The translations under genes and the position numbers were made by a program. The notes under the pieces were generated by a model that saw nothing but the letters and a program-made list of their open reading frames with translations, did no database searches and was not told where the DNA came from. A DNA stretch of 56,204 nt from Nostoc sp. 106C. Lineage in GTDB: Bacteria > Cyanobacteriota > Cyanobacteriia > Cyanobacteriales > Nostocaceae. Of this stretch, positions 1 through 56,204 are shown piece after piece (position 1 is the first letter of the stretch; each line of letters starts with the position of its first letter). The DNA lies in NCBI RefSeq assembly GCF_002154725.1, contig NZ_MTAW01000060.1, positions 1-56,204 of the forward strand, in the 5' to 3' direction.

Positions 1-247
1 ATTTTACATTCGCTTATCTTAGTGCCATTCGGTTTCGTTCCTCAACCCAACCTACATCCACATCATATTTTTTGTGAAATGGTATCATAAGGTTTTAATT
101 TTATTAGTATCTCTACTATTAAGTACAACATTTCTCACTTAACTCTTATTTAATTTTAGCCAAAACACCGTATTTTATCAAATTTAGTAGCTTTTATTGT
201 TGGCGGTTCACCCAAATTATTAATAATCAATAATTATGTTCTTCTAT

Positions 248-466
248 TTATTTAAAAATTTCTGTTAATTCAGGTTGGTTCTTCCAAGCCCCAAATAATT
301 GATTGAGTTTTGCTGGTCTCTCTACTTCTTTTAACGGTTGTTTTGGTTCTGTAATTAAATTTTCAATAAATTCTAAGTCTACTATGATTTCTGTGCCATC
401 TGGAATATTATGAAGTTGTTCTAATATTTCAATATTTTGACCACATTTTATGCCTTTAACCTTCAT
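248..466 (-). CDS. Small hypothetical protein (72 aa)
   Basis: A 72-residue acidic, soluble protein with no signal peptide or membrane segment. It starts at an ATG preceded by a clear AAGGAG ribosome binding site, which supports real translation. It ends about 70 bases upstream of the 3' end of a decayed Uma2-type gene on the same strand. In cyanobacteria, small proteins of this kind often sit next to Uma2-family nuclease genes, so it may be a surviving partner of that broken gene; this is inference from position only. I do not recognise a domain and assign no function. Confidence 0.6.
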   Translation of the reverse strand: MKVKGIKCGQNIEILEQLHNIPDGTEIIVDLEFIENLITEPKQPLKEVERPAKLNQLFGAWKNQPELTEIFK

Positions 467-537
467 GTTTAATTATCTCCTTATTAGTTAATTAATGACT
501 AATTGCTGTTAACTGATAACTTCAATTATCAACAAAA

Positions 538-960
538 TTAAAGTTGATTTGGGTCAATTCCTTGCTGTTGTAATCTGGCTAATAAATTTTGCAATTGTTC
601 TTCTGGGGTTTGGTATCTATTGCCATTTTCATCATACCAAAACAGCCATTCTCTTGTTCTTCCTTGATAAGTACCCTGTTCGCTTCCAATACCTAAACCA
701 ATTTCGGGCATCTAAGTTTTATCCCCTGGTTGTAAAATATATTTACCTTCAACTAAGCGATAAACTTCTAAACGTTGGCGTTTACGACGTAACCGTGTTG
801 GTGCATAAATGACATAATACAAAATGCCTAATTCGGCCTAATCGATTTTTTTCTGTTCATATTCGCCGTTGTAAGTTTGAGAAACAACTTCCAAAGCTAA
901 AATTGGTGGAATTATCATCTTCTTCCCAAAAAACATAGCTGGAACATCCAGGTTCATCAG
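538..960 (-). pseudogene. Uma2 family endonuclease, decayed remnant
   Basis: Read on the minus strand, this stretch encodes the C-terminal half of a Uma2-family (DUF820, PD-(D/E)XK-like) protein, ending in the family's usual LQQQGIDPNQL tail. The reading frame is broken three times. An in-frame TAG stands just before MPEIGLGIG where a Trp codon is expected. A second TAG follows KKID where a Tyr codon is expected. A frameshift lies near 920, between the VFWEEDD and PPILALEVVSQTYNGEYEQ segments. The N-terminal half is missing upstream of about 960. The stretch is therefore a pseudogene. The plus-strand reading frame at 549-812 is its antisense shadow. Confidence 0.8.
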
Positions 961-1102
961 TCAACAATCAATAACTGAGTGTTTTTAAAGATACACTTAA
1001 TTCAATTGATTAATTCTATACAGAATTATGATGTTCTGGCACGGTTTAAAGTCACAAACGACAAAAGGTCTTTGGATAGTTGTCATAAAACTCGTGCTAA
1101 TG

Positions 1103-4100
1103 TCATACGCCAATCAACTCTAGTAACGCCTCTGTAGATATCTTGCCACTGATATCAGTACCTTCAAGCAAGCTATCTGCCAAATCTCGCTTGTGCTGAT
1201 GCAAGTCTACAATCTTATCTTCAATAGTATCTTTCGCTACTAGTCGATAGATAGTCACCGGGCGTTGTTGTCCAATGCGATGGGCACGGTCTGAGGCTTG
1301 GTCTTCTACAGCGGGATTCCACCAAGGGTCCATGTGGATGACGTAATCAGCAGCGGTGAGATTGAGTCCCGTACCGCCCGCCTTGAGGCTAATCAAAAAT
1401 ACATCACCTGACCCAGCCTGGAAAGCATCCACCCGTTTTTTGCGCTCTGGAGCGGGGGTACTGCCATCTAAATATTGATAATTAATACCTTGCTTATCCA
1501 GATAATCGCGTATGATATGCAAATGGTCAACAAACTGGCTAAACACAAGAGCCTTATGACGATTCTCTAGTAAATCCCCCAGCACCTCAGCAAAAAGTTG
1601 CAGTTTCGAGCTAGATAGGTCAGTATCAGGCATAACGAGGCTGGGATTACAGCAAGCCCGGCGCAGTCTCATAATTTCTGCCAGCACTTGCAGATGTTTA
1701 TGACCAGCAGTTGCCTCACTTTCGGTCAGTTTAGATATTGCCTCACGGCGCAACGCTTCATAGAACGCCATTTCCTCCCGACTCAACTCTACGTGCAACA
1801 GAATTTCGGTGCGGGAGGGCAATTCTTCTAGCACCTGATTTTTCGTGCGTCGCAACAAAAATGGTTGAATGAGTTTTTTGAGTTTACTGCGTACTTGTTT
1901 ATCCTGGAATTTCTCAATGGGGATAGCAAAGCGTTGATTGAAACTTTCAAAGGAACCCAGTAACCCAGGATTGATAAAGCGGAACAAATTCCACAGTTCG
2001 CCGAGGTGATTTTCAATCGGAGTCCCGGTGGTAATTAGTTTGAAACCACCTTTGAGGTTCATCGCTGCTTGGGAACGTTTGGTGGTCATATTTTTGATTG
2101 CCTGAGCTTCATCCAGCACAATCGTTTGCCACTGCACCTGGGAGAGCATTTGCGATACTTCTTCTTGCTGCAACAGACCGTAGCTGCACACCAGCATATC
2201 AAACGGTTGTAAGTTTTTGAGTAGTTGCTGGCGATCGCCACTGCCAAATTGCACGATATTCAAAGTAGGAGCGAATCTTTGTGCCTCACTCACCCAATTC
2301 ATGCAGACTGAAGTGGGAGCAACAATCAGGGTTGCACCCTCATGGGCGCGCATCAAGATGACAGCCAATGCCTGCACGGTCTTACCGAGTCCCATTTGGT
2401 CTGCTAAACAAGCTCCCACACCCCAATGTGCCAGCCGCGCCATCCAGTTAAATCCTTCCATCTGGTAGTCGCGCAGTTCTGCTTGAAATGTTGAGGGGAG
2501 TTCCGGTTGCAGGCTTTGCACCTCCTTCAAACGCTGGATGTGCGCTTTCCAGTGTTTATCTGCTTTTACCTTGCCTACCTCATCCACAAAATCCTCTAAG
2601 CCTAATGTTGCTAAGGGGTGAAAGCGGATACCTTTACTGTGCTTTTCCGAAAACGTCCGCAATTCATCAAGGCGTTTGCGAAATGCTTGGGTTAAAGCCA
2701 GGAATTGACCGTCCCCCAGGGGAATAAAACGGCTAGGAGTTTTATCCAAGAGTTCTAGTAGTTGCTGCATATCCAGCACTAGGTCTTTATCCAATTTCAA
2801 CTCGCCAGTAGCAGCAAACCAGTCCTGCTGGCGTTGAATGGACATCTGAAAATCTTTGAGGTCTGCTTGGTGCTTGACACGTAGTTTTTCTCCTTCCGGC
2901 CATTCCAGTACTACAGTATCCCCTAATGCTTGCAGTTCTAGTAGCAGTTCCAAACAGTCTTCTGGGTCTTCTATGAGCCATTCCCTATCTTGTTCTTCAG
3001 CACGAGTTAAGGTAGGACAGGCATTGATTGCGGCATTGGCAAGTTGCTTTTCTTCCTGTAAATTGCGTCTGGTTTGCAGCCTTTTACCTTCTATCTCTGC
3101 AATTACAGTTTCACCACCCGTACCTGGACGGTAGTAGGGGCCACCTTGTTCAAAGGGGCGAGACAGTAAGGATACTTTTAATCCAGCATTGGCAGGTAAC
3201 AGGTGAATGTGGGGTATAGTCTGGGCTGGTACTTCCTCTGCTCCCTCCAATCCACCACCAATATCAGAATGCACTGTGACGATGCCAGAGACAGCATTGA
3301 TGGCTGCTAAGACTTGCTTTTCAGCAGTGGCGGGGACGTTAAGCCGATTTTCCTTGCCGATAATCTCAGCGATGCGTCGGTGTTCGGCAGTAATTTCAAT
3401 TACCTTGATGCGGGTTGGGGTTTCCTTAATAGTGAGGATATTCTGTGAAACCTCTAGTTTGGGAGAAAATTCCAAGCTGAGACGACCTTGTTTCCCTTTT
3501 TTAACAATTAGTTCTGGTTCTCCTTTGACTATTTCTACACGGATGGTGGGTGCATCTTCCCAAAAAACCAAGGGGTGTCCAATTAACGCAGAGATGGCTT
3601 TGGGGCTGAAGGTATACTCAACTTTGCCACGATATCCATAATCGTAGGAAGTAAATGTTTCGATGCAGCCACATACTCTCAGATCCTGGGATGTAAGATA
3701 ATCAAGCTCACCCAAATTTCCGCTCAGGCGCTTGATGGCTATGGGACGGCCTTTACTCCACTCGCCTTTGGCATTAACCTTTTGTTCGCGGGGTTGCAAA
3801 ATGCATTTGCTGGGATAGTAAGTAATAAACCATGCCAAGCGTAGTTCTGCTTGAGCTTTTACAGGTGTTGGCGATGCTTTCTGAAGATTCGCTAGTGCAT
3901 TTAAGCACATTTCCCAAGGTTCTTGTGGCTGCATCAAGTCAACGATGCTGTCTATGCCAATATCTTCGCGCAGGATTTCTGCCTGGGTTTCATAACTGCT
4001 GTTTGGTTTGAGTCGGGATAGGAGTTCTGTACTCTCCATTGCCAACCAGTGATAACCAGATGCAACAGCTTGTTGGTAAAATTCCTCTAACAACCTAGGC

Positions 4101-5320
4101 AAGTGCTTTTTGGCTCTATCGGCATCTACCCAGTAATGACAAAGAGCGAAAAATAGTGTTTCTAGGCTGTTGTGTTCTTCAGGGAACAGGATGCGGTTGC
4201 TGATGATGAATTCTTTTTGCGCGATATCGCCCAATTGGACTTGCAGCAGAATTTTTAACTGGGCATAAATGGGTCTGAGCCAATGGTCTGATTGACGTGC
4301 CAGTAAACTGGTGGAATCAAGTGCTTCCTGGAGACTTTCCCGCGAACCATCTTTGATTAGTGCCAAGATAAAAAATAAGCCGCCCATAGTGCTAAAATAC
4401 ACCTGACGCTTGCCTGTGGCTTTTTTGATGGCTTTGAGACCAGCAGTGTAATTTGCGATCGCTTGCTGATTATCGCCGCGTAAAAAATTCAACCAACCTC
4501 TGTATACAAGGCTATTATCTCGATAATCGTCGGATATGCAATCTAAACTCTCCTCTGCTTCTTGAATACAACCCCGTAGTAGTAGTTGTTCTGTCAAAAC
4601 TATGTGCAAGTAATCTGAGTCATGTCCACCTTCTGTAGCGCATTCTTCTTGCAGTAAGGTAAAGGCTTCATCTGCGGGAGAACATTTCAACGCGGCATTG
4701 ATGAGGATGATTGATATGCAGTTGTCATATAATTCCTGTGGCAGGGTGCGAAACCAATCCGCATCAAATGGGTTAGTGCAAATCTGCTCGAAGATATTTT
4801 CGATAGATATCTTGTCGTCGTTGTAATTGTATCTGTTATAGTCTTCAATTTGTTTATTAATGTAACTGAGGTTCTGACTGTAAAGACCAATCCGGATTTC
4901 TCGAATAAATTGGCGAGCGCTTTGGAAATACAGTGGCCCATCTTGCCAACGACTCTTGACTTTTAGCTTGTCTTGCACTGCTTTGACCATGACTTCAAAA
5001 CAGCCAGCTTTTACTGCCGAGCGAGTAGCAATCTCTACCAGTAATGGATGACACTGAGGCCCCTGTCCTTGTCCTTGAATCAGCAAACCTGCTGTTAGTA
5101 ATCCCTCTATATAAGGTTTTAAGGTGGAGCTAATTAAATATTTGTAATTGGTATCACGCGCACCGATGTAGTTCAAACATTCTAGAAACGAAGTTCTGTT
5201 AACAGGTTCGTAAATTACTGAGAATAATTGGACAATTTTTTGCTCTAGGGGTGGTAGCTGGGAGTATGCTTGGGCGAGTTGCGCTTGTAGTTTTTGCCGA
5301 TCAACCTCAAAAGCGTTCAT
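1103..5320 (-). CDS. SNF2-family DEAD/DEAH-type helicase
   Basis: A very large SNF2/Rad54-family ATPase of about 1405 residues. The C-terminal ~450 residues hold both RecA-like lobes: motif I MGLGKT (around residue 980), the Walker B variant DEAQ, the TGTPIEN motif III, and in the second lobe the VFSQF, GGTGLNLTAAD and DRAHRIGQ motifs. The N-terminal ~900 residues are helical and repetitive and resemble no family I can name; bacterial SNF2 proteins often carry such family-specific regions. The enzyme probably uses ATP to move on double-stranded DNA and remodel bound proteins. The open frame extends to a GTG at 5362, but I prefer the ATG at 5320 (MNAFEVDRQ); neither has a strong Shine-Dalgarno. 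It is transcribed alone, away from the CHAT-CHASE2 gene by about 375 bases. Confidence 0.9.
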   Translation of the reverse strand: MNAFEVDRQKLQAQLAQAYSQLPPLEQKIVQLFSVIYEPVNRTSFLECLNYIGARDTNYKYLISSTLKPYIEGLLTAGLLIQGQGQGPQCHPLLVEIATRSAVKAGCFEVMVKAVQDKLKVKSRWQDGPLYFQSARQFIREIRIGLYSQNLSYINKQIEDYNRYNYNDDKISIENIFEQICTNPFDADWFRTLPQELYDNCISIILINAALKCSPADEAFTLLQEECATEGGHDSDYLHIVLTEQLLLRGCIQEAEESLDCISDDYRDNSLVYRGWLNFLRGDNQQAIANYTAGLKAIKKATGKRQVYFSTMGGLFFILALIKDGSRESLQEALDSTSLLARQSDHWLRPIYAQLKILLQVQLGDIAQKEFIISNRILFPEEHNSLETLFFALCHYWVDADRAKKHLPRLLEEFYQQAVASGYHWLAMESTELLSRLKPNSSYETQAEILREDIGIDSIVDLMQPQEPWEMCLNALANLQKASPTPVKAQAELRLAWFITYYPSKCILQPREQKVNAKGEWSKGRPIAIKRLSGNLGELDYLTSQDLRVCGCIETFTSYDYGYRGKVEYTFSPKAISALIGHPLVFWEDAPTIRVEIVKGEPELIVKKGKQGRLSLEFSPKLEVSQNILTIKETPTRIKVIEITAEHRRIAEIIGKENRLNVPATAEKQVLAAINAVSGIVTVHSDIGGGLEGAEEVPAQTIPHIHLLPANAGLKVSLLSRPFEQGGPYYRPGTGGETVIAEIEGKRLQTRRNLQEEKQLANAAINACPTLTRAEEQDREWLIEDPEDCLELLLELQALGDTVVLEWPEGEKLRVKHQADLKDFQMSIQRQQDWFAATGELKLDKDLVLDMQQLLELLDKTPSRFIPLGDGQFLALTQAFRKRLDELRTFSEKHSKGIRFHPLATLGLEDFVDEVGKVKADKHWKAHIQRLKEVQSLQPELPSTFQAELRDYQMEGFNWMARLAHWGVGACLADQMGLGKTVQALAVILMRAHEGATLIVAPTSVCMNWVSEAQRFAPTLNIVQFGSGDRQQLLKNLQPFDMLVCSYGLLQQEEVSQMLSQVQWQTIVLDEAQAIKNMTTKRSQAAMNLKGGFKLITTGTPIENHLGELWNLFRFINPGLLGSFESFNQRFAIPIEKFQDKQVRSKLKKLIQPFLLRRTKNQVLEELPSRTEILLHVELSREEMAFYEALRREAISKLTESEATAGHKHLQVLAEIMRLRRACCNPSLVMPDTDLSSSKLQLFAEVLGDLLENRHKALVFSQFVDHLHIIRDYLDKQGINYQYLDGSTPAPERKKRVDAFQAGSGDVFLISLKAGGTGLNLTAADYVIHMDPWWNPAVEDQASDRAHRIGQQRPVTIYRLVAKDTIEDKIVDLHQHKRDLADSLLEGTDISGKISTEALLELIGV

Positions 5321-5694
5321 GGTTCTGATTGGGCGCGTTATATCCACTAATAATTTTCGCACCGTTCGGTATTTTATATTTAGAACGTACCAGTTGTTCT
5401 TAGGCGATCACGCTTCACGCTGCCTGTATATAGGAAAATAGCATTGCTTGTTACCTTGAGCACGCTATTGTAATTACTTTATCCTATATGCTGTGCTGTC
5501 TTTTAAACCTTTTACCAGTAAGCTTTTCAAGACTTAACGGGAAAGGTCAGGAGGTGAATTGAGAAGATTTTGACTTTGTTGTAGCTTTTATCTGTGGTAT
5601 TAGGCATTGTAACAGCGATAACATATCGAACAATGTGCTGCTTGTAAGTTGTGGTTGTGGAAGACAACAACTCTACTACAGAGCACCCTCTTTC
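5321..5694. other. Intergenic spacer, no gene seen
   Basis: About 370 bases between two minus-strand genes. It must hold the promoter of the SNF2 gene, but no convincing -35/-10 pair or terminator hairpin could be identified by eye. Confidence 0.4.
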
Positions 5695-8067
5695 TTAAGA
5701 CTCTTTTTTGAGCGAAGGTATTGCTAGTAGCTTAAATACTAATGTGCCACCATTAAATATGACTGCAACGATTGATGGAATTAACGGCAACCATACTCCT
5801 TGAGTTAAAAGCATAGTTGTACAAACTCCGTACAAAACTACTGCTATAGTAACTGTGGTGCCTATCTTTAGTAAGAGGGAACGCATCCGCCAAACGATCG
5901 CGCCAGTAACTAAACACGCTCCCCATATCCAAAGAATATCACCCCAGTAAGGCAAAACCCAAATAATTGGCCGTCTATCTAAAACAGCACTGATGATTTG
6001 GCTAGTCATATGTGCTTGAATCAACAGTCCTGGAGTTTCTTGATAAGGTTTTTGGACAACACTATAAGGAGTAGGAAAGCTATCTCTGAAACTTTGGGCT
6101 GTGACTCCAATTAGAATTACTTTGCCTTTGACAGCATCAGATTTGACAATACCACTTAATACATCTTGAACGCTAACTTGTTCAAACTTTGCCTGACGAT
6201 AATTTGTAAGTATTTGAATGCCACCTAAATCTACTCCTCCTACTCCTTGTTGATATGCGCCACTCAAACCTGCTGCTAATCGCTGGAATTTTTTCTCACC
6301 ATTTCGGGAATGAAAAATTACGGCATTATCAGTCAGTTCATAGGGAATATCTTCGGAAAATAAATAACGTGCTGCTAGTTGCAAGTTGAGAGAGAAAGGA
6401 GTTGCACAAACAGAAGCAGACTCCTGTTTCATGATTAAGATTTGACGGCGAATAACACCATCTGGATCGCGAATTGCATCAGTAAAACCTTGACGTTCTA
6501 TAGGAATTCCCACTGGTGGTTTAATGCCTTGAGGATCGTGTTCGCTATCTTTGCCTTTGCAAACAGCAATGACGTTCTCTTGATTTAACTGTGCGCTTAG
6601 TGGTGACTTTTGTAATTTTTCGTGGAAGTCGGGAATATCTCGATAGATATCTATACCAATAACTCGCGGCTGATATTTTTGTAATTTCTCAAGTAATTGA
6701 GCTAATTTGCGATCGGATATGGATTTTGGTCCGCGTGTAAGTTCTGAGAGATTTTGAATATCTTGTTCGCTAACTTCCACTACTAACAATCGCGGATCTT
6801 GTTCTTCTTGCGGACGCAAGCGCATGATACTATCAAAAGCTTGTAATTCTTGTGTTTGAAATCCTCCTAAAAATCGCACACCGATGATGGATGCAGCGAC
6901 AATGGTACTACTTAAAAGTACAGTTGCGATTGACTTTCTTACACTATAAATTGAGTGGACAGAAGCATGAGAATCGCCGCGTAATTCTGCCCAAGTTGTT
7001 GGCAGCGTTGTGGGATTTTGACAGATAACAGGCAACCAACTGGCGCAAGGAAAATCATTTTCCCATCCCTGAAGTCTTTCTCGTGCTTCTCGCACTGCTG
7101 TATAAAAAAATTTACCCCCGGCAAAAGCGACAAGAAAGTTTTTGAGAAACTCCTGTGCCACTAAATCTGGCACGGGTTCGCGCATGACAATAATTTGCGG
7201 AATGTTCAAATCGGCTAAATCCCTTGCCAAACCTATACCATCACAGGAATTGAAAATTGCTAGTTTTAAGCCGCGTGCGATCGCATTTTGTAGGGCATTC
7301 TTCAGTTGGGGAATTGTTAAACTTTCCGTTTGGTTGAGATAAATTTTGCCCGTATCTTCATCAGCATGACTAGAACTGTGTCCCGCAAAAAACAAGATAT
7401 CCCAATCGTGATTCCACAAATATCGGTCAACTTCCCGACGGGTTGGTTCCACAAGAAACTCAGTCTCGGCAGATTTTAACCCCTGTAGCAAAGTCCGGTC
7501 TTTTTCAATATCAATTCCTTGACTGTCACCCAAAATAGCGAGGATTTTTACCTTACCTGTGGGCTTTCGGGGTTGGTTGCGTGGGGGTTCATATTCGTGG
7601 GAACTTAATGCTACTTCCGCTTGCCGATAATCATCAAAAAAGTTCCATAGATGCCAAGGAAGTCGCTGAAGTAGAGGAATATTTGTTTCAAAAATTACTC
7701 TAATTGCATCATCTTTGTTGAGTAAAGTCCGTAATTGTTGGACTATATTTTGAAATGCTTCTGAGTTCAACCACTTATTTATATAGTGTTGTAATTGCTG
7801 GCAAACTTCACCAAATTCACTAACAGAAATATTAGTGACATCTTGTGAATGAATTTTAATCCGCACGCGCCACCCCAAACGTTGATGGAGTGCTGCATAA
7901 AGTAGCTGCCATCGGTGATATAGTTCGCTTAGTTCTGGTGCTGCTGGCAGAGATCCAGTAAATTTCATTGGATATTGTCGCTGACTGTCCCAAAATTGCG
8001 CAGTCACTACAGGGAATCCTTGCTGTAAATCACCCGCCAATAAGCTGAAGACGACTAGTTTGTTCAT
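5695..8067 (-). CDS. CHAT-CHASE2 membrane protein
   Basis: A 790-residue protein with an N-terminal CHAT (caspase-like) domain and a C-terminal CHASE2 sensor domain. The CHAT dyad is visible as His230 in FFAGHSSSH and Cys275 in FNSCDG, the usual His-Gly and Cys contexts for this clan. A membrane helix around residues 370-392 precedes the CHASE2 domain (about 400-690), and three or four further helices close the protein. The CHASE2 domain probably senses an extracytoplasmic signal and the cytoplasmic CHAT domain acts as a protease or scaffold; both roles are inferred from the families. The ATG at 8067 is preferred over the GTG three bases upstream because it follows an AGACGG-like site. It lies 19 bases after the DUF1822 gene and is likely co-transcribed with it and with the sigma factor gene. 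Confidence 0.85.
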   Translation of the reverse strand: MNKLVVFSLLAGDLQQGFPVVTAQFWDSQRQYPMKFTGSLPAAPELSELYHRWQLLYAALHQRLGWRVRIKIHSQDVTNISVSEFGEVCQQLQHYINKWLNSEAFQNIVQQLRTLLNKDDAIRVIFETNIPLLQRLPWHLWNFFDDYRQAEVALSSHEYEPPRNQPRKPTGKVKILAILGDSQGIDIEKDRTLLQGLKSAETEFLVEPTRREVDRYLWNHDWDILFFAGHSSSHADEDTGKIYLNQTESLTIPQLKNALQNAIARGLKLAIFNSCDGIGLARDLADLNIPQIIVMREPVPDLVAQEFLKNFLVAFAGGKFFYTAVREARERLQGWENDFPCASWLPVICQNPTTLPTTWAELRGDSHASVHSIYSVRKSIATVLLSSTIVAASIIGVRFLGGFQTQELQAFDSIMRLRPQEEQDPRLLVVEVSEQDIQNLSELTRGPKSISDRKLAQLLEKLQKYQPRVIGIDIYRDIPDFHEKLQKSPLSAQLNQENVIAVCKGKDSEHDPQGIKPPVGIPIERQGFTDAIRDPDGVIRRQILIMKQESASVCATPFSLNLQLAARYLFSEDIPYELTDNAVIFHSRNGEKKFQRLAAGLSGAYQQGVGGVDLGGIQILTNYRQAKFEQVSVQDVLSGIVKSDAVKGKVILIGVTAQSFRDSFPTPYSVVQKPYQETPGLLIQAHMTSQIISAVLDRRPIIWVLPYWGDILWIWGACLVTGAIVWRMRSLLLKIGTTVTIAVVLYGVCTTMLLTQGVWLPLIPSIVAVIFNGGTLVFKLLAIPSLKKES

Positions 8068-8086
8068 CACCGTCTTTAATTGATTG

Positions 8087-9304
8087 CTAAAAGATGAAAT
8101 TTTCCACGATCTGAAAGTTATTTAATCCTACTTGAATGCAAAAGTTTTCTCCCTGTTCCACATCAAAACGGGGCAGTTGGACAAAGTTATCTTGGCTTCT
8201 AGCTTGTACTTGCTGAAGCAAATCTCCAGACTCTGAAACTAAAGCTAACTTAATATTTTCCGGTAAATGAGATTCTCCAGCCGGAGGATGTAACTGCACT
8301 CGCACGCTAATTTGTCTATCTACCTCAGGTATGAGAGCCACGAGTAAAACTACAGTTTTGCGTTCTAGTTGTATTCCCAAATCAATCAACTTGGCTCGCT
8401 TGGCAGCAACATCTCTCAAACCGTAGCTACTCCTCAATCCTAAAGCAATATTGCTACTATTTGACCCAAAAAATGTTTCTAAAGCCTCCCAGGTTGATGA
8501 AAACCTTCCTTCTAACCACTGACTGAGATTAACTTTGATTTTGCCTTGTCGCCGATCGTATAATTGCTGTCGCCACGGTTGTTGTTCTAACAAGGCTCCC
8601 CAAACTGTAAATGGTAATGCTAGCCTGGAAAATGTGGCACTGGGATTACCTAACCGTTGTAAGAGGTTTTCTGCTTGGGTGTTTGATATTTCTGGTAACG
8701 ATGCAATCGCTTCTTGAGTTTCCTCTCCTCGACAAAATTGGTAAGTTAAAAAGAAGGCATTAATATCTTTGCTAATTTGCTGTGTCGGTAAGCAGTAGGT
8801 ACGATCAATAGAGTCATAATTCGCGTGCGATTTCACTTCCTGATGGGTGGTGTAACCCCAGACTCTTACCCAATCTTCATTTGGTTTGACTTGCACTGCT
8901 AAATAATAATCTGCTGCCCAACTTTTAATATCCACCCATTCTTGAGGAATTTCTAACTCGCGATCGTCAATTGCTTCGCTGGGAATTAATACTATCTTCT
9001 TACCACCGCACAAAATCGCCGTTCCATTGACAAATTCCCAAAAACTTGGCATATCTGCACTGCCATACCAAATTTTGGCGTCAGGAAAATATTCTTGTTT
9101 TACCCAGTCTAAAAAGACATCCAGACAAATTTGATTGAGATAAGCACACCAACGACTGCTAGGATTTGCATAAATTTGGCTATTTTGCCAAGAATGCGAT
9201 CGCAATAATGGTGATACCTCTAATAACAATTCCGTTGGTTCCGCAAAGGCAAATGTCATCCCTGATCCCTCAAACTGATGAAGTACTAAAGCTAGATTTT
9301 GCAT
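8087..9304 (-). CDS. DUF1822 family protein
   Basis: A 405-residue soluble protein of the cyanobacterial DUF1822 family, recognised by its N-terminal MTFAFAEPTELLLEVSP-like region, the central WGYTTHQEVK motif and the C-terminal region rich in short beta strands. Its biochemical function is unknown. The start codon lies inside the 3' end of the upstream sigma factor gene (35-base overlap), and the CHAT-CHASE2 gene follows closely, so the three are very probably translated from one message. In cyanobacteria DUF1822 genes recur beside sigma-like factors and CHAT proteins, which suggests a link in the same signalling chain; that role is inference. Confidence 0.8.
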   Translation of the reverse strand: MQNLALVLHQFEGSGMTFAFAEPTELLLEVSPLLRSHSWQNSQIYANPSSRWCAYLNQICLDVFLDWVKQEYFPDAKIWYGSADMPSFWEFVNGTAILCGGKKIVLIPSEAIDDRELEIPQEWVDIKSWAADYYLAVQVKPNEDWVRVWGYTTHQEVKSHANYDSIDRTYCLPTQQISKDINAFFLTYQFCRGEETQEAIASLPEISNTQAENLLQRLGNPSATFSRLALPFTVWGALLEQQPWRQQLYDRRQGKIKVNLSQWLEGRFSSTWEALETFFGSNSSNIALGLRSSYGLRDVAAKRAKLIDLGIQLERKTVVLLVALIPEVDRQISVRVQLHPPAGESHLPENIKLALVSESGDLLQQVQARSQDNFVQLPRFDVEQGENFCIQVGLNNFQIVENFIF

Positions 9305-10499
9305 AATTAATTCTCAACCACTCTTCCAAAGCTGCACTCATATCTTTTATTTGGTTGGAATTTACGGAAATATTCTCTGCTTTTTGACTCCAAGTAATTA
9401 ACGCCTCTAGTAAGGATTCTCTTCCTTTAAGCAACCGCCGGGAAACCGTAGGCTGGCTAATTTTCAACTCTTGGATAATTTGCTGTTGAGTCATTCCCTG
9501 TTGATAGTACAACTCAAGTATCTTCTGAGATTGAGAATCGAGCATTTTTAAAGCTGATAGCAGTACATCATTCATCTGCGATATTTGATTTCGTCGGTTT
9601 TGAACCTCTTCTTCGGCGAGAATATCAGCGATTAATGATTCAGAAGCCGGATCTTTGATATCCAATTCCTGATTTGAATCGTCATCTTGATTGTTTACAT
9701 ACAGGGAAGCAACGCTTGGGTAAAGATAATTCCGTACATAAATACTAGTTTTGGTTAGCCATTCCTCAATGACTACCGAGTTGCATTCCGAGGTTGGGAA
9801 AGCTAGCTGGCTGTGTCGTTCGCTATTGTAGAGATTGATAACATTTTCCCATAATTGGCGATCAGGTTCTGGCAGTTTTTGAATTCCTCCCGGTTGATTT
9901 TGCAGATATAGCATCCGGAAGCAAGTCCAAGCTAGGCGATATTGGCCTATTTGTGTAGGTGTCAAGCCAGCATTTTGCAGCGCTTCTAGTACCACTTTTT
10001 TACTCACCTTGCGTAACAAACCCCAGTTTGTACAAATATCGGCCTCTTTGCGTTGGCGCAGCATATCCTTCAATCTGCTGGGAAAAGCAATGCTAGCGTA
10101 GGTTTTTAAACTAGTGGATTTATCAGGGTTATACGCTTCTAAAATCGTTTCTAACTCTGCAATGCCCATTTGGAAGTAATCGCTTAATCCATGCTGGAAG
10201 ACAGCAAATTTTGCGATCGCTCTTTGGGCTGCCCAATAACAAGTTTCCTGCAAATAGGCGGATAAGTGTGCTTTTGCAAGATTACTTAACTGGGGATTTG
10301 AACGCCATATTTTATACCAATATAACGACCAAAAATTATCTGTAAACTTATTTGCCGAGTCTTGAGTTTTGGCAATCTCTGCCAAACTATTTTGCATACT
10401 TCGGCGCAACCTAGCGTCTGTTAGCCATTTGCTAAATCTATCTGCTTCTAATTGGGCAAAGGTAGAGAAAATTTCTGTAATTTCTAGACGAGTACGCAT
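9270..10499 (-). CDS. Sigma-70-like RNA polymerase sigma factor
   Basis: A 409-residue protein whose C-terminal part is a sigma region 4-like helix-turn-helix: LDSQSQKILELYYQQGMTQQ followed by ELKISQPTVSRRLLKGRESLL (about residues 310-365). The middle (about residues 100-200) is helical and includes a region 2-like stretch (KTYASIAFPSRLKDMLRQRKEADICTNW). It is longer than an ECF sigma factor and resembles the divergent cyanobacterial sigma-like proteins that accompany DUF1822 genes. It is first of a minus-strand trio with DUF1822 (35-base overlap) and CHAT-CHASE2. It probably directs polymerase to a small set of promoters, perhaps those of the adjacent surface-protein genes; the target set is a guess. 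Confidence 0.8.
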   Translation of the reverse strand: MRTRLEITEIFSTFAQLEADRFSKWLTDARLRRSMQNSLAEIAKTQDSANKFTDNFWSLYWYKIWRSNPQLSNLAKAHLSAYLQETCYWAAQRAIAKFAVFQHGLSDYFQMGIAELETILEAYNPDKSTSLKTYASIAFPSRLKDMLRQRKEADICTNWGLLRKVSKKVVLEALQNAGLTPTQIGQYRLAWTCFRMLYLQNQPGGIQKLPEPDRQLWENVINLYNSERHSQLAFPTSECNSVVIEEWLTKTSIYVRNYLYPSVASLYVNNQDDDSNQELDIKDPASESLIADILAEEEVQNRRNQISQMNDVLLSALKMLDSQSQKILELYYQQGMTQQQIIQELKISQPTVSRRLLKGRESLLEALITWSQKAENISVNSNQIKDMSAALEEWLRINYAKSSFSTSSV

Positions 10500-10676
10500 A
10501 GGCTACTTGTATATAATTTCAGTTAAAAAACTTAATTGAGTTCAACATATTTTAAAAATAATAAAATATTAAATTCAACCTCATCCATGAATTATTTATT
10601 TTATTGCATAGCTTGCTTACCCTAGAGTGAAGAAACGAATTAACAATCGCAAAATCTAGTTTTTTAATTTACAGTT

Positions 10677-10686
10677 ACGTCAGTCC
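10677..10686 (+). repeat. Target site duplication of MITE copy 1, left
   Basis: ACGTCAGTCC lies directly before the left terminal inverted repeat and is repeated exactly at 10882-10891, directly after the right one. It marks the insertion site. Confidence 0.9.
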
Positions 10687-10881
10687 CAATACAGTTCAGT
10701 TAAGAAAATTCATTGACAACAAAGCTCACAAATAATTACTAAACAAAAAACCGAATAATTATTTTGGAGGGGGCTTGGGGGACGCAACCGTCCCCCAATC
10801 GGGGGTTTGGGGGATTCTCCCCCAAATCTTGGTTTTTGTCCGACAGATGAGAACTCTGATCACCTTAACTGAACCGTATTG
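10687..10881 (+). mobile_element. MITE copy 1 (195 bp, TIRs and 10-bp TSD)
   Basis: A non-coding element bounded by 18-bp terminal inverted repeats, CAATACAGTTCAGTTAAG at the left and the complement of CAATACGGTTCAGTTAAG at the right (one mismatch). It is flanked on both sides by the direct repeat ACGTCAGTCC (10677-10686 and 10882-10891), a clean 10-bp target site duplication. Inside are two GC-rich perfect hairpins, at 10775-10798 and 10806-10826. A second copy in inverse orientation lies at 46124-46317 and differs at only three places. The 10-bp duplication and the CAGTTAAG core suggest mobilisation by an IS4-type transposase; the family is inferred and no transposase is present. Confidence 0.9.
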
Positions 10882-11091
10882 ACGTCAGTCCTATCGAAAT
10901 TATAAAAACTACGCTTTTCAAGGTAGACGTAGTTTAACTAAGTTTACAACATACTATTTTGACGATATATTTCTTATTCTTTGGTTATACTTATGCGGAT
11001 TATTCATATTGCAGGCACAAAAGTATCTCTGTAAAGAGATGTATATAAAATTTTTTGGATGACTTTGGTGTGCGATCGCCACAACTAATCT

Positions 11092-11393
11092 TCAAAAATA
11101 ATTTCTCAAAAGTTCAGCTAAAATTCCGCTAATTTCTACAATTTGTACAATAAACTCTTCAATCCTGTCAATTGTGAGAGTTTGTGCTTCAAGTTTTAAA
11201 AACCTCCACAGAGTGCTAGTTGATACTACACCATCTATTTCCTGAGATTTTCCGCTGCGATCGCTAAATACTTGAGCTAGGCATTGTTCTAAAGCCAGCT
11301 TGCTCTCATTTTCTTAAATTTCCGCGTAGCAGCACTAGTTATCGGTTTTTCCCAAAAAATTTCTTGTTCAGTATTTTTGAGTGAATAAACCAT
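11092..11393 (-). pseudogene. Frameshifted small gene remnant
   Basis: On the minus strand an ATG at 11393 opens a frame beginning MVYSLKNTEQEIFWEKP that stops after 34 codons. A second frame carries on from about 11315 (ESKLALEQCLAQVFSD) to a TGA at 11092 and ends with helical sequence IEEFIVQIVEISGILAELL. Joined by one shift near 11310 the two would give a protein of about 100 residues. No family is recognised. This reads as a decayed gene, though it could simply be non-coding DNA. Confidence 0.4.
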
Positions 11394-11502
11394 AAAAAGC
11401 CAACCAATAAGACAACAGAGGGCAGCAAATACAGTAATTCTGCATCCTTTCAATTCCTTTTTCCAACCATAGTCAATTTATTACATCAACAAGGAGAAAC
11501 TT

Positions 11503-12378
11503 ATGCCTTACTATGCTGATGGCAGACCAAATTCCTTTACAGGCACTGATGGCAATGACACTATTTATGGTGGTATTGGATACGACGTAATCAATGGTAA
11601 AGGAGGAAACGATTACATCTTTGGCGATGATTTTGGCGATGACCTGACAGGCGGAGCTGGTAACGATACCCTTGATGGAGGTAATGGTAACGATAATGTT
11701 GTTGAATCTGGCAATTTTAACTTTGTCCTTACCAATACCAGCCTGACTGGAAACGGAACTGATACCTTGATCAGCATTGAAGGTGCAATCTTGTCCGGTG
11801 GTGATGGTAATAATATTCTTGATGCCTCTGCTTTCTCAGGTGGTGTTTCGCTCTATGGTTACGGTGGAGATGATTATCTTTATGGGGGTAGTTCAAACGA
11901 TTGGCTATCTGGAGACGATGGCAATGATACAATTTCCGGCGGAAAAGGTAAAGATACACTAGCGGGTGGTACGGGAAATGATTTACTGATGGGTGGTCAA
12001 GAAAGTGATTTACTAGTTGGTGGAGATGGAAATGATTACCTTGTAGGCTATGGATCTTTGTATCAAATCGATACTTTAACGGGAGGAACTGGTGCAGATA
12101 CGTTTGTCCTTGGTGACGCTTCCAGTTCTCCGTATACTAATGGGGGAGTAATTTGGGGTCGTGACCTCAATTATGCGATTATTACTGATTTCAATGCGGT
12201 TGAGGGTGACAAGATTCAAGTTTATAGTGGTGGCAGCTACACATTAGACCAAAGTAAAGACCTGGGCTACGGTTCTTCTAGCGCATTTGATACAGCAATC
12301 TATGACCGTGGCAACTTAATTGCGATCGCTCAGGATACTGTTGGATTGAGTACTAGTTCTAACTTTATCTTTGTCTAA
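11503..12378 (+). CDS. RTX-type calcium-binding protein
   Basis: A 291-residue acidic protein made largely of glycine- and aspartate-rich nonapeptides of the GGxGxDxUx type (for example GGIGYD, GGAGND, GGDGND), from about residue 12 to 205. These repeats form a calcium-binding parallel beta roll. Such proteins lack a Sec signal and are normally exported by type I secretion through a C-terminal signal, which fits the absence of an N-terminal signal here. The C-terminal region (VITDFNAVEGDKIQVYSGG to the end) matches the tail of the other RTX protein at 19418-20038. A strong AAGGAG site lies six bases before the ATG. The first FHA-type gene follows on the same strand, so it may share regulation with the exoproteins. 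Confidence 0.9.
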   Translation: MPYYADGRPNSFTGTDGNDTIYGGIGYDVINGKGGNDYIFGDDFGDDLTGGAGNDTLDGGNGNDNVVESGNFNFVLTNTSLTGNGTDTLISIEGAILSGGDGNNILDASAFSGGVSLYGYGGDDYLYGGSSNDWLSGDDGNDTISGGKGKDTLAGGTGNDLLMGGQESDLLVGGDGNDYLVGYGSLYQIDTLTGGTGADTFVLGDASSSPYTNGGVIWGRDLNYAIITDFNAVEGDKIQVYSGGSYTLDQSKDLGYGSSSAFDTAIYDRGNLIAIAQDTVGLSTSSNFIFV

Positions 12379-12524
12379 ATTGATCGGCTTCTCTTTAGAC
12401 TATTCAACTTATAATTAAATATTGAAAGATTGCCATTGCCAAGAAATTGCAAAGTGCGTTAAGAAGCCAATCAGTTCCAATTCAAACCTGTTATTCTACA
12501 AAACTTTCAAAGAAAGTTCGTTCA

Positions 12525-15500
12525 ATGGCTCAACTGCAAAGACAACCCAGTTGGCAAACTAAGCTAGTCAGTGTTTTTGTTCTTAGTGGAGCAATATTTC
12601 CCTTCTCTAACCTTTGTGTGCTGGCTCAAAATATTACCCTTGACGGTACGCTGGGAACTCAACAGACTTTAACAGGCCCAAATTATCTCATTCCGCAAGG
12701 AGCGGGACGAACTGTTGGCAATAATCTTTTCCAAAGTTTTGGCAAGTTCAACCTAGATACAGACGAAGTGGCTAAGTTTGAGAGTTCTGCCAGTATCAGA
12801 AATATTTTGGCTCGTGTGACAGGTGGTACTCTTTCTTCGATTAATGGTTTAATTCAAATTCAAGGCAGTAATGCCAACCTGTTCCTGCTTAACCCGAATG
12901 GTATTATCTTCGGCCCCAATGCTCAGCTAGATATCCGGGGTTCTTTCCTGGCTAGCACTGCCAATAGTTTTGTCTTTCAAAATGGTAGTGAATTTAGTGC
13001 CATTCATCCTCAACAACCTGACTTGCTGGCAATTAATGTCCCTATTGGCTTGCAATATGGAGGACAACCAGGAACAATAACCAGTCAAGCGAATTTATTA
13101 ACTGATTCTACGCAGAGCTTAGCTCTTGTAGGAGGGCAGGTCAACTTAAATGGAGCAAGCTTAGCAGCACCAGGAGGATCGATTGAACTAGCAGGAGTTT
13201 CAGGGGTAGGGACAGTAGGGCTAACTTTAGATAGCAATCAACTGCGTTTGAACTTATTAAATGATGTTCCACGGGCAGACATCAATCTCACAAACAATGC
13301 CACAGTAATAATCGGTGCTGGTGTTGGTGGCAGAATTACGGTTAACGCTAGAAATTTAGAACTTCAAGATGGTCAGATTTTAACTCTTTTTCCAGTAGAC
13401 GGGCTAGAAAATCCTCCACCTGATTCTTCTAACAATCGCAGCGGCGACATTTACCTCAATGCAACAGGAACAATTACGTTGCGAGGCGATGAGAATGGGG
13501 GATATAGTGTAATTCAAAATGATGGCTACCTCAATGATAAGAACGGTGGCGACATCACTATTGAAACCGGATTACTGAAAGTTACTGATGGCTCATTCTT
13601 GGGTATTGGTAGCACCGTACAGGGAGATAATGGAAATTTATCGATTAACGCCCGTGATGCAGTTGTTATTAATGGAAGTATTGTAGGAAGTTTTGCACAG
13701 GGAGAAGGCAAAGGTGGCGCTGTTAACATCACGACTGGAGCGCTCACAATCAAAGATAGTGAACTAGGTGCTAATACATCTGGGCAGGGAGATGCTGGTA
13801 ATTTAACAGTCAATGCACTGAATGGCATTTCCCTCGACCGTGCGACTGTTGGCAGTGGAGCATCTGCTAGTGGACGAGGTGGAAACGTCTCTATTGCAAC
13901 TGATAAGCTTTCTATTACCAATGGTGCTCAACTAATAAATGGTACTTCTGGGACAGGAAACGCAGGCGATCTGACAATTAACGCTCATACTATTGCTATG
14001 GATGGTGTAGCTGTTATCAATGGACAGGAGCGATCGAGCAGTATAGAGAACAATGTATTTCAGGGTAGTGAGGGCGGTAGAGGGGGTAATGTCAGCATCT
14101 CAACTGAATCGTTTGCCATTACCAATGGTGCGCAAGTAGGAGCTAGCACTTTTGGACGAGGAGATGCAGGTAGTGTGATAATTAGTGCTAGTAATGCAGT
14201 AACTCTTGATGGAGTTAGCCGTAGTGGACGCCCTAGTGCTTTGGTCAGCCAAGTAGGAACTCCTGATGCTGTAGGCGCAGCTGGTGGTATCAGTATTAAC
14301 ACTAAGTCACTCTCAGTAAATAATGGCGCTTCATTGTTTACTAGCACCTATGGGCTAGGGGATGCAGGTAATATAACAATTAAAGCGCAGGATAATATTT
14401 CTGTGAATGGAAGGAGAATTGCTGAGGATTTAGGCACCTTCACTTACAGTACAATTTTTAGTGATGTAAGAGCAACAAGCAAAGGACGCGCAGGGGATAT
14501 CTCGATTACAGCTGGGTCATTTTTCCTCAGTGAGGGTGCTCGCATAGGCTCTGCAACTTTAGGTCAAGGAGACGCAGGTAATATTACTATCAATGCGCGT
14601 GACACCATTTCTTTAGTTGGTGGAACGGGCATCTTTGGGCAGCAAGGAGGCTACATTGCCAGCAACGTTGAAACTAGTGGTACAGGAAAAGGTGGAAACC
14701 TGCAAATTGCTACTGGCAAACTCTTTTTGAGCAATGGGGCTGAACTGCAAGCCCTAACACGCGGCAACGGAGATGCTGGAGACATCACCATTGATGCTCG
14801 TGATGCAGTCGTTATAGATGGAGTTAGAGCCAGTGGATTTTCTAGCGGGTTATTTACCAGTGTAGAACGTGGGGCATTAGGTCAAGGACGTAATATTACT
14901 GTAAATACGCCTTTATTACGGCTGAGTAATGGCGGTGTGATTAATGCCCGCACACTCAACAATAAGCCCGGAGGCAACATCACCATTAATGCTGACACCT
15001 TTGAAGCAATAAATGGTGGACAGGTAATCACGACTACCTATGATAGTGGACAAGCAGGTAACATCACCCTTAACGTCACTGACAAAGTTATTTTATCTGG
15101 CAGTGATCCGACTTATAAAAACCGAATTCTTCAATTTGCTCAAGGCAATCCGGACAATACAGGTGCAGTCAGTGGGCTTTATGCCAACACAACCCTTGGG
15201 TCAACAGGAAACGCTGGTAGTATTTTTATTGACCCCAGAAGTGTCCTTGTTCAGGATGGAGCAACAATTGCTGTAAATAGTCAGGGTAGCGGTCAAGGAG
15301 GCAATATTGAGATTCAGGCAGAAAAATTGACACTGGATAATCAGGGACTGATATCAGCAGAAACTGCAAGCAATCAGGGCGGCGATATCAATCTCAACAG
15401 CAATTTACTATTACTCCGTCATGGCGCTCAAATTTCCACTAACGCGGGTACTGGGCAACAAGGCGGTGATGGCGGTAACATCAATATCAACTCAAAATTC

Positions 15501-16118
15501 ATTGTCGCTGTCCCGAATGAAAATAGCGACATTACTGCCAATGCATTCAACGGCTCTGGTGGCAAGATCCAAATCAACGCTACTAATATTTTTGGCATCG
15601 CCCCACTTAGCCGACAAGACCTAGAAAGATTACGTCCACTCGATTTAGATCCAAGTCAACTGTCAAGCAATGACATCACTGCCGTTTCTCAGCAAAACCC
15701 TTCTTTAAGCGGCACTATACAAATTAACACTCCTGATGCTGACCCCAGTCGCGGTTTAGCAGAACTACCCACTAATGTAGTTGATGTTTCTGGGCAAATT
15801 GCCAACAGTTGCATCCCTGGTAGTCGGCAAAGTCAGAGTTCCTTTATCGCCACTGGACGAGGAGGATTGCCAATCAGTCCCAATCAACCATTACAAGACA
15901 CCAGCATGTTGTCCAATTGGGTGAGAGTGGGACAACAGCCTGCTGCAATTTCTAACCAAGTGCAAGTTACGCCAATATTAGCTAAGTCTGCTAGGCAAAT
16001 AGTTGAAGCTCAAAATTGGGTGGTGGATGCTAATGGTGATATTGTGCTGGTTGCCCAAGCACCGCAGGCAAATCCCCGCAGTTCTTGGCAAGCATCTGTG
16101 TCCTGTCCGGCACTATGA
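12525..16118 (+). CDS. FHA N-terminal domain exoprotein 1
   Basis: A secreted filamentous-haemagglutinin-type protein of about 1197 residues. A Sec signal (hydrophobic VFVLSGAIFPFSNLCVLA, cleavage before QNITLDG) leads into a TPS/haemagglutination activity domain with the hallmark NPNGIIFG at residues 123-130. The rest is a long beta-helix built from repeats of the GNLTINARD/ITNGAQL pattern. The C-terminal ~120 residues (RGLAELPTNVVDVSGQIAN, a Cys, then SSWQA and a terminal CPAL) are nearly identical to the tails of the other two FHA proteins here. The frame is open from a TTG at 12447, but the ATG at 12525 gives a normal signal peptide. Two-partner secretion needs a TpsB transporter, and none is in the window. 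Confidence 0.88.
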   Translation: MAQLQRQPSWQTKLVSVFVLSGAIFPFSNLCVLAQNITLDGTLGTQQTLTGPNYLIPQGAGRTVGNNLFQSFGKFNLDTDEVAKFESSASIRNILARVTGGTLSSINGLIQIQGSNANLFLLNPNGIIFGPNAQLDIRGSFLASTANSFVFQNGSEFSAIHPQQPDLLAINVPIGLQYGGQPGTITSQANLLTDSTQSLALVGGQVNLNGASLAAPGGSIELAGVSGVGTVGLTLDSNQLRLNLLNDVPRADINLTNNATVIIGAGVGGRITVNARNLELQDGQILTLFPVDGLENPPPDSSNNRSGDIYLNATGTITLRGDENGGYSVIQNDGYLNDKNGGDITIETGLLKVTDGSFLGIGSTVQGDNGNLSINARDAVVINGSIVGSFAQGEGKGGAVNITTGALTIKDSELGANTSGQGDAGNLTVNALNGISLDRATVGSGASASGRGGNVSIATDKLSITNGAQLINGTSGTGNAGDLTINAHTIAMDGVAVINGQERSSSIENNVFQGSEGGRGGNVSISTESFAITNGAQVGASTFGRGDAGSVIISASNAVTLDGVSRSGRPSALVSQVGTPDAVGAAGGISINTKSLSVNNGASLFTSTYGLGDAGNITIKAQDNISVNGRRIAEDLGTFTYSTIFSDVRATSKGRAGDISITAGSFFLSEGARIGSATLGQGDAGNITINARDTISLVGGTGIFGQQGGYIASNVETSGTGKGGNLQIATGKLFLSNGAELQALTRGNGDAGDITIDARDAVVIDGVRASGFSSGLFTSVERGALGQGRNITVNTPLLRLSNGGVINARTLNNKPGGNITINADTFEAINGGQVITTTYDSGQAGNITLNVTDKVILSGSDPTYKNRILQFAQGNPDNTGAVSGLYANTTLGSTGNAGSIFIDPRSVLVQDGATIAVNSQGSGQGGNIEIQAEKLTLDNQGLISAETASNQGGDINLNSNLLLLRHGAQISTNAGTGQQGGDGGNININSKFIVAVPNENSDITANAFNGSGGKIQINATNIFGIAPLSRQDLERLRPLDLDPSQLSSNDITAVSQQNPSLSGTIQINTPDADPSRGLAELPTNVVDVSGQIANSCIPGSRQSQSSFIATGRGGLPISPNQPLQDTSMLSNWVRVGQQPAAISNQVQVTPILAKSARQIVEAQNWVVDANGDIVLVAQAPQANPRSSWQASVSCPAL

Positions 16119-16476
16119 TATCTTCGTACTCGTGAAAAATATCTATCTGTAGAGAGATCCTTTTGAGAATCTATTTTGTATCTGTTTGGTTTGCGATCGC
16201 CTACTCTCCCCCTCGTCAGAGTGTTATACCAATTCTCTATAATCTCGCAACAGATAAATCTCCGCGTCTGAGTGTCCCTGCGTCCCCGTGTCATCATCTG
16301 TTGCCCTCTTTTGGCGAATTAGTATTACATAAAATTCAAAAAACTTAACTCAAATTTAGCTGCTATCTCTAAGGAAATTCTATTAGCCAGCAAGAAGTTT
16401 ATCAATAAACGCAGTACATCAGTCGGCGCAAACTTACGAGGCTGGTAAGAAATAAACTGGTGAGGCTAGCTTGAAT
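16119..16476. other. Spacer between FHA genes 1 and 2
   Basis: About 350 bases without a credible gene. It contains a HIP1 site (GCGATCGC) and, around 16260-16305, a C-rich run (CTCCGCGTCTGAGTGTCCCTGCGTCCCCGTG) of the dispersed type common in Nostoc-like genomes. A GGTGAGG site lies 11 bases before the next ATG. Confidence 0.4.
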
Positions 16477-19206
16477 ATGACAAATAGGAAAGATGGGATT
16501 AGTTTGTCATGGTTAATCGGCTGTTTCCAACTTGCAGTAGTGTTTGCCCCAACGATATTTTGTAGTGGAAACTATGCCTCTGCTCAAATTATCCCCGATG
16601 AGACACTAGGCAATAACCCTTCAACTATTACCCCCAATGTCGATATTAAAGGACTGACCGCAGACCGCATTGATGGCGGAGTAATTCGCGGTGCGAATCT
16701 GTTCCATAGTTTCCGAGAATTCAATGTTGGCGAATCTCAACGAGTTTATTTTGTTAACCCCCCAGGAATTAACAACATTCTCACCAGAGTTACAGGAAGT
16801 AATATCTCTAATATTCTTGGTACTTTGGGGGTAGATGGTACAGCAAATTTATTTTTACTCAATCCCAATGGAATTATATTTGGCAAAAATGCCAGCTTGG
16901 ATGTGCGGAATTCATTTTATGTCACAACAGCAAGTAGCATTCAATTTGGCAATAGAGGTGATTTTAGTGCGATAAATCCGCGATCGCCATCTTCCTTATT
17001 AACAATTAATCCCTCAGCATTTTTTTTCAACCAGACAGCCAATCCGGGAAGTATTGTTAACCAATCGAGAGCAACCCAAACCCTTGACGGAACTTTAACT
17101 GATGGACTACAAGTGCCGAACGGCAAGACGCTTTTGCTTTTGGGGGGAAATGTCACCGTTAATGATGGACGGTTGATTGCTCGCGGAGGACGGGTAGAAA
17201 TTGGTGCAGTCGCAGGAACAGGGAGCGTAGGGTTGAATGCCAATGATAGTTTGAGCTTTCCAGACACGATTCAACGAGCAGATGTAGTATTCACCAATCA
17301 AGCATCCGCCAATCGCTCAGGTATAGATGTTAGGTTCGCAAATGCTGGGGATATTGGCATTACTGCTGGCAGCATCAATCTTTATAGTGGTAGTCAACTG
17401 AGAGCAGGTATTGCTTCTGGCTTGGGTAGTTTAGGAAGTCAAGGAGGCGACTTGATTATCAATGCAACCGGGGAAGTTCGCATGACAGGAGAGGACACCC
17501 GAATGGCCAATGATGTCAGACCAGATGCCATCGGTAAGGCAGGCAATATTAAAGTCACAAGCAATTCCTTAGCAGTCACAGATGGCGCACAATTAAGTTC
17601 CAGTACCTTTGGTATTGGAGATGGGGGTAATGTTGAGATTGTGGCAGACCGTGTTTTATTCAGTGGTGTACGTGCGGATGAACGAGGTGTAAGTGCTGCT
17701 TATAGCCGTGTAGAGGAAGGTGCTAAAGGCAATGGTGGCTCCGTGCAGATTTTTACCAAAGATCTGGAAGTTAGCAATGGAGCACAACTGTCTAGCGATA
17801 CTAATGATATTGGAAATGCAGGAAATGTCATAATTCAAGCGAGCGATCGCGTTTCCTTCAAGGGCATTAGCCCCAATAGAAGAATTGCCAGTGGTGCCTT
17901 GAGTAATGTGCTCATAAATGCTCAGGGTAAAGGGGGCAACGTGCAAATCTCGACCAAAACCTTAGAAATTAGCAAAGGTGCCCAACTGGGAGCAGGCACC
18001 ATTGGCAGAGGGGATGGCGGTAGTATAATTATTAACGCTAAAGATACTGTCTGGATTGATGGCCCAAGTCTAGTTTTTACCAGCGTTGTCAGTAATGGAA
18101 CAGGCAACAGTGGAAATATTGACATCACTACAGATTCTCTTACTGTAACCAATGGTGCAACAGTCTCAGTTGCTACCTCTGGACATGGCAATGCAGGCCA
18201 ATTGCGAATTCGGGCATCGAAGTCTGTAGACGTTGTTGGGACATTACTAAATGCTAAGAGCCAAATTACCGCTGCGGTGACTTCGGATGGTACGGGTAGT
18301 GGGGGGAGTTTGCAGATCGACACTGGAAAGATGATTGTCCGAGATGGGGCTGAAGTAACTGTAAGTAGTTTCGGTAAGGGGGTTGCAGGTAATCTTGATA
18401 TCCAAGCTCGTTCTCTGAGTCTAGACAAACAAGGTTCTATTAGTGCCATAACCAAGTCAGGAAATGGTGGCAATATAACCTTGAATTTGCAAGGGTTACT
18501 ATTATTACGTCGTGGCAGTCAAATCTCCACCAATGCTGGTAATAGCCAATTTGGCGGTGACGGCGGTAACATCACCATCAATAGTCCATTTATTGTCGCC
18601 GTCCCCAATGAAAATAATGACATCACTGCCAACGCATTCAAAGGTGCTGGCGGTAAGATTCAAATCAACGCTACGGGGATTTTTGGCATCTCCCCACTTA
18701 GTCGGCAAGCGCTAGAAAGATTGCGCCCTGGTGATTTAGACCCGCGTCAATTGTTAACCAATGATATCACCGCCCTTTCTCAGCAAAACCCTTCTTTGAG
18801 TGGTACTGTACAAATCACCACCCCAGATGCTGACCCCAGTCGCGGTTTAGCAGAACTACCCTCTAACTTAGTCGATGTTTCTGGGCAAATTGCCAACGGT
18901 TGCATCCCTGGTAGCAGGCAAAGCCAGAGTTCCTTTATTGCTACCGGAAGGGGAGGATTACCACTAAGTCCCAATCAACCATTACAAGATACTACTATGT
19001 TGTCAGACTGGGTGAGAGTGGGAGACAAGCCTGCAACTTCTCACCAAGTAGAAGTCACGCCAGTATTAGCCAAGTCTGCTACGCAAATTGTCGAAGCCCA
19101 AGGTTGGGTAGTTGATGGAAATGGCAATCTTGTACTAGTTGGCCAAACACCACAGACAAATCCGCGCAGTTCTTGGCAAGCACCTATGTCCTGTCCAGCA
19201 TTGTGA
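16477..19206 (+). CDS. FHA N-terminal domain exoprotein 2
   Basis: A 909-residue relative of exoprotein 1. A signal peptide (hydrophobic core LIGCFQLAVVFAPTIFC, cleavage after NYASA) precedes the TPS domain with NPNGIIFG at residues 129-136. The remainder is a beta-helix of about 50-residue repeats with the TNGAQL/GDAGNI pattern. From about 18500 the DNA closely follows exoprotein 1 from about 15410, down to the SSWQAPMSCPAL end, which points to duplication or gene conversion. The open frame starts at a TTG at 16471, but the ATG at 16477 is the more usual choice. The likely role is surface adhesion or cell-cell contact. Confidence 0.87.
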   Translation: MTNRKDGISLSWLIGCFQLAVVFAPTIFCSGNYASAQIIPDETLGNNPSTITPNVDIKGLTADRIDGGVIRGANLFHSFREFNVGESQRVYFVNPPGINNILTRVTGSNISNILGTLGVDGTANLFLLNPNGIIFGKNASLDVRNSFYVTTASSIQFGNRGDFSAINPRSPSSLLTINPSAFFFNQTANPGSIVNQSRATQTLDGTLTDGLQVPNGKTLLLLGGNVTVNDGRLIARGGRVEIGAVAGTGSVGLNANDSLSFPDTIQRADVVFTNQASANRSGIDVRFANAGDIGITAGSINLYSGSQLRAGIASGLGSLGSQGGDLIINATGEVRMTGEDTRMANDVRPDAIGKAGNIKVTSNSLAVTDGAQLSSSTFGIGDGGNVEIVADRVLFSGVRADERGVSAAYSRVEEGAKGNGGSVQIFTKDLEVSNGAQLSSDTNDIGNAGNVIIQASDRVSFKGISPNRRIASGALSNVLINAQGKGGNVQISTKTLEISKGAQLGAGTIGRGDGGSIIINAKDTVWIDGPSLVFTSVVSNGTGNSGNIDITTDSLTVTNGATVSVATSGHGNAGQLRIRASKSVDVVGTLLNAKSQITAAVTSDGTGSGGSLQIDTGKMIVRDGAEVTVSSFGKGVAGNLDIQARSLSLDKQGSISAITKSGNGGNITLNLQGLLLLRRGSQISTNAGNSQFGGDGGNITINSPFIVAVPNENNDITANAFKGAGGKIQINATGIFGISPLSRQALERLRPGDLDPRQLLTNDITALSQQNPSLSGTVQITTPDADPSRGLAELPSNLVDVSGQIANGCIPGSRQSQSSFIATGRGGLPLSPNQPLQDTTMLSDWVRVGDKPATSHQVEVTPVLAKSATQIVEAQGWVVDGNGNLVLVGQTPQTNPRSSWQAPMSCPAL

Positions 19207-19303
19207 TTTATAGTTATAGTAGGATGCTTCTTTACTTCGTTGATACACCCTAATAGTTGTTCCTTCTTCATTAAGAGTACTCCAAGTAAAAAAATGCCCA
19301 ATT

Positions 19304-19387
19304 GTCATTGCGAGCGAAACGGAGTGTAGCGAAGCAATCTCAAACTCTGCGATTGCTACATTCCGCTTTGCTTCATTCGCAATGACA
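19304..19387 (+). repeat. Imperfect palindromic dispersed repeat
   Basis: TGTCATTGCGAGCGAAAC at the left and ...TTCATTCGCAATGACA at the right pair into a long imperfect hairpin spanning the whole element. A shorter element with the same ends (CATTGCGA ... TCGCAATGACA) lies at 54711-54775. These resemble the palindromic repeats scattered between genes in many bacterial genomes. It lies between the convergent FHA2 and RTX genes and could stop transcription from either side. Confidence 0.75.
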
Positions 19388-19417
19388 GGTTTTGGATCAT
19401 TTATTGTTTGGAACACT

Positions 19418-20038
19418 CTAATGGATATCAGGAGCAACTACCGTGAAATCCAAGGAAGGAATAAAATTAGTTGTATCCTGCAAAATGGCAATCAAATCAT
19501 TACCCTGATAAATAGCGGTATCTGCCGCAGAAGTACCTATATAGTTAACATTTTGATTGATCGAGTAGTTGCTGATATCAGAGGACACCTGAATCTTGTC
19601 ACCTTCCCACCACTGAAAATCAGTGATGACAGCATATCCATCTCCTAAGTAAGATGTACTACCGCTCCAACCCGCTTGGTGGATAATGAAAGTATCAGCG
19701 CCATTACCGCCAGTTAGAGTGTCATATCCCCAATTACCCGTCAAAATATCATTGCCAGCACCACCAGTCAGGACATCATTTCCTTTGCCACCTGATAGAT
19801 AATCGTTGCCATCACCACCTAGTAAATTATCGTCACCATCTTCACCATATAGGACGTCATTACCTATCCCACCCTCAACGTAATCATTACCAGCAGCACC
19901 ATAAACAAAATCGTTCCCATCCAAAGCGAAAATATTATCTCCGTAAGAGGAAGAGGTTCCATATAGAGTGTCATTAGCATTCGTACCGTAAATTGTTGTT
20001 GCTACGGGTACAAACTTCTGATTGGGATTCAAAGCCAT
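19418..20038 (-). CDS. RTX-type calcium-binding protein, short
   Basis: A 206-residue acidic protein with about nine glycine/aspartate-rich RTX nonapeptides (GNDFVYGAAGNDYVEGGIGND and following, residues 40-125). The C-terminal part (GYAVITDFQWWEGDKIQVSS ... DTAIYQGNDLIAILQDT) is homologous to the tail of the RTX protein at 11503-12378, so the two are paralogues. A GGAGA site lies seven bases before the ATG. It is transcribed against the FHA genes and shares an upstream region of about 440 bases with the divergent exoprotein 3. It is probably exported by type I secretion and stabilised by calcium outside the cell, as inferred from the family. Confidence 0.88.
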   Translation of the reverse strand: MALNPNQKFVPVATTIYGTNANDTLYGTSSSYGDNIFALDGNDFVYGAAGNDYVEGGIGNDVLYGEDGDDNLLGGDGNDYLSGGKGNDVLTGGAGNDILTGNWGYDTLTGGNGADTFIIHQAGWSGSTSYLGDGYAVITDFQWWEGDKIQVSSDISNYSINQNVNYIGTSAADTAIYQGNDLIAILQDTTNFIPSLDFTVVAPDIH

Positions 20039-20476
20039 GTTAATTTCTCCAAAAACAATGTGATAATGTTTGGATATGAAAATTATTAACTAAGTGTTTT
20101 TTAGTCGCATAACCAAAAAACACAGGTGTAGAGTTTTGCATTGAAAAATAAGTGAGTGTTACTAAACATCACTTCTTTGGCTCAATCAATTTAATTGCCG
20201 ATTAGAGAAAAGCCAGTTACATTCAGCTTTCCCCTAACAAATTATTGGTAGTACTTAATTTTTTTTATTCACGGTTACGGTGTAATAGACCCAAATACTC
20301 AGACGGTTAAAAGTTAGTAGATGATTTTGATTTATGGATGAGCGATCGCTTGTCGCGCATACAAACTACAAAATTTATCAGCTTAGAAGTTAGTTACAAA
20401 GCAGCTTTGATAGTTTTTGCAGATATTTAATATTTCATCAGCGATCGCAGCAATAAGTTGATTTAGAGGTATCAGA
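20039..20476. other. Divergent promoter region
   Basis: About 440 AT-rich bases between the divergent RTX and FHA exoprotein 3 genes, with two HIP1 sites (near 20343 and 20443). It must hold promoters for both genes. I see no convincing operator or -35/-10 pair. Confidence 0.4.
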
Positions 20477-23400
20477 ATGATGTGGCATAATGGTAGACGC
20501 ATTAAAGCAACAGTGGCAAGTGCGATTGGCTTTACTACCCTGTGTGCGATCGCTTTTTCTGTAAACTGCGCTCAAGCCCAAATCACCCCCGATACAACTC
20601 TCCCGAATAATTCCACCGTCACACTTCAAGGAAACACTCGCGTTATTGAAGGCGGAACTAGTGCGCGTGGCAATCTCTTCCACAGCTTTAGTGAGTTTTC
20701 AGTTCCCACTGGCGCTACTGCTTTCTTTAATAATGCTCCAGATATTCAAAACATTATTAGCCGAGTAACTGGTAGGTCAGTATCGAACATTGATGGTTTA
20801 ATTCGTGCTAATGGTGCAGCTAATCTGTTTTTGATTAACCCTAGTGGAATTATTTTTGGCGAAAATGCCAGCTTGAATATTGGCGGTTCCTTCGTGGCTA
20901 GTACGGCCAGCAGCCTAAAATTTGCTGATGGCTTTGAGTTTAGTGCCACTAATCCCCAAACCACCTCGTTACTGACTATCAGTGTCCCCATTGGCTTGCA
21001 ATTTGGGGCTACACCAGAACCTATTGTTGATCGCTCAATCACTACCAATACAAGTAAAAAATTTGTTGGTTTGCAAGTGCAGCCGGATAAAACCTTAGCG
21101 CTTATAGGTGGTGACATAGCAATAAAAGGAGGTAATCTTACTGCACCAGAGGGACGGATTGAGTTAGGAAGTATCGCTGGCGATGGTTTTGTCAGTTTAA
21201 ATCCAATAGATAAAGGCTGGTCTTTGGGATACATTGGGGTACCCAACTTTGGAAACATCGAACTATCCCTAGGGGCTTCGGTAGATACTAGTGGCGCTGG
21301 TGGCGGTGATATTCAAGTCCGGGGTAAGCGTGTAGCACTAACTGATGGTTCGGCGATTGTGAGTTCTACCTTAGAAGCAAAACCGGGAGGGACTTTAACA
21401 GTGGTTGCTGACGATGCTGTGGAATTAACAGGAACCGATCCAAATCGTCGAACTTTTAGTGGCTTAATTACCAAGACCTTTGGCTCCGGCAGAGCAGGAA
21501 ATATGATGATTAGTACAGGCAAGTTGATAGCTGGAGATGGGGCGCAAATAATTGCTTCTACATCTGGTGCAGGGTCAGCAGGTAACTTGACAGTAAAGGC
21601 TTCTAATTCAGTAGAACTGATTGGTGGCATATCTAATACCACCATCTTAAGTACTAATGTTAACCGTGGAGCAACGGGCGCAGGAGGTAATTTAACCTTG
21701 GAAACAGGGAAGTTAATTGTTCGGGATGGGGCGCAAATAGGTGCTGCTACATTTGGAGCAGGGTCAGCAGGTAACTTGACAGTAAAGGCTTCTGATTCAA
21801 TAGAACTGATTGGTGGCAGACCTAACGACCCCAGCACCTTAGCGACTAGCGTTCAACGTGGAGCAACGGGCACAGCAGGTAATTTAACCCTAGAAACAGG
21901 GAAGTTAATTGTTCGGGATGGAGCGCAAATACAAACTTTTACATCTGGTGCTGGGTTAGGTGGTAACTTGACAGTGAAGGCTTCCGACTCAGTAGAACTG
22001 ATTGGTAGCACACCCGATCATCAGCATCCCAGTGCCTTATTGACTAATGTTCAGCGTGGAGCAACGGGCGCAGGAGGTAATTTAACCCTGGAAACAGGGA
22101 AGTTAATTGTTCGGGATGGGGCGGCAATAGATGCTTCTACATTCGGTGCTGGGGCAGGTGGTAACTTATCAGTAAAAGCTTCTAATTTAGTAGAACTAAT
22201 TGGCGGTACACCTGATGGTCAAATTCTCAGCGGAATATATAATGCTGTTGACCTTGGAGCAACAGGCGCAGGAGGTAATTTCAGCCTAGAAACAAAGCAG
22301 TTAGTTGTTCGGGATGGGGCGGCAATAGATGCTTCTACTTATGGTGCAGGGTCAGCAGGTAACTTGACACTGAAGGCTTCCGATTTAGTAGAACTGATTG
22401 GTGCCACAGCTGATGGTATTCCAAGTGCCTTATTAACTTCTGTTGAGCCTAGAGCGACAGGTGCAGGAGGTAATTTAAGCTTGGAAACAAGCAAGTTAAT
22501 TGTTCGGAATGGGGCGCAAATAACTGCTTCTACATTTGGTACAGGGTCAGCAGGTAGCTTGACAGTGAAGGCTGCCGATTCGGTAGCAGTGATTGGCACA
22601 ACACCTGACGGTCAAGTTGGCAGTATCTTAAGTACTAGTGTTAACTCTGGAGCAACAGGCGCAGGGGGTAATTTAACCCTGGAAACAGGAAAGTTAACCG
22701 TTCAGAATGGGGCGCAAATAGCTGCTGGCACATTTGGTGCAGGATCATCAGGTAACTTGGCAGTGAACGCTTCCGATTCAGTAGAACTGATTGGTACTAC
22801 ACCCGATAATCAGCATTCCAGCGGCTTATTTACTGATGTTCAGCCTGAAGCAACGGGCGCAGGAGGTAATTTAACACTAAAAACAGGAAAGTTAACCATT
22901 CAGGATGGAGCACAGGTAGTGGCTTCTACATCTGGTGCAGGGTCAGCTGGTACTTTAGTAGTCAAAGCCTCTTCAGTCCAACTAAGTGGTACTTCAGCCG
23001 ATGGTAAGCGTCCCAGCCTTTTGACTGCTCAAGCTACAAGTACTGGCAACGCCGGAGATTTAAGTATTGAAACTGGACAATTGAATGTTGAGAATGGCGC
23101 AGGAGTCACAGTGAGTAGTTCTCAAGGACAGGCAGGTAATTTAACTGTTACCGCTAAGGACATTCGTCTTAACCGAGGTCGCTTGACTGCCCAAACCGCC
23201 ATAACTCACGGTGAAGAAGGTGCAAACATTAAGCTACAAGGCTTAAATTTTTTGTTATTGCGAAATAATAGCTTAATCTCTGCTCAAGCTAGCAACAACG
23301 CTAGAGGTGGCAACATTACCATTGATGCTGATATTAATAGAGGTTTTGTAGTTGCGCCACCATTACAAAATAGTGATATTATTGCCAACGCCACTTTTGG

Positions 23401-23923
23401 TAACGGAGGTAACATTACAATTAATGCCCGACAAGTCTTTGGATTAACTCAAGGTCAAGCAATTCCTGGTAACAAAACTAATGATATTGATGCTAGCTCT
23501 CAATTTAATCAACCAGGTACGGTAACTATCAACACCCCCGATCTTGATCCCAGTCGCGGTTTAGTTCAACTGCCCACTAATGTAGTCGATGTTTCTGAGC
23601 AAATTGCTAATGGTTGCACTCCAGGTAGTCGTCAAAGCCAGAGTTCGTTTATCGCTACGGGAAGGGGAGGTTTGCCAATCAGTCCCAATCAACCATTACA
23701 AGATACCAGTGTGTTGTCCAACTGGGTGAGAGTGGCACAAAAGCCTGTTACTAGTTCTAACCAAGTGCAAGTCACGCCATTATTAGCCAAGTCTGCTAGG
23801 CAAATAGTTGAAGCTCAAAATTGGGTGGTTGATGGTCATGGTGATGTTGTGCTGGTAGCGCAAGCACCGCAGGCAAATCCGCGCAGTTCTTGGCAAGCAT
23901 CTGTATTCTGTCCAGCATTTTAG
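20477..23923 (+). CDS. FHA N-terminal domain exoprotein 3
   Basis: A 1148-residue secreted protein. A Sec signal (ATVASAIGFTTLCAIAFSVNCAQA) precedes the TPS domain, with NPSGIIFG at residues 121-128. Residues about 345-835 are eight near-identical ~65-residue repeats with the core GATGAGGNLTLETGKLIVRDGAQI. This is a regular beta-helix and far more uniform than in exoproteins 1 and 2. The C-terminal tail (RGLVQLPTNVVDVSEQIANGC ... SSWQASVFCPAF) is shared with them. An AGAGGT site precedes the ATG. It is likely a surface adhesin exported by two-partner secretion; the transporter must be encoded elsewhere. Confidence 0.9.
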   Translation: MMWHNGRRIKATVASAIGFTTLCAIAFSVNCAQAQITPDTTLPNNSTVTLQGNTRVIEGGTSARGNLFHSFSEFSVPTGATAFFNNAPDIQNIISRVTGRSVSNIDGLIRANGAANLFLINPSGIIFGENASLNIGGSFVASTASSLKFADGFEFSATNPQTTSLLTISVPIGLQFGATPEPIVDRSITTNTSKKFVGLQVQPDKTLALIGGDIAIKGGNLTAPEGRIELGSIAGDGFVSLNPIDKGWSLGYIGVPNFGNIELSLGASVDTSGAGGGDIQVRGKRVALTDGSAIVSSTLEAKPGGTLTVVADDAVELTGTDPNRRTFSGLITKTFGSGRAGNMMISTGKLIAGDGAQIIASTSGAGSAGNLTVKASNSVELIGGISNTTILSTNVNRGATGAGGNLTLETGKLIVRDGAQIGAATFGAGSAGNLTVKASDSIELIGGRPNDPSTLATSVQRGATGTAGNLTLETGKLIVRDGAQIQTFTSGAGLGGNLTVKASDSVELIGSTPDHQHPSALLTNVQRGATGAGGNLTLETGKLIVRDGAAIDASTFGAGAGGNLSVKASNLVELIGGTPDGQILSGIYNAVDLGATGAGGNFSLETKQLVVRDGAAIDASTYGAGSAGNLTLKASDLVELIGATADGIPSALLTSVEPRATGAGGNLSLETSKLIVRNGAQITASTFGTGSAGSLTVKAADSVAVIGTTPDGQVGSILSTSVNSGATGAGGNLTLETGKLTVQNGAQIAAGTFGAGSSGNLAVNASDSVELIGTTPDNQHSSGLFTDVQPEATGAGGNLTLKTGKLTIQDGAQVVASTSGAGSAGTLVVKASSVQLSGTSADGKRPSLLTAQATSTGNAGDLSIETGQLNVENGAGVTVSSSQGQAGNLTVTAKDIRLNRGRLTAQTAITHGEEGANIKLQGLNFLLLRNNSLISAQASNNARGGNITIDADINRGFVVAPPLQNSDIIANATFGNGGNITINARQVFGLTQGQAIPGNKTNDIDASSQFNQPGTVTINTPDLDPSRGLVQLPTNVVDVSEQIANGCTPGSRQSQSSFIATGRGGLPISPNQPLQDTSVLSNWVRVAQKPVTSSNQVQVTPLLAKSARQIVEAQNWVVDGHGDVVLVAQAPQANPRSSWQASVFCPAF
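21510..22990 (+). repeat. Tandem coding repeats in FHA exoprotein 3
   Basis: Eight in-frame direct repeats with a period of about 190-198 bases. Their GGGGCGCAAATA-like core recurs near 21538, 21728, 21919, 22118, 22315, 22512, 22709 and 22906. Several 30-60 base blocks are identical between units, so the array is recent or kept uniform by recombination. Copy number may vary between strains. Confidence 0.8.
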
Positions 23924-24241
23924 AAAATAGCTGCAAAGAGCCTTTGAATTTGGAGAATAAACCGAGAAAAGCCAACTAATAAATAGGTATCTCGGCTTAA
24001 TTACCAAATATAGGCACTATCAAAAATTTAAGCATTCTTACGCATCAGCCAAAATCACAAACCGAGAAAAGTGTATTATTAAATATAATAAAAACCTACA
24101 TTTTTTCGAGATATCTAATTGTAGCTTTTTGTATAGAGCTTCCGTAAAGATGAGATACCAGCGCGATTAAACTAAGAGTCTGGCTACAAAAAATTAGATT
24201 AGATAAATTCAGAAACCATTTTTATTCTGCTAGTTAGAGCC
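23924..24241. other. Spacer between FHA3 and DUF928
   Basis: About 320 AT-rich bases. The motif AAACCGAGAAAAG occurs twice (about 23959 and 24059), and the first copy can pair through CCGAGA with TCTCGG at 23990-23995, a weak hairpin. No gene is seen. Confidence 0.35.
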
Positions 24242-25099
24242 ATGAAATCATTGTTTCAATTAATGAAAGCTACATTGCCAGCTGTTCTGATATTGGGTGG
24301 TCTAATTCAATATTCGGTATTGGTTAAAGCTCAAACTTCAGTACCAAAATCTTCTCAACAATCAGCATCATCTAGCAAACCAGGTTCTTCCCCCAGAAAT
24401 CAATCTCGACCTATTTTTCGTTGGACAAAACCCCCAGCCGGACTCAGCACTATATCTGGGCGTAGTATCGGGATGGGAAGCCGGAATTTGTGTTCCGATG
24501 TTCAGACACCTTTAATAGCTATAGTACCATTTAAAGAACGTAAATCAGCTACAAACTCTGACAATAAATCAGTCTCAGCAACCTCAATGGATGTGTGGGG
24601 ATTAACAACAAATGAACGTCCGAGTTTTTGGTTTTACGTTCCTTATACAAAAGATATTGCTAATGCAAGTGCAGAATTTGTATTGCAGGATAGTCAAGAA
24701 AATGAAGTTTATAGAAATGCTGTATCTCTACCTGTAAAACCAGGAGTGATTGGTGTTAACCTACCATCAACAGCTACACCTCTAGAAGTGGGTAAAACCT
24801 ATCGTTGGTTTTTCAAAGTCAACTGTAGCGGACAAGAAAGTGCTAGTATTCCAATTTATGTTGAAGGTGATGTGCAGCGAATCAATTTGCCCGCTAGTCT
24901 GTCAAACCAAATAACAGCAGCACAACCAAAGGATAAGATTGCCATTTATGCTGAAAATGGCATTTGGTTTGACGCATTAAATTTATTAGCACAACTTCGT
25001 AAAGCTAATCCTAATAATCCATCTTTAGTAAGTGATTGGCAAAGTTTGTTAGAGTCAATCAGATTGGGAAACCTTGCCAACGCTCCATTAGTAGAATAG
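24242..25099 (+). CDS. DUF928 family secreted protein
   Basis: A 285-residue protein of the cyanobacterial DUF928 family. A signal peptide (LPAVLILGGLIQYSVLVKA) is followed by a Ser/Pro-rich linker and the family core: FRWTKPPAGL, NLCSDVQTPLIAIVP, WGLTTNERPSFWFYVPY, and the late GKTYRWFFKVNC and SIPIYVEGDVQRI motifs. Its function is unknown. DUF928 genes recur beside CHAT-TPR and FHA-type genes in Nostoc-like genomes, and the order here is the same, with FHA exoprotein 3 upstream and a CHAT-TPR gene convergent downstream. A periplasmic role alongside the secreted CHAT protein is plausible but inferred. Confidence 0.85.
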   Translation: MKSLFQLMKATLPAVLILGGLIQYSVLVKAQTSVPKSSQQSASSSKPGSSPRNQSRPIFRWTKPPAGLSTISGRSIGMGSRNLCSDVQTPLIAIVPFKERKSATNSDNKSVSATSMDVWGLTTNERPSFWFYVPYTKDIANASAEFVLQDSQENEVYRNAVSLPVKPGVIGVNLPSTATPLEVGKTYRWFFKVNCSGQESASIPIYVEGDVQRINLPASLSNQITAAQPKDKIAIYAENGIWFDALNLLAQLRKANPNNPSLVSDWQSLLESIRLGNLANAPLVE

Positions 25100-25119
25100 A
25101 TAAAGCAAAAATGGCTCAT

Positions 25120-25152
25120 AGATACCCGACTTCTTAAAGAAGTCGGGTATCT
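25120..25152 (+). terminator. Bidirectional terminator hairpin
   Basis: A perfect 16-bp stem (AGATACCCGACTTCTT with its complement) with a single-base loop lies between the convergent DUF928 and CHAT-TPR genes. Neither side has a long T run, but position and strength fit a terminator that works in both directions. Confidence 0.7.
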
Positions 25153-25217
25153 AAATCTAATTTGATTGCTATATTTAATCCTAAACCTTGTTTAAAAGTG
25201 ATTATGCAGACTGGATA

Positions 25218-27860
25218 TTATAACCAATTACCTACAAGTACATAAGGTGCCCATTGGGCAGAACGACTGTAATTATCGCTCTTTAACATTTTAATCTGAG
25301 CCTGACGTAGTGCTTCTGATTTTGTCGTTTTACCACTAGTTAATTGCCTGTAAAATTCGTTGATAAAGAAAGCTGTAGAATCATCATTAATATTCCACAA
25401 AGAAGCTAATGTACTTCGCGCACCAGCTTTAATGGCAACTCCGGCTAAACCCAATGTAGCGCGGTTATCTCCAGCTGCGGTTTCACACGCACTCAAAACT
25501 AGCAATTCCACAGGTTCGCTACGTTTTTCACCGCGACTTTTGAGTAATGTATCCAGTTCGCCAACATAGATGCGTTTGTCGTAAGCCAAAATAAAAGTAT
25601 CTGTGGCTTTTGAACTAAATTTGCCATGCGTTGCTAAATGAACGATTCTGTAAGGTTGTTGATTAATTGTTTTTTCTAATATTGTGCTCCTAAATTTATC
25701 GTCTAGTAGTGTGGTTGTCTTAACGCCCAATTCCTGAATTTCATTTAGTTCATTTTTAACGTAAGGAAGTGGTGCAAAATTCTCATTTTTAGGTATTTGT
25801 GAAAGTCCTCCTGTTAGAGCATTGAAATTAGCTTTTGTTAACGCTTGAGGTGTAAATAATTGCAATCCGGGACTAAGAGCTATGGCATATTTTTCGATTA
25901 AATATTCTTTGCCGTCATATAATATGCCCATTGGAATATTCCGCAAAAGTCCATCAGGAATAAAAACTAGTGTATTCACGCTACTAGCTTTTAAGTCATC
26001 TGCTACTGGTTGAATTAGCCAGTTATAAAGCTGCTCTGAGAGTTCCTTAACTTTCTTTGTTTTTTCAGGTTGAACAATATCCTTTCGCAATTGTATGACA
26101 ACTTGCTCAACTTGCTTGCGACTCACTGCATTATTTTTATATATCAGAGGTCTGTTAGGAAGTTTGAGGATAACTGCTAATTCATTTTCGAGAATAATGG
26201 GATAAAAGATAGCAGTGTTAGGATTATCTTTGTCTACTACTTTGTCAAGCACGACAAATTGGTTATTTAAGCAAGCTTCGCGAAAGAAGTTATCTAACTC
26301 AGCTATTTGTAGGGCTTCAATGCGCTTGCGAACTTTATCTAAGTCTGGTTTACCTTGTCCCTTTTCTTGTAAAAGCAATTCTACTGACTGACGGTAAATG
26401 GGTTCAACACGATCGCGAAAATTAAATTGGACGTCGCGGTTAACTGCAACTAAGTCGCTGCGGAGAGATTGCAGAGTGGAAACTGCTGCGTCGTAGGATG
26501 CGATCGCATTTTTTATATTCCCCTTTGCCTTCAATAACCTTCCCAATTGCCATTGCCAAAGATAAGCTATATCTGAGGCATCTATTTCTTGAGCAATCAA
26601 TAAGGCTTTCTCTGTCAATTTTTTGGCTTCATCCCACTGCTGAGTTTTTTCGTATACTTCCCCTAAGCTGCCCAGCGCATAGGATTCTACCTGCCTATCT
26701 CCAAGATTTTGCGCTTGCTGCACGGTTTTTACAAGTATCTGAGCAATATTTTTATTGTCATTAATATTTTGAATAGTACGAGCAAAATTTATACTTGCAT
26801 ATAGACTTGCATGGTTGAGGGGTAAATTAACTAGTTGTGATTGGATAATAGGAGCAAGCGCTTTAGCATCTGTGGTTTTTTCTGTTTCCACCAGCAGGCT
26901 AAGTTGATTGATCTGTGCTTGGATTTTGCTAAAGGTGTTAGGTGCAACTTCAGCAGCTTTTTGGTAATGAGCGATCGCACTTGCAAAGTCACCTTGTGCT
27001 CTTTTGGTGTTACCCAAGCTAAATTCTCCAATACTCACATCCTGAGGTAATTTGAGGTTTTGGGCAATATTTATACTTTGTTGGAGAACTTGTTGCGATC
27101 GCTCAAAATCACCTGCTAGTTGTAGTGCATTCCCAAGCGATCGTAAAGCTGCAACTTTCATTGGTGAGTCGGGTTGAGTTTGCAACTGTTTGTTAACTGC
27201 TTGTAGTATATCCAATGCACGACGGTAGAAGCCAGAAACCCTCAAAGCTTGAGCTTGATTAATCCGACTGCGTGTGACTCCATCACCATTTCCTAGTTGC
27301 TGCCAAAATTTCTCTGCTCGTTGGGAAGTAATTAAAGATACTTCTGGCTGTCCCACGGATAGTTGCAGTCCCACCTGAATCTCAAAAGTTTGCGCCAGAA
27401 CTTCCAAAAGTTGTGAGTTTTGCTGATTAACTATTAACTTTTGCCCTTTTGCATCCCAGCCAAGTAAGTTTAAGCTGGTAGCAATAGCATTTTCAGCTTC
27501 CTGCAACAAGCCTAATTGCTGATATACCAAAGCCAGATTGCTTAAAGCTGCGGCTTGGTGAATATTATCCTTTTGCAATTCATAGCTGCGGACAGCTTCT
27601 TGCAGGACTCTCACCGCCTCAGAAAAGTTTCCTGATTTATACAGCTGTTCGCTTTGTTGAATCAACTTTTCTGCATTTGTAGCCAATTGAACTGTGAGGA
27701 CGTTAATTGCAGGTTGATTGGCAAAAGTAATTGGGAGAAAACTCAAGTAAAAAGCCAAAGTAAATAGAAATATGGAATTTACTACAACCTGTCTTCGCCT
27801 TGGGAATTTTTGTAACTGAAAGTAAAGCTTATCTAATTTAATAAAAAATATTCTTGCCAT
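25218..27860 (-). CDS. TPR-CHAT caspase-like protein
   Basis: An 880-residue protein with an N-terminal hydrophobic segment (about residues 24-46, signal or anchor), then about ten tetratricopeptide repeats (residues 55-430), and a C-terminal CHAT domain (about 590-880). The CHAT dyad is His745 in HLATHGKF and Cys792 in LSACETAAG, followed by the typical GLAGVAIKAGARSTLASLW motif. CHAT domains belong to the caspase clan, so it is probably a cysteine peptidase acting in the periplasm, with TPRs as the partner-binding part. It is convergent with DUF928 and close to the FHA exoproteins, a recurring arrangement in cyanobacteria. Whether it cleaves the exoproteins is unknown. Confidence 0.88.
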   Translation of the reverse strand: MARIFFIKLDKLYFQLQKFPRRRQVVVNSIFLFTLAFYLSFLPITFANQPAINVLTVQLATNAEKLIQQSEQLYKSGNFSEAVRVLQEAVRSYELQKDNIHQAAALSNLALVYQQLGLLQEAENAIATSLNLLGWDAKGQKLIVNQQNSQLLEVLAQTFEIQVGLQLSVGQPEVSLITSQRAEKFWQQLGNGDGVTRSRINQAQALRVSGFYRRALDILQAVNKQLQTQPDSPMKVAALRSLGNALQLAGDFERSQQVLQQSINIAQNLKLPQDVSIGEFSLGNTKRAQGDFASAIAHYQKAAEVAPNTFSKIQAQINQLSLLVETEKTTDAKALAPIIQSQLVNLPLNHASLYASINFARTIQNINDNKNIAQILVKTVQQAQNLGDRQVESYALGSLGEVYEKTQQWDEAKKLTEKALLIAQEIDASDIAYLWQWQLGRLLKAKGNIKNAIASYDAAVSTLQSLRSDLVAVNRDVQFNFRDRVEPIYRQSVELLLQEKGQGKPDLDKVRKRIEALQIAELDNFFREACLNNQFVVLDKVVDKDNPNTAIFYPIILENELAVILKLPNRPLIYKNNAVSRKQVEQVVIQLRKDIVQPEKTKKVKELSEQLYNWLIQPVADDLKASSVNTLVFIPDGLLRNIPMGILYDGKEYLIEKYAIALSPGLQLFTPQALTKANFNALTGGLSQIPKNENFAPLPYVKNELNEIQELGVKTTTLLDDKFRSTILEKTINQQPYRIVHLATHGKFSSKATDTFILAYDKRIYVGELDTLLKSRGEKRSEPVELLVLSACETAAGDNRATLGLAGVAIKAGARSTLASLWNINDDSTAFFINEFYRQLTSGKTTKSEALRQAQIKMLKSDNYSRSAQWAPYVLVGNWL

Positions 27861-28438
27861 CTGTCTTAAGAAGTAGATTGATTTTTTTACGGTTATTTGA
27901 GTAACGAAAGGAACTTCTATTTGGCATTAACTACTGATTTTTGCGTTTCCATAACGAAACTCTTTCAGGCTTATTCTGATTGGTTTAGATTTGAGCTTGT
28001 GGGGATGGAAGCAGTTATCTTCCTATCCGGACTCATCATGCTCTAATTTTGAACACCCACTAATAATTTTACAAATCACAACCTAAAAAGCTGAATAAAA
28101 CTATTAGTTTCAAACGAATAAATTATTCAGTGGAGGGATTCATATGAAGAAGCATGATAAGCTAACCCGCCTTTAAGTTGCAGAATCCTTAGCCTCAGAA
28201 AGACGCGGCGACGCGGAGAAAGGGAGACGTGGAGATGCAATTTTAATGATTATTAGCTTACTGCTGAGTTTCAGGCAGTCGCAGAACAAGCCTTTGCTGT
28301 GACTGTTCAACCGCCAATCTAATTACTGCGGTGTCAACCCATTCAAATATTTAGCGGATTTAACTTTCAGCCCGTAAACTCTTAGCCACTTTTAAAATCT
28401 CAAAATATTACACTTTCCAGCTGACAAGCAGATTTACA
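27861..28438. other. Intergenic region between divergent islands
   Basis: About 580 bases separating the CHAT-TPR gene (minus) from the lanthipeptide island (plus). It contains a purine-rich dispersed repeat at about 28199-28236 (AGACGCGGCGACGCGGAGA) of a type common between cyanobacterial genes. No gene or clear promoter is recognised. Confidence 0.4.
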
Positions 28439-29902
28439 ATGAAGCATTTCTATCGGTTTTTTAATCCACTTGCCTGGCCGATCGCTGTTAAACTTTCGAC
28501 AGCATTAGTTTCAGCGGTGTTTATACCGATGAGCTTCACCGCCTACTACAACCTACGGCAGAGCTTAGATAGTGTGGAGGCTGGGGAATATCGCAAACTG
28601 GAACTGTTAGCCACTAGTACTGCTAGTCGCCTCGATCAGTTAATTATTGATATCCAGCGTATTGTTGTGCAAGTTAGCAGCGATCGCACTGTACTAAGTT
28701 TTTTAGATGCTAGTAACTCTAGAGAACAAAAAGTCTTTCGTCACGATCTCCAACAAACATTACAAAACCTCTCCCGTTCCAACCCAGACTTTGATGCTGT
28801 TTTTGTCATGAATAAAGAAGGTGTTGCTGTTGCCGCCACCGATTCTAGATTTGTGGGGAAAAACTACGCCTTTCGTGAATATTTCCGCTCTAGCATCCAA
28901 GGTAAGTCCTATGTATCTAGTATCTTGGTAGGTCAAACAACCAGAAGACCAGGAATGTTTTTCTCTCACCCAGTGCGATCGCCCAATGGTGAAATTGTAG
29001 GAGTAATCGTAGTCAAGATTAAAGGTGCAGATATCTGGGCAATTATCAATGCTTTACAAGTAAGCAAGCAGAGCTATGCTTTTCTCATTGACCAGCAGGG
29101 AGTGATTATCAGCCATGCCGATCGATCTCTGCTTTACCATAGCCTTCTTCCTCTGCCCCCAGATACTTTAAAACAGATTGTCACCGATAGACGTTATGGT
29201 CTAGAGCAGATTCCCAGCTTGAACATTCCTGAATTGAAGGTGATGGTGAAAGCCAAACAAGCAGGTCACACTACCTATTCCTATCCACCGCACCAAATGT
29301 TGCGAATAGTTGGCTTTGCTCCCTTGGAACAACAACCTTGGGTATTAGGGATCAGCCAACCCAAAGCACTGTTTGCAATTCCATTGCATCGCCTGATCTG
29401 GCAACATGGCAGCAGTGTGCTGATTGTAGGTGGAATTACAGCAATCATTGCGTTGCTTCTAGCGCGGAGAATTTCTCGACCGATTCACGCACTTACAGAT
29501 GCAGCTCAAGCTTTGGAACATGACAATTTTGATTCTCAAGTACAAAAACTGTATCAAAATTTGGATAAATTAGCTTGTACTCCAGACGACATCGGTCAAT
29601 TAGTGCGAGTCTTTTTACAGATGGCTGAAGAAGTGAGGATGCGACATCAGAAACTAAAAATCCAAGTCAGGGAACTGCACATTGAGATTGATGAAACCAA
29701 AAGAGCTAATAATGTCGCAGAAATTACGGAAAACGAACATTTTCGGCAATTACAACAAAAGATTCACAAGCTCAGAGAACGCAAAGTAACAGCTAGTGAA
29801 ACTGAGACTGATTACTACCACAGATTACAGACTAAGGTGCAATCGATCAAAGAGCGATCGCTAAACAGTGAGGCAGAGATATGTCATCCGCAGACGAACT
29901 AA
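28439..29902 (+). CDS. Cache-HAMP receptor without output kinase
   Basis: A 487-residue membrane receptor. A first helix (about residues 13-36) is followed by an extracytoplasmic double-Cache domain (about 40-315; VMNKEGVAVAATDSRFVGKNYAFREYF and YAFLIDQQGVIISHAD are typical). Then come a second helix (about 325-345), a HAMP domain (RRISRPIHALTDAAQAL) and a long cytoplasmic coiled coil to the end. No histidine kinase, cyclase or methyl-accepting domain follows, so it must signal through a partner. The last 22 bases overlap the start of the next gene, so the two are translationally coupled. The next gene encodes a large membrane protein, a natural partner. The gene heads a plus-strand run leading to the lanthipeptide genes. 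Confidence 0.85.
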   Translation: MKHFYRFFNPLAWPIAVKLSTALVSAVFIPMSFTAYYNLRQSLDSVEAGEYRKLELLATSTASRLDQLIIDIQRIVVQVSSDRTVLSFLDASNSREQKVFRHDLQQTLQNLSRSNPDFDAVFVMNKEGVAVAATDSRFVGKNYAFREYFRSSIQGKSYVSSILVGQTTRRPGMFFSHPVRSPNGEIVGVIVVKIKGADIWAIINALQVSKQSYAFLIDQQGVIISHADRSLLYHSLLPLPPDTLKQIVTDRRYGLEQIPSLNIPELKVMVKAKQAGHTTYSYPPHQMLRIVGFAPLEQQPWVLGISQPKALFAIPLHRLIWQHGSSVLIVGGITAIIALLLARRISRPIHALTDAAQALEHDNFDSQVQKLYQNLDKLACTPDDIGQLVRVFLQMAEEVRMRHQKLKIQVRELHIEIDETKRANNVAEITENEHFRQLQQKIHKLRERKVTASETETDYYHRLQTKVQSIKERSLNSEAEICHPQTN

Positions 29903-32475
29903 TATCACAAGAGGAAGTGCTAGGAGGTTTACCTGCAAAACGAGCGAATACAATACTATTTTTAATCGAGAGTCGAACCGCGCAGTTAGTAGCGCGATCG
30001 CGGGTAGAGTTTTCCCTGACAGAGCAAGCTGCAACAGAGCGCGATGTCGCTTTTTTAGAAGCGTTTGCTTTGGGGAATGCTCCACCACTCCACCCCACAA
30101 TCCAACATTTGGAACGCTACGCGCCTTTTTGGGCATTCCTCGTACCAGAAAACCCCAGATTAAAAGCTGCCATTACTCATGCTTTTAGCCAGAAGTACAG
30201 TTTTACCTATCAAACAGTGCCTCAGATTCGCAAAGCTTTGGGTGTGGATGAGAAAGTAGTGCAGGTAGCTTACTTGCGCTTTTACAAAAAGCAGATATTG
30301 ACTATCTTTAGATCTAATTTGACCCCAATCGAAAAGTGGCGCTGGATGACTGCGGCGATCGCTCTACGTGTGGAATCTCTGCCACCTTTTTGGCTCGCTT
30401 CAATACTTACTGTTGCTTTAGGTCTTCCGCAAGCTTTCTTAGCTTTACCTATAGCTGTTGCGGATATCGGCCCATTAATTACTGTTGTCTTCTTACTGAT
30501 CGTTGGCACTATCAACATCCTCACGATGGCTTGTATGGCAGAAGCTGTTGGTCGCAGTAGCGACTTCCGTTATGGCAACTCTTTTATCAAACAATTAGTA
30601 TCTAATTATTTAGGAAATGTCGGCTCTTTTATACTTTCTTTAGCAGTTGGGATTCGTGTTTTTCTGATTGCATTGGCTTGCTATATTGGTTTATCGTTAA
30701 CAATGGCAAGCTTCACGCCCATACCTGCAACATTGTGGGCAGTATTGTTATTTGGTGCAGGATTGTACTTGCGATCGTCTAAATCCCTAAATTTTACCGT
30801 TGCCTTAATAGTGTTGCTGGCAGCAATTAACCTGAGTTTGCTTCTGGTGCTTTCACTGCTGGCATTCAGCCATCTGCAACTCGACAACTTATTATATGTA
30901 AACTTGTCCTTTCTCAAGGGTCAGTCTTTCCATCCTGGGATGCTACAACGGATTTTAGGTGTGAGCCTCATGCTCTACTTTGGTCATGTATATGTAGGAG
31001 AATGTGGTAAACTCATACTTCCTCGTGACTCTAGCGCCACGTCCTTGATTTGGGGTAGTGTGGCGGGAACAGCTTTTTTAACTGTTCTATTTTGTATTTG
31101 GGTCTTGGCAGTCAATGGAGCAATTTCGCCCCAATTGCTAGCTGGACAATCAGGCACTGTTTTAGAAGCCCTAGCGCTACAAGTAGGTTCCATTGTCACA
31201 GTTTTGGGCGCAGTTTTAGTAACTTTGTTATTAGGAATGGCTTGGCTACGTAGTTCCAGCCTTCTAATCAACTTAGTCAGAGAGTGGTTTCCTGCCCGAC
31301 CACGACCCGTTTTCAAACTACCTCGCCAGCAGGGAATGTTGATATTGCATCCCTCTGGAGACTTTAATCGCGTTCCTCATATTGGTTTAACCTACCTAGG
31401 ATTGGAAAACAACCAAGCAAAGTTTCATCTAGATATTCAGTTGAGTGGCAACCTCCATCATATAGATATTGCATTTACCAAACATTGGGATATTCAAGAG
31501 CTATTAAATCAGTTACCAGACTTAGGCAAATGGGATACTCGTCTGACTCTAGAAGTACGTTCGGCTGATCAAGATAAAGCCTGTCTGCAAGTTACTTCAC
31601 CTATGGGTTTAGTTTACGAAGGAGATTTAAAAGCTGATGTGAGCAATGCTATTGATGAGCGTCACAACCAGACAAGTTACTGGAGAAACATACTCAACCA
31701 ACGTCGTTTGTTTCTATCTATTAGTCCATTATTAGTAGTTTTCTTGCTAACTGAGTGGCTGTTTCTAGCTGGTACGCAATCGTTTACGAGTATACTCGCC
31801 TTTGCTGGTGTACTTGGTAACTCCCTTGTTGGTGGTATTTTTCCGGTTTTACTGTTGGTTTCTAGTCGGCGCAAAGGAGAGCTAACACCTGGAGTATCCT
31901 TCAAGATTCTCAATCATCCATTGTTCAGCGTTGGTATTTACAGCCTCTTTTTAGCCATCCTGCTGGTTCACGGTCTTTTCATTTGGGAAAATTCTGTGGC
32001 GCGAATCTGTGCATTGTCCATTGCTGTCTTGTCATTAGGAGCAACCCTAGTCATGAAGCACTATGGCGCATTTGCTTCCCGTATGGTGGTAGAACTACGA
32101 GAAGACCAGCAGCAAAAAGGACGATCCTTATTCGCTGTGACTGCTGACGGACAACCAAAAATAGCAGAAGTACTGCTGGGATATACCGAGAGCGAGCAGC
32201 ATTATCAAACAGCAACTGTTGAGATACCATCACTCTCATCCTTACGCTATGCCACGTTTTACTTACCAACTATGCGGGAGAAGGAATTGAGAGTTTGGGC
32301 ACACCAAAGTAACTCCCATAGTGATTCCAAAAGTTGGCCAGCATTTGTGGAAGTGCAGAATGGAAAAAAGAATATGCAGTTTGACTTAAAGCTTTCTAAT
32401 GGAAGGATTTTGTTACCTCTAGAGAGCGATCGCTGCTGGTTAAAGTTTACTTTTAGTGAGCGATCGCTGTCTTGA
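29881..32475 (+). CDS. APC-like multidomain membrane protein
   Basis: An 864-residue protein that I cannot place in a named family. Residues about 1-155 are soluble. Residues about 165-460 carry eleven or so membrane helices whose start (ALPIAVADIGPLITVVFLLIVGTINILTMACMAEAVGR) resembles amino acid/polyamine (APC superfamily) transporters. A soluble domain of about 110 residues follows (about 475-585), then four or five more helices (about 600-720) and a C-terminal beta-rich domain. It overlaps the Cache-HAMP gene by 22 bases. It may be a transporter used as a sensor or signalling platform, or an importer of a peptide-related solute; both are guesses. Bulk and domain mix are unusual. Confidence 0.7.
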   Translation: MSSADELISQEEVLGGLPAKRANTILFLIESRTAQLVARSRVEFSLTEQAATERDVAFLEAFALGNAPPLHPTIQHLERYAPFWAFLVPENPRLKAAITHAFSQKYSFTYQTVPQIRKALGVDEKVVQVAYLRFYKKQILTIFRSNLTPIEKWRWMTAAIALRVESLPPFWLASILTVALGLPQAFLALPIAVADIGPLITVVFLLIVGTINILTMACMAEAVGRSSDFRYGNSFIKQLVSNYLGNVGSFILSLAVGIRVFLIALACYIGLSLTMASFTPIPATLWAVLLFGAGLYLRSSKSLNFTVALIVLLAAINLSLLLVLSLLAFSHLQLDNLLYVNLSFLKGQSFHPGMLQRILGVSLMLYFGHVYVGECGKLILPRDSSATSLIWGSVAGTAFLTVLFCIWVLAVNGAISPQLLAGQSGTVLEALALQVGSIVTVLGAVLVTLLLGMAWLRSSSLLINLVREWFPARPRPVFKLPRQQGMLILHPSGDFNRVPHIGLTYLGLENNQAKFHLDIQLSGNLHHIDIAFTKHWDIQELLNQLPDLGKWDTRLTLEVRSADQDKACLQVTSPMGLVYEGDLKADVSNAIDERHNQTSYWRNILNQRRLFLSISPLLVVFLLTEWLFLAGTQSFTSILAFAGVLGNSLVGGIFPVLLLVSSRRKGELTPGVSFKILNHPLFSVGIYSLFLAILLVHGLFIWENSVARICALSIAVLSLGATLVMKHYGAFASRMVVELREDQQQKGRSLFAVTADGQPKIAEVLLGYTESEQHYQTATVEIPSLSSLRYATFYLPTMREKELRVWAHQSNSHSDSKSWPAFVEVQNGKKNMQFDLKLSNGRILLPLESDRCWLKFTFSERSLS

Positions 32476-32524
32476 AAATAGGGAAGGGAGTATGGGGGAC
32501 AAGGGGGACAAGGAGGAAATAACT

Positions 32525-32552
32525 AATGACCAATGACAAATGACAAATGACT
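32525..32552 (+). repeat. Short tandem heptamer repeats
   Basis: Four consecutive heptamers, AATGACC, AATGACA, AATGACA and AATGACT, in the leader of the MinD-like gene. Such short tandemly repeated heptamers are a known feature of filamentous cyanobacterial genomes. Confidence 0.8.
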
Positions 32553-32571
32553 AATACCTAAGAGGTAATAT

Positions 32572-33360
32572 ATGGCACAAATTATTTCAGTTCACTCATT
32601 TCGTGGTGGCACTGGTAAATCAAATCTGATTGCCAACATCGCATCAACTATGACACTCCAAGGACAACGTGTAGGCATTATTGATACTGACATTCAATCA
32701 CCAGGAATTCATGTAATTTTTGGATTTGATGAGAACAAAATGACATATACTCTCAACGACTATTTGTGGGGACGTTGTCATATTCAAGACGTTGCCTATG
32801 ATGTTACTCATAGCCTGATTGCAGAGCAGAAACATCCAACTACAGTTAAGGGAAGCCTTTACTTGGTTCCTTCTAGTATTAAGGCAGGTGAAATTTCCAG
32901 AGTTCTACGTGAAGGGTATGATGTAGTTCGACTCAACGATGGTTTTCAGGAACTCATTCGGACTCTAAAACTGGACTATCTGTTAATTGATACTCACCCT
33001 GGACTGAATGAAGAAACCTTACTTTCTATCGGTATCTCTAATATTCTCATAATTATCCTGCGTCCAGATAATCAAGACTTCCAAGGTACTGCGGTGACAG
33101 TAGATGTAGCTCGCAAATTGAAAGTGCCAAAAATGCTGATGGTAATCAATAAGGCACTACCAGCTTTGGATTTTGCAGACTTGCAAGAACAAGTAGAGAA
33201 AATTTACAACGTTCCCGTAGCTGGAATTTTGCCCCTTTCAGAAGAGATGGTACAGTTAGCAAGCATTGGTATTTTCAGTTTGCGCTACTCTGGGCATCCC
33301 ATCAGTCAGGCAATTAAAGGAATTGCGGAGCAAATTACCAGTTTAGTTGTTAGTCGTTAA
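32572..33360 (+). CDS. MinD/ParA-like P-loop ATPase
   Basis: A 262-residue ATPase of the MinD/ParA (SIMIBI) class. The deviant Walker A is RGGTGKS at residues 11-17, and the conserved IIDTDIQSPG (residues 36-45) and DYLLIDTHPGL motifs follow. An AGAGG site precedes the ATG. MinD/ParA-type ATPases bind ATP as dimers and position or activate membrane-associated cargo. Here the gene stands between an APC-like membrane protein and an HExxH protein, with no ParB or MinE partner nearby, so a role in assembling or switching this membrane system is more likely than plasmid partition or cell division. That role is inferred. Confidence 0.85.
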   Translation: MAQIISVHSFRGGTGKSNLIANIASTMTLQGQRVGIIDTDIQSPGIHVIFGFDENKMTYTLNDYLWGRCHIQDVAYDVTHSLIAEQKHPTTVKGSLYLVPSSIKAGEISRVLREGYDVVRLNDGFQELIRTLKLDYLLIDTHPGLNEETLLSIGISNILIIILRPDNQDFQGTAVTVDVARKLKVPKMLMVINKALPALDFADLQEQVEKIYNVPVAGILPLSEEMVQLASIGIFSLRYSGHPISQAIKGIAEQITSLVVSR

Positions 33361-33430
33361 TTAAAAGATAGAACATAGAAGTCAGAAGTAATTCTCCCTC
33401 TGCTTCCTGTCTAAAAATGAGGCTTACTTT

Positions 33431-34594
33431 ATGATCGATCAGCAATTATTTCGTACTGATGTTCTGACTTACTTCGGAGCAACTGCTGCTCAACTAGAAG
33501 AACTATTGGTATACAACCAAAACATTTTTGAGCGCAACAGCCTTGATTGTGTTCAGTTTCCCTTAAATCCTGAACCCCATGTAGCTACTTGGGAAGAATA
33601 CGCGGTTGCCGCAGAAGTTGTAGGAGCATTTGAGGTACTCAAGCAGCGACTGGTGCAGTTAAAATTTCCGATTCAAGAGGGTATAAGTCAGACTGAGACG
33701 TATCGATCTGCCACTCGTAAGGGCGTTTCAGTAGATGGGATGGCAGAGGCAACTGGTTTAGTCTTGCAACAACCTCAGCAACTCGAGTTAAGACTACATA
33801 AAAGTTTAGCTGGAACTATCCCAGTGTTGTTAGTTAAAAACAGAGAGGATTTTGTCTCTTTAGTACAAGCCCTGACAAAACGAAATGAACCCCACCCGAT
33901 TCCTGCCTCTATGGGAGCCTGTATAGTCCGAGGATTTAACAACTGGGACAGAATTCGTCAGTATCGCCGACAATGGGAAACTCAAAATCCTGGTAATTGC
34001 TCTGAAACTAGCTGGTCAGAAGAGTTTCAACGGTTAATACCGCAAAAACAGCTTTATCAGGATACGTTCATAATTTTGAGTGACGGGTTCTATAGTAATA
34101 TTGGTGCGAGTAACCTGGGACTGGAAGAATCCCAATGGCAGAGATTGTCTCTAACAATTCGGTTGGAACATGAATGTACCCACTACTTCACACATCGCTT
34201 ATTTGGCTCGATGCGAAACAATATATTCGACGAGCTAATTGCCGACTACAGGGGTATTGTAGCCGCTATAGGATATTATCGAGCCGATTGGTTCTTGCAC
34301 TTTCTAGGGTTGGAGTCATTTCCTAATTACCGAGAAGGAGGCAGACTGCAAAACTACCGGGGTCAACCTCCACTTTCCGATCGGGCATTTCAGATTTTAC
34401 AGGCGTTAGTGAAGGCATCTGCCGAAAATTTGCAGCGTTTTCATACTGAATATGCAACTGAAGTAGGTCTCAATAACCAAGCTCAGATATTAGTTGCACT
34501 ATCTTATCTAACGTTAGAGGAATTAGCTGCCTCAGAAGCCACCTTGCGCATCCAAAAAATTTTAAACAATCAATCGACAACCCTCTCCATATAG
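33431..34594 (+). CDS. HExxH zincin-like protein, unknown
   Basis: A 387-residue soluble protein with the metallopeptidase motif HExxH at residues 247-251 (HECTH), followed 17 residues later by Glu268 in FDELIADYRG, which could be the third zinc ligand as in gluzincins. The two halves around the motif (residues 1-240 and 280-387) match no family I recognise. There is no signal peptide, so it acts in the cytoplasm. A GAGG site lies before the ATG. It follows the MinD-like gene by 70 bases and precedes the double CNB gene. A role in processing a protein of the same operon, such as the lanthipeptide leader, is possible but is not shown by the sequence. Confidence 0.7.
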   Translation: MIDQQLFRTDVLTYFGATAAQLEELLVYNQNIFERNSLDCVQFPLNPEPHVATWEEYAVAAEVVGAFEVLKQRLVQLKFPIQEGISQTETYRSATRKGVSVDGMAEATGLVLQQPQQLELRLHKSLAGTIPVLLVKNREDFVSLVQALTKRNEPHPIPASMGACIVRGFNNWDRIRQYRRQWETQNPGNCSETSWSEEFQRLIPQKQLYQDTFIILSDGFYSNIGASNLGLEESQWQRLSLTIRLEHECTHYFTHRLFGSMRNNIFDELIADYRGIVAAIGYYRADWFLHFLGLESFPNYREGGRLQNYRGQPPLSDRAFQILQALVKASAENLQRFHTEYATEVGLNNQAQILVALSYLTLEELAASEATLRIQKILNNQSTTLSI

Positions 34595-34698
34595 CTCTGT
34601 TTGGTAGTTATTGGCATGAGAAAGCCTTTCCCAACAATGATAAAGCACTGCATCTATGTGTTTTTCTGATCCTTAACAAAACATCGGGTAATTCACTT

Positions 34699-35793
34699 AT
34701 GAGAGAAGTTTTACTTAAAGAATTAGCTAACAGTGACATTAATTGGATGATTGCTAAAGGTTATCAAAGAGAAATCGCTCCTGGCACTGTACTCATTGAA
34801 GCAGGAAAAGCTAATGATTGCTTACATATTCTTCTAGACGGCATCTTAACAGTTACTATTTCTCAATCTGACAACAATCCTCTGACTCGTGCTTTTGCAG
34901 CTATCGAAGGAGTTGAAAACACAACTCAAGAAATTGAGAGATTATCTAGTGGTGAGGTTGTGGGAGAAATTCCCTTTGTAAGTATGTACTTAACAGCTAC
35001 TACTGTTAAGGCTGTAGAAAAGTCGTTAATAATATCAATTCCCCAACCAGAATTAGCAACAAAATTGCAGCAAGATGTAGGTTTTACTTCACGCTTTTAT
35101 CGAGCGATCGCTATTATGCTGGCAGATAGACTAGAAAGCATCATCAATCAGCTGGGCCGTAAGAACTTAGCACAAGGTCAGCCACTCAGAGATGTGCTCT
35201 TTATTTTGGGAGAATTACATGATAGCGACATCGATTGGATGATGGGTTGTGGGACTCAGCAAAAAATTCTAGCTAATACTATACTCATTCGTGAAAGTGG
35301 GACTGTGGATGCACTATATATTCTTTTAGATGGAATAATGTCTTTGTCTATTACTGAAGATGAGCGTAATCCCTTAGCACGTGCTTTTGCTGCCATTGAG
35401 GGTAATGAAATTTTCGGTAGAGAAATAGCAAGATTATCGAAAGGCGAAATTATCGGTGAATCACCTTTCATTGATGGTCGTCTACCTTCTGCAACTGTTA
35501 AGACTATTGAAGACTCGATTGTGTTGTCGATTCCGCGACAGCAAATGGCAGCAAAGTTACAGCAAGATGTAGGATTTGCCTCTCGTTTTTATCGTGCGAT
35601 CGCTACTTTACTTTCTAATAGATTGCAAGGACTACACATCCACCTTGGTTATGGTAGGCGAGTTTATAACAAAGGGATGTCATTGGATGAAAATCTTGAA
35701 TATGAAGACGAGTTAAAAGATAGCACTCTGGATGGTATGGCGTTCGCAGGAAAAAGATTTAATTGGATAGTAAGGCAGTTAAAAGTAAGTTAA
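34699..35793 (+). CDS. Double cyclic-nucleotide-binding-like protein
   Basis: A 364-residue protein consisting of two tandem CNB-fold domains (about residues 1-155 and 160-310) and a short charged tail. The repeats align well: LKELANSDINWMIAKGYQREIAPGTVLIEAG against LGELHDSDIDWMMGCGTQQKILANTILIRESG. The phosphate-binding cassettes are degenerate: GEIPFVSMYLTATTVKA and GESPFIDGRLPSATVKT lack the Arg of the usual PRAAT motif. No helix-turn-helix follows, so it is not a Crp-type regulator. It is likely a ligand-independent or altered-ligand scaffold. The second ABC exporter downstream also starts with a CNB-like region, which hints that the two may bind each other. Confidence 0.75.
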   Translation: MREVLLKELANSDINWMIAKGYQREIAPGTVLIEAGKANDCLHILLDGILTVTISQSDNNPLTRAFAAIEGVENTTQEIERLSSGEVVGEIPFVSMYLTATTVKAVEKSLIISIPQPELATKLQQDVGFTSRFYRAIAIMLADRLESIINQLGRKNLAQGQPLRDVLFILGELHDSDIDWMMGCGTQQKILANTILIRESGTVDALYILLDGIMSLSITEDERNPLARAFAAIEGNEIFGREIARLSKGEIIGESPFIDGRLPSATVKTIEDSIVLSIPRQQMAAKLQQDVGFASRFYRAIATLLSNRLQGLHIHLGYGRRVYNKGMSLDENLEYEDELKDSTLDGMAFAGKRFNWIVRQLKVS

Positions 35794-36098
35794 TAATTTT
35801 TTGCGGTATTTCCAGAGTCAATGTTTTCAAAAAAGAAGTGCATTGATTGAAGATGTCGCTAGCTTTCATCAGTTGACGGCAGATTCAAAAACTTTTCAGC
35901 ATTCAATCATGGTTATGAACAGCCATTGTATGTAAATTAATATTGTTCTATTTACTGCCAATTCCAGGATATAAGCCTGTAGAGAATGTTTGATTACAAG
36001 CTAATAAATTTTTAATAAAGTTTTGGATATGGGTGCATCTTTCCTGGTTTTCTCTACTCCTTTTGCTAACTGAAAATAACTAAATATTTGAGGATACA
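35794..36098. other. Spacer before the AraC-type regulator
   Basis: About 305 AT-rich bases with no gene. A GAGGA site lies before the regulator's ATG. The length suggests the regulator has its own promoter. Confidence 0.35.
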
Positions 36099-36887
36099 AT
36101 GAAAAAAATTATGATAATAGAAGACAAGGAAGAAACCCAAAAACTTTTTCTTGAATGCCTTAAAGCTGAAGGATTTTACAGTACAGGTTCCGAAAAAGTA
36201 CTTGTTGGAGTTAAACAAGTACAGGAACAACTACCTGATTGGATAATTTGTGACATTACAATGCCGGAACTTGATGGTTATAGTATCTTGGCCATGGTGC
36301 GACAAGATCCTAATACAGCAATTATCCCTTTAATTGTTGTCATTGGCAGGGAGGCTCAGGCTGATATCTGCAAAGGTATGGAGATGGAAGTAGATGACTA
36401 TTCCACTAAACCTTGTAATTTAAGTGAATTATTGAGAGCGATCGCCGCTTCTCTGGAAAAACAAGCTATTATCAAGCGCTACTGTGCAGCTGAGTCTCAT
36501 CAATTTCTAGTTCCACCACCCACTAATACAGCACACCCTGTCACCTCACAGCCGAGCTTTTCATCTAATTCTCTGTTGAATGAAGTTTTTCAATTCATTG
36601 AAAATAATTACCACCAATCAATTACTCTCCAGGATGTGGCTAAGGCAGTTGGTTACTCTCCAGCTTACTTGACAGACTTAGTCAAACGTCTGACAGGAAA
36701 CACAGTGCAGCGTTGGATTATAAAGCGTAGAATGGCAGCAGCATGTTCCTTACTGCTAGAAACTGACCAGTCAGTAAACCAAATTGCTGAAGCAGTCGGT
36801 TATAACGATAAAAATTATTTTTTTAACCAGTTTCGCCAGTATCACGGAATAACTCCCAAATCCTGGAGAAACAAGCACAGAAATTAG
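36099..36887 (+). CDS. REC-AraC response regulator
   Basis: A 262-residue regulator. The N-terminal receiver domain (1-120) has the acidic pair Glu8/Asp9, the phosphoacceptor Asp52 in CDITMPELDG and the conserved Lys104 in YSTKP. The switch Thr/Ser is replaced by Ile82 (PLIVVIG), so the activated state may be unusual. The C-terminal ~100 residues form an AraC/XylS DNA-binding domain with two helix-turn-helix motifs (ITLQDVAKAVGYSPAYLTDLVKR and VNQIAEAVGYNDKNYFFNQFR). No kinase is adjacent, although the Cache-HAMP receptor upstream lacks an output domain. Standing 333 bases before the precursor gene, it is the best candidate activator of the lanthipeptide genes. Confidence 0.88.
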   Translation: MKKIMIIEDKEETQKLFLECLKAEGFYSTGSEKVLVGVKQVQEQLPDWIICDITMPELDGYSILAMVRQDPNTAIIPLIVVIGREAQADICKGMEMEVDDYSTKPCNLSELLRAIAASLEKQAIIKRYCAAESHQFLVPPPTNTAHPVTSQPSFSSNSLLNEVFQFIENNYHQSITLQDVAKAVGYSPAYLTDLVKRLTGNTVQRWIIKRRMAAACSLLLETDQSVNQIAEAVGYNDKNYFFNQFRQYHGITPKSWRNKHRN

Positions 36888-37220
36888 TTTATTTTTCCAT
36901 AGAAACTCAATAATTTTTAGTTTTATCAAACAATTATTGTCTTTAATTTGGAAATTCTAAACAGTCTAAAATTAACAATGTTACTGGATTTAACTTTAAC
37001 CTAAAGTAAAACATTGTCTCGACAGTAAGCTTTTAGTTTGATTTAAATCCAGGAAATTTATATTTGATATAAAAAACTCAATACAGTAGAAAATAGCAAA
37101 TATAATTACTCAATAAGCAAAACTAAAAAAAGTCTACTAAGACCGAAAAATTATCTAGTGTAAGTGAATAATCTGTCTATTAAACTAATAAGAGTAAACC
37201 TCTAGAAGAGGATTTAATAT
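36888..37220. promoter_or_regulatory. Leader region of the lanthipeptide precursor gene
   Basis: About 330 strongly AT-rich bases between the AraC-type regulator and the precursor gene. The length suits a regulated promoter, and this is where the regulator would be expected to bind. No direct repeat that would mark its site is obvious by eye. Confidence 0.35.
37199..37211 (+). promoter_or_regulatory. Hairpin over the precursor's ribosome binding site
   Basis: CCTCT-AGA-AGAGG is a perfect 5-bp stem with a 3-base loop. The AGAGG half is the Shine-Dalgarno of the precursor gene, nine bases before its ATG. Folding would partly mask it, but the stem is short. Confidence 0.4.
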
Positions 37221-37499
37221 ATGTCTAAATCATCAGCAATAGAATTTGTCAAAGCTACCGATCAAGTTTTGCTAGAGAGGGTTAAGGCTGCTGACAGCCC
37301 AGTCAGTGTAGTCAAGATTGCCGCTGAGTATGGTTATGAACTCACCGAGCGGGAAATGCAAGCTGTCCTGGCAGGGTCTTACATTGCATGGGAAGAGGAT
37401 GAAGAACTGTCCGAGGAGCAGTTGGAGTCTGTAGCTGGAGGTATGATGAAAGAACCCCTAACTTGTTGTTGTGGTGGTAACAGTTGTGTCTGCCAGTAA
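37221..37499 (+). CDS. Lanthipeptide precursor with Nif11-type leader
   Basis: A 92-residue RiPP precursor. Residues 1-74 form a Nif11-like leader: a helical IEFVKATDQVLLERVKAA segment, IAAEYGYELTEREM, an acidic stretch and the ELSEEQLESVAGG end, with the Gly-Gly cleavage site at 73-74. The core is 18 residues (75-92): MMKEPLTCCCGGNSCVCQ. It has five Cys but only one Thr and one Ser, so at most two (methyl)lanthionine rings can form and at least three Cys remain free for disulfides or metal binding. A strong AGAGG site precedes the ATG. The LanM synthetase lies 314 bases downstream, and the C39 peptidase of the first exporter would cut after the Gly-Gly. Confidence 0.92.
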   Translation: MSKSSAIEFVKATDQVLLERVKAADSPVSVVKIAAEYGYELTEREMQAVLAGSYIAWEEDEELSEEQLESVAGGMMKEPLTCCCGGNSCVCQ

Positions 37500-37813
37500 C
37501 AAAAGCCAATTTTCCACTTTTTAGGACAATAAAACCACCCGCTTATCTCTAGGAACACCTCTGCGTACCTTTGTAGTTGCTGGAGCTTGAGTTCCTAGAG
37601 ATTTTTTGGGTAAATTTGGATCTGCTAATAGTCCAGCATACTAATTCTTAACGGTACTACCAAACTGGATTCTTCTATAAACTTAAATATCAATAACCTG
37701 TTTGGCGTGTCCTCTACAATTTCTCAAAATTAATTTAATCGTTGCCAACAGTGGAAATAACGTTACCTCTACTGTAAGTTCAATCGCTTCTTTGCCGAGT
37801 TTTACTTCCTTTA
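37500..37813. other. Spacer between precursor and lanM
   Basis: A 314-base gap without a gene. It holds a terminator-like hairpin (listed separately). The rest is AT-rich and unremarkable. Confidence 0.4.
37546..37607 (+). terminator. Terminator-like hairpin after the precursor
   Basis: TCTCTAGGAAC (37546-37556) pairs exactly with GTTCCTAGAGA (37591-37601) across a 34-base loop, and TTTTTT follows at 37602-37607. An 11-bp stem and six T residues are the elements of an intrinsic terminator, though the loop is long. It would make the precursor message more abundant than lanM. Confidence 0.55.
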
Positions 37814-40800
37814 ATGAAAATGACTCAAGCAGACCTAATAGAAATTTTTATCAATGCCAGTTCTCTATCTGAACGTCTTAGCAATAAGTTTTTCCAGGTT
37901 AATACTACCCAACTTAATCAAGAGCAAATTAGCGATCGCTTAAGCCACTGGTGTCAGGTCGTTGCTCAGGGTAACTGGGAAAAATTTCAGAAGCGGCTGC
38001 AGTGGGATGGGTTGGATATGGATGCAGTGTGTCCAGTGCTGGGAGATTTGCCTGGTTTGGATAATCAAGCCTTACCAATCTGGGTAGAGACTTTGAGGGA
38101 GATGATTCAAACAGCCTCAGAATTTACCTTTCAGGATAAAGTTACCGATCCTTCCAAAATCCCCATTGACCCTAAAAATCCGCTGCCATTTGAAGACGTG
38201 CTGCTGCCAGCCCTTTTAGTGGCGCGGCAGAAATTATTAACTCGTCTGGGGTATCCGTTATTTTCCTCAAACCATCTGCTCTTAGAACTTCTTTGTGAAG
38301 AAGCGTACCTGAGTCTGGAGCGCAGTTTGCTACAAAGGCTGACCGATCTCTGCTCTAAAACCCTAGAATTTGAATTTTCCCACTTCCGCCCATTTGGGCA
38401 AACTTTACTCAGCTTGCTGGGAAAAGAGAAAGGCACGCCTACCAAAGTACACTACAATGCTTTTGTGCAAAAACTGTTGCAAGATGGGCTGCTAACTTTT
38501 TTCCAGAAATATCCGGTTCTGGCTAGGTTGCTGGCAACCAGCATTGAGTTCTGGGTTGAAGCAACAGCGGAGTTTTTGCAACGCCTAGAAGCCGATCTAT
38601 GCGAAATTCAGCAAGTATTTAATTGCCCCGAACAGACGAAGAAAGAAAATAGAGATTCCAATACACAGATAGGAAAAATCACTAAAATCAAGCCTAGCTT
38701 GTCTGATTTCCATAATCGAGGTCGCACAGTCATTGCCCTCACCTTTGAGTCTGGGCTAAAGCTAGTCTACAAACCCAAAGATTTAACCTCAGAAGTGGCC
38801 TATAACCAGTTTTTAGACTGGTGCAATCAGCGCGGCGTGCCTTTATCTTTTAAAGTGTTCCAGGCGATCAATCGCGGTACTCATGGCTGGGTTGAATATG
38901 TCGAACAACTGCCCTGTGAGGATGAAGCAGCGGCGCAGCGTTTTTATCGACGAGCAGGTATGCTGCTGTGCATTCTGTATACTTTGGGAGCAACTGACTG
39001 TCACCACGAGAATTTAATTGCCAGTGGCGAACATCTGGTGTTGATTGACATGGAAACGCTAATGCACCATGAGGCTAGCGCGTTCGCAGAATCTCCAGAA
39101 GCGACAGAAGCTCAGACTACGGCGAATCAACAGCTCTCAGACTCAGTACTGCGTACTGGGCTGTTGCCGCGTTGGGAGTTTAAAAAAGATAATCGAATCG
39201 CTTACGATGTCAGCGGTCTGCGAAGTTTTGACCCTCAACAAATACCTTGGCGTGTTCCGCGATGGAAGTCAATCAATACAGACGATATGCACTTAGGGTA
39301 CGAGACAGTCGCAGTGAGGCCCCAGAAAAATGTACCCTTTTTGAATAAGGTAGCCCTGTCGCCTAACGACTACCTTAATGAGTTAGTCGAGGGATTTGAG
39401 CAGATGTATCGCTTCCTGATTCAGCAGCAGGAGGCGCTGTTGGCGGCTGATAGTCCTCTGAAAGCTTTTCAAACACAGCAGGTGAGGTTTATTTTCCGCG
39501 CCAGTCAGGTTTATTTTGTAGTTTTACAAAAGACCTTAGTCCCTGAATTTCTCCGGAATGGGGTTGACCGCAGTATTGAACTGGACATTCTCAGTCGAGC
39601 TTTTCTCACATGTCAGGAGCAGCCCAACGCTTGGCCGATTTTGCAGGCAGAACTTAAGGCAATGGAGCAGTTAGATATTCCCTATTTTGGGTCTTCATCC
39701 AATAGTGATGCCCTTACTCTTGGGCTAGAGCAACCCATAGAAAAGTACTTTAAAGAATGTAGCTACAGCAAAGTCATTTTACGGCTGCAACAACTCAATG
39801 AGACGCATCTAGTTCAGCAGGTTGCGCTGATCCAGGGAGCGTTTTATGCCAAAGTAGCGGAGACTTCTGAAATTAAGCAGGTATCAGCCTACAAAACCTT
39901 AGCTCCCAGAGCTACTGATTTGTCACAAATCAGCCCATTAACTAGCGAACAGTTGCTTCAGAACGCTCAAGCCATTGCTCAGGAAATTCAAAAAAGGGCA
40001 ATCTGTGGAGCCGACGGCAGTGTCAACTGGATTGGCTTAAACTATATTTCCAGTGCCGAGCGATACCAACTCCAAGTTATGGGTGATAGTCTCTACGATG
40101 GCAATTGTGGCATTGCTCTGTTTCTCGCTGCTTTAGATCGGGTTACGAGCAACACCCAGTTCCGGAACTTAGCTTTGGCAGCTTTACAGTCAGTACGAAG
40201 GGTTTTGCAGACATCCAATGTGGAGTTTATTCACAGATTCGATCGCCGAATCGGAATTGGTGGAGGTATTGGGCTTGGTTCCATCATTTATTCTCTGGTG
40301 AGAATCAGCCAATTTCTTCAGGAAGAGGTCATCTTAGAAGATGCCTGGCGAGCTGCTAACTTGATCTCGCCCGAAGGTATCGCGGCCGATCAAAAGTTAG
40401 ATGTGATACAAGGAGCAGCAGGAGCAATTTTAGGGCTATTAGCACTTTATACTACAACTGGCGACCCAGCTGTCTTAGATAAGGTTGTGTTATGTGGTCA
40501 GCATCTACTAGAACACCGTATTAGCATCGATAATTACTCAAGAGCGTGGAAAACTTTTGCAGAGAAACCGTTAACAGGTTTCTCTCACGGTGCTGCTGGC
40601 ATTGTTTATGCTCTGTTGCGGCTTTATGTTGTAACGCGGGATAGAAAATATTTAGAGGCAGCTTGTGAGGGAATAGCCTATGAACGGAGTGTATTCTCAC
40701 CAGCTGACGCTAATTGGCCTGACTTCCGTGGCATAGGGCAAAATGACCAACCAAGGTTTATAGCCGTCAATTGGTGTAATGGTGCTCCTGGTATTGGCTT

Positions 40801-41179
40801 GGCACGGGTGGGCGGTTTATCGATTTTAAAGACAGATACAATTTGCCAAGATGTGGAAGTGGCGTTGCAGACTACTCAGAAGTATGGCTTACAGGGAGTA
40901 GACCATCTCTGCTGTGGCAACTTTGGTCGGATAGAGTTGCTGCTGGTGGCAGCCCAAAAACTATCGCGCCCGGATTTACAAGAAACTGCCAAGAAACAGG
41001 CTGCTTGGCTAGTGGCTCAAGCAAAAAGAACAGGTGCTTATCAACTATTTTCCAACTTACAAAACCATGCATTCAGCTCGTTCAACCCCAGTTTTTTCCG
41101 AGGAACGGCTGGGATTGGCTATGAATTGCTAAGGTTGGCTTACCCAGAGACACTGCCTTCAGTATTGCTATGGGAATGA
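37814..41179 (+). CDS. lanM: Class II lanthipeptide synthetase LanM, CCG type
   Basis: An 1121-residue bifunctional lanthionine synthetase. The N-terminal ~700 residues are the dehydratase (DUF4135, kinase-like fold), with KLVYKPKD, LGATDCHHENLIASGEHLVLIDMETLMH and SGLRSFDPQQIPWRVPRW visible. It phosphorylates Ser/Thr of the core and eliminates phosphate. The C-terminal ~400 residues are the LanC-like cyclase, with GFSHGAAG (His925), NWCNGAPG (Cys988) and a CCG motif at Cys1033-Cys1034-Gly. The CCG motif replaces the usual CHG and is typical of the promiscuous ProcM-like clade of cyanobacterial enzymes. It lies 314 bases after the precursor gene and 81 bases before the next gene. Confidence 0.95.
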   Translation: MKMTQADLIEIFINASSLSERLSNKFFQVNTTQLNQEQISDRLSHWCQVVAQGNWEKFQKRLQWDGLDMDAVCPVLGDLPGLDNQALPIWVETLREMIQTASEFTFQDKVTDPSKIPIDPKNPLPFEDVLLPALLVARQKLLTRLGYPLFSSNHLLLELLCEEAYLSLERSLLQRLTDLCSKTLEFEFSHFRPFGQTLLSLLGKEKGTPTKVHYNAFVQKLLQDGLLTFFQKYPVLARLLATSIEFWVEATAEFLQRLEADLCEIQQVFNCPEQTKKENRDSNTQIGKITKIKPSLSDFHNRGRTVIALTFESGLKLVYKPKDLTSEVAYNQFLDWCNQRGVPLSFKVFQAINRGTHGWVEYVEQLPCEDEAAAQRFYRRAGMLLCILYTLGATDCHHENLIASGEHLVLIDMETLMHHEASAFAESPEATEAQTTANQQLSDSVLRTGLLPRWEFKKDNRIAYDVSGLRSFDPQQIPWRVPRWKSINTDDMHLGYETVAVRPQKNVPFLNKVALSPNDYLNELVEGFEQMYRFLIQQQEALLAADSPLKAFQTQQVRFIFRASQVYFVVLQKTLVPEFLRNGVDRSIELDILSRAFLTCQEQPNAWPILQAELKAMEQLDIPYFGSSSNSDALTLGLEQPIEKYFKECSYSKVILRLQQLNETHLVQQVALIQGAFYAKVAETSEIKQVSAYKTLAPRATDLSQISPLTSEQLLQNAQAIAQEIQKRAICGADGSVNWIGLNYISSAERYQLQVMGDSLYDGNCGIALFLAALDRVTSNTQFRNLALAALQSVRRVLQTSNVEFIHRFDRRIGIGGGIGLGSIIYSLVRISQFLQEEVILEDAWRAANLISPEGIAADQKLDVIQGAAGAILGLLALYTTTGDPAVLDKVVLCGQHLLEHRISIDNYSRAWKTFAEKPLTGFSHGAAGIVYALLRLYVVTRDRKYLEAACEGIAYERSVFSPADANWPDFRGIGQNDQPRFIAVNWCNGAPGIGLARVGGLSILKTDTICQDVEVALQTTQKYGLQGVDHLCCGNFGRIELLLVAAQKLSRPDLQETAKKQAAWLVAQAKRTGAYQLFSNLQNHAFSSFNPSFFRGTAGIGYELLRLAYPETLPSVLLWE

Positions 41180-41260
41180 ATTCCTGGCTATTTTCCAACG
41201 AAACCCTAGAACACCGATTCAGCACCAAGCAAATACAAAAAAGTTACTAGTCTTACCAAA

Positions 41261-42370
41261 GTGAAAACAATCTGTAGTATGCTACGCCAGTCAATCACTA
41301 ATACCGACATCGAACTCATCCGAATTACAGTAGAGAATTACCGACGTGGTTGTGCAAAGCCTATTCAAGTTACACCAGAGACTTCTGGTGATACGTTTGG
41401 TCAAAGGTTGCAAGCACTCACAGAAACCCGTTTACCACCCACAGAAAAGTTTGTCATAGGTGGAAATGCTCGAAATCAAGGTTTGATTGCCACTCGCCAG
41501 GGAAATCTAATGGCGGCCGAACAGGCATTTGCAATGGCACGTGCACCCCTTAAGTTAAGTAAGCTCTCACCTGAAAGTAGTTTGCTTTACCAGTCTTTCT
41601 TAGAACAGGCAGAAGCCTACCTCGATTATCGCCGGGGAAATTTTGAACAAGCTCGTAACAGAACCTCTGAGGCGATGGCGATTGATGTAGTTTTGGAAGA
41701 AGAGTACGGGTACGACATTCTTCTTCTACATCGCATCCATCTTGCTCACAATCTGATTCGCATCGACGCACAGTGCAAGTACTTTAATAGTGCGATCGAG
41801 CTTGCGTTTCAGATTCTCAGTTATCTGGAAGGAATATCTGAAGTTTTGCCGCTTCCAGGTCCTTGGGGACGCGAACGTGTGGCACGCCAATCTCCAGAAC
41901 TTGTTGCTGGGATGTTTGTAGAAATAACTAATGAGATTGCTCTGATCTTAGTAGGAAAAGATCGTTCGCTGGTGCGTGACTTATTAGTATCTGCCTCTGC
42001 TCATCTGCTGTTAAAAGCCAACACTCATCATCACTGCCACCCACGAGCTTACACATGGTTGCTTGTTAAGCAAGCATTCGCCAGTAACGATGTTGCTACT
42101 TTTCTTAAAAGAGCATCTCACTTTTTCGCTGAAGGACGCGCTGATATACCATTGCTCTGGTATGCAACGGTTATTGATTTAGTCACTTTATGCGACGAGC
42201 TTGCTGTCTCAGACTTTGAGTTGTTCAGGCAAGAGGTTGCTAGGGAAGCAGGTAGCTGGAAAAACCTCCCACAAAAGTTTTCCTCCATACTTGTCTGTCC
42301 AAAAATTGAGGAGACACAGGAGTTAGATACACTTACTAATTTCAAACCTGGTAAGGCATTGTCAACTTAA
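41261..42370 (+). CDS. Unknown helical (TPR-like) protein
   Basis: A 369-residue protein, mostly alpha-helical. Stretches such as GNLMAAEQAFAMARAPLKLS and YRRGNFEQARNRTSEAMAIDV look like tetratricopeptide-type repeats. A THHHCHPRAYTW motif lies near residue 250. I recognise no family. The frame opens at a GTG at 41261, but an ATG at 41279 (MLRQ) is an alternative; neither has a clear ribosome binding site. The HlyD gene begins six bases after its stop, so it belongs to the lanthipeptide operon, between synthetase and exporter. It may be an accessory maturation or chaperone protein; this is inference from position. Confidence 0.75.
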   Translation: MKTICSMLRQSITNTDIELIRITVENYRRGCAKPIQVTPETSGDTFGQRLQALTETRLPPTEKFVIGGNARNQGLIATRQGNLMAAEQAFAMARAPLKLSKLSPESSLLYQSFLEQAEAYLDYRRGNFEQARNRTSEAMAIDVVLEEEYGYDILLLHRIHLAHNLIRIDAQCKYFNSAIELAFQILSYLEGISEVLPLPGPWGRERVARQSPELVAGMFVEITNEIALILVGKDRSLVRDLLVSASAHLLLKANTHHHCHPRAYTWLLVKQAFASNDVATFLKRASHFFAEGRADIPLLWYATVIDLVTLCDELAVSDFELFRQEVAREAGSWKNLPQKFSSILVCPKIEETQELDTLTNFKPGKALST

Positions 42371-42376
42371 CGGAAA

Positions 42377-43825
42377 ATGTTAGACCAAAAGCACAGCCTA
42401 TTCCGAAAAGAGTCGCTGGAGCGTCTATCGTCTCCTGAAAGACTAGACCTACTGATGCAGGTCGTCAGTCCCAGAAATTGGCTACCTGTTGTTGCTTTGG
42501 GTTCGATTATGGGAGTAGCTTTTATCTGGAGTATTTATGGACGCATTCCCATCACCGTAGAGGGTCGAGGTGTACTGATTTACCCAAACAACGTTGTACC
42601 ATTGCAATCAAAAAGTGCAGGGCAGTTAATGACTCTCAACATCAAAGTTGGAGATTTCATTAAAAAAGGGCAGGTATTAGCAATCATTGACCAAGCTGAA
42701 CTTCGCAAGCAACTGCAACAGCAGCGACTTAAACTTAGAGAACTAGAATCACAAGACCAAGCAGTTGGTTCACTACAAGGGTTAAGACTGAAGCAGGAGG
42801 AGCGATCGCAACAACAACAACGCCATTATCTCCAGCAACGTATACTGGAACTACAAGCCATAACGCCTCTTTTAAAAACTAAAGGCAATACCTCTATTAC
42901 GCAACAACGTCAAGGCTTACAGGAACGTCTACGGCAAGCCCAAGCATTGACTCCTATCTTTCTCAAGAGAATGGAAATTCGCAGACAGTTATTCAAACAA
43001 GCAGGAGCGATTTCTGGTGATGAGGCTCTCAAAGCAGAACAAGAGTACCTAGAGAACTTGGCAAAAATTGCTGACATCCAAAATCAACTTAAAGAACTAG
43101 ATTTAAAGGAGATCCAAACAGAAAAAGATTATCGTCAAAACCTCAGTACCATCTCTGATTTGCAAGCTCAACTCAAAGAACTAGATAGCAAACAAGCCGC
43201 AGCAGCTCAAAAAGACTTAGAAGATGCTACTAACCGAAAGAAAGAGATTCAAGAAGCCAAGCGAGAAATTGCCAAACTAGAACTGCAAGTAGGCGATAAT
43301 AGCCTGATTATTAGCCAATATAGCGGACGCATTTTAGAAATTACGCTAACACCAGGACAGGTTGTTAACGCTGGTACTCGCTTGGCAACTATAGAAGCAG
43401 AGAATCCTAAAAGTAAGTTAGTTGGTGTTACCTATTTTCCAGTAGCAGATGGCAAGAAAATTCAACCTGGTATGACAATACAAATTACTCCCCAAACCGT
43501 CAAGCGGGAACGCTTTGGCGGCATTGTGGGTAATGTCACCAGCATCTCCCGGTTTCCGATTACAAAGGAGGCAGCCGTCTCGGAGGTAGGTAATTCAGAA
43601 GTAGTGGAAGCTTTGATATCTGAAAAACAAGCAGGTTTGATCCAAGTATTCTCTAACCTCAATTTAGATACCAACACACCCAGCGGCTACAAGTGGTCTT
43701 CTTCCACCGGGCCAAACATGAAAATCTCTTCTGGAACTACCACTGTTGTAAGAGTCAAGGTAGAAGAACGCGCTCCCATCACCTTCGTTTTACCAATTTT
43801 GAGGTCTGTTAGTGGTATCTATTAA
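42377..43825 (+). CDS. NHLM-type HlyD family secretion protein
   Basis: A 482-residue periplasmic adaptor protein of the HlyD/membrane-fusion family, in the NHLM bacteriocin-system branch. One membrane helix (residues 35-54) is followed by a split lipoyl domain (SAGQLMTLNIKVGDFIKKGQVLAIID and, later, YSGRILEITLTPGQVVNAGTRLATIE) around a long coiled coil (about 105-305). The C-terminal beta domain contains KIQPGMTIQITPQTVKRERFGGIVG. It connects the inner-membrane ABC exporter to an outer-membrane channel. It starts six bases after the upstream gene and overlaps the C39 exporter gene by 14 bases, so the three are co-translated. Confidence 0.9.
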   Translation: MLDQKHSLFRKESLERLSSPERLDLLMQVVSPRNWLPVVALGSIMGVAFIWSIYGRIPITVEGRGVLIYPNNVVPLQSKSAGQLMTLNIKVGDFIKKGQVLAIIDQAELRKQLQQQRLKLRELESQDQAVGSLQGLRLKQEERSQQQQRHYLQQRILELQAITPLLKTKGNTSITQQRQGLQERLRQAQALTPIFLKRMEIRRQLFKQAGAISGDEALKAEQEYLENLAKIADIQNQLKELDLKEIQTEKDYRQNLSTISDLQAQLKELDSKQAAAAQKDLEDATNRKKEIQEAKREIAKLELQVGDNSLIISQYSGRILEITLTPGQVVNAGTRLATIEAENPKSKLVGVTYFPVADGKKIQPGMTIQITPQTVKRERFGGIVGNVTSISRFPITKEAAVSEVGNSEVVEALISEKQAGLIQVFSNLNLDTNTPSGYKWSSSTGPNMKISSGTTTVVRVKVEERAPITFVLPILRSVSGIY

Positions 43826-46073
43826 CTCTACCTTAGTAACATCGATTAATCCTGGGGAGTACTTGCAAAAACTACTGCCGCACAGAACCATTCGGGTAAA
43901 AACCCCCACTCTCCTCCAAATGGAAGCAGTAGAGTGCGGTGCTGCGGCTTTGGGAATTATTTTAGGTTACTACGGTCGAATTGTACCACTGCCACAACTG
44001 CGGAGAGATTGCGGAGTGTCCCGCGATGGCAGTAAGGCATCTAATATGCTGAAAGCCGCCAGGAACTATGGACTTCAAGCTAAAGGCTTTAAAAAAGAAC
44101 TAAACCAACTTCAAAAACTGCGCCCTCCCTATATTGTTTTCTGGAACTTTAACCATTTCCTTGTAGTAGAGGGATGGAGCAAACAGCGAGTTTTTCTCAA
44201 TGACCCCGCCACAGGGCCGCGTCATGTATCTTTACAGGAATTTGACGAGGGGTATACTGGTGTAGTACTGGTAATAGAACCAAGCACAGAGTTCAAAAAA
44301 GGTGGTTGCAAGCCTAGCATGATGCTATCTTTAGCTTCACGGCTACGTGGTGCTGAGGGTGCTTTAGCTTACTGCATAATCACAGGATTCTTCTTGACTA
44401 TGGTTGGGTTGGTAGTACCCGTGTTTAGTCAAGTATTTGTAGATGATATCCTGGTGCAAGGACGACACTTATGGTTGCATCCTTTACTTTTGGCCATAGC
44501 GATCGCGGCTCTACTCCAAGGGTCACTAACGTTACTACGGTTACGTTACTTACGCAGATTAAAAATCAAACTTTCTGTAGGTATGTCCAGTCGCTTCCTC
44601 TGGCACATCCTGCGCTTACCTGTAGGCTTTTACGCTCAACGATTTGCTGGAGAAATCAGTAACCGCAGCACTCTCAACGACGAAGTTGCCGATGTGCTAT
44701 CAGGAAAGTTGGCAACGACAATTATTGATACATTTATGGTAATTTTCTATACTCTAGTTATGGTGCAATATGACTGGATACTTAGCTTGATTGTGGTGAG
44801 TTTTGCTGCTGTCAATGTCCTAACGTTACAGAGGATTTCCCGACAACGCATAGATGCAAATCAACGATTGATACAAGAATATGGTAAAGCTGCTGGCATG
44901 TCGATTGCTGCTTTGCAAAGCATAGAAACGCTCAAAGCATCAGGGTTGGAGTCAGATTTCTTTTCGCGGTGGTCGGGTTATTACACAAAGGCGCTAAATT
45001 CTCAGCAGGAATTAGGGCTAACAAACCAGACATTCTCAGTTTTACCGATGCTCCTATCTGCCCTTTCTGCGATGTTGTTGTTGGTTGTTGGTGGTTTACG
45101 AGTAATGGATGGACATCTCAGCATCGGAATGCTCATCGCCTTTCAAGGTTTGATGTTCAACTTTCAAGAGCCTGTAAATAATCTTGTCAATTTTGGAACT
45201 ACTCTTCAGGAGTTGGAAGGGAATTTGATTCGTCTTGATGATGTGCTAGATAATCCAGTAGGTGAAGGGTATCAGAGAGCTAAGGAAGTAAATTCTTCCT
45301 CATCCCCTCCTACCTCTTCTGCTCATTCATCCTCTTATCTTCTGCCGAAATTACAGGGATATGTGGAGTTGCGAAACGTCACATTTGGTTATAGCTATCT
45401 AGAACCGCCGTTAATTGAAAACTTTAATCTTGCAATTAAACCAGGACAGCGAGTAGCTTTGGTAGGTGGAAGCGGTTCTGGCAAGTCTACTATTGCCAAA
45501 GTAGTTAGTGGACTTTATCAACCTTGGGCAGGAGAAATTTGTTTTGACGGTAAACCAAGAGAACAAATTCCCCAAGAACTATTTACTAACTCTGTGGGAA
45601 TGGTGGAGCAGGAAATTTTACTGTTTGGCGGCACAATCAGAGACAATTTGACTCTTTGGGATACAACTGTATCAGAAAAAAATCTCTTGCGGGCTTGCGA
45701 AGATGCAGCGATCGCTGATGTAATTTTCTCTATGTCTGGGGGATTGAATAGTGAACTGATAGAAAGTGCTGCTAATTTGAGTGGCGGTCAGCGACAACGT
45801 CTAGAAATCGCTCGCGCTTTAGTAAATAACCCATCTATCCTGGTGATGGATGAAGCCACTAGTGCTTTAGATGCAGAGACTGAAAAAATCATTGACCAAA
45901 ATCTCCGCCGTCGGGGATGTACTTGCATAATTATCGCTCACCGATTGAGTACGATTCGAGATTGCGATCAAATCATTGTCTTAGAACGAGGCAAGATAGT
46001 ACAACGAGGTACTCACCAAGAATTACGGCAAGTTGAAGGTTTCTACTCGCGCTTGATTCGTACTGAAGAGTAG
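43812..46073 (+). CDS. NHLM-type peptidase/permease/ATPase exporter
   Basis: A 753-residue ABC exporter with an N-terminal C39 peptidase. The catalytic Cys42 lies in QMEAVECGAAALG, with His115 in NFNHF and Asp131 in LNDPATG, so the enzyme should be able to cut the leader after Gly-Gly. The transmembrane region spans about 165-450. The ATPase has GGSGSGKST (Walker A), LSGGQRQR (signature) and ILVMDEATSALD (Walker B). It exports the modified lanthipeptide while removing its leader. The GTG start overlaps the end of the HlyD gene by 14 bases. A MITE copy lies directly after it, before the second exporter gene. Confidence 0.93.
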   Translation: MVSINSTLVTSINPGEYLQKLLPHRTIRVKTPTLLQMEAVECGAAALGIILGYYGRIVPLPQLRRDCGVSRDGSKASNMLKAARNYGLQAKGFKKELNQLQKLRPPYIVFWNFNHFLVVEGWSKQRVFLNDPATGPRHVSLQEFDEGYTGVVLVIEPSTEFKKGGCKPSMMLSLASRLRGAEGALAYCIITGFFLTMVGLVVPVFSQVFVDDILVQGRHLWLHPLLLAIAIAALLQGSLTLLRLRYLRRLKIKLSVGMSSRFLWHILRLPVGFYAQRFAGEISNRSTLNDEVADVLSGKLATTIIDTFMVIFYTLVMVQYDWILSLIVVSFAAVNVLTLQRISRQRIDANQRLIQEYGKAAGMSIAALQSIETLKASGLESDFFSRWSGYYTKALNSQQELGLTNQTFSVLPMLLSALSAMLLLVVGGLRVMDGHLSIGMLIAFQGLMFNFQEPVNNLVNFGTTLQELEGNLIRLDDVLDNPVGEGYQRAKEVNSSSSPPTSSAHSSSYLLPKLQGYVELRNVTFGYSYLEPPLIENFNLAIKPGQRVALVGGSGSGKSTIAKVVSGLYQPWAGEICFDGKPREQIPQELFTNSVGMVEQEILLFGGTIRDNLTLWDTTVSEKNLLRACEDAAIADVIFSMSGGLNSELIESAANLSGGQRQRLEIARALVNNPSILVMDEATSALDAETEKIIDQNLRRRGCTCIIIAHRLSTIRDCDQIIVLERGKIVQRGTHQELRQVEGFYSRLIRTEE

Positions 46074-46123
46074 AGACGCTGGGAGGAAAGTATTTATCTA
46101 AGTAGAGCAGTGCAATTAAAGAT

Positions 46124-46317
46124 CAATACGGTTCAGTTAAGGTGATCAGAGTTCTCATCTGTCGGACAAAACCAAGATTTGGGGGAGAATCCCCCAAACC
46201 CCCGATTGGGGGACGGTTGCGTCCCCCAAGCCCCCTCCAAAATAATTGTTCGGTTTTTTGTTTAGTAATTATTTGTGAACTTTGTTGTCAATGAATTTTC
46301 TTAACTGAACTGTATTG
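46124..46317 (-). mobile_element. MITE copy 2 (194 bp, TIRs and 10-bp TSD)
   Basis: The same element as at 10687-10881 but in inverse orientation. It starts with CAATACGGTTCAGTTAAG (46124-46141) and ends with the complement of CAATACAGTTCAGTTAAG (46300-46317). It differs from copy 1 by two substitutions and one missing T. It is flanked by AATTAAAGAT on both sides (46114-46123 and 46318-46327), a 10-bp target site duplication. It separates the two ABC exporter genes, and its two G/C-rich hairpins could interrupt or rearrange transcription between them. Confidence 0.92.
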
Positions 46318-46445
46318 AATTAAAGATAGCTGATGAGGGCTGTCATTGGTCATTGGTAAGGGTTTCAAGCCTATTTACGTAAAGTACATATTTGGGTTTA
46401 TTTCCACCGAATTACTTATCTAAAATTAAACATTAAAAATCGCAA

Positions 46446-49340
46446 ATGCTAATACAGGGGCAAGTTTATATAATTAATGGCAACGAACCGATTCTTCTCG
46501 ATGACCCTTCTAGAGTTTGGGTTGTTCAGTCTGGTTCTATAGCTTTGTTTGCTGTCACAGTCAAAGATGGTGTTATCGAAGGAACTCGTCGTTATTTATG
46601 CAGTATTAATCAAGGGGAAGCTCTTTTTGGCACTTTTGTTACTCCTGGCAAGCAGCAGCGTCAAATTTTAGCAGTACCAATTGGAGAAACTGAGTTACTA
46701 AATATACATCAAGAATGCTGGCAAGAGTTAATAGCCAATGCAGATGTAAGGGCGATCACTTGGATACAAACTTGGCTGTTGCAACTCACTAGGAGCTTAT
46801 TCTCCCACCTAACTACACCAGCAATTCAGGTAAAAGCTAAGGCACAGGCGCGATTTTCTCTCATTGCTGGTCAGAATTTCCAACCAGAAACAGGTGCGAT
46901 TTGTTGGGTACAACTTCAGCAAGGAACAATGCGCTTTCTGGGGTTTAAAGAACTGACTTTGACCGCGGCTACTGCAACCATTCCTCTCACCGAAAAAATT
47001 TGGTTAGAAGCTGTGGAAGAGGTGCAAATCACCACCAAAACTACAAGCGCATTCCAAAATCCAGATATCCTGCTAGCTGGGTTGTCTGTTTTGCATACTC
47101 AAATTCTCCAATGCACTCACCTCTTGGATGAGCAGGAAGCTCAAGCAGAAATGACGCGATTGCGCGACCGCCAACGCCTCAATCGTCAAGTTACAGCCGA
47201 GGCTCTAGGAGAGTTAACATCCACTTTAAGTTCTCCAGACGAAAATTTTTTCTTAGAAGGTACGCCTTTGTTAGTTGCTGCTGGTGCAGTAAGCAGAGCT
47301 ATGGGTATAAAAATTTATCCTCCATCTCGCTCAGAAACCTTCAAGCAAGTCAAAGAACCATTAACAGCAATTGTCCGAGCTTCCCGCATCCGAATGCGGC
47401 AAGTGCTATTGCGAGATGATTGGTGGAAGAAGGATTCAGGCCCGTTAGTAGCCTATACCTATCAGGATAATCGACCAGTAGCGCTGCTACCGATATCTGC
47501 AAAGTACTATGAAATTTTTGATCCGGTTGCCCAAACCCGTTTAAAAGTAGATAAGCAGATAGCTCAAAGCTTGGCTCCTGTTGCGTATATGTTTTATCGC
47601 TCTTTACCCGATAAAGCATTACAAGCTATTGATATACTCCGGTTCATGCTCAAAGGACATGGACAAGATTTACTGCTAATTTTATTTGCTGGTGTTGCTG
47701 TGACACTACTGGGTATGGTTACACCCTACGCCACGGGAATTATTATCGATAACGCAATCCCAGATAGCGATCGCACCTTATTGTTGCAAATTGGCTTGGG
47801 ATTGTTGGTTGCGGCTTTCGGCACAGCTTTATTTCAACTAGCTCAAGGGTTTGCTCTGTTGCGGATGGAAATAGCTTCTGACGCTGCTACTCAAGCTGCT
47901 ATCTGGGATAGGCTGTTAAACTTGCCAGTATCCTTTTTCCGACAGTACGCTACAGGAGACTTGCTCTCACGCATCACATCAGTGAATGTAATCCGCCGCC
48001 GCCTCAGTGGTAGAACTCTGCTTAATCTCATTAGCAGTCTATTTACGGTATTTTACTTAGCCCTGTTATTCTATTACAACGTCAGATTAGCCTTGATTGC
48101 GGTTGCAGTTGCAGTAATTGCGATCGCTCTTACCACAGTCTCCGGTATGCTCATGTTATCCAAAGTACGTCCTCTGCTGGAAGTACGGGGAAAGATTTTT
48201 GGACAAACTGTGCAGCTTATCAATGGCATTTCTAAACTGCATATTGCTGGAGCAGAAGAACGGGCCTTTGCCTCTTGGAGTAAAAACTACACTCGACAAA
48301 TTAAGCTAGAACTTAGTACCCAGCGAGTCGAAGATGCTGTTGCACTTTTCAATGCAATCATGCCTCTACTGAGTTCTGGAATACTCTTCTGGTTGACTAT
48401 CAGACTGCTGGAAACCCCACAAACGGCAGGAGGTATAGAATTATCTCTTGGGACTTTCTTAGCTTTTAACACAGCCTTTCATAGCTTTATTAAAGGAACT
48501 ACCGAACTAAGTAATACAGTTACAGAGATTTTGCAAATTACTCCGCAGTGGCAACGTACTCAGCCAATTTTGTTGACTATACCAGAAGTGGATGTTAGTA
48601 AAGCCGATCCTGGTAAACTCGTTGGTAAAATTACTGTAGATCGTGTTACCTTTCGTTATCGTAGCGATGGGCCTCTAACGCTGGATGATGTAACTATCTC
48701 TGCGGAGCCAGGGGAGTTTGTTGCTATTGTTGGCGGCTCTGGTTGTGGTAAATCAACCTTATTTCGTTTATTACTAGGGTTTGAGACTCCGCAAGCAGGT
48801 AGTATTTACTATGATGGCCAAGACCTGTCTGGCTTAGATGTGGATGCAATACGCCGACAGTTAGGTGTTGTTTTGCAAAATGGTCAGATCAGTTCAGCTT
48901 CCATTTTCGATAATATTGCAGGCAGCGCTCAAATTACCTTAGATGAAGCTTGGGAGGCTGCCCGAATGTCGGGGCTAGCTGATGATATCACTGCCATGCC
49001 AATGCAAATGCATACTGTGGTGAGTGAAGGAGGTAGTAATCTTTCTGGAGGGCAACGACAACGCTTATTGATAGCTCGTGCTCTCGCATTAAAACCCCGC
49101 ATTTTGCTATTTGATGAGGCTACCAGTGCCCTCGATAACAGAACCCAAGCGATTGTTAGTGAAAGTTTGGACAAGTTAGAAGTTACCAGAATAGTCATTG
49201 CTCACCGACTTAGCACTATCCGCAACGCTCACCGTATCTATGTACTTCAAGCAGGTAAAGTTGTACAACAAGGAACTTTTCGAGAACTAGCTGCTGTTGA
49301 GGGATTATTTGCGCAGTTAATGGCTCGACAACTGGCTTAG
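46446..49340 (+). CDS. NHLM-type ABC exporter, second (no peptidase)
   Basis: A 964-residue ABC exporter of the second NHLM bacteriocin-system type. The N-terminal ~400 residues have no C39 peptidase: a CNB-like beta region (MLIQGQVYIINGNEPILLDDPSRVWVVQSGSIALFAV) leads into a linker. The transmembrane region spans about residues 405-690. The ATPase carries GGSGCGKST, LSGGQRQR and ILLFDEATSALD. It probably pairs with the C39 exporter as a heterodimer or acts as a second transporter; the two NHLM exporters usually occur side by side. It is separated from the C39 exporter by 372 bases that hold the MITE, and it has no strong ribosome binding site before its ATG. Confidence 0.92.
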   Translation: MLIQGQVYIINGNEPILLDDPSRVWVVQSGSIALFAVTVKDGVIEGTRRYLCSINQGEALFGTFVTPGKQQRQILAVPIGETELLNIHQECWQELIANADVRAITWIQTWLLQLTRSLFSHLTTPAIQVKAKAQARFSLIAGQNFQPETGAICWVQLQQGTMRFLGFKELTLTAATATIPLTEKIWLEAVEEVQITTKTTSAFQNPDILLAGLSVLHTQILQCTHLLDEQEAQAEMTRLRDRQRLNRQVTAEALGELTSTLSSPDENFFLEGTPLLVAAGAVSRAMGIKIYPPSRSETFKQVKEPLTAIVRASRIRMRQVLLRDDWWKKDSGPLVAYTYQDNRPVALLPISAKYYEIFDPVAQTRLKVDKQIAQSLAPVAYMFYRSLPDKALQAIDILRFMLKGHGQDLLLILFAGVAVTLLGMVTPYATGIIIDNAIPDSDRTLLLQIGLGLLVAAFGTALFQLAQGFALLRMEIASDAATQAAIWDRLLNLPVSFFRQYATGDLLSRITSVNVIRRRLSGRTLLNLISSLFTVFYLALLFYYNVRLALIAVAVAVIAIALTTVSGMLMLSKVRPLLEVRGKIFGQTVQLINGISKLHIAGAEERAFASWSKNYTRQIKLELSTQRVEDAVALFNAIMPLLSSGILFWLTIRLLETPQTAGGIELSLGTFLAFNTAFHSFIKGTTELSNTVTEILQITPQWQRTQPILLTIPEVDVSKADPGKLVGKITVDRVTFRYRSDGPLTLDDVTISAEPGEFVAIVGGSGCGKSTLFRLLLGFETPQAGSIYYDGQDLSGLDVDAIRRQLGVVLQNGQISSASIFDNIAGSAQITLDEAWEAARMSGLADDITAMPMQMHTVVSEGGSNLSGGQRQRLLIARALALKPRILLFDEATSALDNRTQAIVSESLDKLEVTRIVIAHRLSTIRNAHRIYVLQAGKVVQQGTFRELAAVEGLFAQLMARQLA

Positions 49341-49389
49341 TTTGTCGTGGGCAAGCAGAGGAAGCGATTTGTATCAATAATTTCGGGAA

Positions 49390-49716
49390 TTGGTATGAAT
49401 TTAAGGCTGAAATTTCTTCAAGCTCGATATCCAAATGCTGAAATTGAGCTTTGGAGCATGGACAAACATCGTCTTGGACTTCATCCGATTCTGCGTCGAG
49501 TTTGGGTACCATTCGGCTCTCAACCAATCGCCTCGGTTATACAAAGGTATAAATGGATGTGGTTGTATGGTTTTGTACATCCTGTTGGGAGGTGAAACCT
49601 ATTGGTGGATTCTGCCGTATGTAAACACAGAGATATTTAATCGTGTCTTGGCTGATTTTGCCAGGGAATATAGTCTTGGAAGTGACAAACGAATACTTTT
49701 ATACCAAATCAAATAA
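49390..49716 (+). pseudogene. IS630-type transposase fragment, frameshifted
   Basis: Two overlapping frames reconstruct part of an IS630-family DDE transposase. FLQARYPNAEIELWSMDKHRLGL ... WLYGFVHPVG in the first frame continues as GGETYWWILPYVNTEIFNRVLADFAREY in the second, with a one-base shift near 49588. The N-terminal domain and both terminal inverted repeats are missing. It is a dead remnant, 50 bases after the lanthipeptide exporter operon. Confidence 0.85.
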
Positions 49717-49748
49717 TGTTTGCGACACATCAATAATATTCTAGAGGT

Positions 49749-49763
49749 CACGGCAGTGCCGTG
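49749..49763 (+). repeat. Dispersed GC-rich hairpin repeat
   Basis: CACGGCAGTGCCGTG is a perfect self-complementary stem, followed by CCCCTAC. This short motif is a common dispersed sequence in cyanobacterial intergenic DNA. It lies between the IS630 fragment and the hybrid kinase. Confidence 0.6.
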
Positions 49764-49859
49764 CCCCTACAATCTGTCGCATTCTTTTTTCAAATATACA
49801 AGTAATGTGGAACGGGCACGAACTGAACTAGAGCAACGAGCGACAATTATTTAAAAGTT

Positions 49860-52800
49860 TTACTCAGTTAAATCGAGAATTTCATCAAAGCAGAAACTGC
49901 GGACTAATTTTGCTAATCTTTCTGCTAATTCAGTATGAGCTTGGGGAATTTGCTTAATTAGGTGATAAATTTGTTCGGCATCAACTTCTACTGCTGCTTG
50001 ATTAAGTTGTGCTATCCATTCAGAGGGCATAACTGTAATTGCAGAATGAAGATCTACGATAGAATATAGAACATTCTCTAGCTTGTTATCTGTGATATTT
50101 TCGCTGCTTTCTTCTGCACAGATATAGCGCACTTGTAAATATTCAGCTATCTTTTCAAAAATCACCTGTTCCCGGAATGGTTTGCGAATTAAGTCGTCGC
50201 AACCTGCGGCTAAAATACTGGCTTGTTGTTCTTCAAAAGCACTAGCTGTTAAAGCAATAATCACAGTGCGGGAAGTTCCATCTAAACTTCTCTCCTTGGC
50301 TCTAATTTCTTTAGTTGCGTCATAGCCGTTCATTACAGGCATCCGCATATCCATCCAAATTAAGTGAGGTTGCCATCTCTGCCACATAGCGATCGCTTCT
50401 TGCCCGTTACTAGCAGCCTCGATTTCAAAACCAACACTGCCCAGAAGTTGCACAATTAAATCACGGTTTTCTTTACGGTCATCTACTACGAGAATACGAT
50501 AAGTTGGTTGGTCTGCTGCTAGCTTGAGTACGCGTCCTTTACTCAACTTTGGTACAACTTTCAATGCTGCGGCTAAATTAACTTGGATGTCAAAGCTAAA
50601 AGTAGATCCTTGCCCGAGAGTACTGGTAAGGTAAATATCACCCCCCAGCAACCGCACAAACTGTCGGCTAATAGTTAAACCTAGCCCAGTACCCTCTTTG
50701 GTTTGGATACCGCTTGTTGTCTGGACAAAAGGCTGAAATAGGTTATCCATTTCTGCTGCTGCTATCCCCCGTCCAGTGTCTTCAACTTCAAAGATGATGA
50801 ATTGGGCATTGGGCATAGATTTGTAACTATTCTCCTTGTCCCCTTTGTATCCTCCTGCCAATTCCCTATCTCCCAACCTAGCCCGCAGCGTTATTCCCCC
50901 AGTATGGGTGAATTTAATGGCGTTACCCAAAAGATTAATCAAAACTTGGCGAAGTTTACCCTCATCTGTTTGTACATAACGCGGAAGATCGCAGGCAATG
51001 TCAAACTTGAGGTACAACTGCTTTGTCTGCGCCCGTACCTGAAACATTTCTTGTAATGTTTGCAACATCAGGTATAAATCGAAGTCCTCAGGATTGAAAA
51101 CAATTTGTCCAGCTTCAATTTTGGACATTTCGAGGACATCGTTAATTAGGTTAAGCAAGTGTTCTCCGCTACGATTAATGGTAGCCAAAGATTCACGCTG
51201 GTTTGAGTTGAGACTAGGATCTCGCTCCATCAATTGAGAAAAACCTAAGATGGCATTGAGGGGAGTGCGGAGTTCGTGACTCATGTTAGCCAAGAAAGCA
51301 CTTTTGGCACGGTTGGCAGTTTCGGCGGCTTCTTTTGCCACTCTCAAGGCTGCTTCTGCTTGATGTCTCGCCCGACCGATCGCAATGATTTCACCTACCA
51401 ATTTTAGGAGATTAATCTCCTGTTGATTCCAGTTTTTCGTATAGTGAATAGTATCTGCGGCAATAAACCCGACTACTTTACCAGAATGAATCATTGGTAC
51501 ACCCAATGCAGATTTAATTGACTGATTTTTAAAGAATTCTTTCTCAGGAGTATCGGGTGATAAATCGGCTATGCATGGCAAAATAGAATTTTGCCCTACA
51601 AGTATTGGTGCAAGTAGAGGGAACATTTCTAGGTTGCCCCTTCTGGCATTACCGATTAATGGTTGAATATTAGTAGCACGCCATTCATTGACTATATAAA
51701 CTTCCTTTGACTCATCAGATAACTCAAAAATCGAGCAGCGTTCAGCATTAATGAATTGAGCGCTCGCCTGAAGTGTAAAATTAATTGCTGTGTCTACATC
51801 TTGGTCGATGAATTGACGGGAAATACTACTGAGTATACTTTCTAGTTGAGCGCGACGTTGTAGAGCTTCCTCTGCTTGCTTGCGATCGCTTATATCGGTA
51901 AAGACAGAATCTAAATATGATTCTTCGGCGTTGAGGCGGAGTGACAATAATACCCAAACCACAGAACCATCGCAGCGCCTTAATGCTACTTCAAAATTAC
52001 GCACATCGCCATAGGCTTCTAACTCTGCTACCATCCGCTTGCGATCGTTGGGATTGACATACAATTCAGTTGTGAAATATCTGCCAATCAAGTCAGCAGC
52101 AGCAGCAAAACCTAAAATATCAGCACCGCGTTGATTTGCATCCACAATCAAGCCATCTTGTTGACGGGTGCGGAAAATCCCTACTTGGGAATTTTCAAAG
52201 ATGTTGCGGTATTTCATTTCACTACGACGCAAGGCTTCTTCTGCTTGCTTGCGTTCTGTAATGTCGCGTCCCACACCTGCGATCGCAATTTCACCGTCAG
52301 GAGTGTTAATGGTGGAAGTGTTAAAGCTGAACCATCGCCAGCTATTGTTTTTGTGTCTTAATCGCACCTCAATGCCTGTCTGCTTCTCTCCAGCTATAGC
52401 TTTTTGTATACCTGCGGCGCTAATTGCTAAATCTTCAGGATAAGTAAATTCGACTACAGAATGTCCCTCGATTTCTGGCAGGCTGTAGCCCATAATTGGA
52501 GTCACATTAGGCGAGTGGTAAGTAAAAATTCCCTCTGGGGAAATGGTAAAAATTAAGTCATTGGCATTCTCTACAATAGTGCGGAATTTTATCTCACTCT
52601 CTTGCAAGGCTGCTTGGGCGCGTTTGCGTTCTGTGGCATCAGTGCCGACTGAAAGAATTTCGATTAAGTTGCCTTGCTCGTCTAAAATAGGTTTATTTGC
52701 CCAAACTATCCAGACGCGATCGCCATTTTTGCACAAGTTCTCATTTTCGTTGAAAAGATAATTTTCTGGGTACTGGCAAATATCAACCATTAACCTCTGT

Positions 52801-54575
52801 AAGTCGCGTCCAGAAGTTTCAGTTTCGGGGACAATTGTACCGACAACATTGCGTCCTGTAATCTCTTGGGCATCAAAGCCAAAAAGCTTTTGACCGTAGT
52901 CATTTAAATATATGATGTCACCGTTACTGTCCCAACGCAGAATAATGCAGTTGGCTGTTTGTACCAAATCCCGATACTGTACTTCGCTTTGTCGCAAAGC
53001 TTTCTCAGTACGTTTGCGATCGCTAATATCCCGCACTATTGCCAAGACGTGTCGTTTGCCATTGTAAATGCAAGTCGTTCCTTTAACTTCCACATCTATG
53101 AAAGTGCCATCTTTGCAGATATCAACAGCTTGTCCATAAAATTGCTCTCCGGCTTTTGTTTTGTCCAGAAACTCATGGAAAACCGGATGTGAATTTGGGT
53201 GAATGTAAACTGATGGATGCAAAGTAATAAATTCTTCGTAAGTATAACCATGCATCTGGCAAGCAGCAGGATTGACTTCGGCAACTGTTTCGGTTTCTAT
53301 TTCGGTAATAAATAGTCCATCATTGATCGCTTCAAAAATACTGCGATATTGCAACTCACTTTGTCGCAGTGCTGCTTCTGCTTTTTGGCGTTGGGTGACA
53401 TCGCGGAAACTCCATACTCTACCAATAATCTGGTCTTTGATGCGTTGTGGACAGGAGTATCTCTCAAAGACTCTACCATCTTGCAATTCTAAAAAGTCGT
53501 AACTATCTAGTTCTGGCTGAGCGTATAATTCTCGAACTCGCTGCAAAAATCCCTCAGGATCTTTTAACTGATTTGCTAAATACGCCAACCGCTTAGGATG
53601 ATCTGGTTCTGACAAAAGTTCTGCTGGAATTGACCACATTTCTAAGAACTTTTGGTTGTAACTGGTGATATTTCCCCAGCTATCGATTGCTAAAATACCG
53701 TCTTGAATTGATTCTAAGATAGCGCTTAACAGCGACAAAGAATTTTCCAGAGCTAGCTGGGCTTGTTGGCGTTGCGCAGTTTGCCGATAAGTATCGCTAA
53801 CATCACGCCCTAAAACAACCAGCGCCTTGCGTCTACCATCCTGGTGGAATACAGGCACTTTAATCATATCTATAATGCTGACAGTACCATCAGGGCGAGG
53901 TACAACTTCTTCTACCCGATGAACAGACCCTTGCTGCCAAGCTTGTTCATCTGTATTGTGACAATTGAGCAAAGTATCGTGATAAAAATCACTAAATTGC
54001 GCCAGTTCTGAGTCGGTTTTTCCTTTAAAATCAACGCCTTGGATTTCTAAAAATTCCAGGTTAGCTTGGTTTGACTCCAACCATTTTCCTTCGCTGTCCT
54101 TTAAACAGATAATATCCGGTGTAGCATTAATCAATGTCCGCAACCGTTCCTCACTCGCTTGCAAAGATTGTTGAGCTTGTTGCGCCAGCGTAATATCTTG
54201 AATTACTAGTACGGCACAATCATTCTCAGTTAGTCCCGCACGACTACCAGAGATTTGCAGCACTAAAGAACGCTTACCTTGATGAAACTCGTACTCTGTA
54301 GTTTCGTACTCTCCATTTTGGATCAGAACATTAGGGTAGTAATTTAAAGCTACGGGTTTTCCTAATTGTAATAATGGCAGTAACTCACTTAACTGCCAGC
54401 CTGCGATCGCACTTTGGGGTCGGTTCACTAGACACTCAAAACTGGAATTGCACCATTGAACACGTCGGTCTTCCCCAACCCAAACTACAGCATCAGCGAT
54501 CGCACTTAGCGTTACTTCCATTTTGGTAAGGGTAGCTTGCAATTGCTTAACCTGCTCTAGCTGTTTAGCGCTCAT
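49860..54575 (-). CDS. Hybrid sensor histidine kinase with seven PAS domains
   Basis: A cytoplasmic hybrid kinase of about 1571 residues. Seven PAS domains follow one another from the N terminus; they begin near ALSAIADAVVWVGEDRRVQW, LRTLINATPDIICLKDSEG, ILESIQDGILAIDSWG, YRSIFEAINDGLFITEIE, YRDLVQTANCIILRW, FRTIVENANDLIFTISPEG and YRNIFENSQVGIFRTRQQDG. Then come a GAF domain (INAERCSIFEL), HisKA (phosphoacceptor His in MSHELRTPLN), HATPase (NAIKFTHTGG, DTGRGIAA, GTGLGLTI) and a receiver domain (DMRMPVMNGYDATKEI). The open frame extends to a TTG at 54695, but the ATG at 54575 has an AAGGA site and is preferred. It has no membrane helix. Its partner and ligand are unknown. Confidence 0.93.
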   Translation of the reverse strand: MSAKQLEQVKQLQATLTKMEVTLSAIADAVVWVGEDRRVQWCNSSFECLVNRPQSAIAGWQLSELLPLLQLGKPVALNYYPNVLIQNGEYETTEYEFHQGKRSLVLQISGSRAGLTENDCAVLVIQDITLAQQAQQSLQASEERLRTLINATPDIICLKDSEGKWLESNQANLEFLEIQGVDFKGKTDSELAQFSDFYHDTLLNCHNTDEQAWQQGSVHRVEEVVPRPDGTVSIIDMIKVPVFHQDGRRKALVVLGRDVSDTYRQTAQRQQAQLALENSLSLLSAILESIQDGILAIDSWGNITSYNQKFLEMWSIPAELLSEPDHPKRLAYLANQLKDPEGFLQRVRELYAQPELDSYDFLELQDGRVFERYSCPQRIKDQIIGRVWSFRDVTQRQKAEAALRQSELQYRSIFEAINDGLFITEIETETVAEVNPAACQMHGYTYEEFITLHPSVYIHPNSHPVFHEFLDKTKAGEQFYGQAVDICKDGTFIDVEVKGTTCIYNGKRHVLAIVRDISDRKRTEKALRQSEVQYRDLVQTANCIILRWDSNGDIIYLNDYGQKLFGFDAQEITGRNVVGTIVPETETSGRDLQRLMVDICQYPENYLFNENENLCKNGDRVWIVWANKPILDEQGNLIEILSVGTDATERKRAQAALQESEIKFRTIVENANDLIFTISPEGIFTYHSPNVTPIMGYSLPEIEGHSVVEFTYPEDLAISAAGIQKAIAGEKQTGIEVRLRHKNNSWRWFSFNTSTINTPDGEIAIAGVGRDITERKQAEEALRRSEMKYRNIFENSQVGIFRTRQQDGLIVDANQRGADILGFAAAADLIGRYFTTELYVNPNDRKRMVAELEAYGDVRNFEVALRRCDGSVVWVLLSLRLNAEESYLDSVFTDISDRKQAEEALQRRAQLESILSSISRQFIDQDVDTAINFTLQASAQFINAERCSIFELSDESKEVYIVNEWRATNIQPLIGNARRGNLEMFPLLAPILVGQNSILPCIADLSPDTPEKEFFKNQSIKSALGVPMIHSGKVVGFIAADTIHYTKNWNQQEINLLKLVGEIIAIGRARHQAEAALRVAKEAAETANRAKSAFLANMSHELRTPLNAILGFSQLMERDPSLNSNQRESLATINRSGEHLLNLINDVLEMSKIEAGQIVFNPEDFDLYLMLQTLQEMFQVRAQTKQLYLKFDIACDLPRYVQTDEGKLRQVLINLLGNAIKFTHTGGITLRARLGDRELAGGYKGDKENSYKSMPNAQFIIFEVEDTGRGIAAAEMDNLFQPFVQTTSGIQTKEGTGLGLTISRQFVRLLGGDIYLTSTLGQGSTFSFDIQVNLAAALKVVPKLSKGRVLKLAADQPTYRILVVDDRKENRDLIVQLLGSVGFEIEAASNGQEAIAMWQRWQPHLIWMDMRMPVMNGYDATKEIRAKERSLDGTSRTVIIALTASAFEEQQASILAAGCDDLIRKPFREQVIFEKIAEYLQVRYICAEESSENITDNKLENVLYSIVDLHSAITVMPSEWIAQLNQAAVEVDAEQIYHLIKQIPQAHTELAERLAKLVRSFCFDEILDLTE

Positions 54576-54710
54576 CAGCGATTCCTTATTGGCTTTGGGT
54601 ATGGATATAGCAGCTTGGTATAGAGATTGTATCGTTAATCTTTTGCTGAGATATTTAACGACAGCAAAATTACATATTGGCTTTAAATCTCCCAAAGACA
54701 GTTCAAATCA

Positions 54711-54775
54711 TCATTGCGATCTTTGGAAAGCAATCTCAAAAACCTAGCGATTGCGTCGTTTCACTCGCAATGACA
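54711..54775 (+). repeat. Imperfect palindromic dispersed repeat
   Basis: TCATTGCGATC at the left pairs with the CTCGCAATGACA end at the right, forming an imperfect hairpin of the same type as 19304-19387. It lies between the hydrolase gene and the hybrid kinase gene, both on the minus strand. Confidence 0.65.
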
Positions 54776-54833
54776 TATTAAATATAACTTGTGCTATTTA
54801 GGAGGCAATGCCTACATTGCCTCATCCGTAGAC

Positions 54834-55667
54834 TTAGACACCATGCTGCTTAAACCAAGTTTGGAGGCGTTTCCAACCATCATCAGCTTCTTTTTCGCGG
54901 TAAGAGGGGCGATAATCAGCAAAAAAGGCATGGGGTGCATTGGGATAAACGATAATTTCAGATTTGCTGCTGCTAGACTTTAAGCGATCGCGCATTTGCT
55001 CTACTGTATCTAGGGTAATACCTGTATCCTTACCGCCGTAGAGTCCAAGAACAGGAACTTTCAACGTCGAGGCAATATCTACTGGATGTTTGGGTGTGAG
55101 TTCTGTTGCATCACCCACCAGTCGTCCATACCACGCTACACCTGCTTTCACTTTGGGATTGTGTGCTGCATACAACCAAGTAATTCGACCACCCCAGCAG
55201 AAACCTGTAATCCCCAACCTATTGACATTTCCCTTACCAGAATTGACAGCCCAAGCCACAGTTGCATCAAGGTCAGATAGTACCTGAGCATCTGGTACTT
55301 TTGCAACAACTGGGCGAATTTCATTAACACTGCTTAATTTGGAGACATCACCCTGGCGGATAAATAATTCTGGCGCGATCGCTAAATATCCCAATTTGGC
55401 AAAGCGACGGGCGACATCCTGAATATGCTCGTGGACACCAAAGATTTCGTGGATCACCAGCACAATCGGGAAATTCTTACCAGTTGCAGGCTGCGCTCTA
55501 TAAGCGGGAATTTCACCATCTTGGACGGGAATTTTCACCTCACCTGCGACCAATCCTTTAGTATCGGTGGTGATGACTTTCGCACTAACAGGCTGCACTG
55601 CTAGAGCAAAACCTGTTGCAAGGGTAGCAGTTGCGATAAAGTTGCGGCGTGTTATCTCTTTCATCAT
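54834..55667 (-). CDS. Dienelactone hydrolase family protein, Tat-exported
   Basis: A 277-residue alpha/beta-hydrolase of the dienelactone hydrolase family. The N terminus has a twin-arginine signal ([23 protein letters not shown]), so it folds before export to the periplasm. The catalytic triad is Cys157 in GFCWGG, Asp214 in GGKDTG and His246 in NAPHAFF; Glu74 (VIHEIFG) is the usual helper residue. The family hydrolyses dienelactones and related esters, but in cyanobacteria the natural substrate is not known. It is followed on its strand by a palindromic repeat and then the hybrid kinase gene, with no evidence of an operon. Confidence 0.9.
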
Positions 55668-56166
55668 CTTTATGCCTTGAGCTATCCAGGTTTAATCTTA
55701 TTTTTTCAGAGTATCGTCAACACAAGAAGGTAACAGACAAGAGGATTTCCTCCGCTAGAGTACCTAATTTGAGAGCAATATTCTCCCACTTTTAAGCACG
55801 CTTCTTGTTCTGATCGGGCAAAAAGCCACCTATATAATTGTCTCCTGTTGCCCCTTGCCTGTTCCCTTGTTAACTTCAGTCAGCAATAGACAGTTCAAAT
55901 CATTAAATAACACAAATAATAAGTTTATTCAGTAAACCTAATAATTAATACTACAAAATTTTAGCTAGTCGTACATTCTATTTTCTGTGATAAATTTGCT
56001 CAGATTCCACTTAAATACAGATGAGAAGCTATAAGTTAAACTTATCAAATAGTTAAGTAAACTTTACGCAAAACTTCTTTACAATCCGTTACAAAATCTC
56101 TATGATGAAAAACATCATAAGTAATTATTCCTGCGTACATCAATCACGCATCGCAATCATAAAACC
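55668..56166. other. Upstream region of psbA
   Basis: About 500 AT-rich bases between the divergent hydrolase and psbA genes. It contains the psbA promoter and leader. TTTACG and TTTACA-like boxes at 56063-56082 are candidate promoter elements but cannot be assigned with confidence. The hairpin at 56101-56119 is listed separately. Confidence 0.4.
56101..56119 (+). promoter_or_regulatory. Hairpin in the psbA leader
   Basis: TATGATG and CATCATA form a perfect 7-bp stem with an AAAAA loop, 47 bases before the psbA start codon. If transcribed, it would lie in the 5' untranslated region. It may affect mRNA stability or translation, as seen for some psbA leaders; here this is inference. Confidence 0.45.
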
Positions 56167-56204
56167 ATGACAGCAACTCTACAACAGCGCGCCAGCGCCA
56201 ACGT
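56167..56204 (+). CDS. psbA: Photosystem II D1 protein, start only
   Basis: Only the first 13 residues are in the window: MTATLQQRASANV. This is the characteristic N terminus of the photosystem II reaction-centre protein D1. The gene continues beyond the right edge. Cyanobacteria usually have several psbA copies, and which isoform this is cannot be judged from 13 residues. Confidence 0.85.
   Translation, partial: MTATLQQRASAN

Follow-up and report, generated by a model that had tools for sequence, protein, structure and literature searches.

A co-inherited five-gene unit beside a Nostoc lanthipeptide cluster, with a candidate receptor tail for a MinD-like ATPase

For many bacterial receptors, no output domain can be recognised. 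In BY-kinases the transmembrane activator can be split from the kinase, as in CapA/CapB and TkmA/PtkA, and ParA-like proteins are known as partners of chemoreceptors, as in PpfA-TlpT. For peptide export, the available sections of PMC2887384 describe the NHLM/NHLP cassette as a transport trio (TIGR03794, TIGR03796 and TIGR03797) with precursors and modifying enzymes, and those of PMC3140520 noted proteins with two CAP_ED domains in cyanobacterial bacteriocin clusters in 2011. MinD/ParA-like proteins also occur in the NTP-dependent conflict systems of complex bacteria, which are regulated multi-gene systems, one of them a peptide-processing system tied to CRP-like genes (PMC7159879, available sections). 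The S-helix, according to the available text of PMC1592074, is a helical segment downstream of a sensor and HAMP domain in many receptors. Here we compare these systems with a locus of Nostoc sp. 106C; the window is the whole 56,204-nucleotide stretch of contig NZ_MTAW01000060.1 that was analysed, with the following features (basis in brackets).

28439-29902, + strand: gene A, dCache_1-HAMP receptor, 487 aa (ORF and Pfam)
29666..29866, + strand: tail of A, residues 410-476, with a common 39-residue block and a second, looser copy; putative docking site for C
29881-32475, + strand: gene B, membrane protein, 864 aa (ORF and hydropathy)
32572-33360, + strand: gene C, MinD-like ATPase, 262 aa (Pfam and NCBIfam)
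33431-34594, + strand: gene D, DUF7005 protein, predicted zinc metalloprotease (Pfam and alignment)
34699-35793, + strand: gene E, TIGR03896 protein with two CNB domains (NCBIfam)
36099-36887, + strand: gene F, REC-AraC response regulator (Pfam)
37221-37499, + strand: Nif11-leader precursor, 92 aa, Gly-Gly followed by a Cys-rich core (TIGR03798)
37814-41179, + strand: LanM, class II lanthipeptide synthetase (TIGR03897)
42377-43825, + strand: NHLM HlyD-like secretion protein (TIGR03794)
43812-46073, + strand: NHLM-type peptidase-ABC transporter, C39 plus ABC (Pfam)
46446-49340, + strand: NHLM second ABC transporter (TIGR03797)

With a LanM above its cut-off (1030 bits vs 304) and a leader-type precursor (49 bits vs 32), this is a class II lanthipeptide cluster. 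It has an NHLM RiPP export cassette, consisting of the HlyD-like protein (529.6 bits vs a cut-off of 156.2), a C39-ABC protein of the TIGR03796 type (Pfam C39 119 bits, ABC 108 bits) and the second ABC transporter (1057 bits vs 709.4). The window therefore shares the HlyD-like protein, the peptidase-ABC, the second ABC, the Nif11 precursor and LanM with the cassette of PMC2887384, while A, B, C and D are unmentioned in the available sections of that paper, from which the words MinD and cyclic nucleotide are absent. Similarly, E is a full-length member of the TIGR03896/two-CAP_ED proteins of PMC3140520, whose available text mentions no A-D partners and does not contain MinD, ParA or metalloprotease.

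A sequence-only reading of this DNA had placed six same-strand genes 5' of the precursor, the first two overlapping by 22 bases and the next three gaps measuring about 70-105 bases. All six ORFs are indeed on the + strand, with an A/B overlap of 22 bases (29881-29902) and gaps of 96, 70 and 104 bases, followed by 305 bases between E and F and 333 between F and the precursor. The overlap is not general, A and B being separate in loci L005, L006 and L007. Promoter-like matches in a promoter scan were at chance level (21 vs 22.1 expected), and among the + strand terminator-like matches listed none falls between E and 37199. The idea that the six genes and the precursor form one operon was dropped, as F is variable. 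F, with REC and AraC HTH domains, has relatives in 24 of the 59 loci that contain both C and D (drawn from scan loci and genome-sample regions), and 22 of these 24 lie 5' of A, whereas the window F lies 3' of E. F is thus a frequent partner, but not a fixed member. In PADLOC, genes A, B and D had no match; C matched in part through its ATPase region (E 1.5e-11 at best), and E through its CNB domains (TIR effectors, E 9e-16 at best). We did not take these partial matches as a sign of a defence system.

Genes A to E (28439-35793), by comparison, are a real, co-inherited five-gene unit. Among 50 cyanobacterial loci from a DUF7005 scan, 20 carry ABCDE, nine ACDE and five CDE, while 15 have D without A, B, C and E. 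At all 11 places where B was found (10 genomes of a 243-genome sample), C and D then follow on the same strand. The association is beyond chance because the same set is found again in dozens of other loci, where gene order and strand are kept across wide divergence. Distances of the A-E genes co-vary closely with one another (r 0.82-0.92, 20 loci), and less so with those of HlyD (r 0.33-0.40, 15 loci) and ABC1 (0.52-0.75, 14 loci), suggesting that the cassettes are shuffled. This weaker covariation with the exporter, together with the decay of B in three of the ten genomes, would suit mere co-transfer, with the genes sharing a mobile RiPP island and having no joint function. We consider this very improbable, given the conserved order and strand, the recurrence of A-C-LanM-D-NHLM in Anaerolineae (locus L054, where receptor-tail, C, LanM, DUF7005 and NHLM genes are all present) and the finding, detailed below, that the tail of A and ATPase C co-occur in genomes even when apart and are fused in three proteins.

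The unit is mostly found with RiPP genes. An NHLM exporter gene or LanM lies in the fetched stretch of 29 of the 34 cyanobacterial scan loci with C and 17 of the 20 with B. Of the scan loci, 31 of the 50 from cyanobacteria and 15 of the 27 others have NHLM exporter genes, called by similarity thresholds, as do 23 of 33 sample regions; the remaining D loci (19, 12 and 10, respectively) have no exporter in the fetched stretch, some contigs ending early. None of 15 fetched C loci without D and E has an NHLM exporter gene. It should be noted that scan loci and sample regions have members in common (six D proteins belong to both, and one is shared by L047 and L048), that the 33 regions come from 31 of the 34 DUF7005 genomes, leaving out the window's own and the fragment-bearing G127 and G154, and that five of the 20 C loci lacking D (L093-L097) were chosen for a nearby E. 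The genes therefore travel together, mostly with a RiPP cluster, and the scattered or RiPP-distant distribution that would have spoken against the sequence-only reading was not seen. Its claim that none of these genes is a standard part of a lanthipeptide cluster is not supported for E, a "bacteriocin-type transport-associated" protein (TIGR03896), or for D, a neighbour of NHLM exporters; on the same two grounds the A-E unit is not alien to RiPP clusters. The module is optional for such clusters, since the Nostoc genome encodes a further NHLM cluster (C101, with TIGR03896 and ABC2) yet just one DUF7005 and one B.

D matches DUF7005 (PF22541) over its full length (584.5 bits, gathering score 27). 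Its HExxH motif reads HECTH (residues 247-251), and H247, E248, H251, E268 and D272 are invariant in all 44 aligned sequences, which points to E268 as the probable third zinc ligand and to D as a predicted, gluzincin-like zinc metalloprotease. A Foldseek search of the predicted structure (pLDDT 94.7) against the PDB gave 72 matches at E<=10 and none at E<=0.001; ERAP2, collagenase H and an M60 domain, among the best 50 of the 72, had TM-scores <=0.20 and were not used as relatives. A predicted protease and a membrane protein in a unit mostly inside RiPP loci would suit a role in immunity or envelope stress, in which the unit guards the producer and does not gate export, with A detecting a lanthipeptide, self-made or foreign, C and B shielding the membrane and D breaking down stray peptide; a LanFEG-type immunity gene was not named among the part of the window's genes that was scanned. 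We nevertheless regard this role as unlikely. D also stands beside NHLM exporters outside cyanobacteria, in the 15 of 27 loci given above, almost always without C (present in 1 of 27), which fits a general processing step better, and D is absent within 3 kb of 115 of the 139 C places.

E exceeds the TIGR03896 cut-off over its full length (400.5 bits vs 161) and has two CNB stretches. A conserved Arg in the phosphate-binding cassette is the pattern of cNMP receptor proteins; it is absent from both stretches of E and from 21 of the 22 domain copies of 11 aligned family members. Only the L043 protein has it, in its first domain (scoring was by script for 21 copies and by eye for the second domain of L047). 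B has approximately 12 hydrophobic segments, as counted on a hydropathy plot, and no Pfam or NCBIfam family match; at E<=10, three weak Pfam families appeared, each in one to three of 21 members. PDB sequence searches with B and with its first membrane block gave no match, including to APC/AAAP transporters, and an AlphaFold2 model from 21 aligned sequences (pLDDT 43) indicates, at low confidence, a rough topology with beta regions. The APC-like character proposed for B in the sequence-only reading found no confirmation. Eight of the 11 B places are near full length (one with a stop) and three are decayed, and B is absent or decayed in several lineages.

C is MinD/ParA-like (AAA_31 58 bits, ParA 63 bits) and aligns over its full length with MinD structures (1hyq, E 2.8e-22), which brings it close to the MinD/ParA positioning ATPases, but it differs from these in its scores below the MinD cut-offs (TIGR01968, 52.6 vs 212.9; TIGR01969, 85.7 vs 201.8), its tie to a sensor tail and its P-loop. 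The latter reads RGGTGKS, with Arg in the usual position of the signature Lys before GGxGK, as in 74 of 76 distinct homologues; the other two are one with RHGTGK and one missing the N-terminus. The arrangement recalls BY-kinases in that the short cytoplasmic tail of a membrane protein pairs with a MinD-fold P-loop protein, adjacent or fused. Unlike them, C is under the TIGR01007 cut-off (35.1 bits vs 108), combines the RGGTGKS P-loop with a DxD motif followed by I-Q, and shows no C-terminal Tyr cluster in an alignment of 19 C sequences. In the available sections of PMC7159879, in which HAMP and Cache are absent, the conflict-system MinD/ParA domains are described as inactive, whereas the P-loop is intact in 74 of the 76 C homologues.

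The description of A as a Cache-HAMP receptor without a kinase proved correct: Pfam finds dCache_1 (90 bits) and HAMP (34 bits) and no HisKA/HATPase, kinase or cyclase domain, and matches to NCBIfam kinases, far below cut-off, span only the sensor and HAMP parts. The C-terminus of A is a tail of approximately 39 residues, with an invariant Phe and an invariant Leu. The same tail is found on at least eight sensor types, including CHASE2, FHA-GAF, PAS, Tll0287-HAMP and CNB proteins, often adjoining a C homologue; it follows the sensory domain in the proteins examined, often directly behind HAMP, and as many as 7-8 copies are present in CHASE2 proteins. Neither the tail nor its link to C figured in the sequence-only reading. 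The S-helix is almost always between two signalling domains (PMC1592074, available sections), while this tail, in the examples compared, is mostly the protein end, and it tracks one ATPase family.

Across the 243 genomes, among the tail matches listed, C occurs in 94, the tail in 91 and both in 90, with C alone in 4, the tail alone in 1 and neither in 148 (phi 0.96, counted per genome by a statistic that ignores phylogeny). Controls were far lower, at 0.35 for D-tail and 0.49 for E-tail (the latter from 61 E genomes, the genome tally being 62). In a second, partly shared sample, C is present in 33 of 33 tail genomes. At least 85 of the 139 C places (fragments included, two pairs of pieces merged) have a listed tail match within 5 kb, 82 of these on the same strand, against a chance expectation of approximately 0.001 per place; at most 54 have none, as do 5 of the 24 with D within 3 kb. 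A small part of this adjacency is by construction, because the 17 proteins behind the tail model were picked beside C or D. Three proteins are fusions of the tail with the ATPase, and in one of them the tail connects a HisKA-REC-HAMP region to C. As most C places have no D nearby, the tail-C pair alone is no sign of peptide export. Ten scanned neighbours of C have no common family except NPCBM_assoc (twice, in one locus) and TPR repeats (twice), the others being CHAT, Tll0287-HAMP, RRXRR, pentapeptide, glutaminase, a flavoprotein or without a family; no shared output was therefore found.

Overall, these sequence comparisons make a strong case for a link between A and C, and the new part is the way the two belong together, through the tail that A has in common with other sensors and the tie of this tail to C. 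By analogy with BY-kinase activators, we infer that A docks and switches C through this tail. A possible but rather doubtful alternative is positioning, in which C, as a ParA/MinD-type protein, clusters A and the exporter at a cellular site, for instance septa or filament poles, and the tail is a cargo tag that carries no signal from A to C. The kinship of C with MinD, the repeated tails of CHASE2 proteins, as possible for a cargo tag, and the tails on FHA-GAF and CNB proteins would all suit this; the placement of the tail after a sensory domain, often directly after HAMP where receptor effectors reside, and the fusion joining a HisKA-REC-HAMP region to C speak against it.

We therefore lean, by a modest degree, towards A-E as a control unit that gates lanthipeptide processing and export via the tail of A and ATPase C. 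The dCache domain of A would sense an extracytoplasmic ligand, and HAMP would relay the change to the C-terminal helical tail, which would bind C and switch it between a free form and an ATP form that is membrane-bound and probably dimeric. In the bound form, C may then organise or energise an inner-membrane complex of B (where present), E and the NHLM exporter, with E as a CNB-derived scaffold that lacks the usual nucleotide-binding Arg, and D, the predicted zinc protease, would work at this complex on the precursor or its leader. The lanthipeptide would thus be processed and exported in response to the ligand, and F may add transcriptional control; the role in sensing and membrane-complex assembly suggested earlier fits this unit. 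More broadly, we give an even chance to a general, kinase-free pair of tail and MinD-like ATPase in cyanobacteria and some Anaerolineae, recruited here to gate lanthipeptide processing and export. In such a pair, a portable C-terminal tail of approximately 39 residues, ending dCache-HAMP, CHASE2, FHA-GAF, PAS, Tll0287-HAMP, CNB and ECF-S-like sensors, would dock and switch one MinD-like family with the Arg-type P-loop.

In the open-licence literature we found nothing on DUF7005, PF22541, TIGR03896 or "bacteriocin-type transport-associated", and, among the titles and abstracts listed, no description of a sensor-MinD pair, which is weak evidence of absence. In their available sections, PMC8195603 has no MinD passage (for MinD with CHASE2), PMC4558948 does not mention MinD, and PMC13060382 contains neither cyclic nucleotide nor metalloprotease. 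The pairing of A and C, recurrent in cyanobacteria, may be an undescribed bacterial signal-relay route.

If the tail-ATPase pair is real, an output would be assigned to a whole class of cyanobacterial receptors in which no output domain can be recognised, and the 39-residue tail would provide a simple handle for finding and testing further receptors of this kind. NHLM-type RiPP clusters would gain sensing, a probable protease and a membrane partner, which could help explain their possible silence in culture.

The window is one entire contig (C210 of G000, the genome of the strain itself) within an 8.66-Mb assembly. All six ORFs that the sequence-only reading had placed 5' of the lanthipeptide precursor were confirmed at the positions it had assigned to them, and the genes considered here are as follows.

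28439-29902, plus strand: A, a receptor with dCache_1 and HAMP domains (Pfam)
29881-32475, plus strand: B, an 864-aa protein with roughly 12 hydrophobic segments
32572-33360, plus strand: C, a MinD/ParA-like protein
33431-34594, plus strand: D, a DUF7005 protein
34699-35793, plus strand: E, a TIGR03896 protein (400 bits)
36099-36887, plus strand: F, a REC-AraC protein
37221-37499, 3' of F: precursor with a Nif11 leader
starting at 37814, 3' of the precursor: LanM
3' of LanM: NHLM export set, comprising an HlyD-like protein (TIGR03794, 530 bits), a C39-ABC transporter and a second ABC transporter (TIGR03797, 1057 bits)

The putative precursor core after Gly-Gly (37221-37499) has 5 Cys but only 1 Thr and 1 Ser, and thus few residues for LanM to dehydrate. 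Between LanM and the HlyD-like gene lies a 369-aa gene (41261-42370) without a match in Pfam or NCBIfam, relatives of which are found in 8 of the 77 loci scanned. On the minus strand, a large TPR-rich protein, CHAT-like by eye, is encoded upstream of A and divergently (25218-27860), while a 1611-aa protein that by eye resembles a multi-PAS hybrid histidine kinase (49860-54695) has its end near the exporter. Related stretches sit 5' of REC-AraC genes at several further loci, so this kinase-like protein could be a partner of F.

No catalytic domain was found among the Pfam hits of A. B has no match in Pfam or NCBIfam, and its structure model is of low confidence (pLDDT 43). In profile comparison, the solved structure nearest to C is that of a MinD (1hyq, E = 2.8e-22); the tests applied place C neither with the BY-kinases nor with the MinD proteins, and 74 of 76 distinct C homologues carry an Arg at the position of the MinD/ParA signature Lys. 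D, whose closest named relatives are from Nostoc (87-88% identity), has the invariant residues H247, E248, H251, E268 and D272 (44 aligned sequences), and its confident structure model (pLDDT 94.7) gave no convincing PDB match. In cNMP-binding domains, an Arg normally binds the phosphate of the cyclic nucleotide. This residue is absent from both domains of E and from 21 of the 22 domain copies in 11 aligned members, the only copy that keeps it being the first domain of the protein from locus L043. Given these family assignments, the earlier view that none of these genes is standard in class II lanthipeptide clusters is incorrect for E, and for D it misleads.

C homologues occur at 139 places in 94 of the 243 genomes drawn from the order, and 115 of these places have no D within 3 kb. 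Beside several of these homologues, A as a query was matched only by the short stretch, of about 39 residues, that forms its tail, and a profile search found this tail in quite different sensors adjoining C. Its carriers, by Pfam, are CHASE2, FHA-GAF, Tll0287-HAMP, dCache-HAMP-PAS, PAS and CNB proteins. The consensus of 17 proteins is xxxLxIEIDxxKKExQVAEITxSDYFxxLQxKAxxLR, with D9, F26 and L29 invariant. A holds one good and one looser copy, and two CHASE2-type proteins (L091:10612-12966 and L086:5991-8306) hold 7-8 repeats in their C-terminal part. The strain has a second pair of tail sensor and C (G000:C212:143896-144883, also L082:7967-9884), with a Tll0287-HAMP sensor but lacking DUF7005 at that locus. 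Its third tail lies on contig C163, where no C homologue is present among the matches listed. On the minus strand of another locus (L099:6889-10646), a glutaminase gene and then a dCache-HAMP-PAS-tail sensor lie 3' of a C homologue, all in one orientation.

A link between receptor and C is well supported. Both C and the tail were found in 90 of the 243 genomes, C only in 4, the tail only in 1 and neither in 148 (phi 0.96, Fisher p = 1.4e-60, a statistic that ignores phylogeny), with control values of 0.35 for D and the tail, 0.34 for C and D and 0.49 for E and the tail. A tail lies within 5 kb at no fewer than 85 of the 139 C places, at least 82 of them with the tail on the same strand, against an expectation of about 0.001 per place; among the matches listed, at least 19 of the 24 C places with D within 3 kb have a tail within 5 kb. 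Part of this adjacency arises by construction, as the 17 model proteins were picked beside C or D, although they make up little of the total of 150 tail places. A second draw took 244 genomes from the phylum and overlaps in part with the first; here C is present in 35 genomes, among them every one of the 33 with a tail, including all 12 tail genomes whose identifiers are absent from the first draw. In three genomes, a single ORF of 712-735 aa fuses the tail to C (L135:5126-7261, L136:3077-5233 and L137:2908-5112), the MinD-like ATPase being joined to the sensor tail and to a part resembling phosphotransfer and receiver domains; in the one scanned with Pfam, two HisKA stretches, a REC and a HAMP-like stretch precede the tail. 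Next to the fusion, L135 and L137 also encode a second protein, with multiple receivers, that carries the tail. Against the link, 54 of the 139 C places have no tail within 5 kb among the matches listed, and no C accompanies D and the tail protein in the stretch of locus L021. The strongest rival explanation is that the tail and C serve pure positioning without signalling: a cargo tag would suit both the proteins with several tail copies and those tail proteins that lack a membrane sensor domain.

A scan based on D yielded 77 loci, 50 cyanobacterial and 27 other, with gene presence called by fixed similarity thresholds. The cyanobacterial loci comprise 20 with ABCDE, 9 with ACDE, 5 with CDE, 1 with DE and 15 with D alone. 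NHLM exporter genes are within the fetched stretch in 31 of the 50, and an exporter gene or LanM accompanies 29 of the 34 having C, which is not the pattern, homologues mostly distant from RiPP clusters, that would have told against the sequence-only reading. Outside cyanobacteria, NHLM genes are found in 15 of 27 loci, including records from Chloroflexota, Desulfobulbaceae, Firmicutes and Saprospiraceae, and C in 1 of 27. In the 243-genome draw, D is present in 34 genomes and B in 10, and NHLM genes occur in 23 of 33 fetched regions; these regions and the scan loci overlap by six D proteins. C and D follow on the same strand at all 11 B places, of which 8 are near full length (one with a stop) and 3 are decayed copies beside C, D and E (G046:C1:5305758-5306411, G162:C8:3999-4438 and G175:C14:172-1281), which indicates ongoing loss of B in certain lineages. 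A 284-aa relative of B (L144:1441-2292) aligns only with the beginning of the membrane part of B and with the C-terminal stretch of B, and is either incomplete as a gene or a compact variant.

Pairwise distances among A-E correlate at 0.82-0.92 across 20 five-gene loci (the window and 19 others), compared with 0.33-0.40 against HlyD (15 loci) and 0.52-0.75 against ABC1 (14 loci). Hence A-E are inherited as a unit, and the adjoining exporter genes are swapped more often; a rival to joint function of these genes is co-transfer without it. F is a looser partner: of 59 loci having C and D, 24 have a relative no more than 9 kb from D, and in 22 of these 24 it lies 5' of A. The unit is optional for NHLM clusters, as the strain's own genome has a second one (on C101, with TIGR03896 and ABC2), yet DUF7005 and B each occur only once in it.

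The combination of tailed receptor, C, LanM, DUF7005 and NHLM genes recurs at least once outside cyanobacteria: on an Anaerolineae contig (L054), a 503-aa dCache-HAMP-tail receptor is immediately 5' of a C homologue, and 3' of this lie, in order, LanM, a pair of glycosyltransferase-like genes, a gene of 171 aa, DUF7005, an HlyD-like gene and two ABC genes. Another Anaerolineae contig (L067) has an ECF-S-like membrane protein with the tail 3' of DUF7005-HlyD-ABC-ABC, and no C homologue within the fetched 11 kb.

Small ligands are bound by dCache domains on the outer side of the membrane, HAMP domains relay the ligand-induced change, and MinD-type ATPases form ATP-dependent dimers and associate with membranes. 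In BY-kinases of the split type, a P-loop partner with the MinD fold is docked and activated by the short cytoplasmic tail of a receptor. We propose that C, though neither a BY-kinase nor a MinD by the tests made, works like such a partner: the tail of A would dock on C, ligand binding would alter the ATP or membrane state of C, and C would then act on a membrane complex of the exporter, E and, where present, B, at which D might trim or destroy the precursor or its leader. The ACDE loci and decayed copies show B to be dispensable, which suggests an accessory role. Judging from the location and from D and E, the output would be peptide processing and export; a rival reading is that the genes form an immunity unit.

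The lanthipeptide cluster, the exporter and the family of E are already known, while neither the five-gene unit nor the tail-C pair was found in the open-licence literature among the matches listed. There is a real chance that the tail and C represent a new kind of signalling pair.
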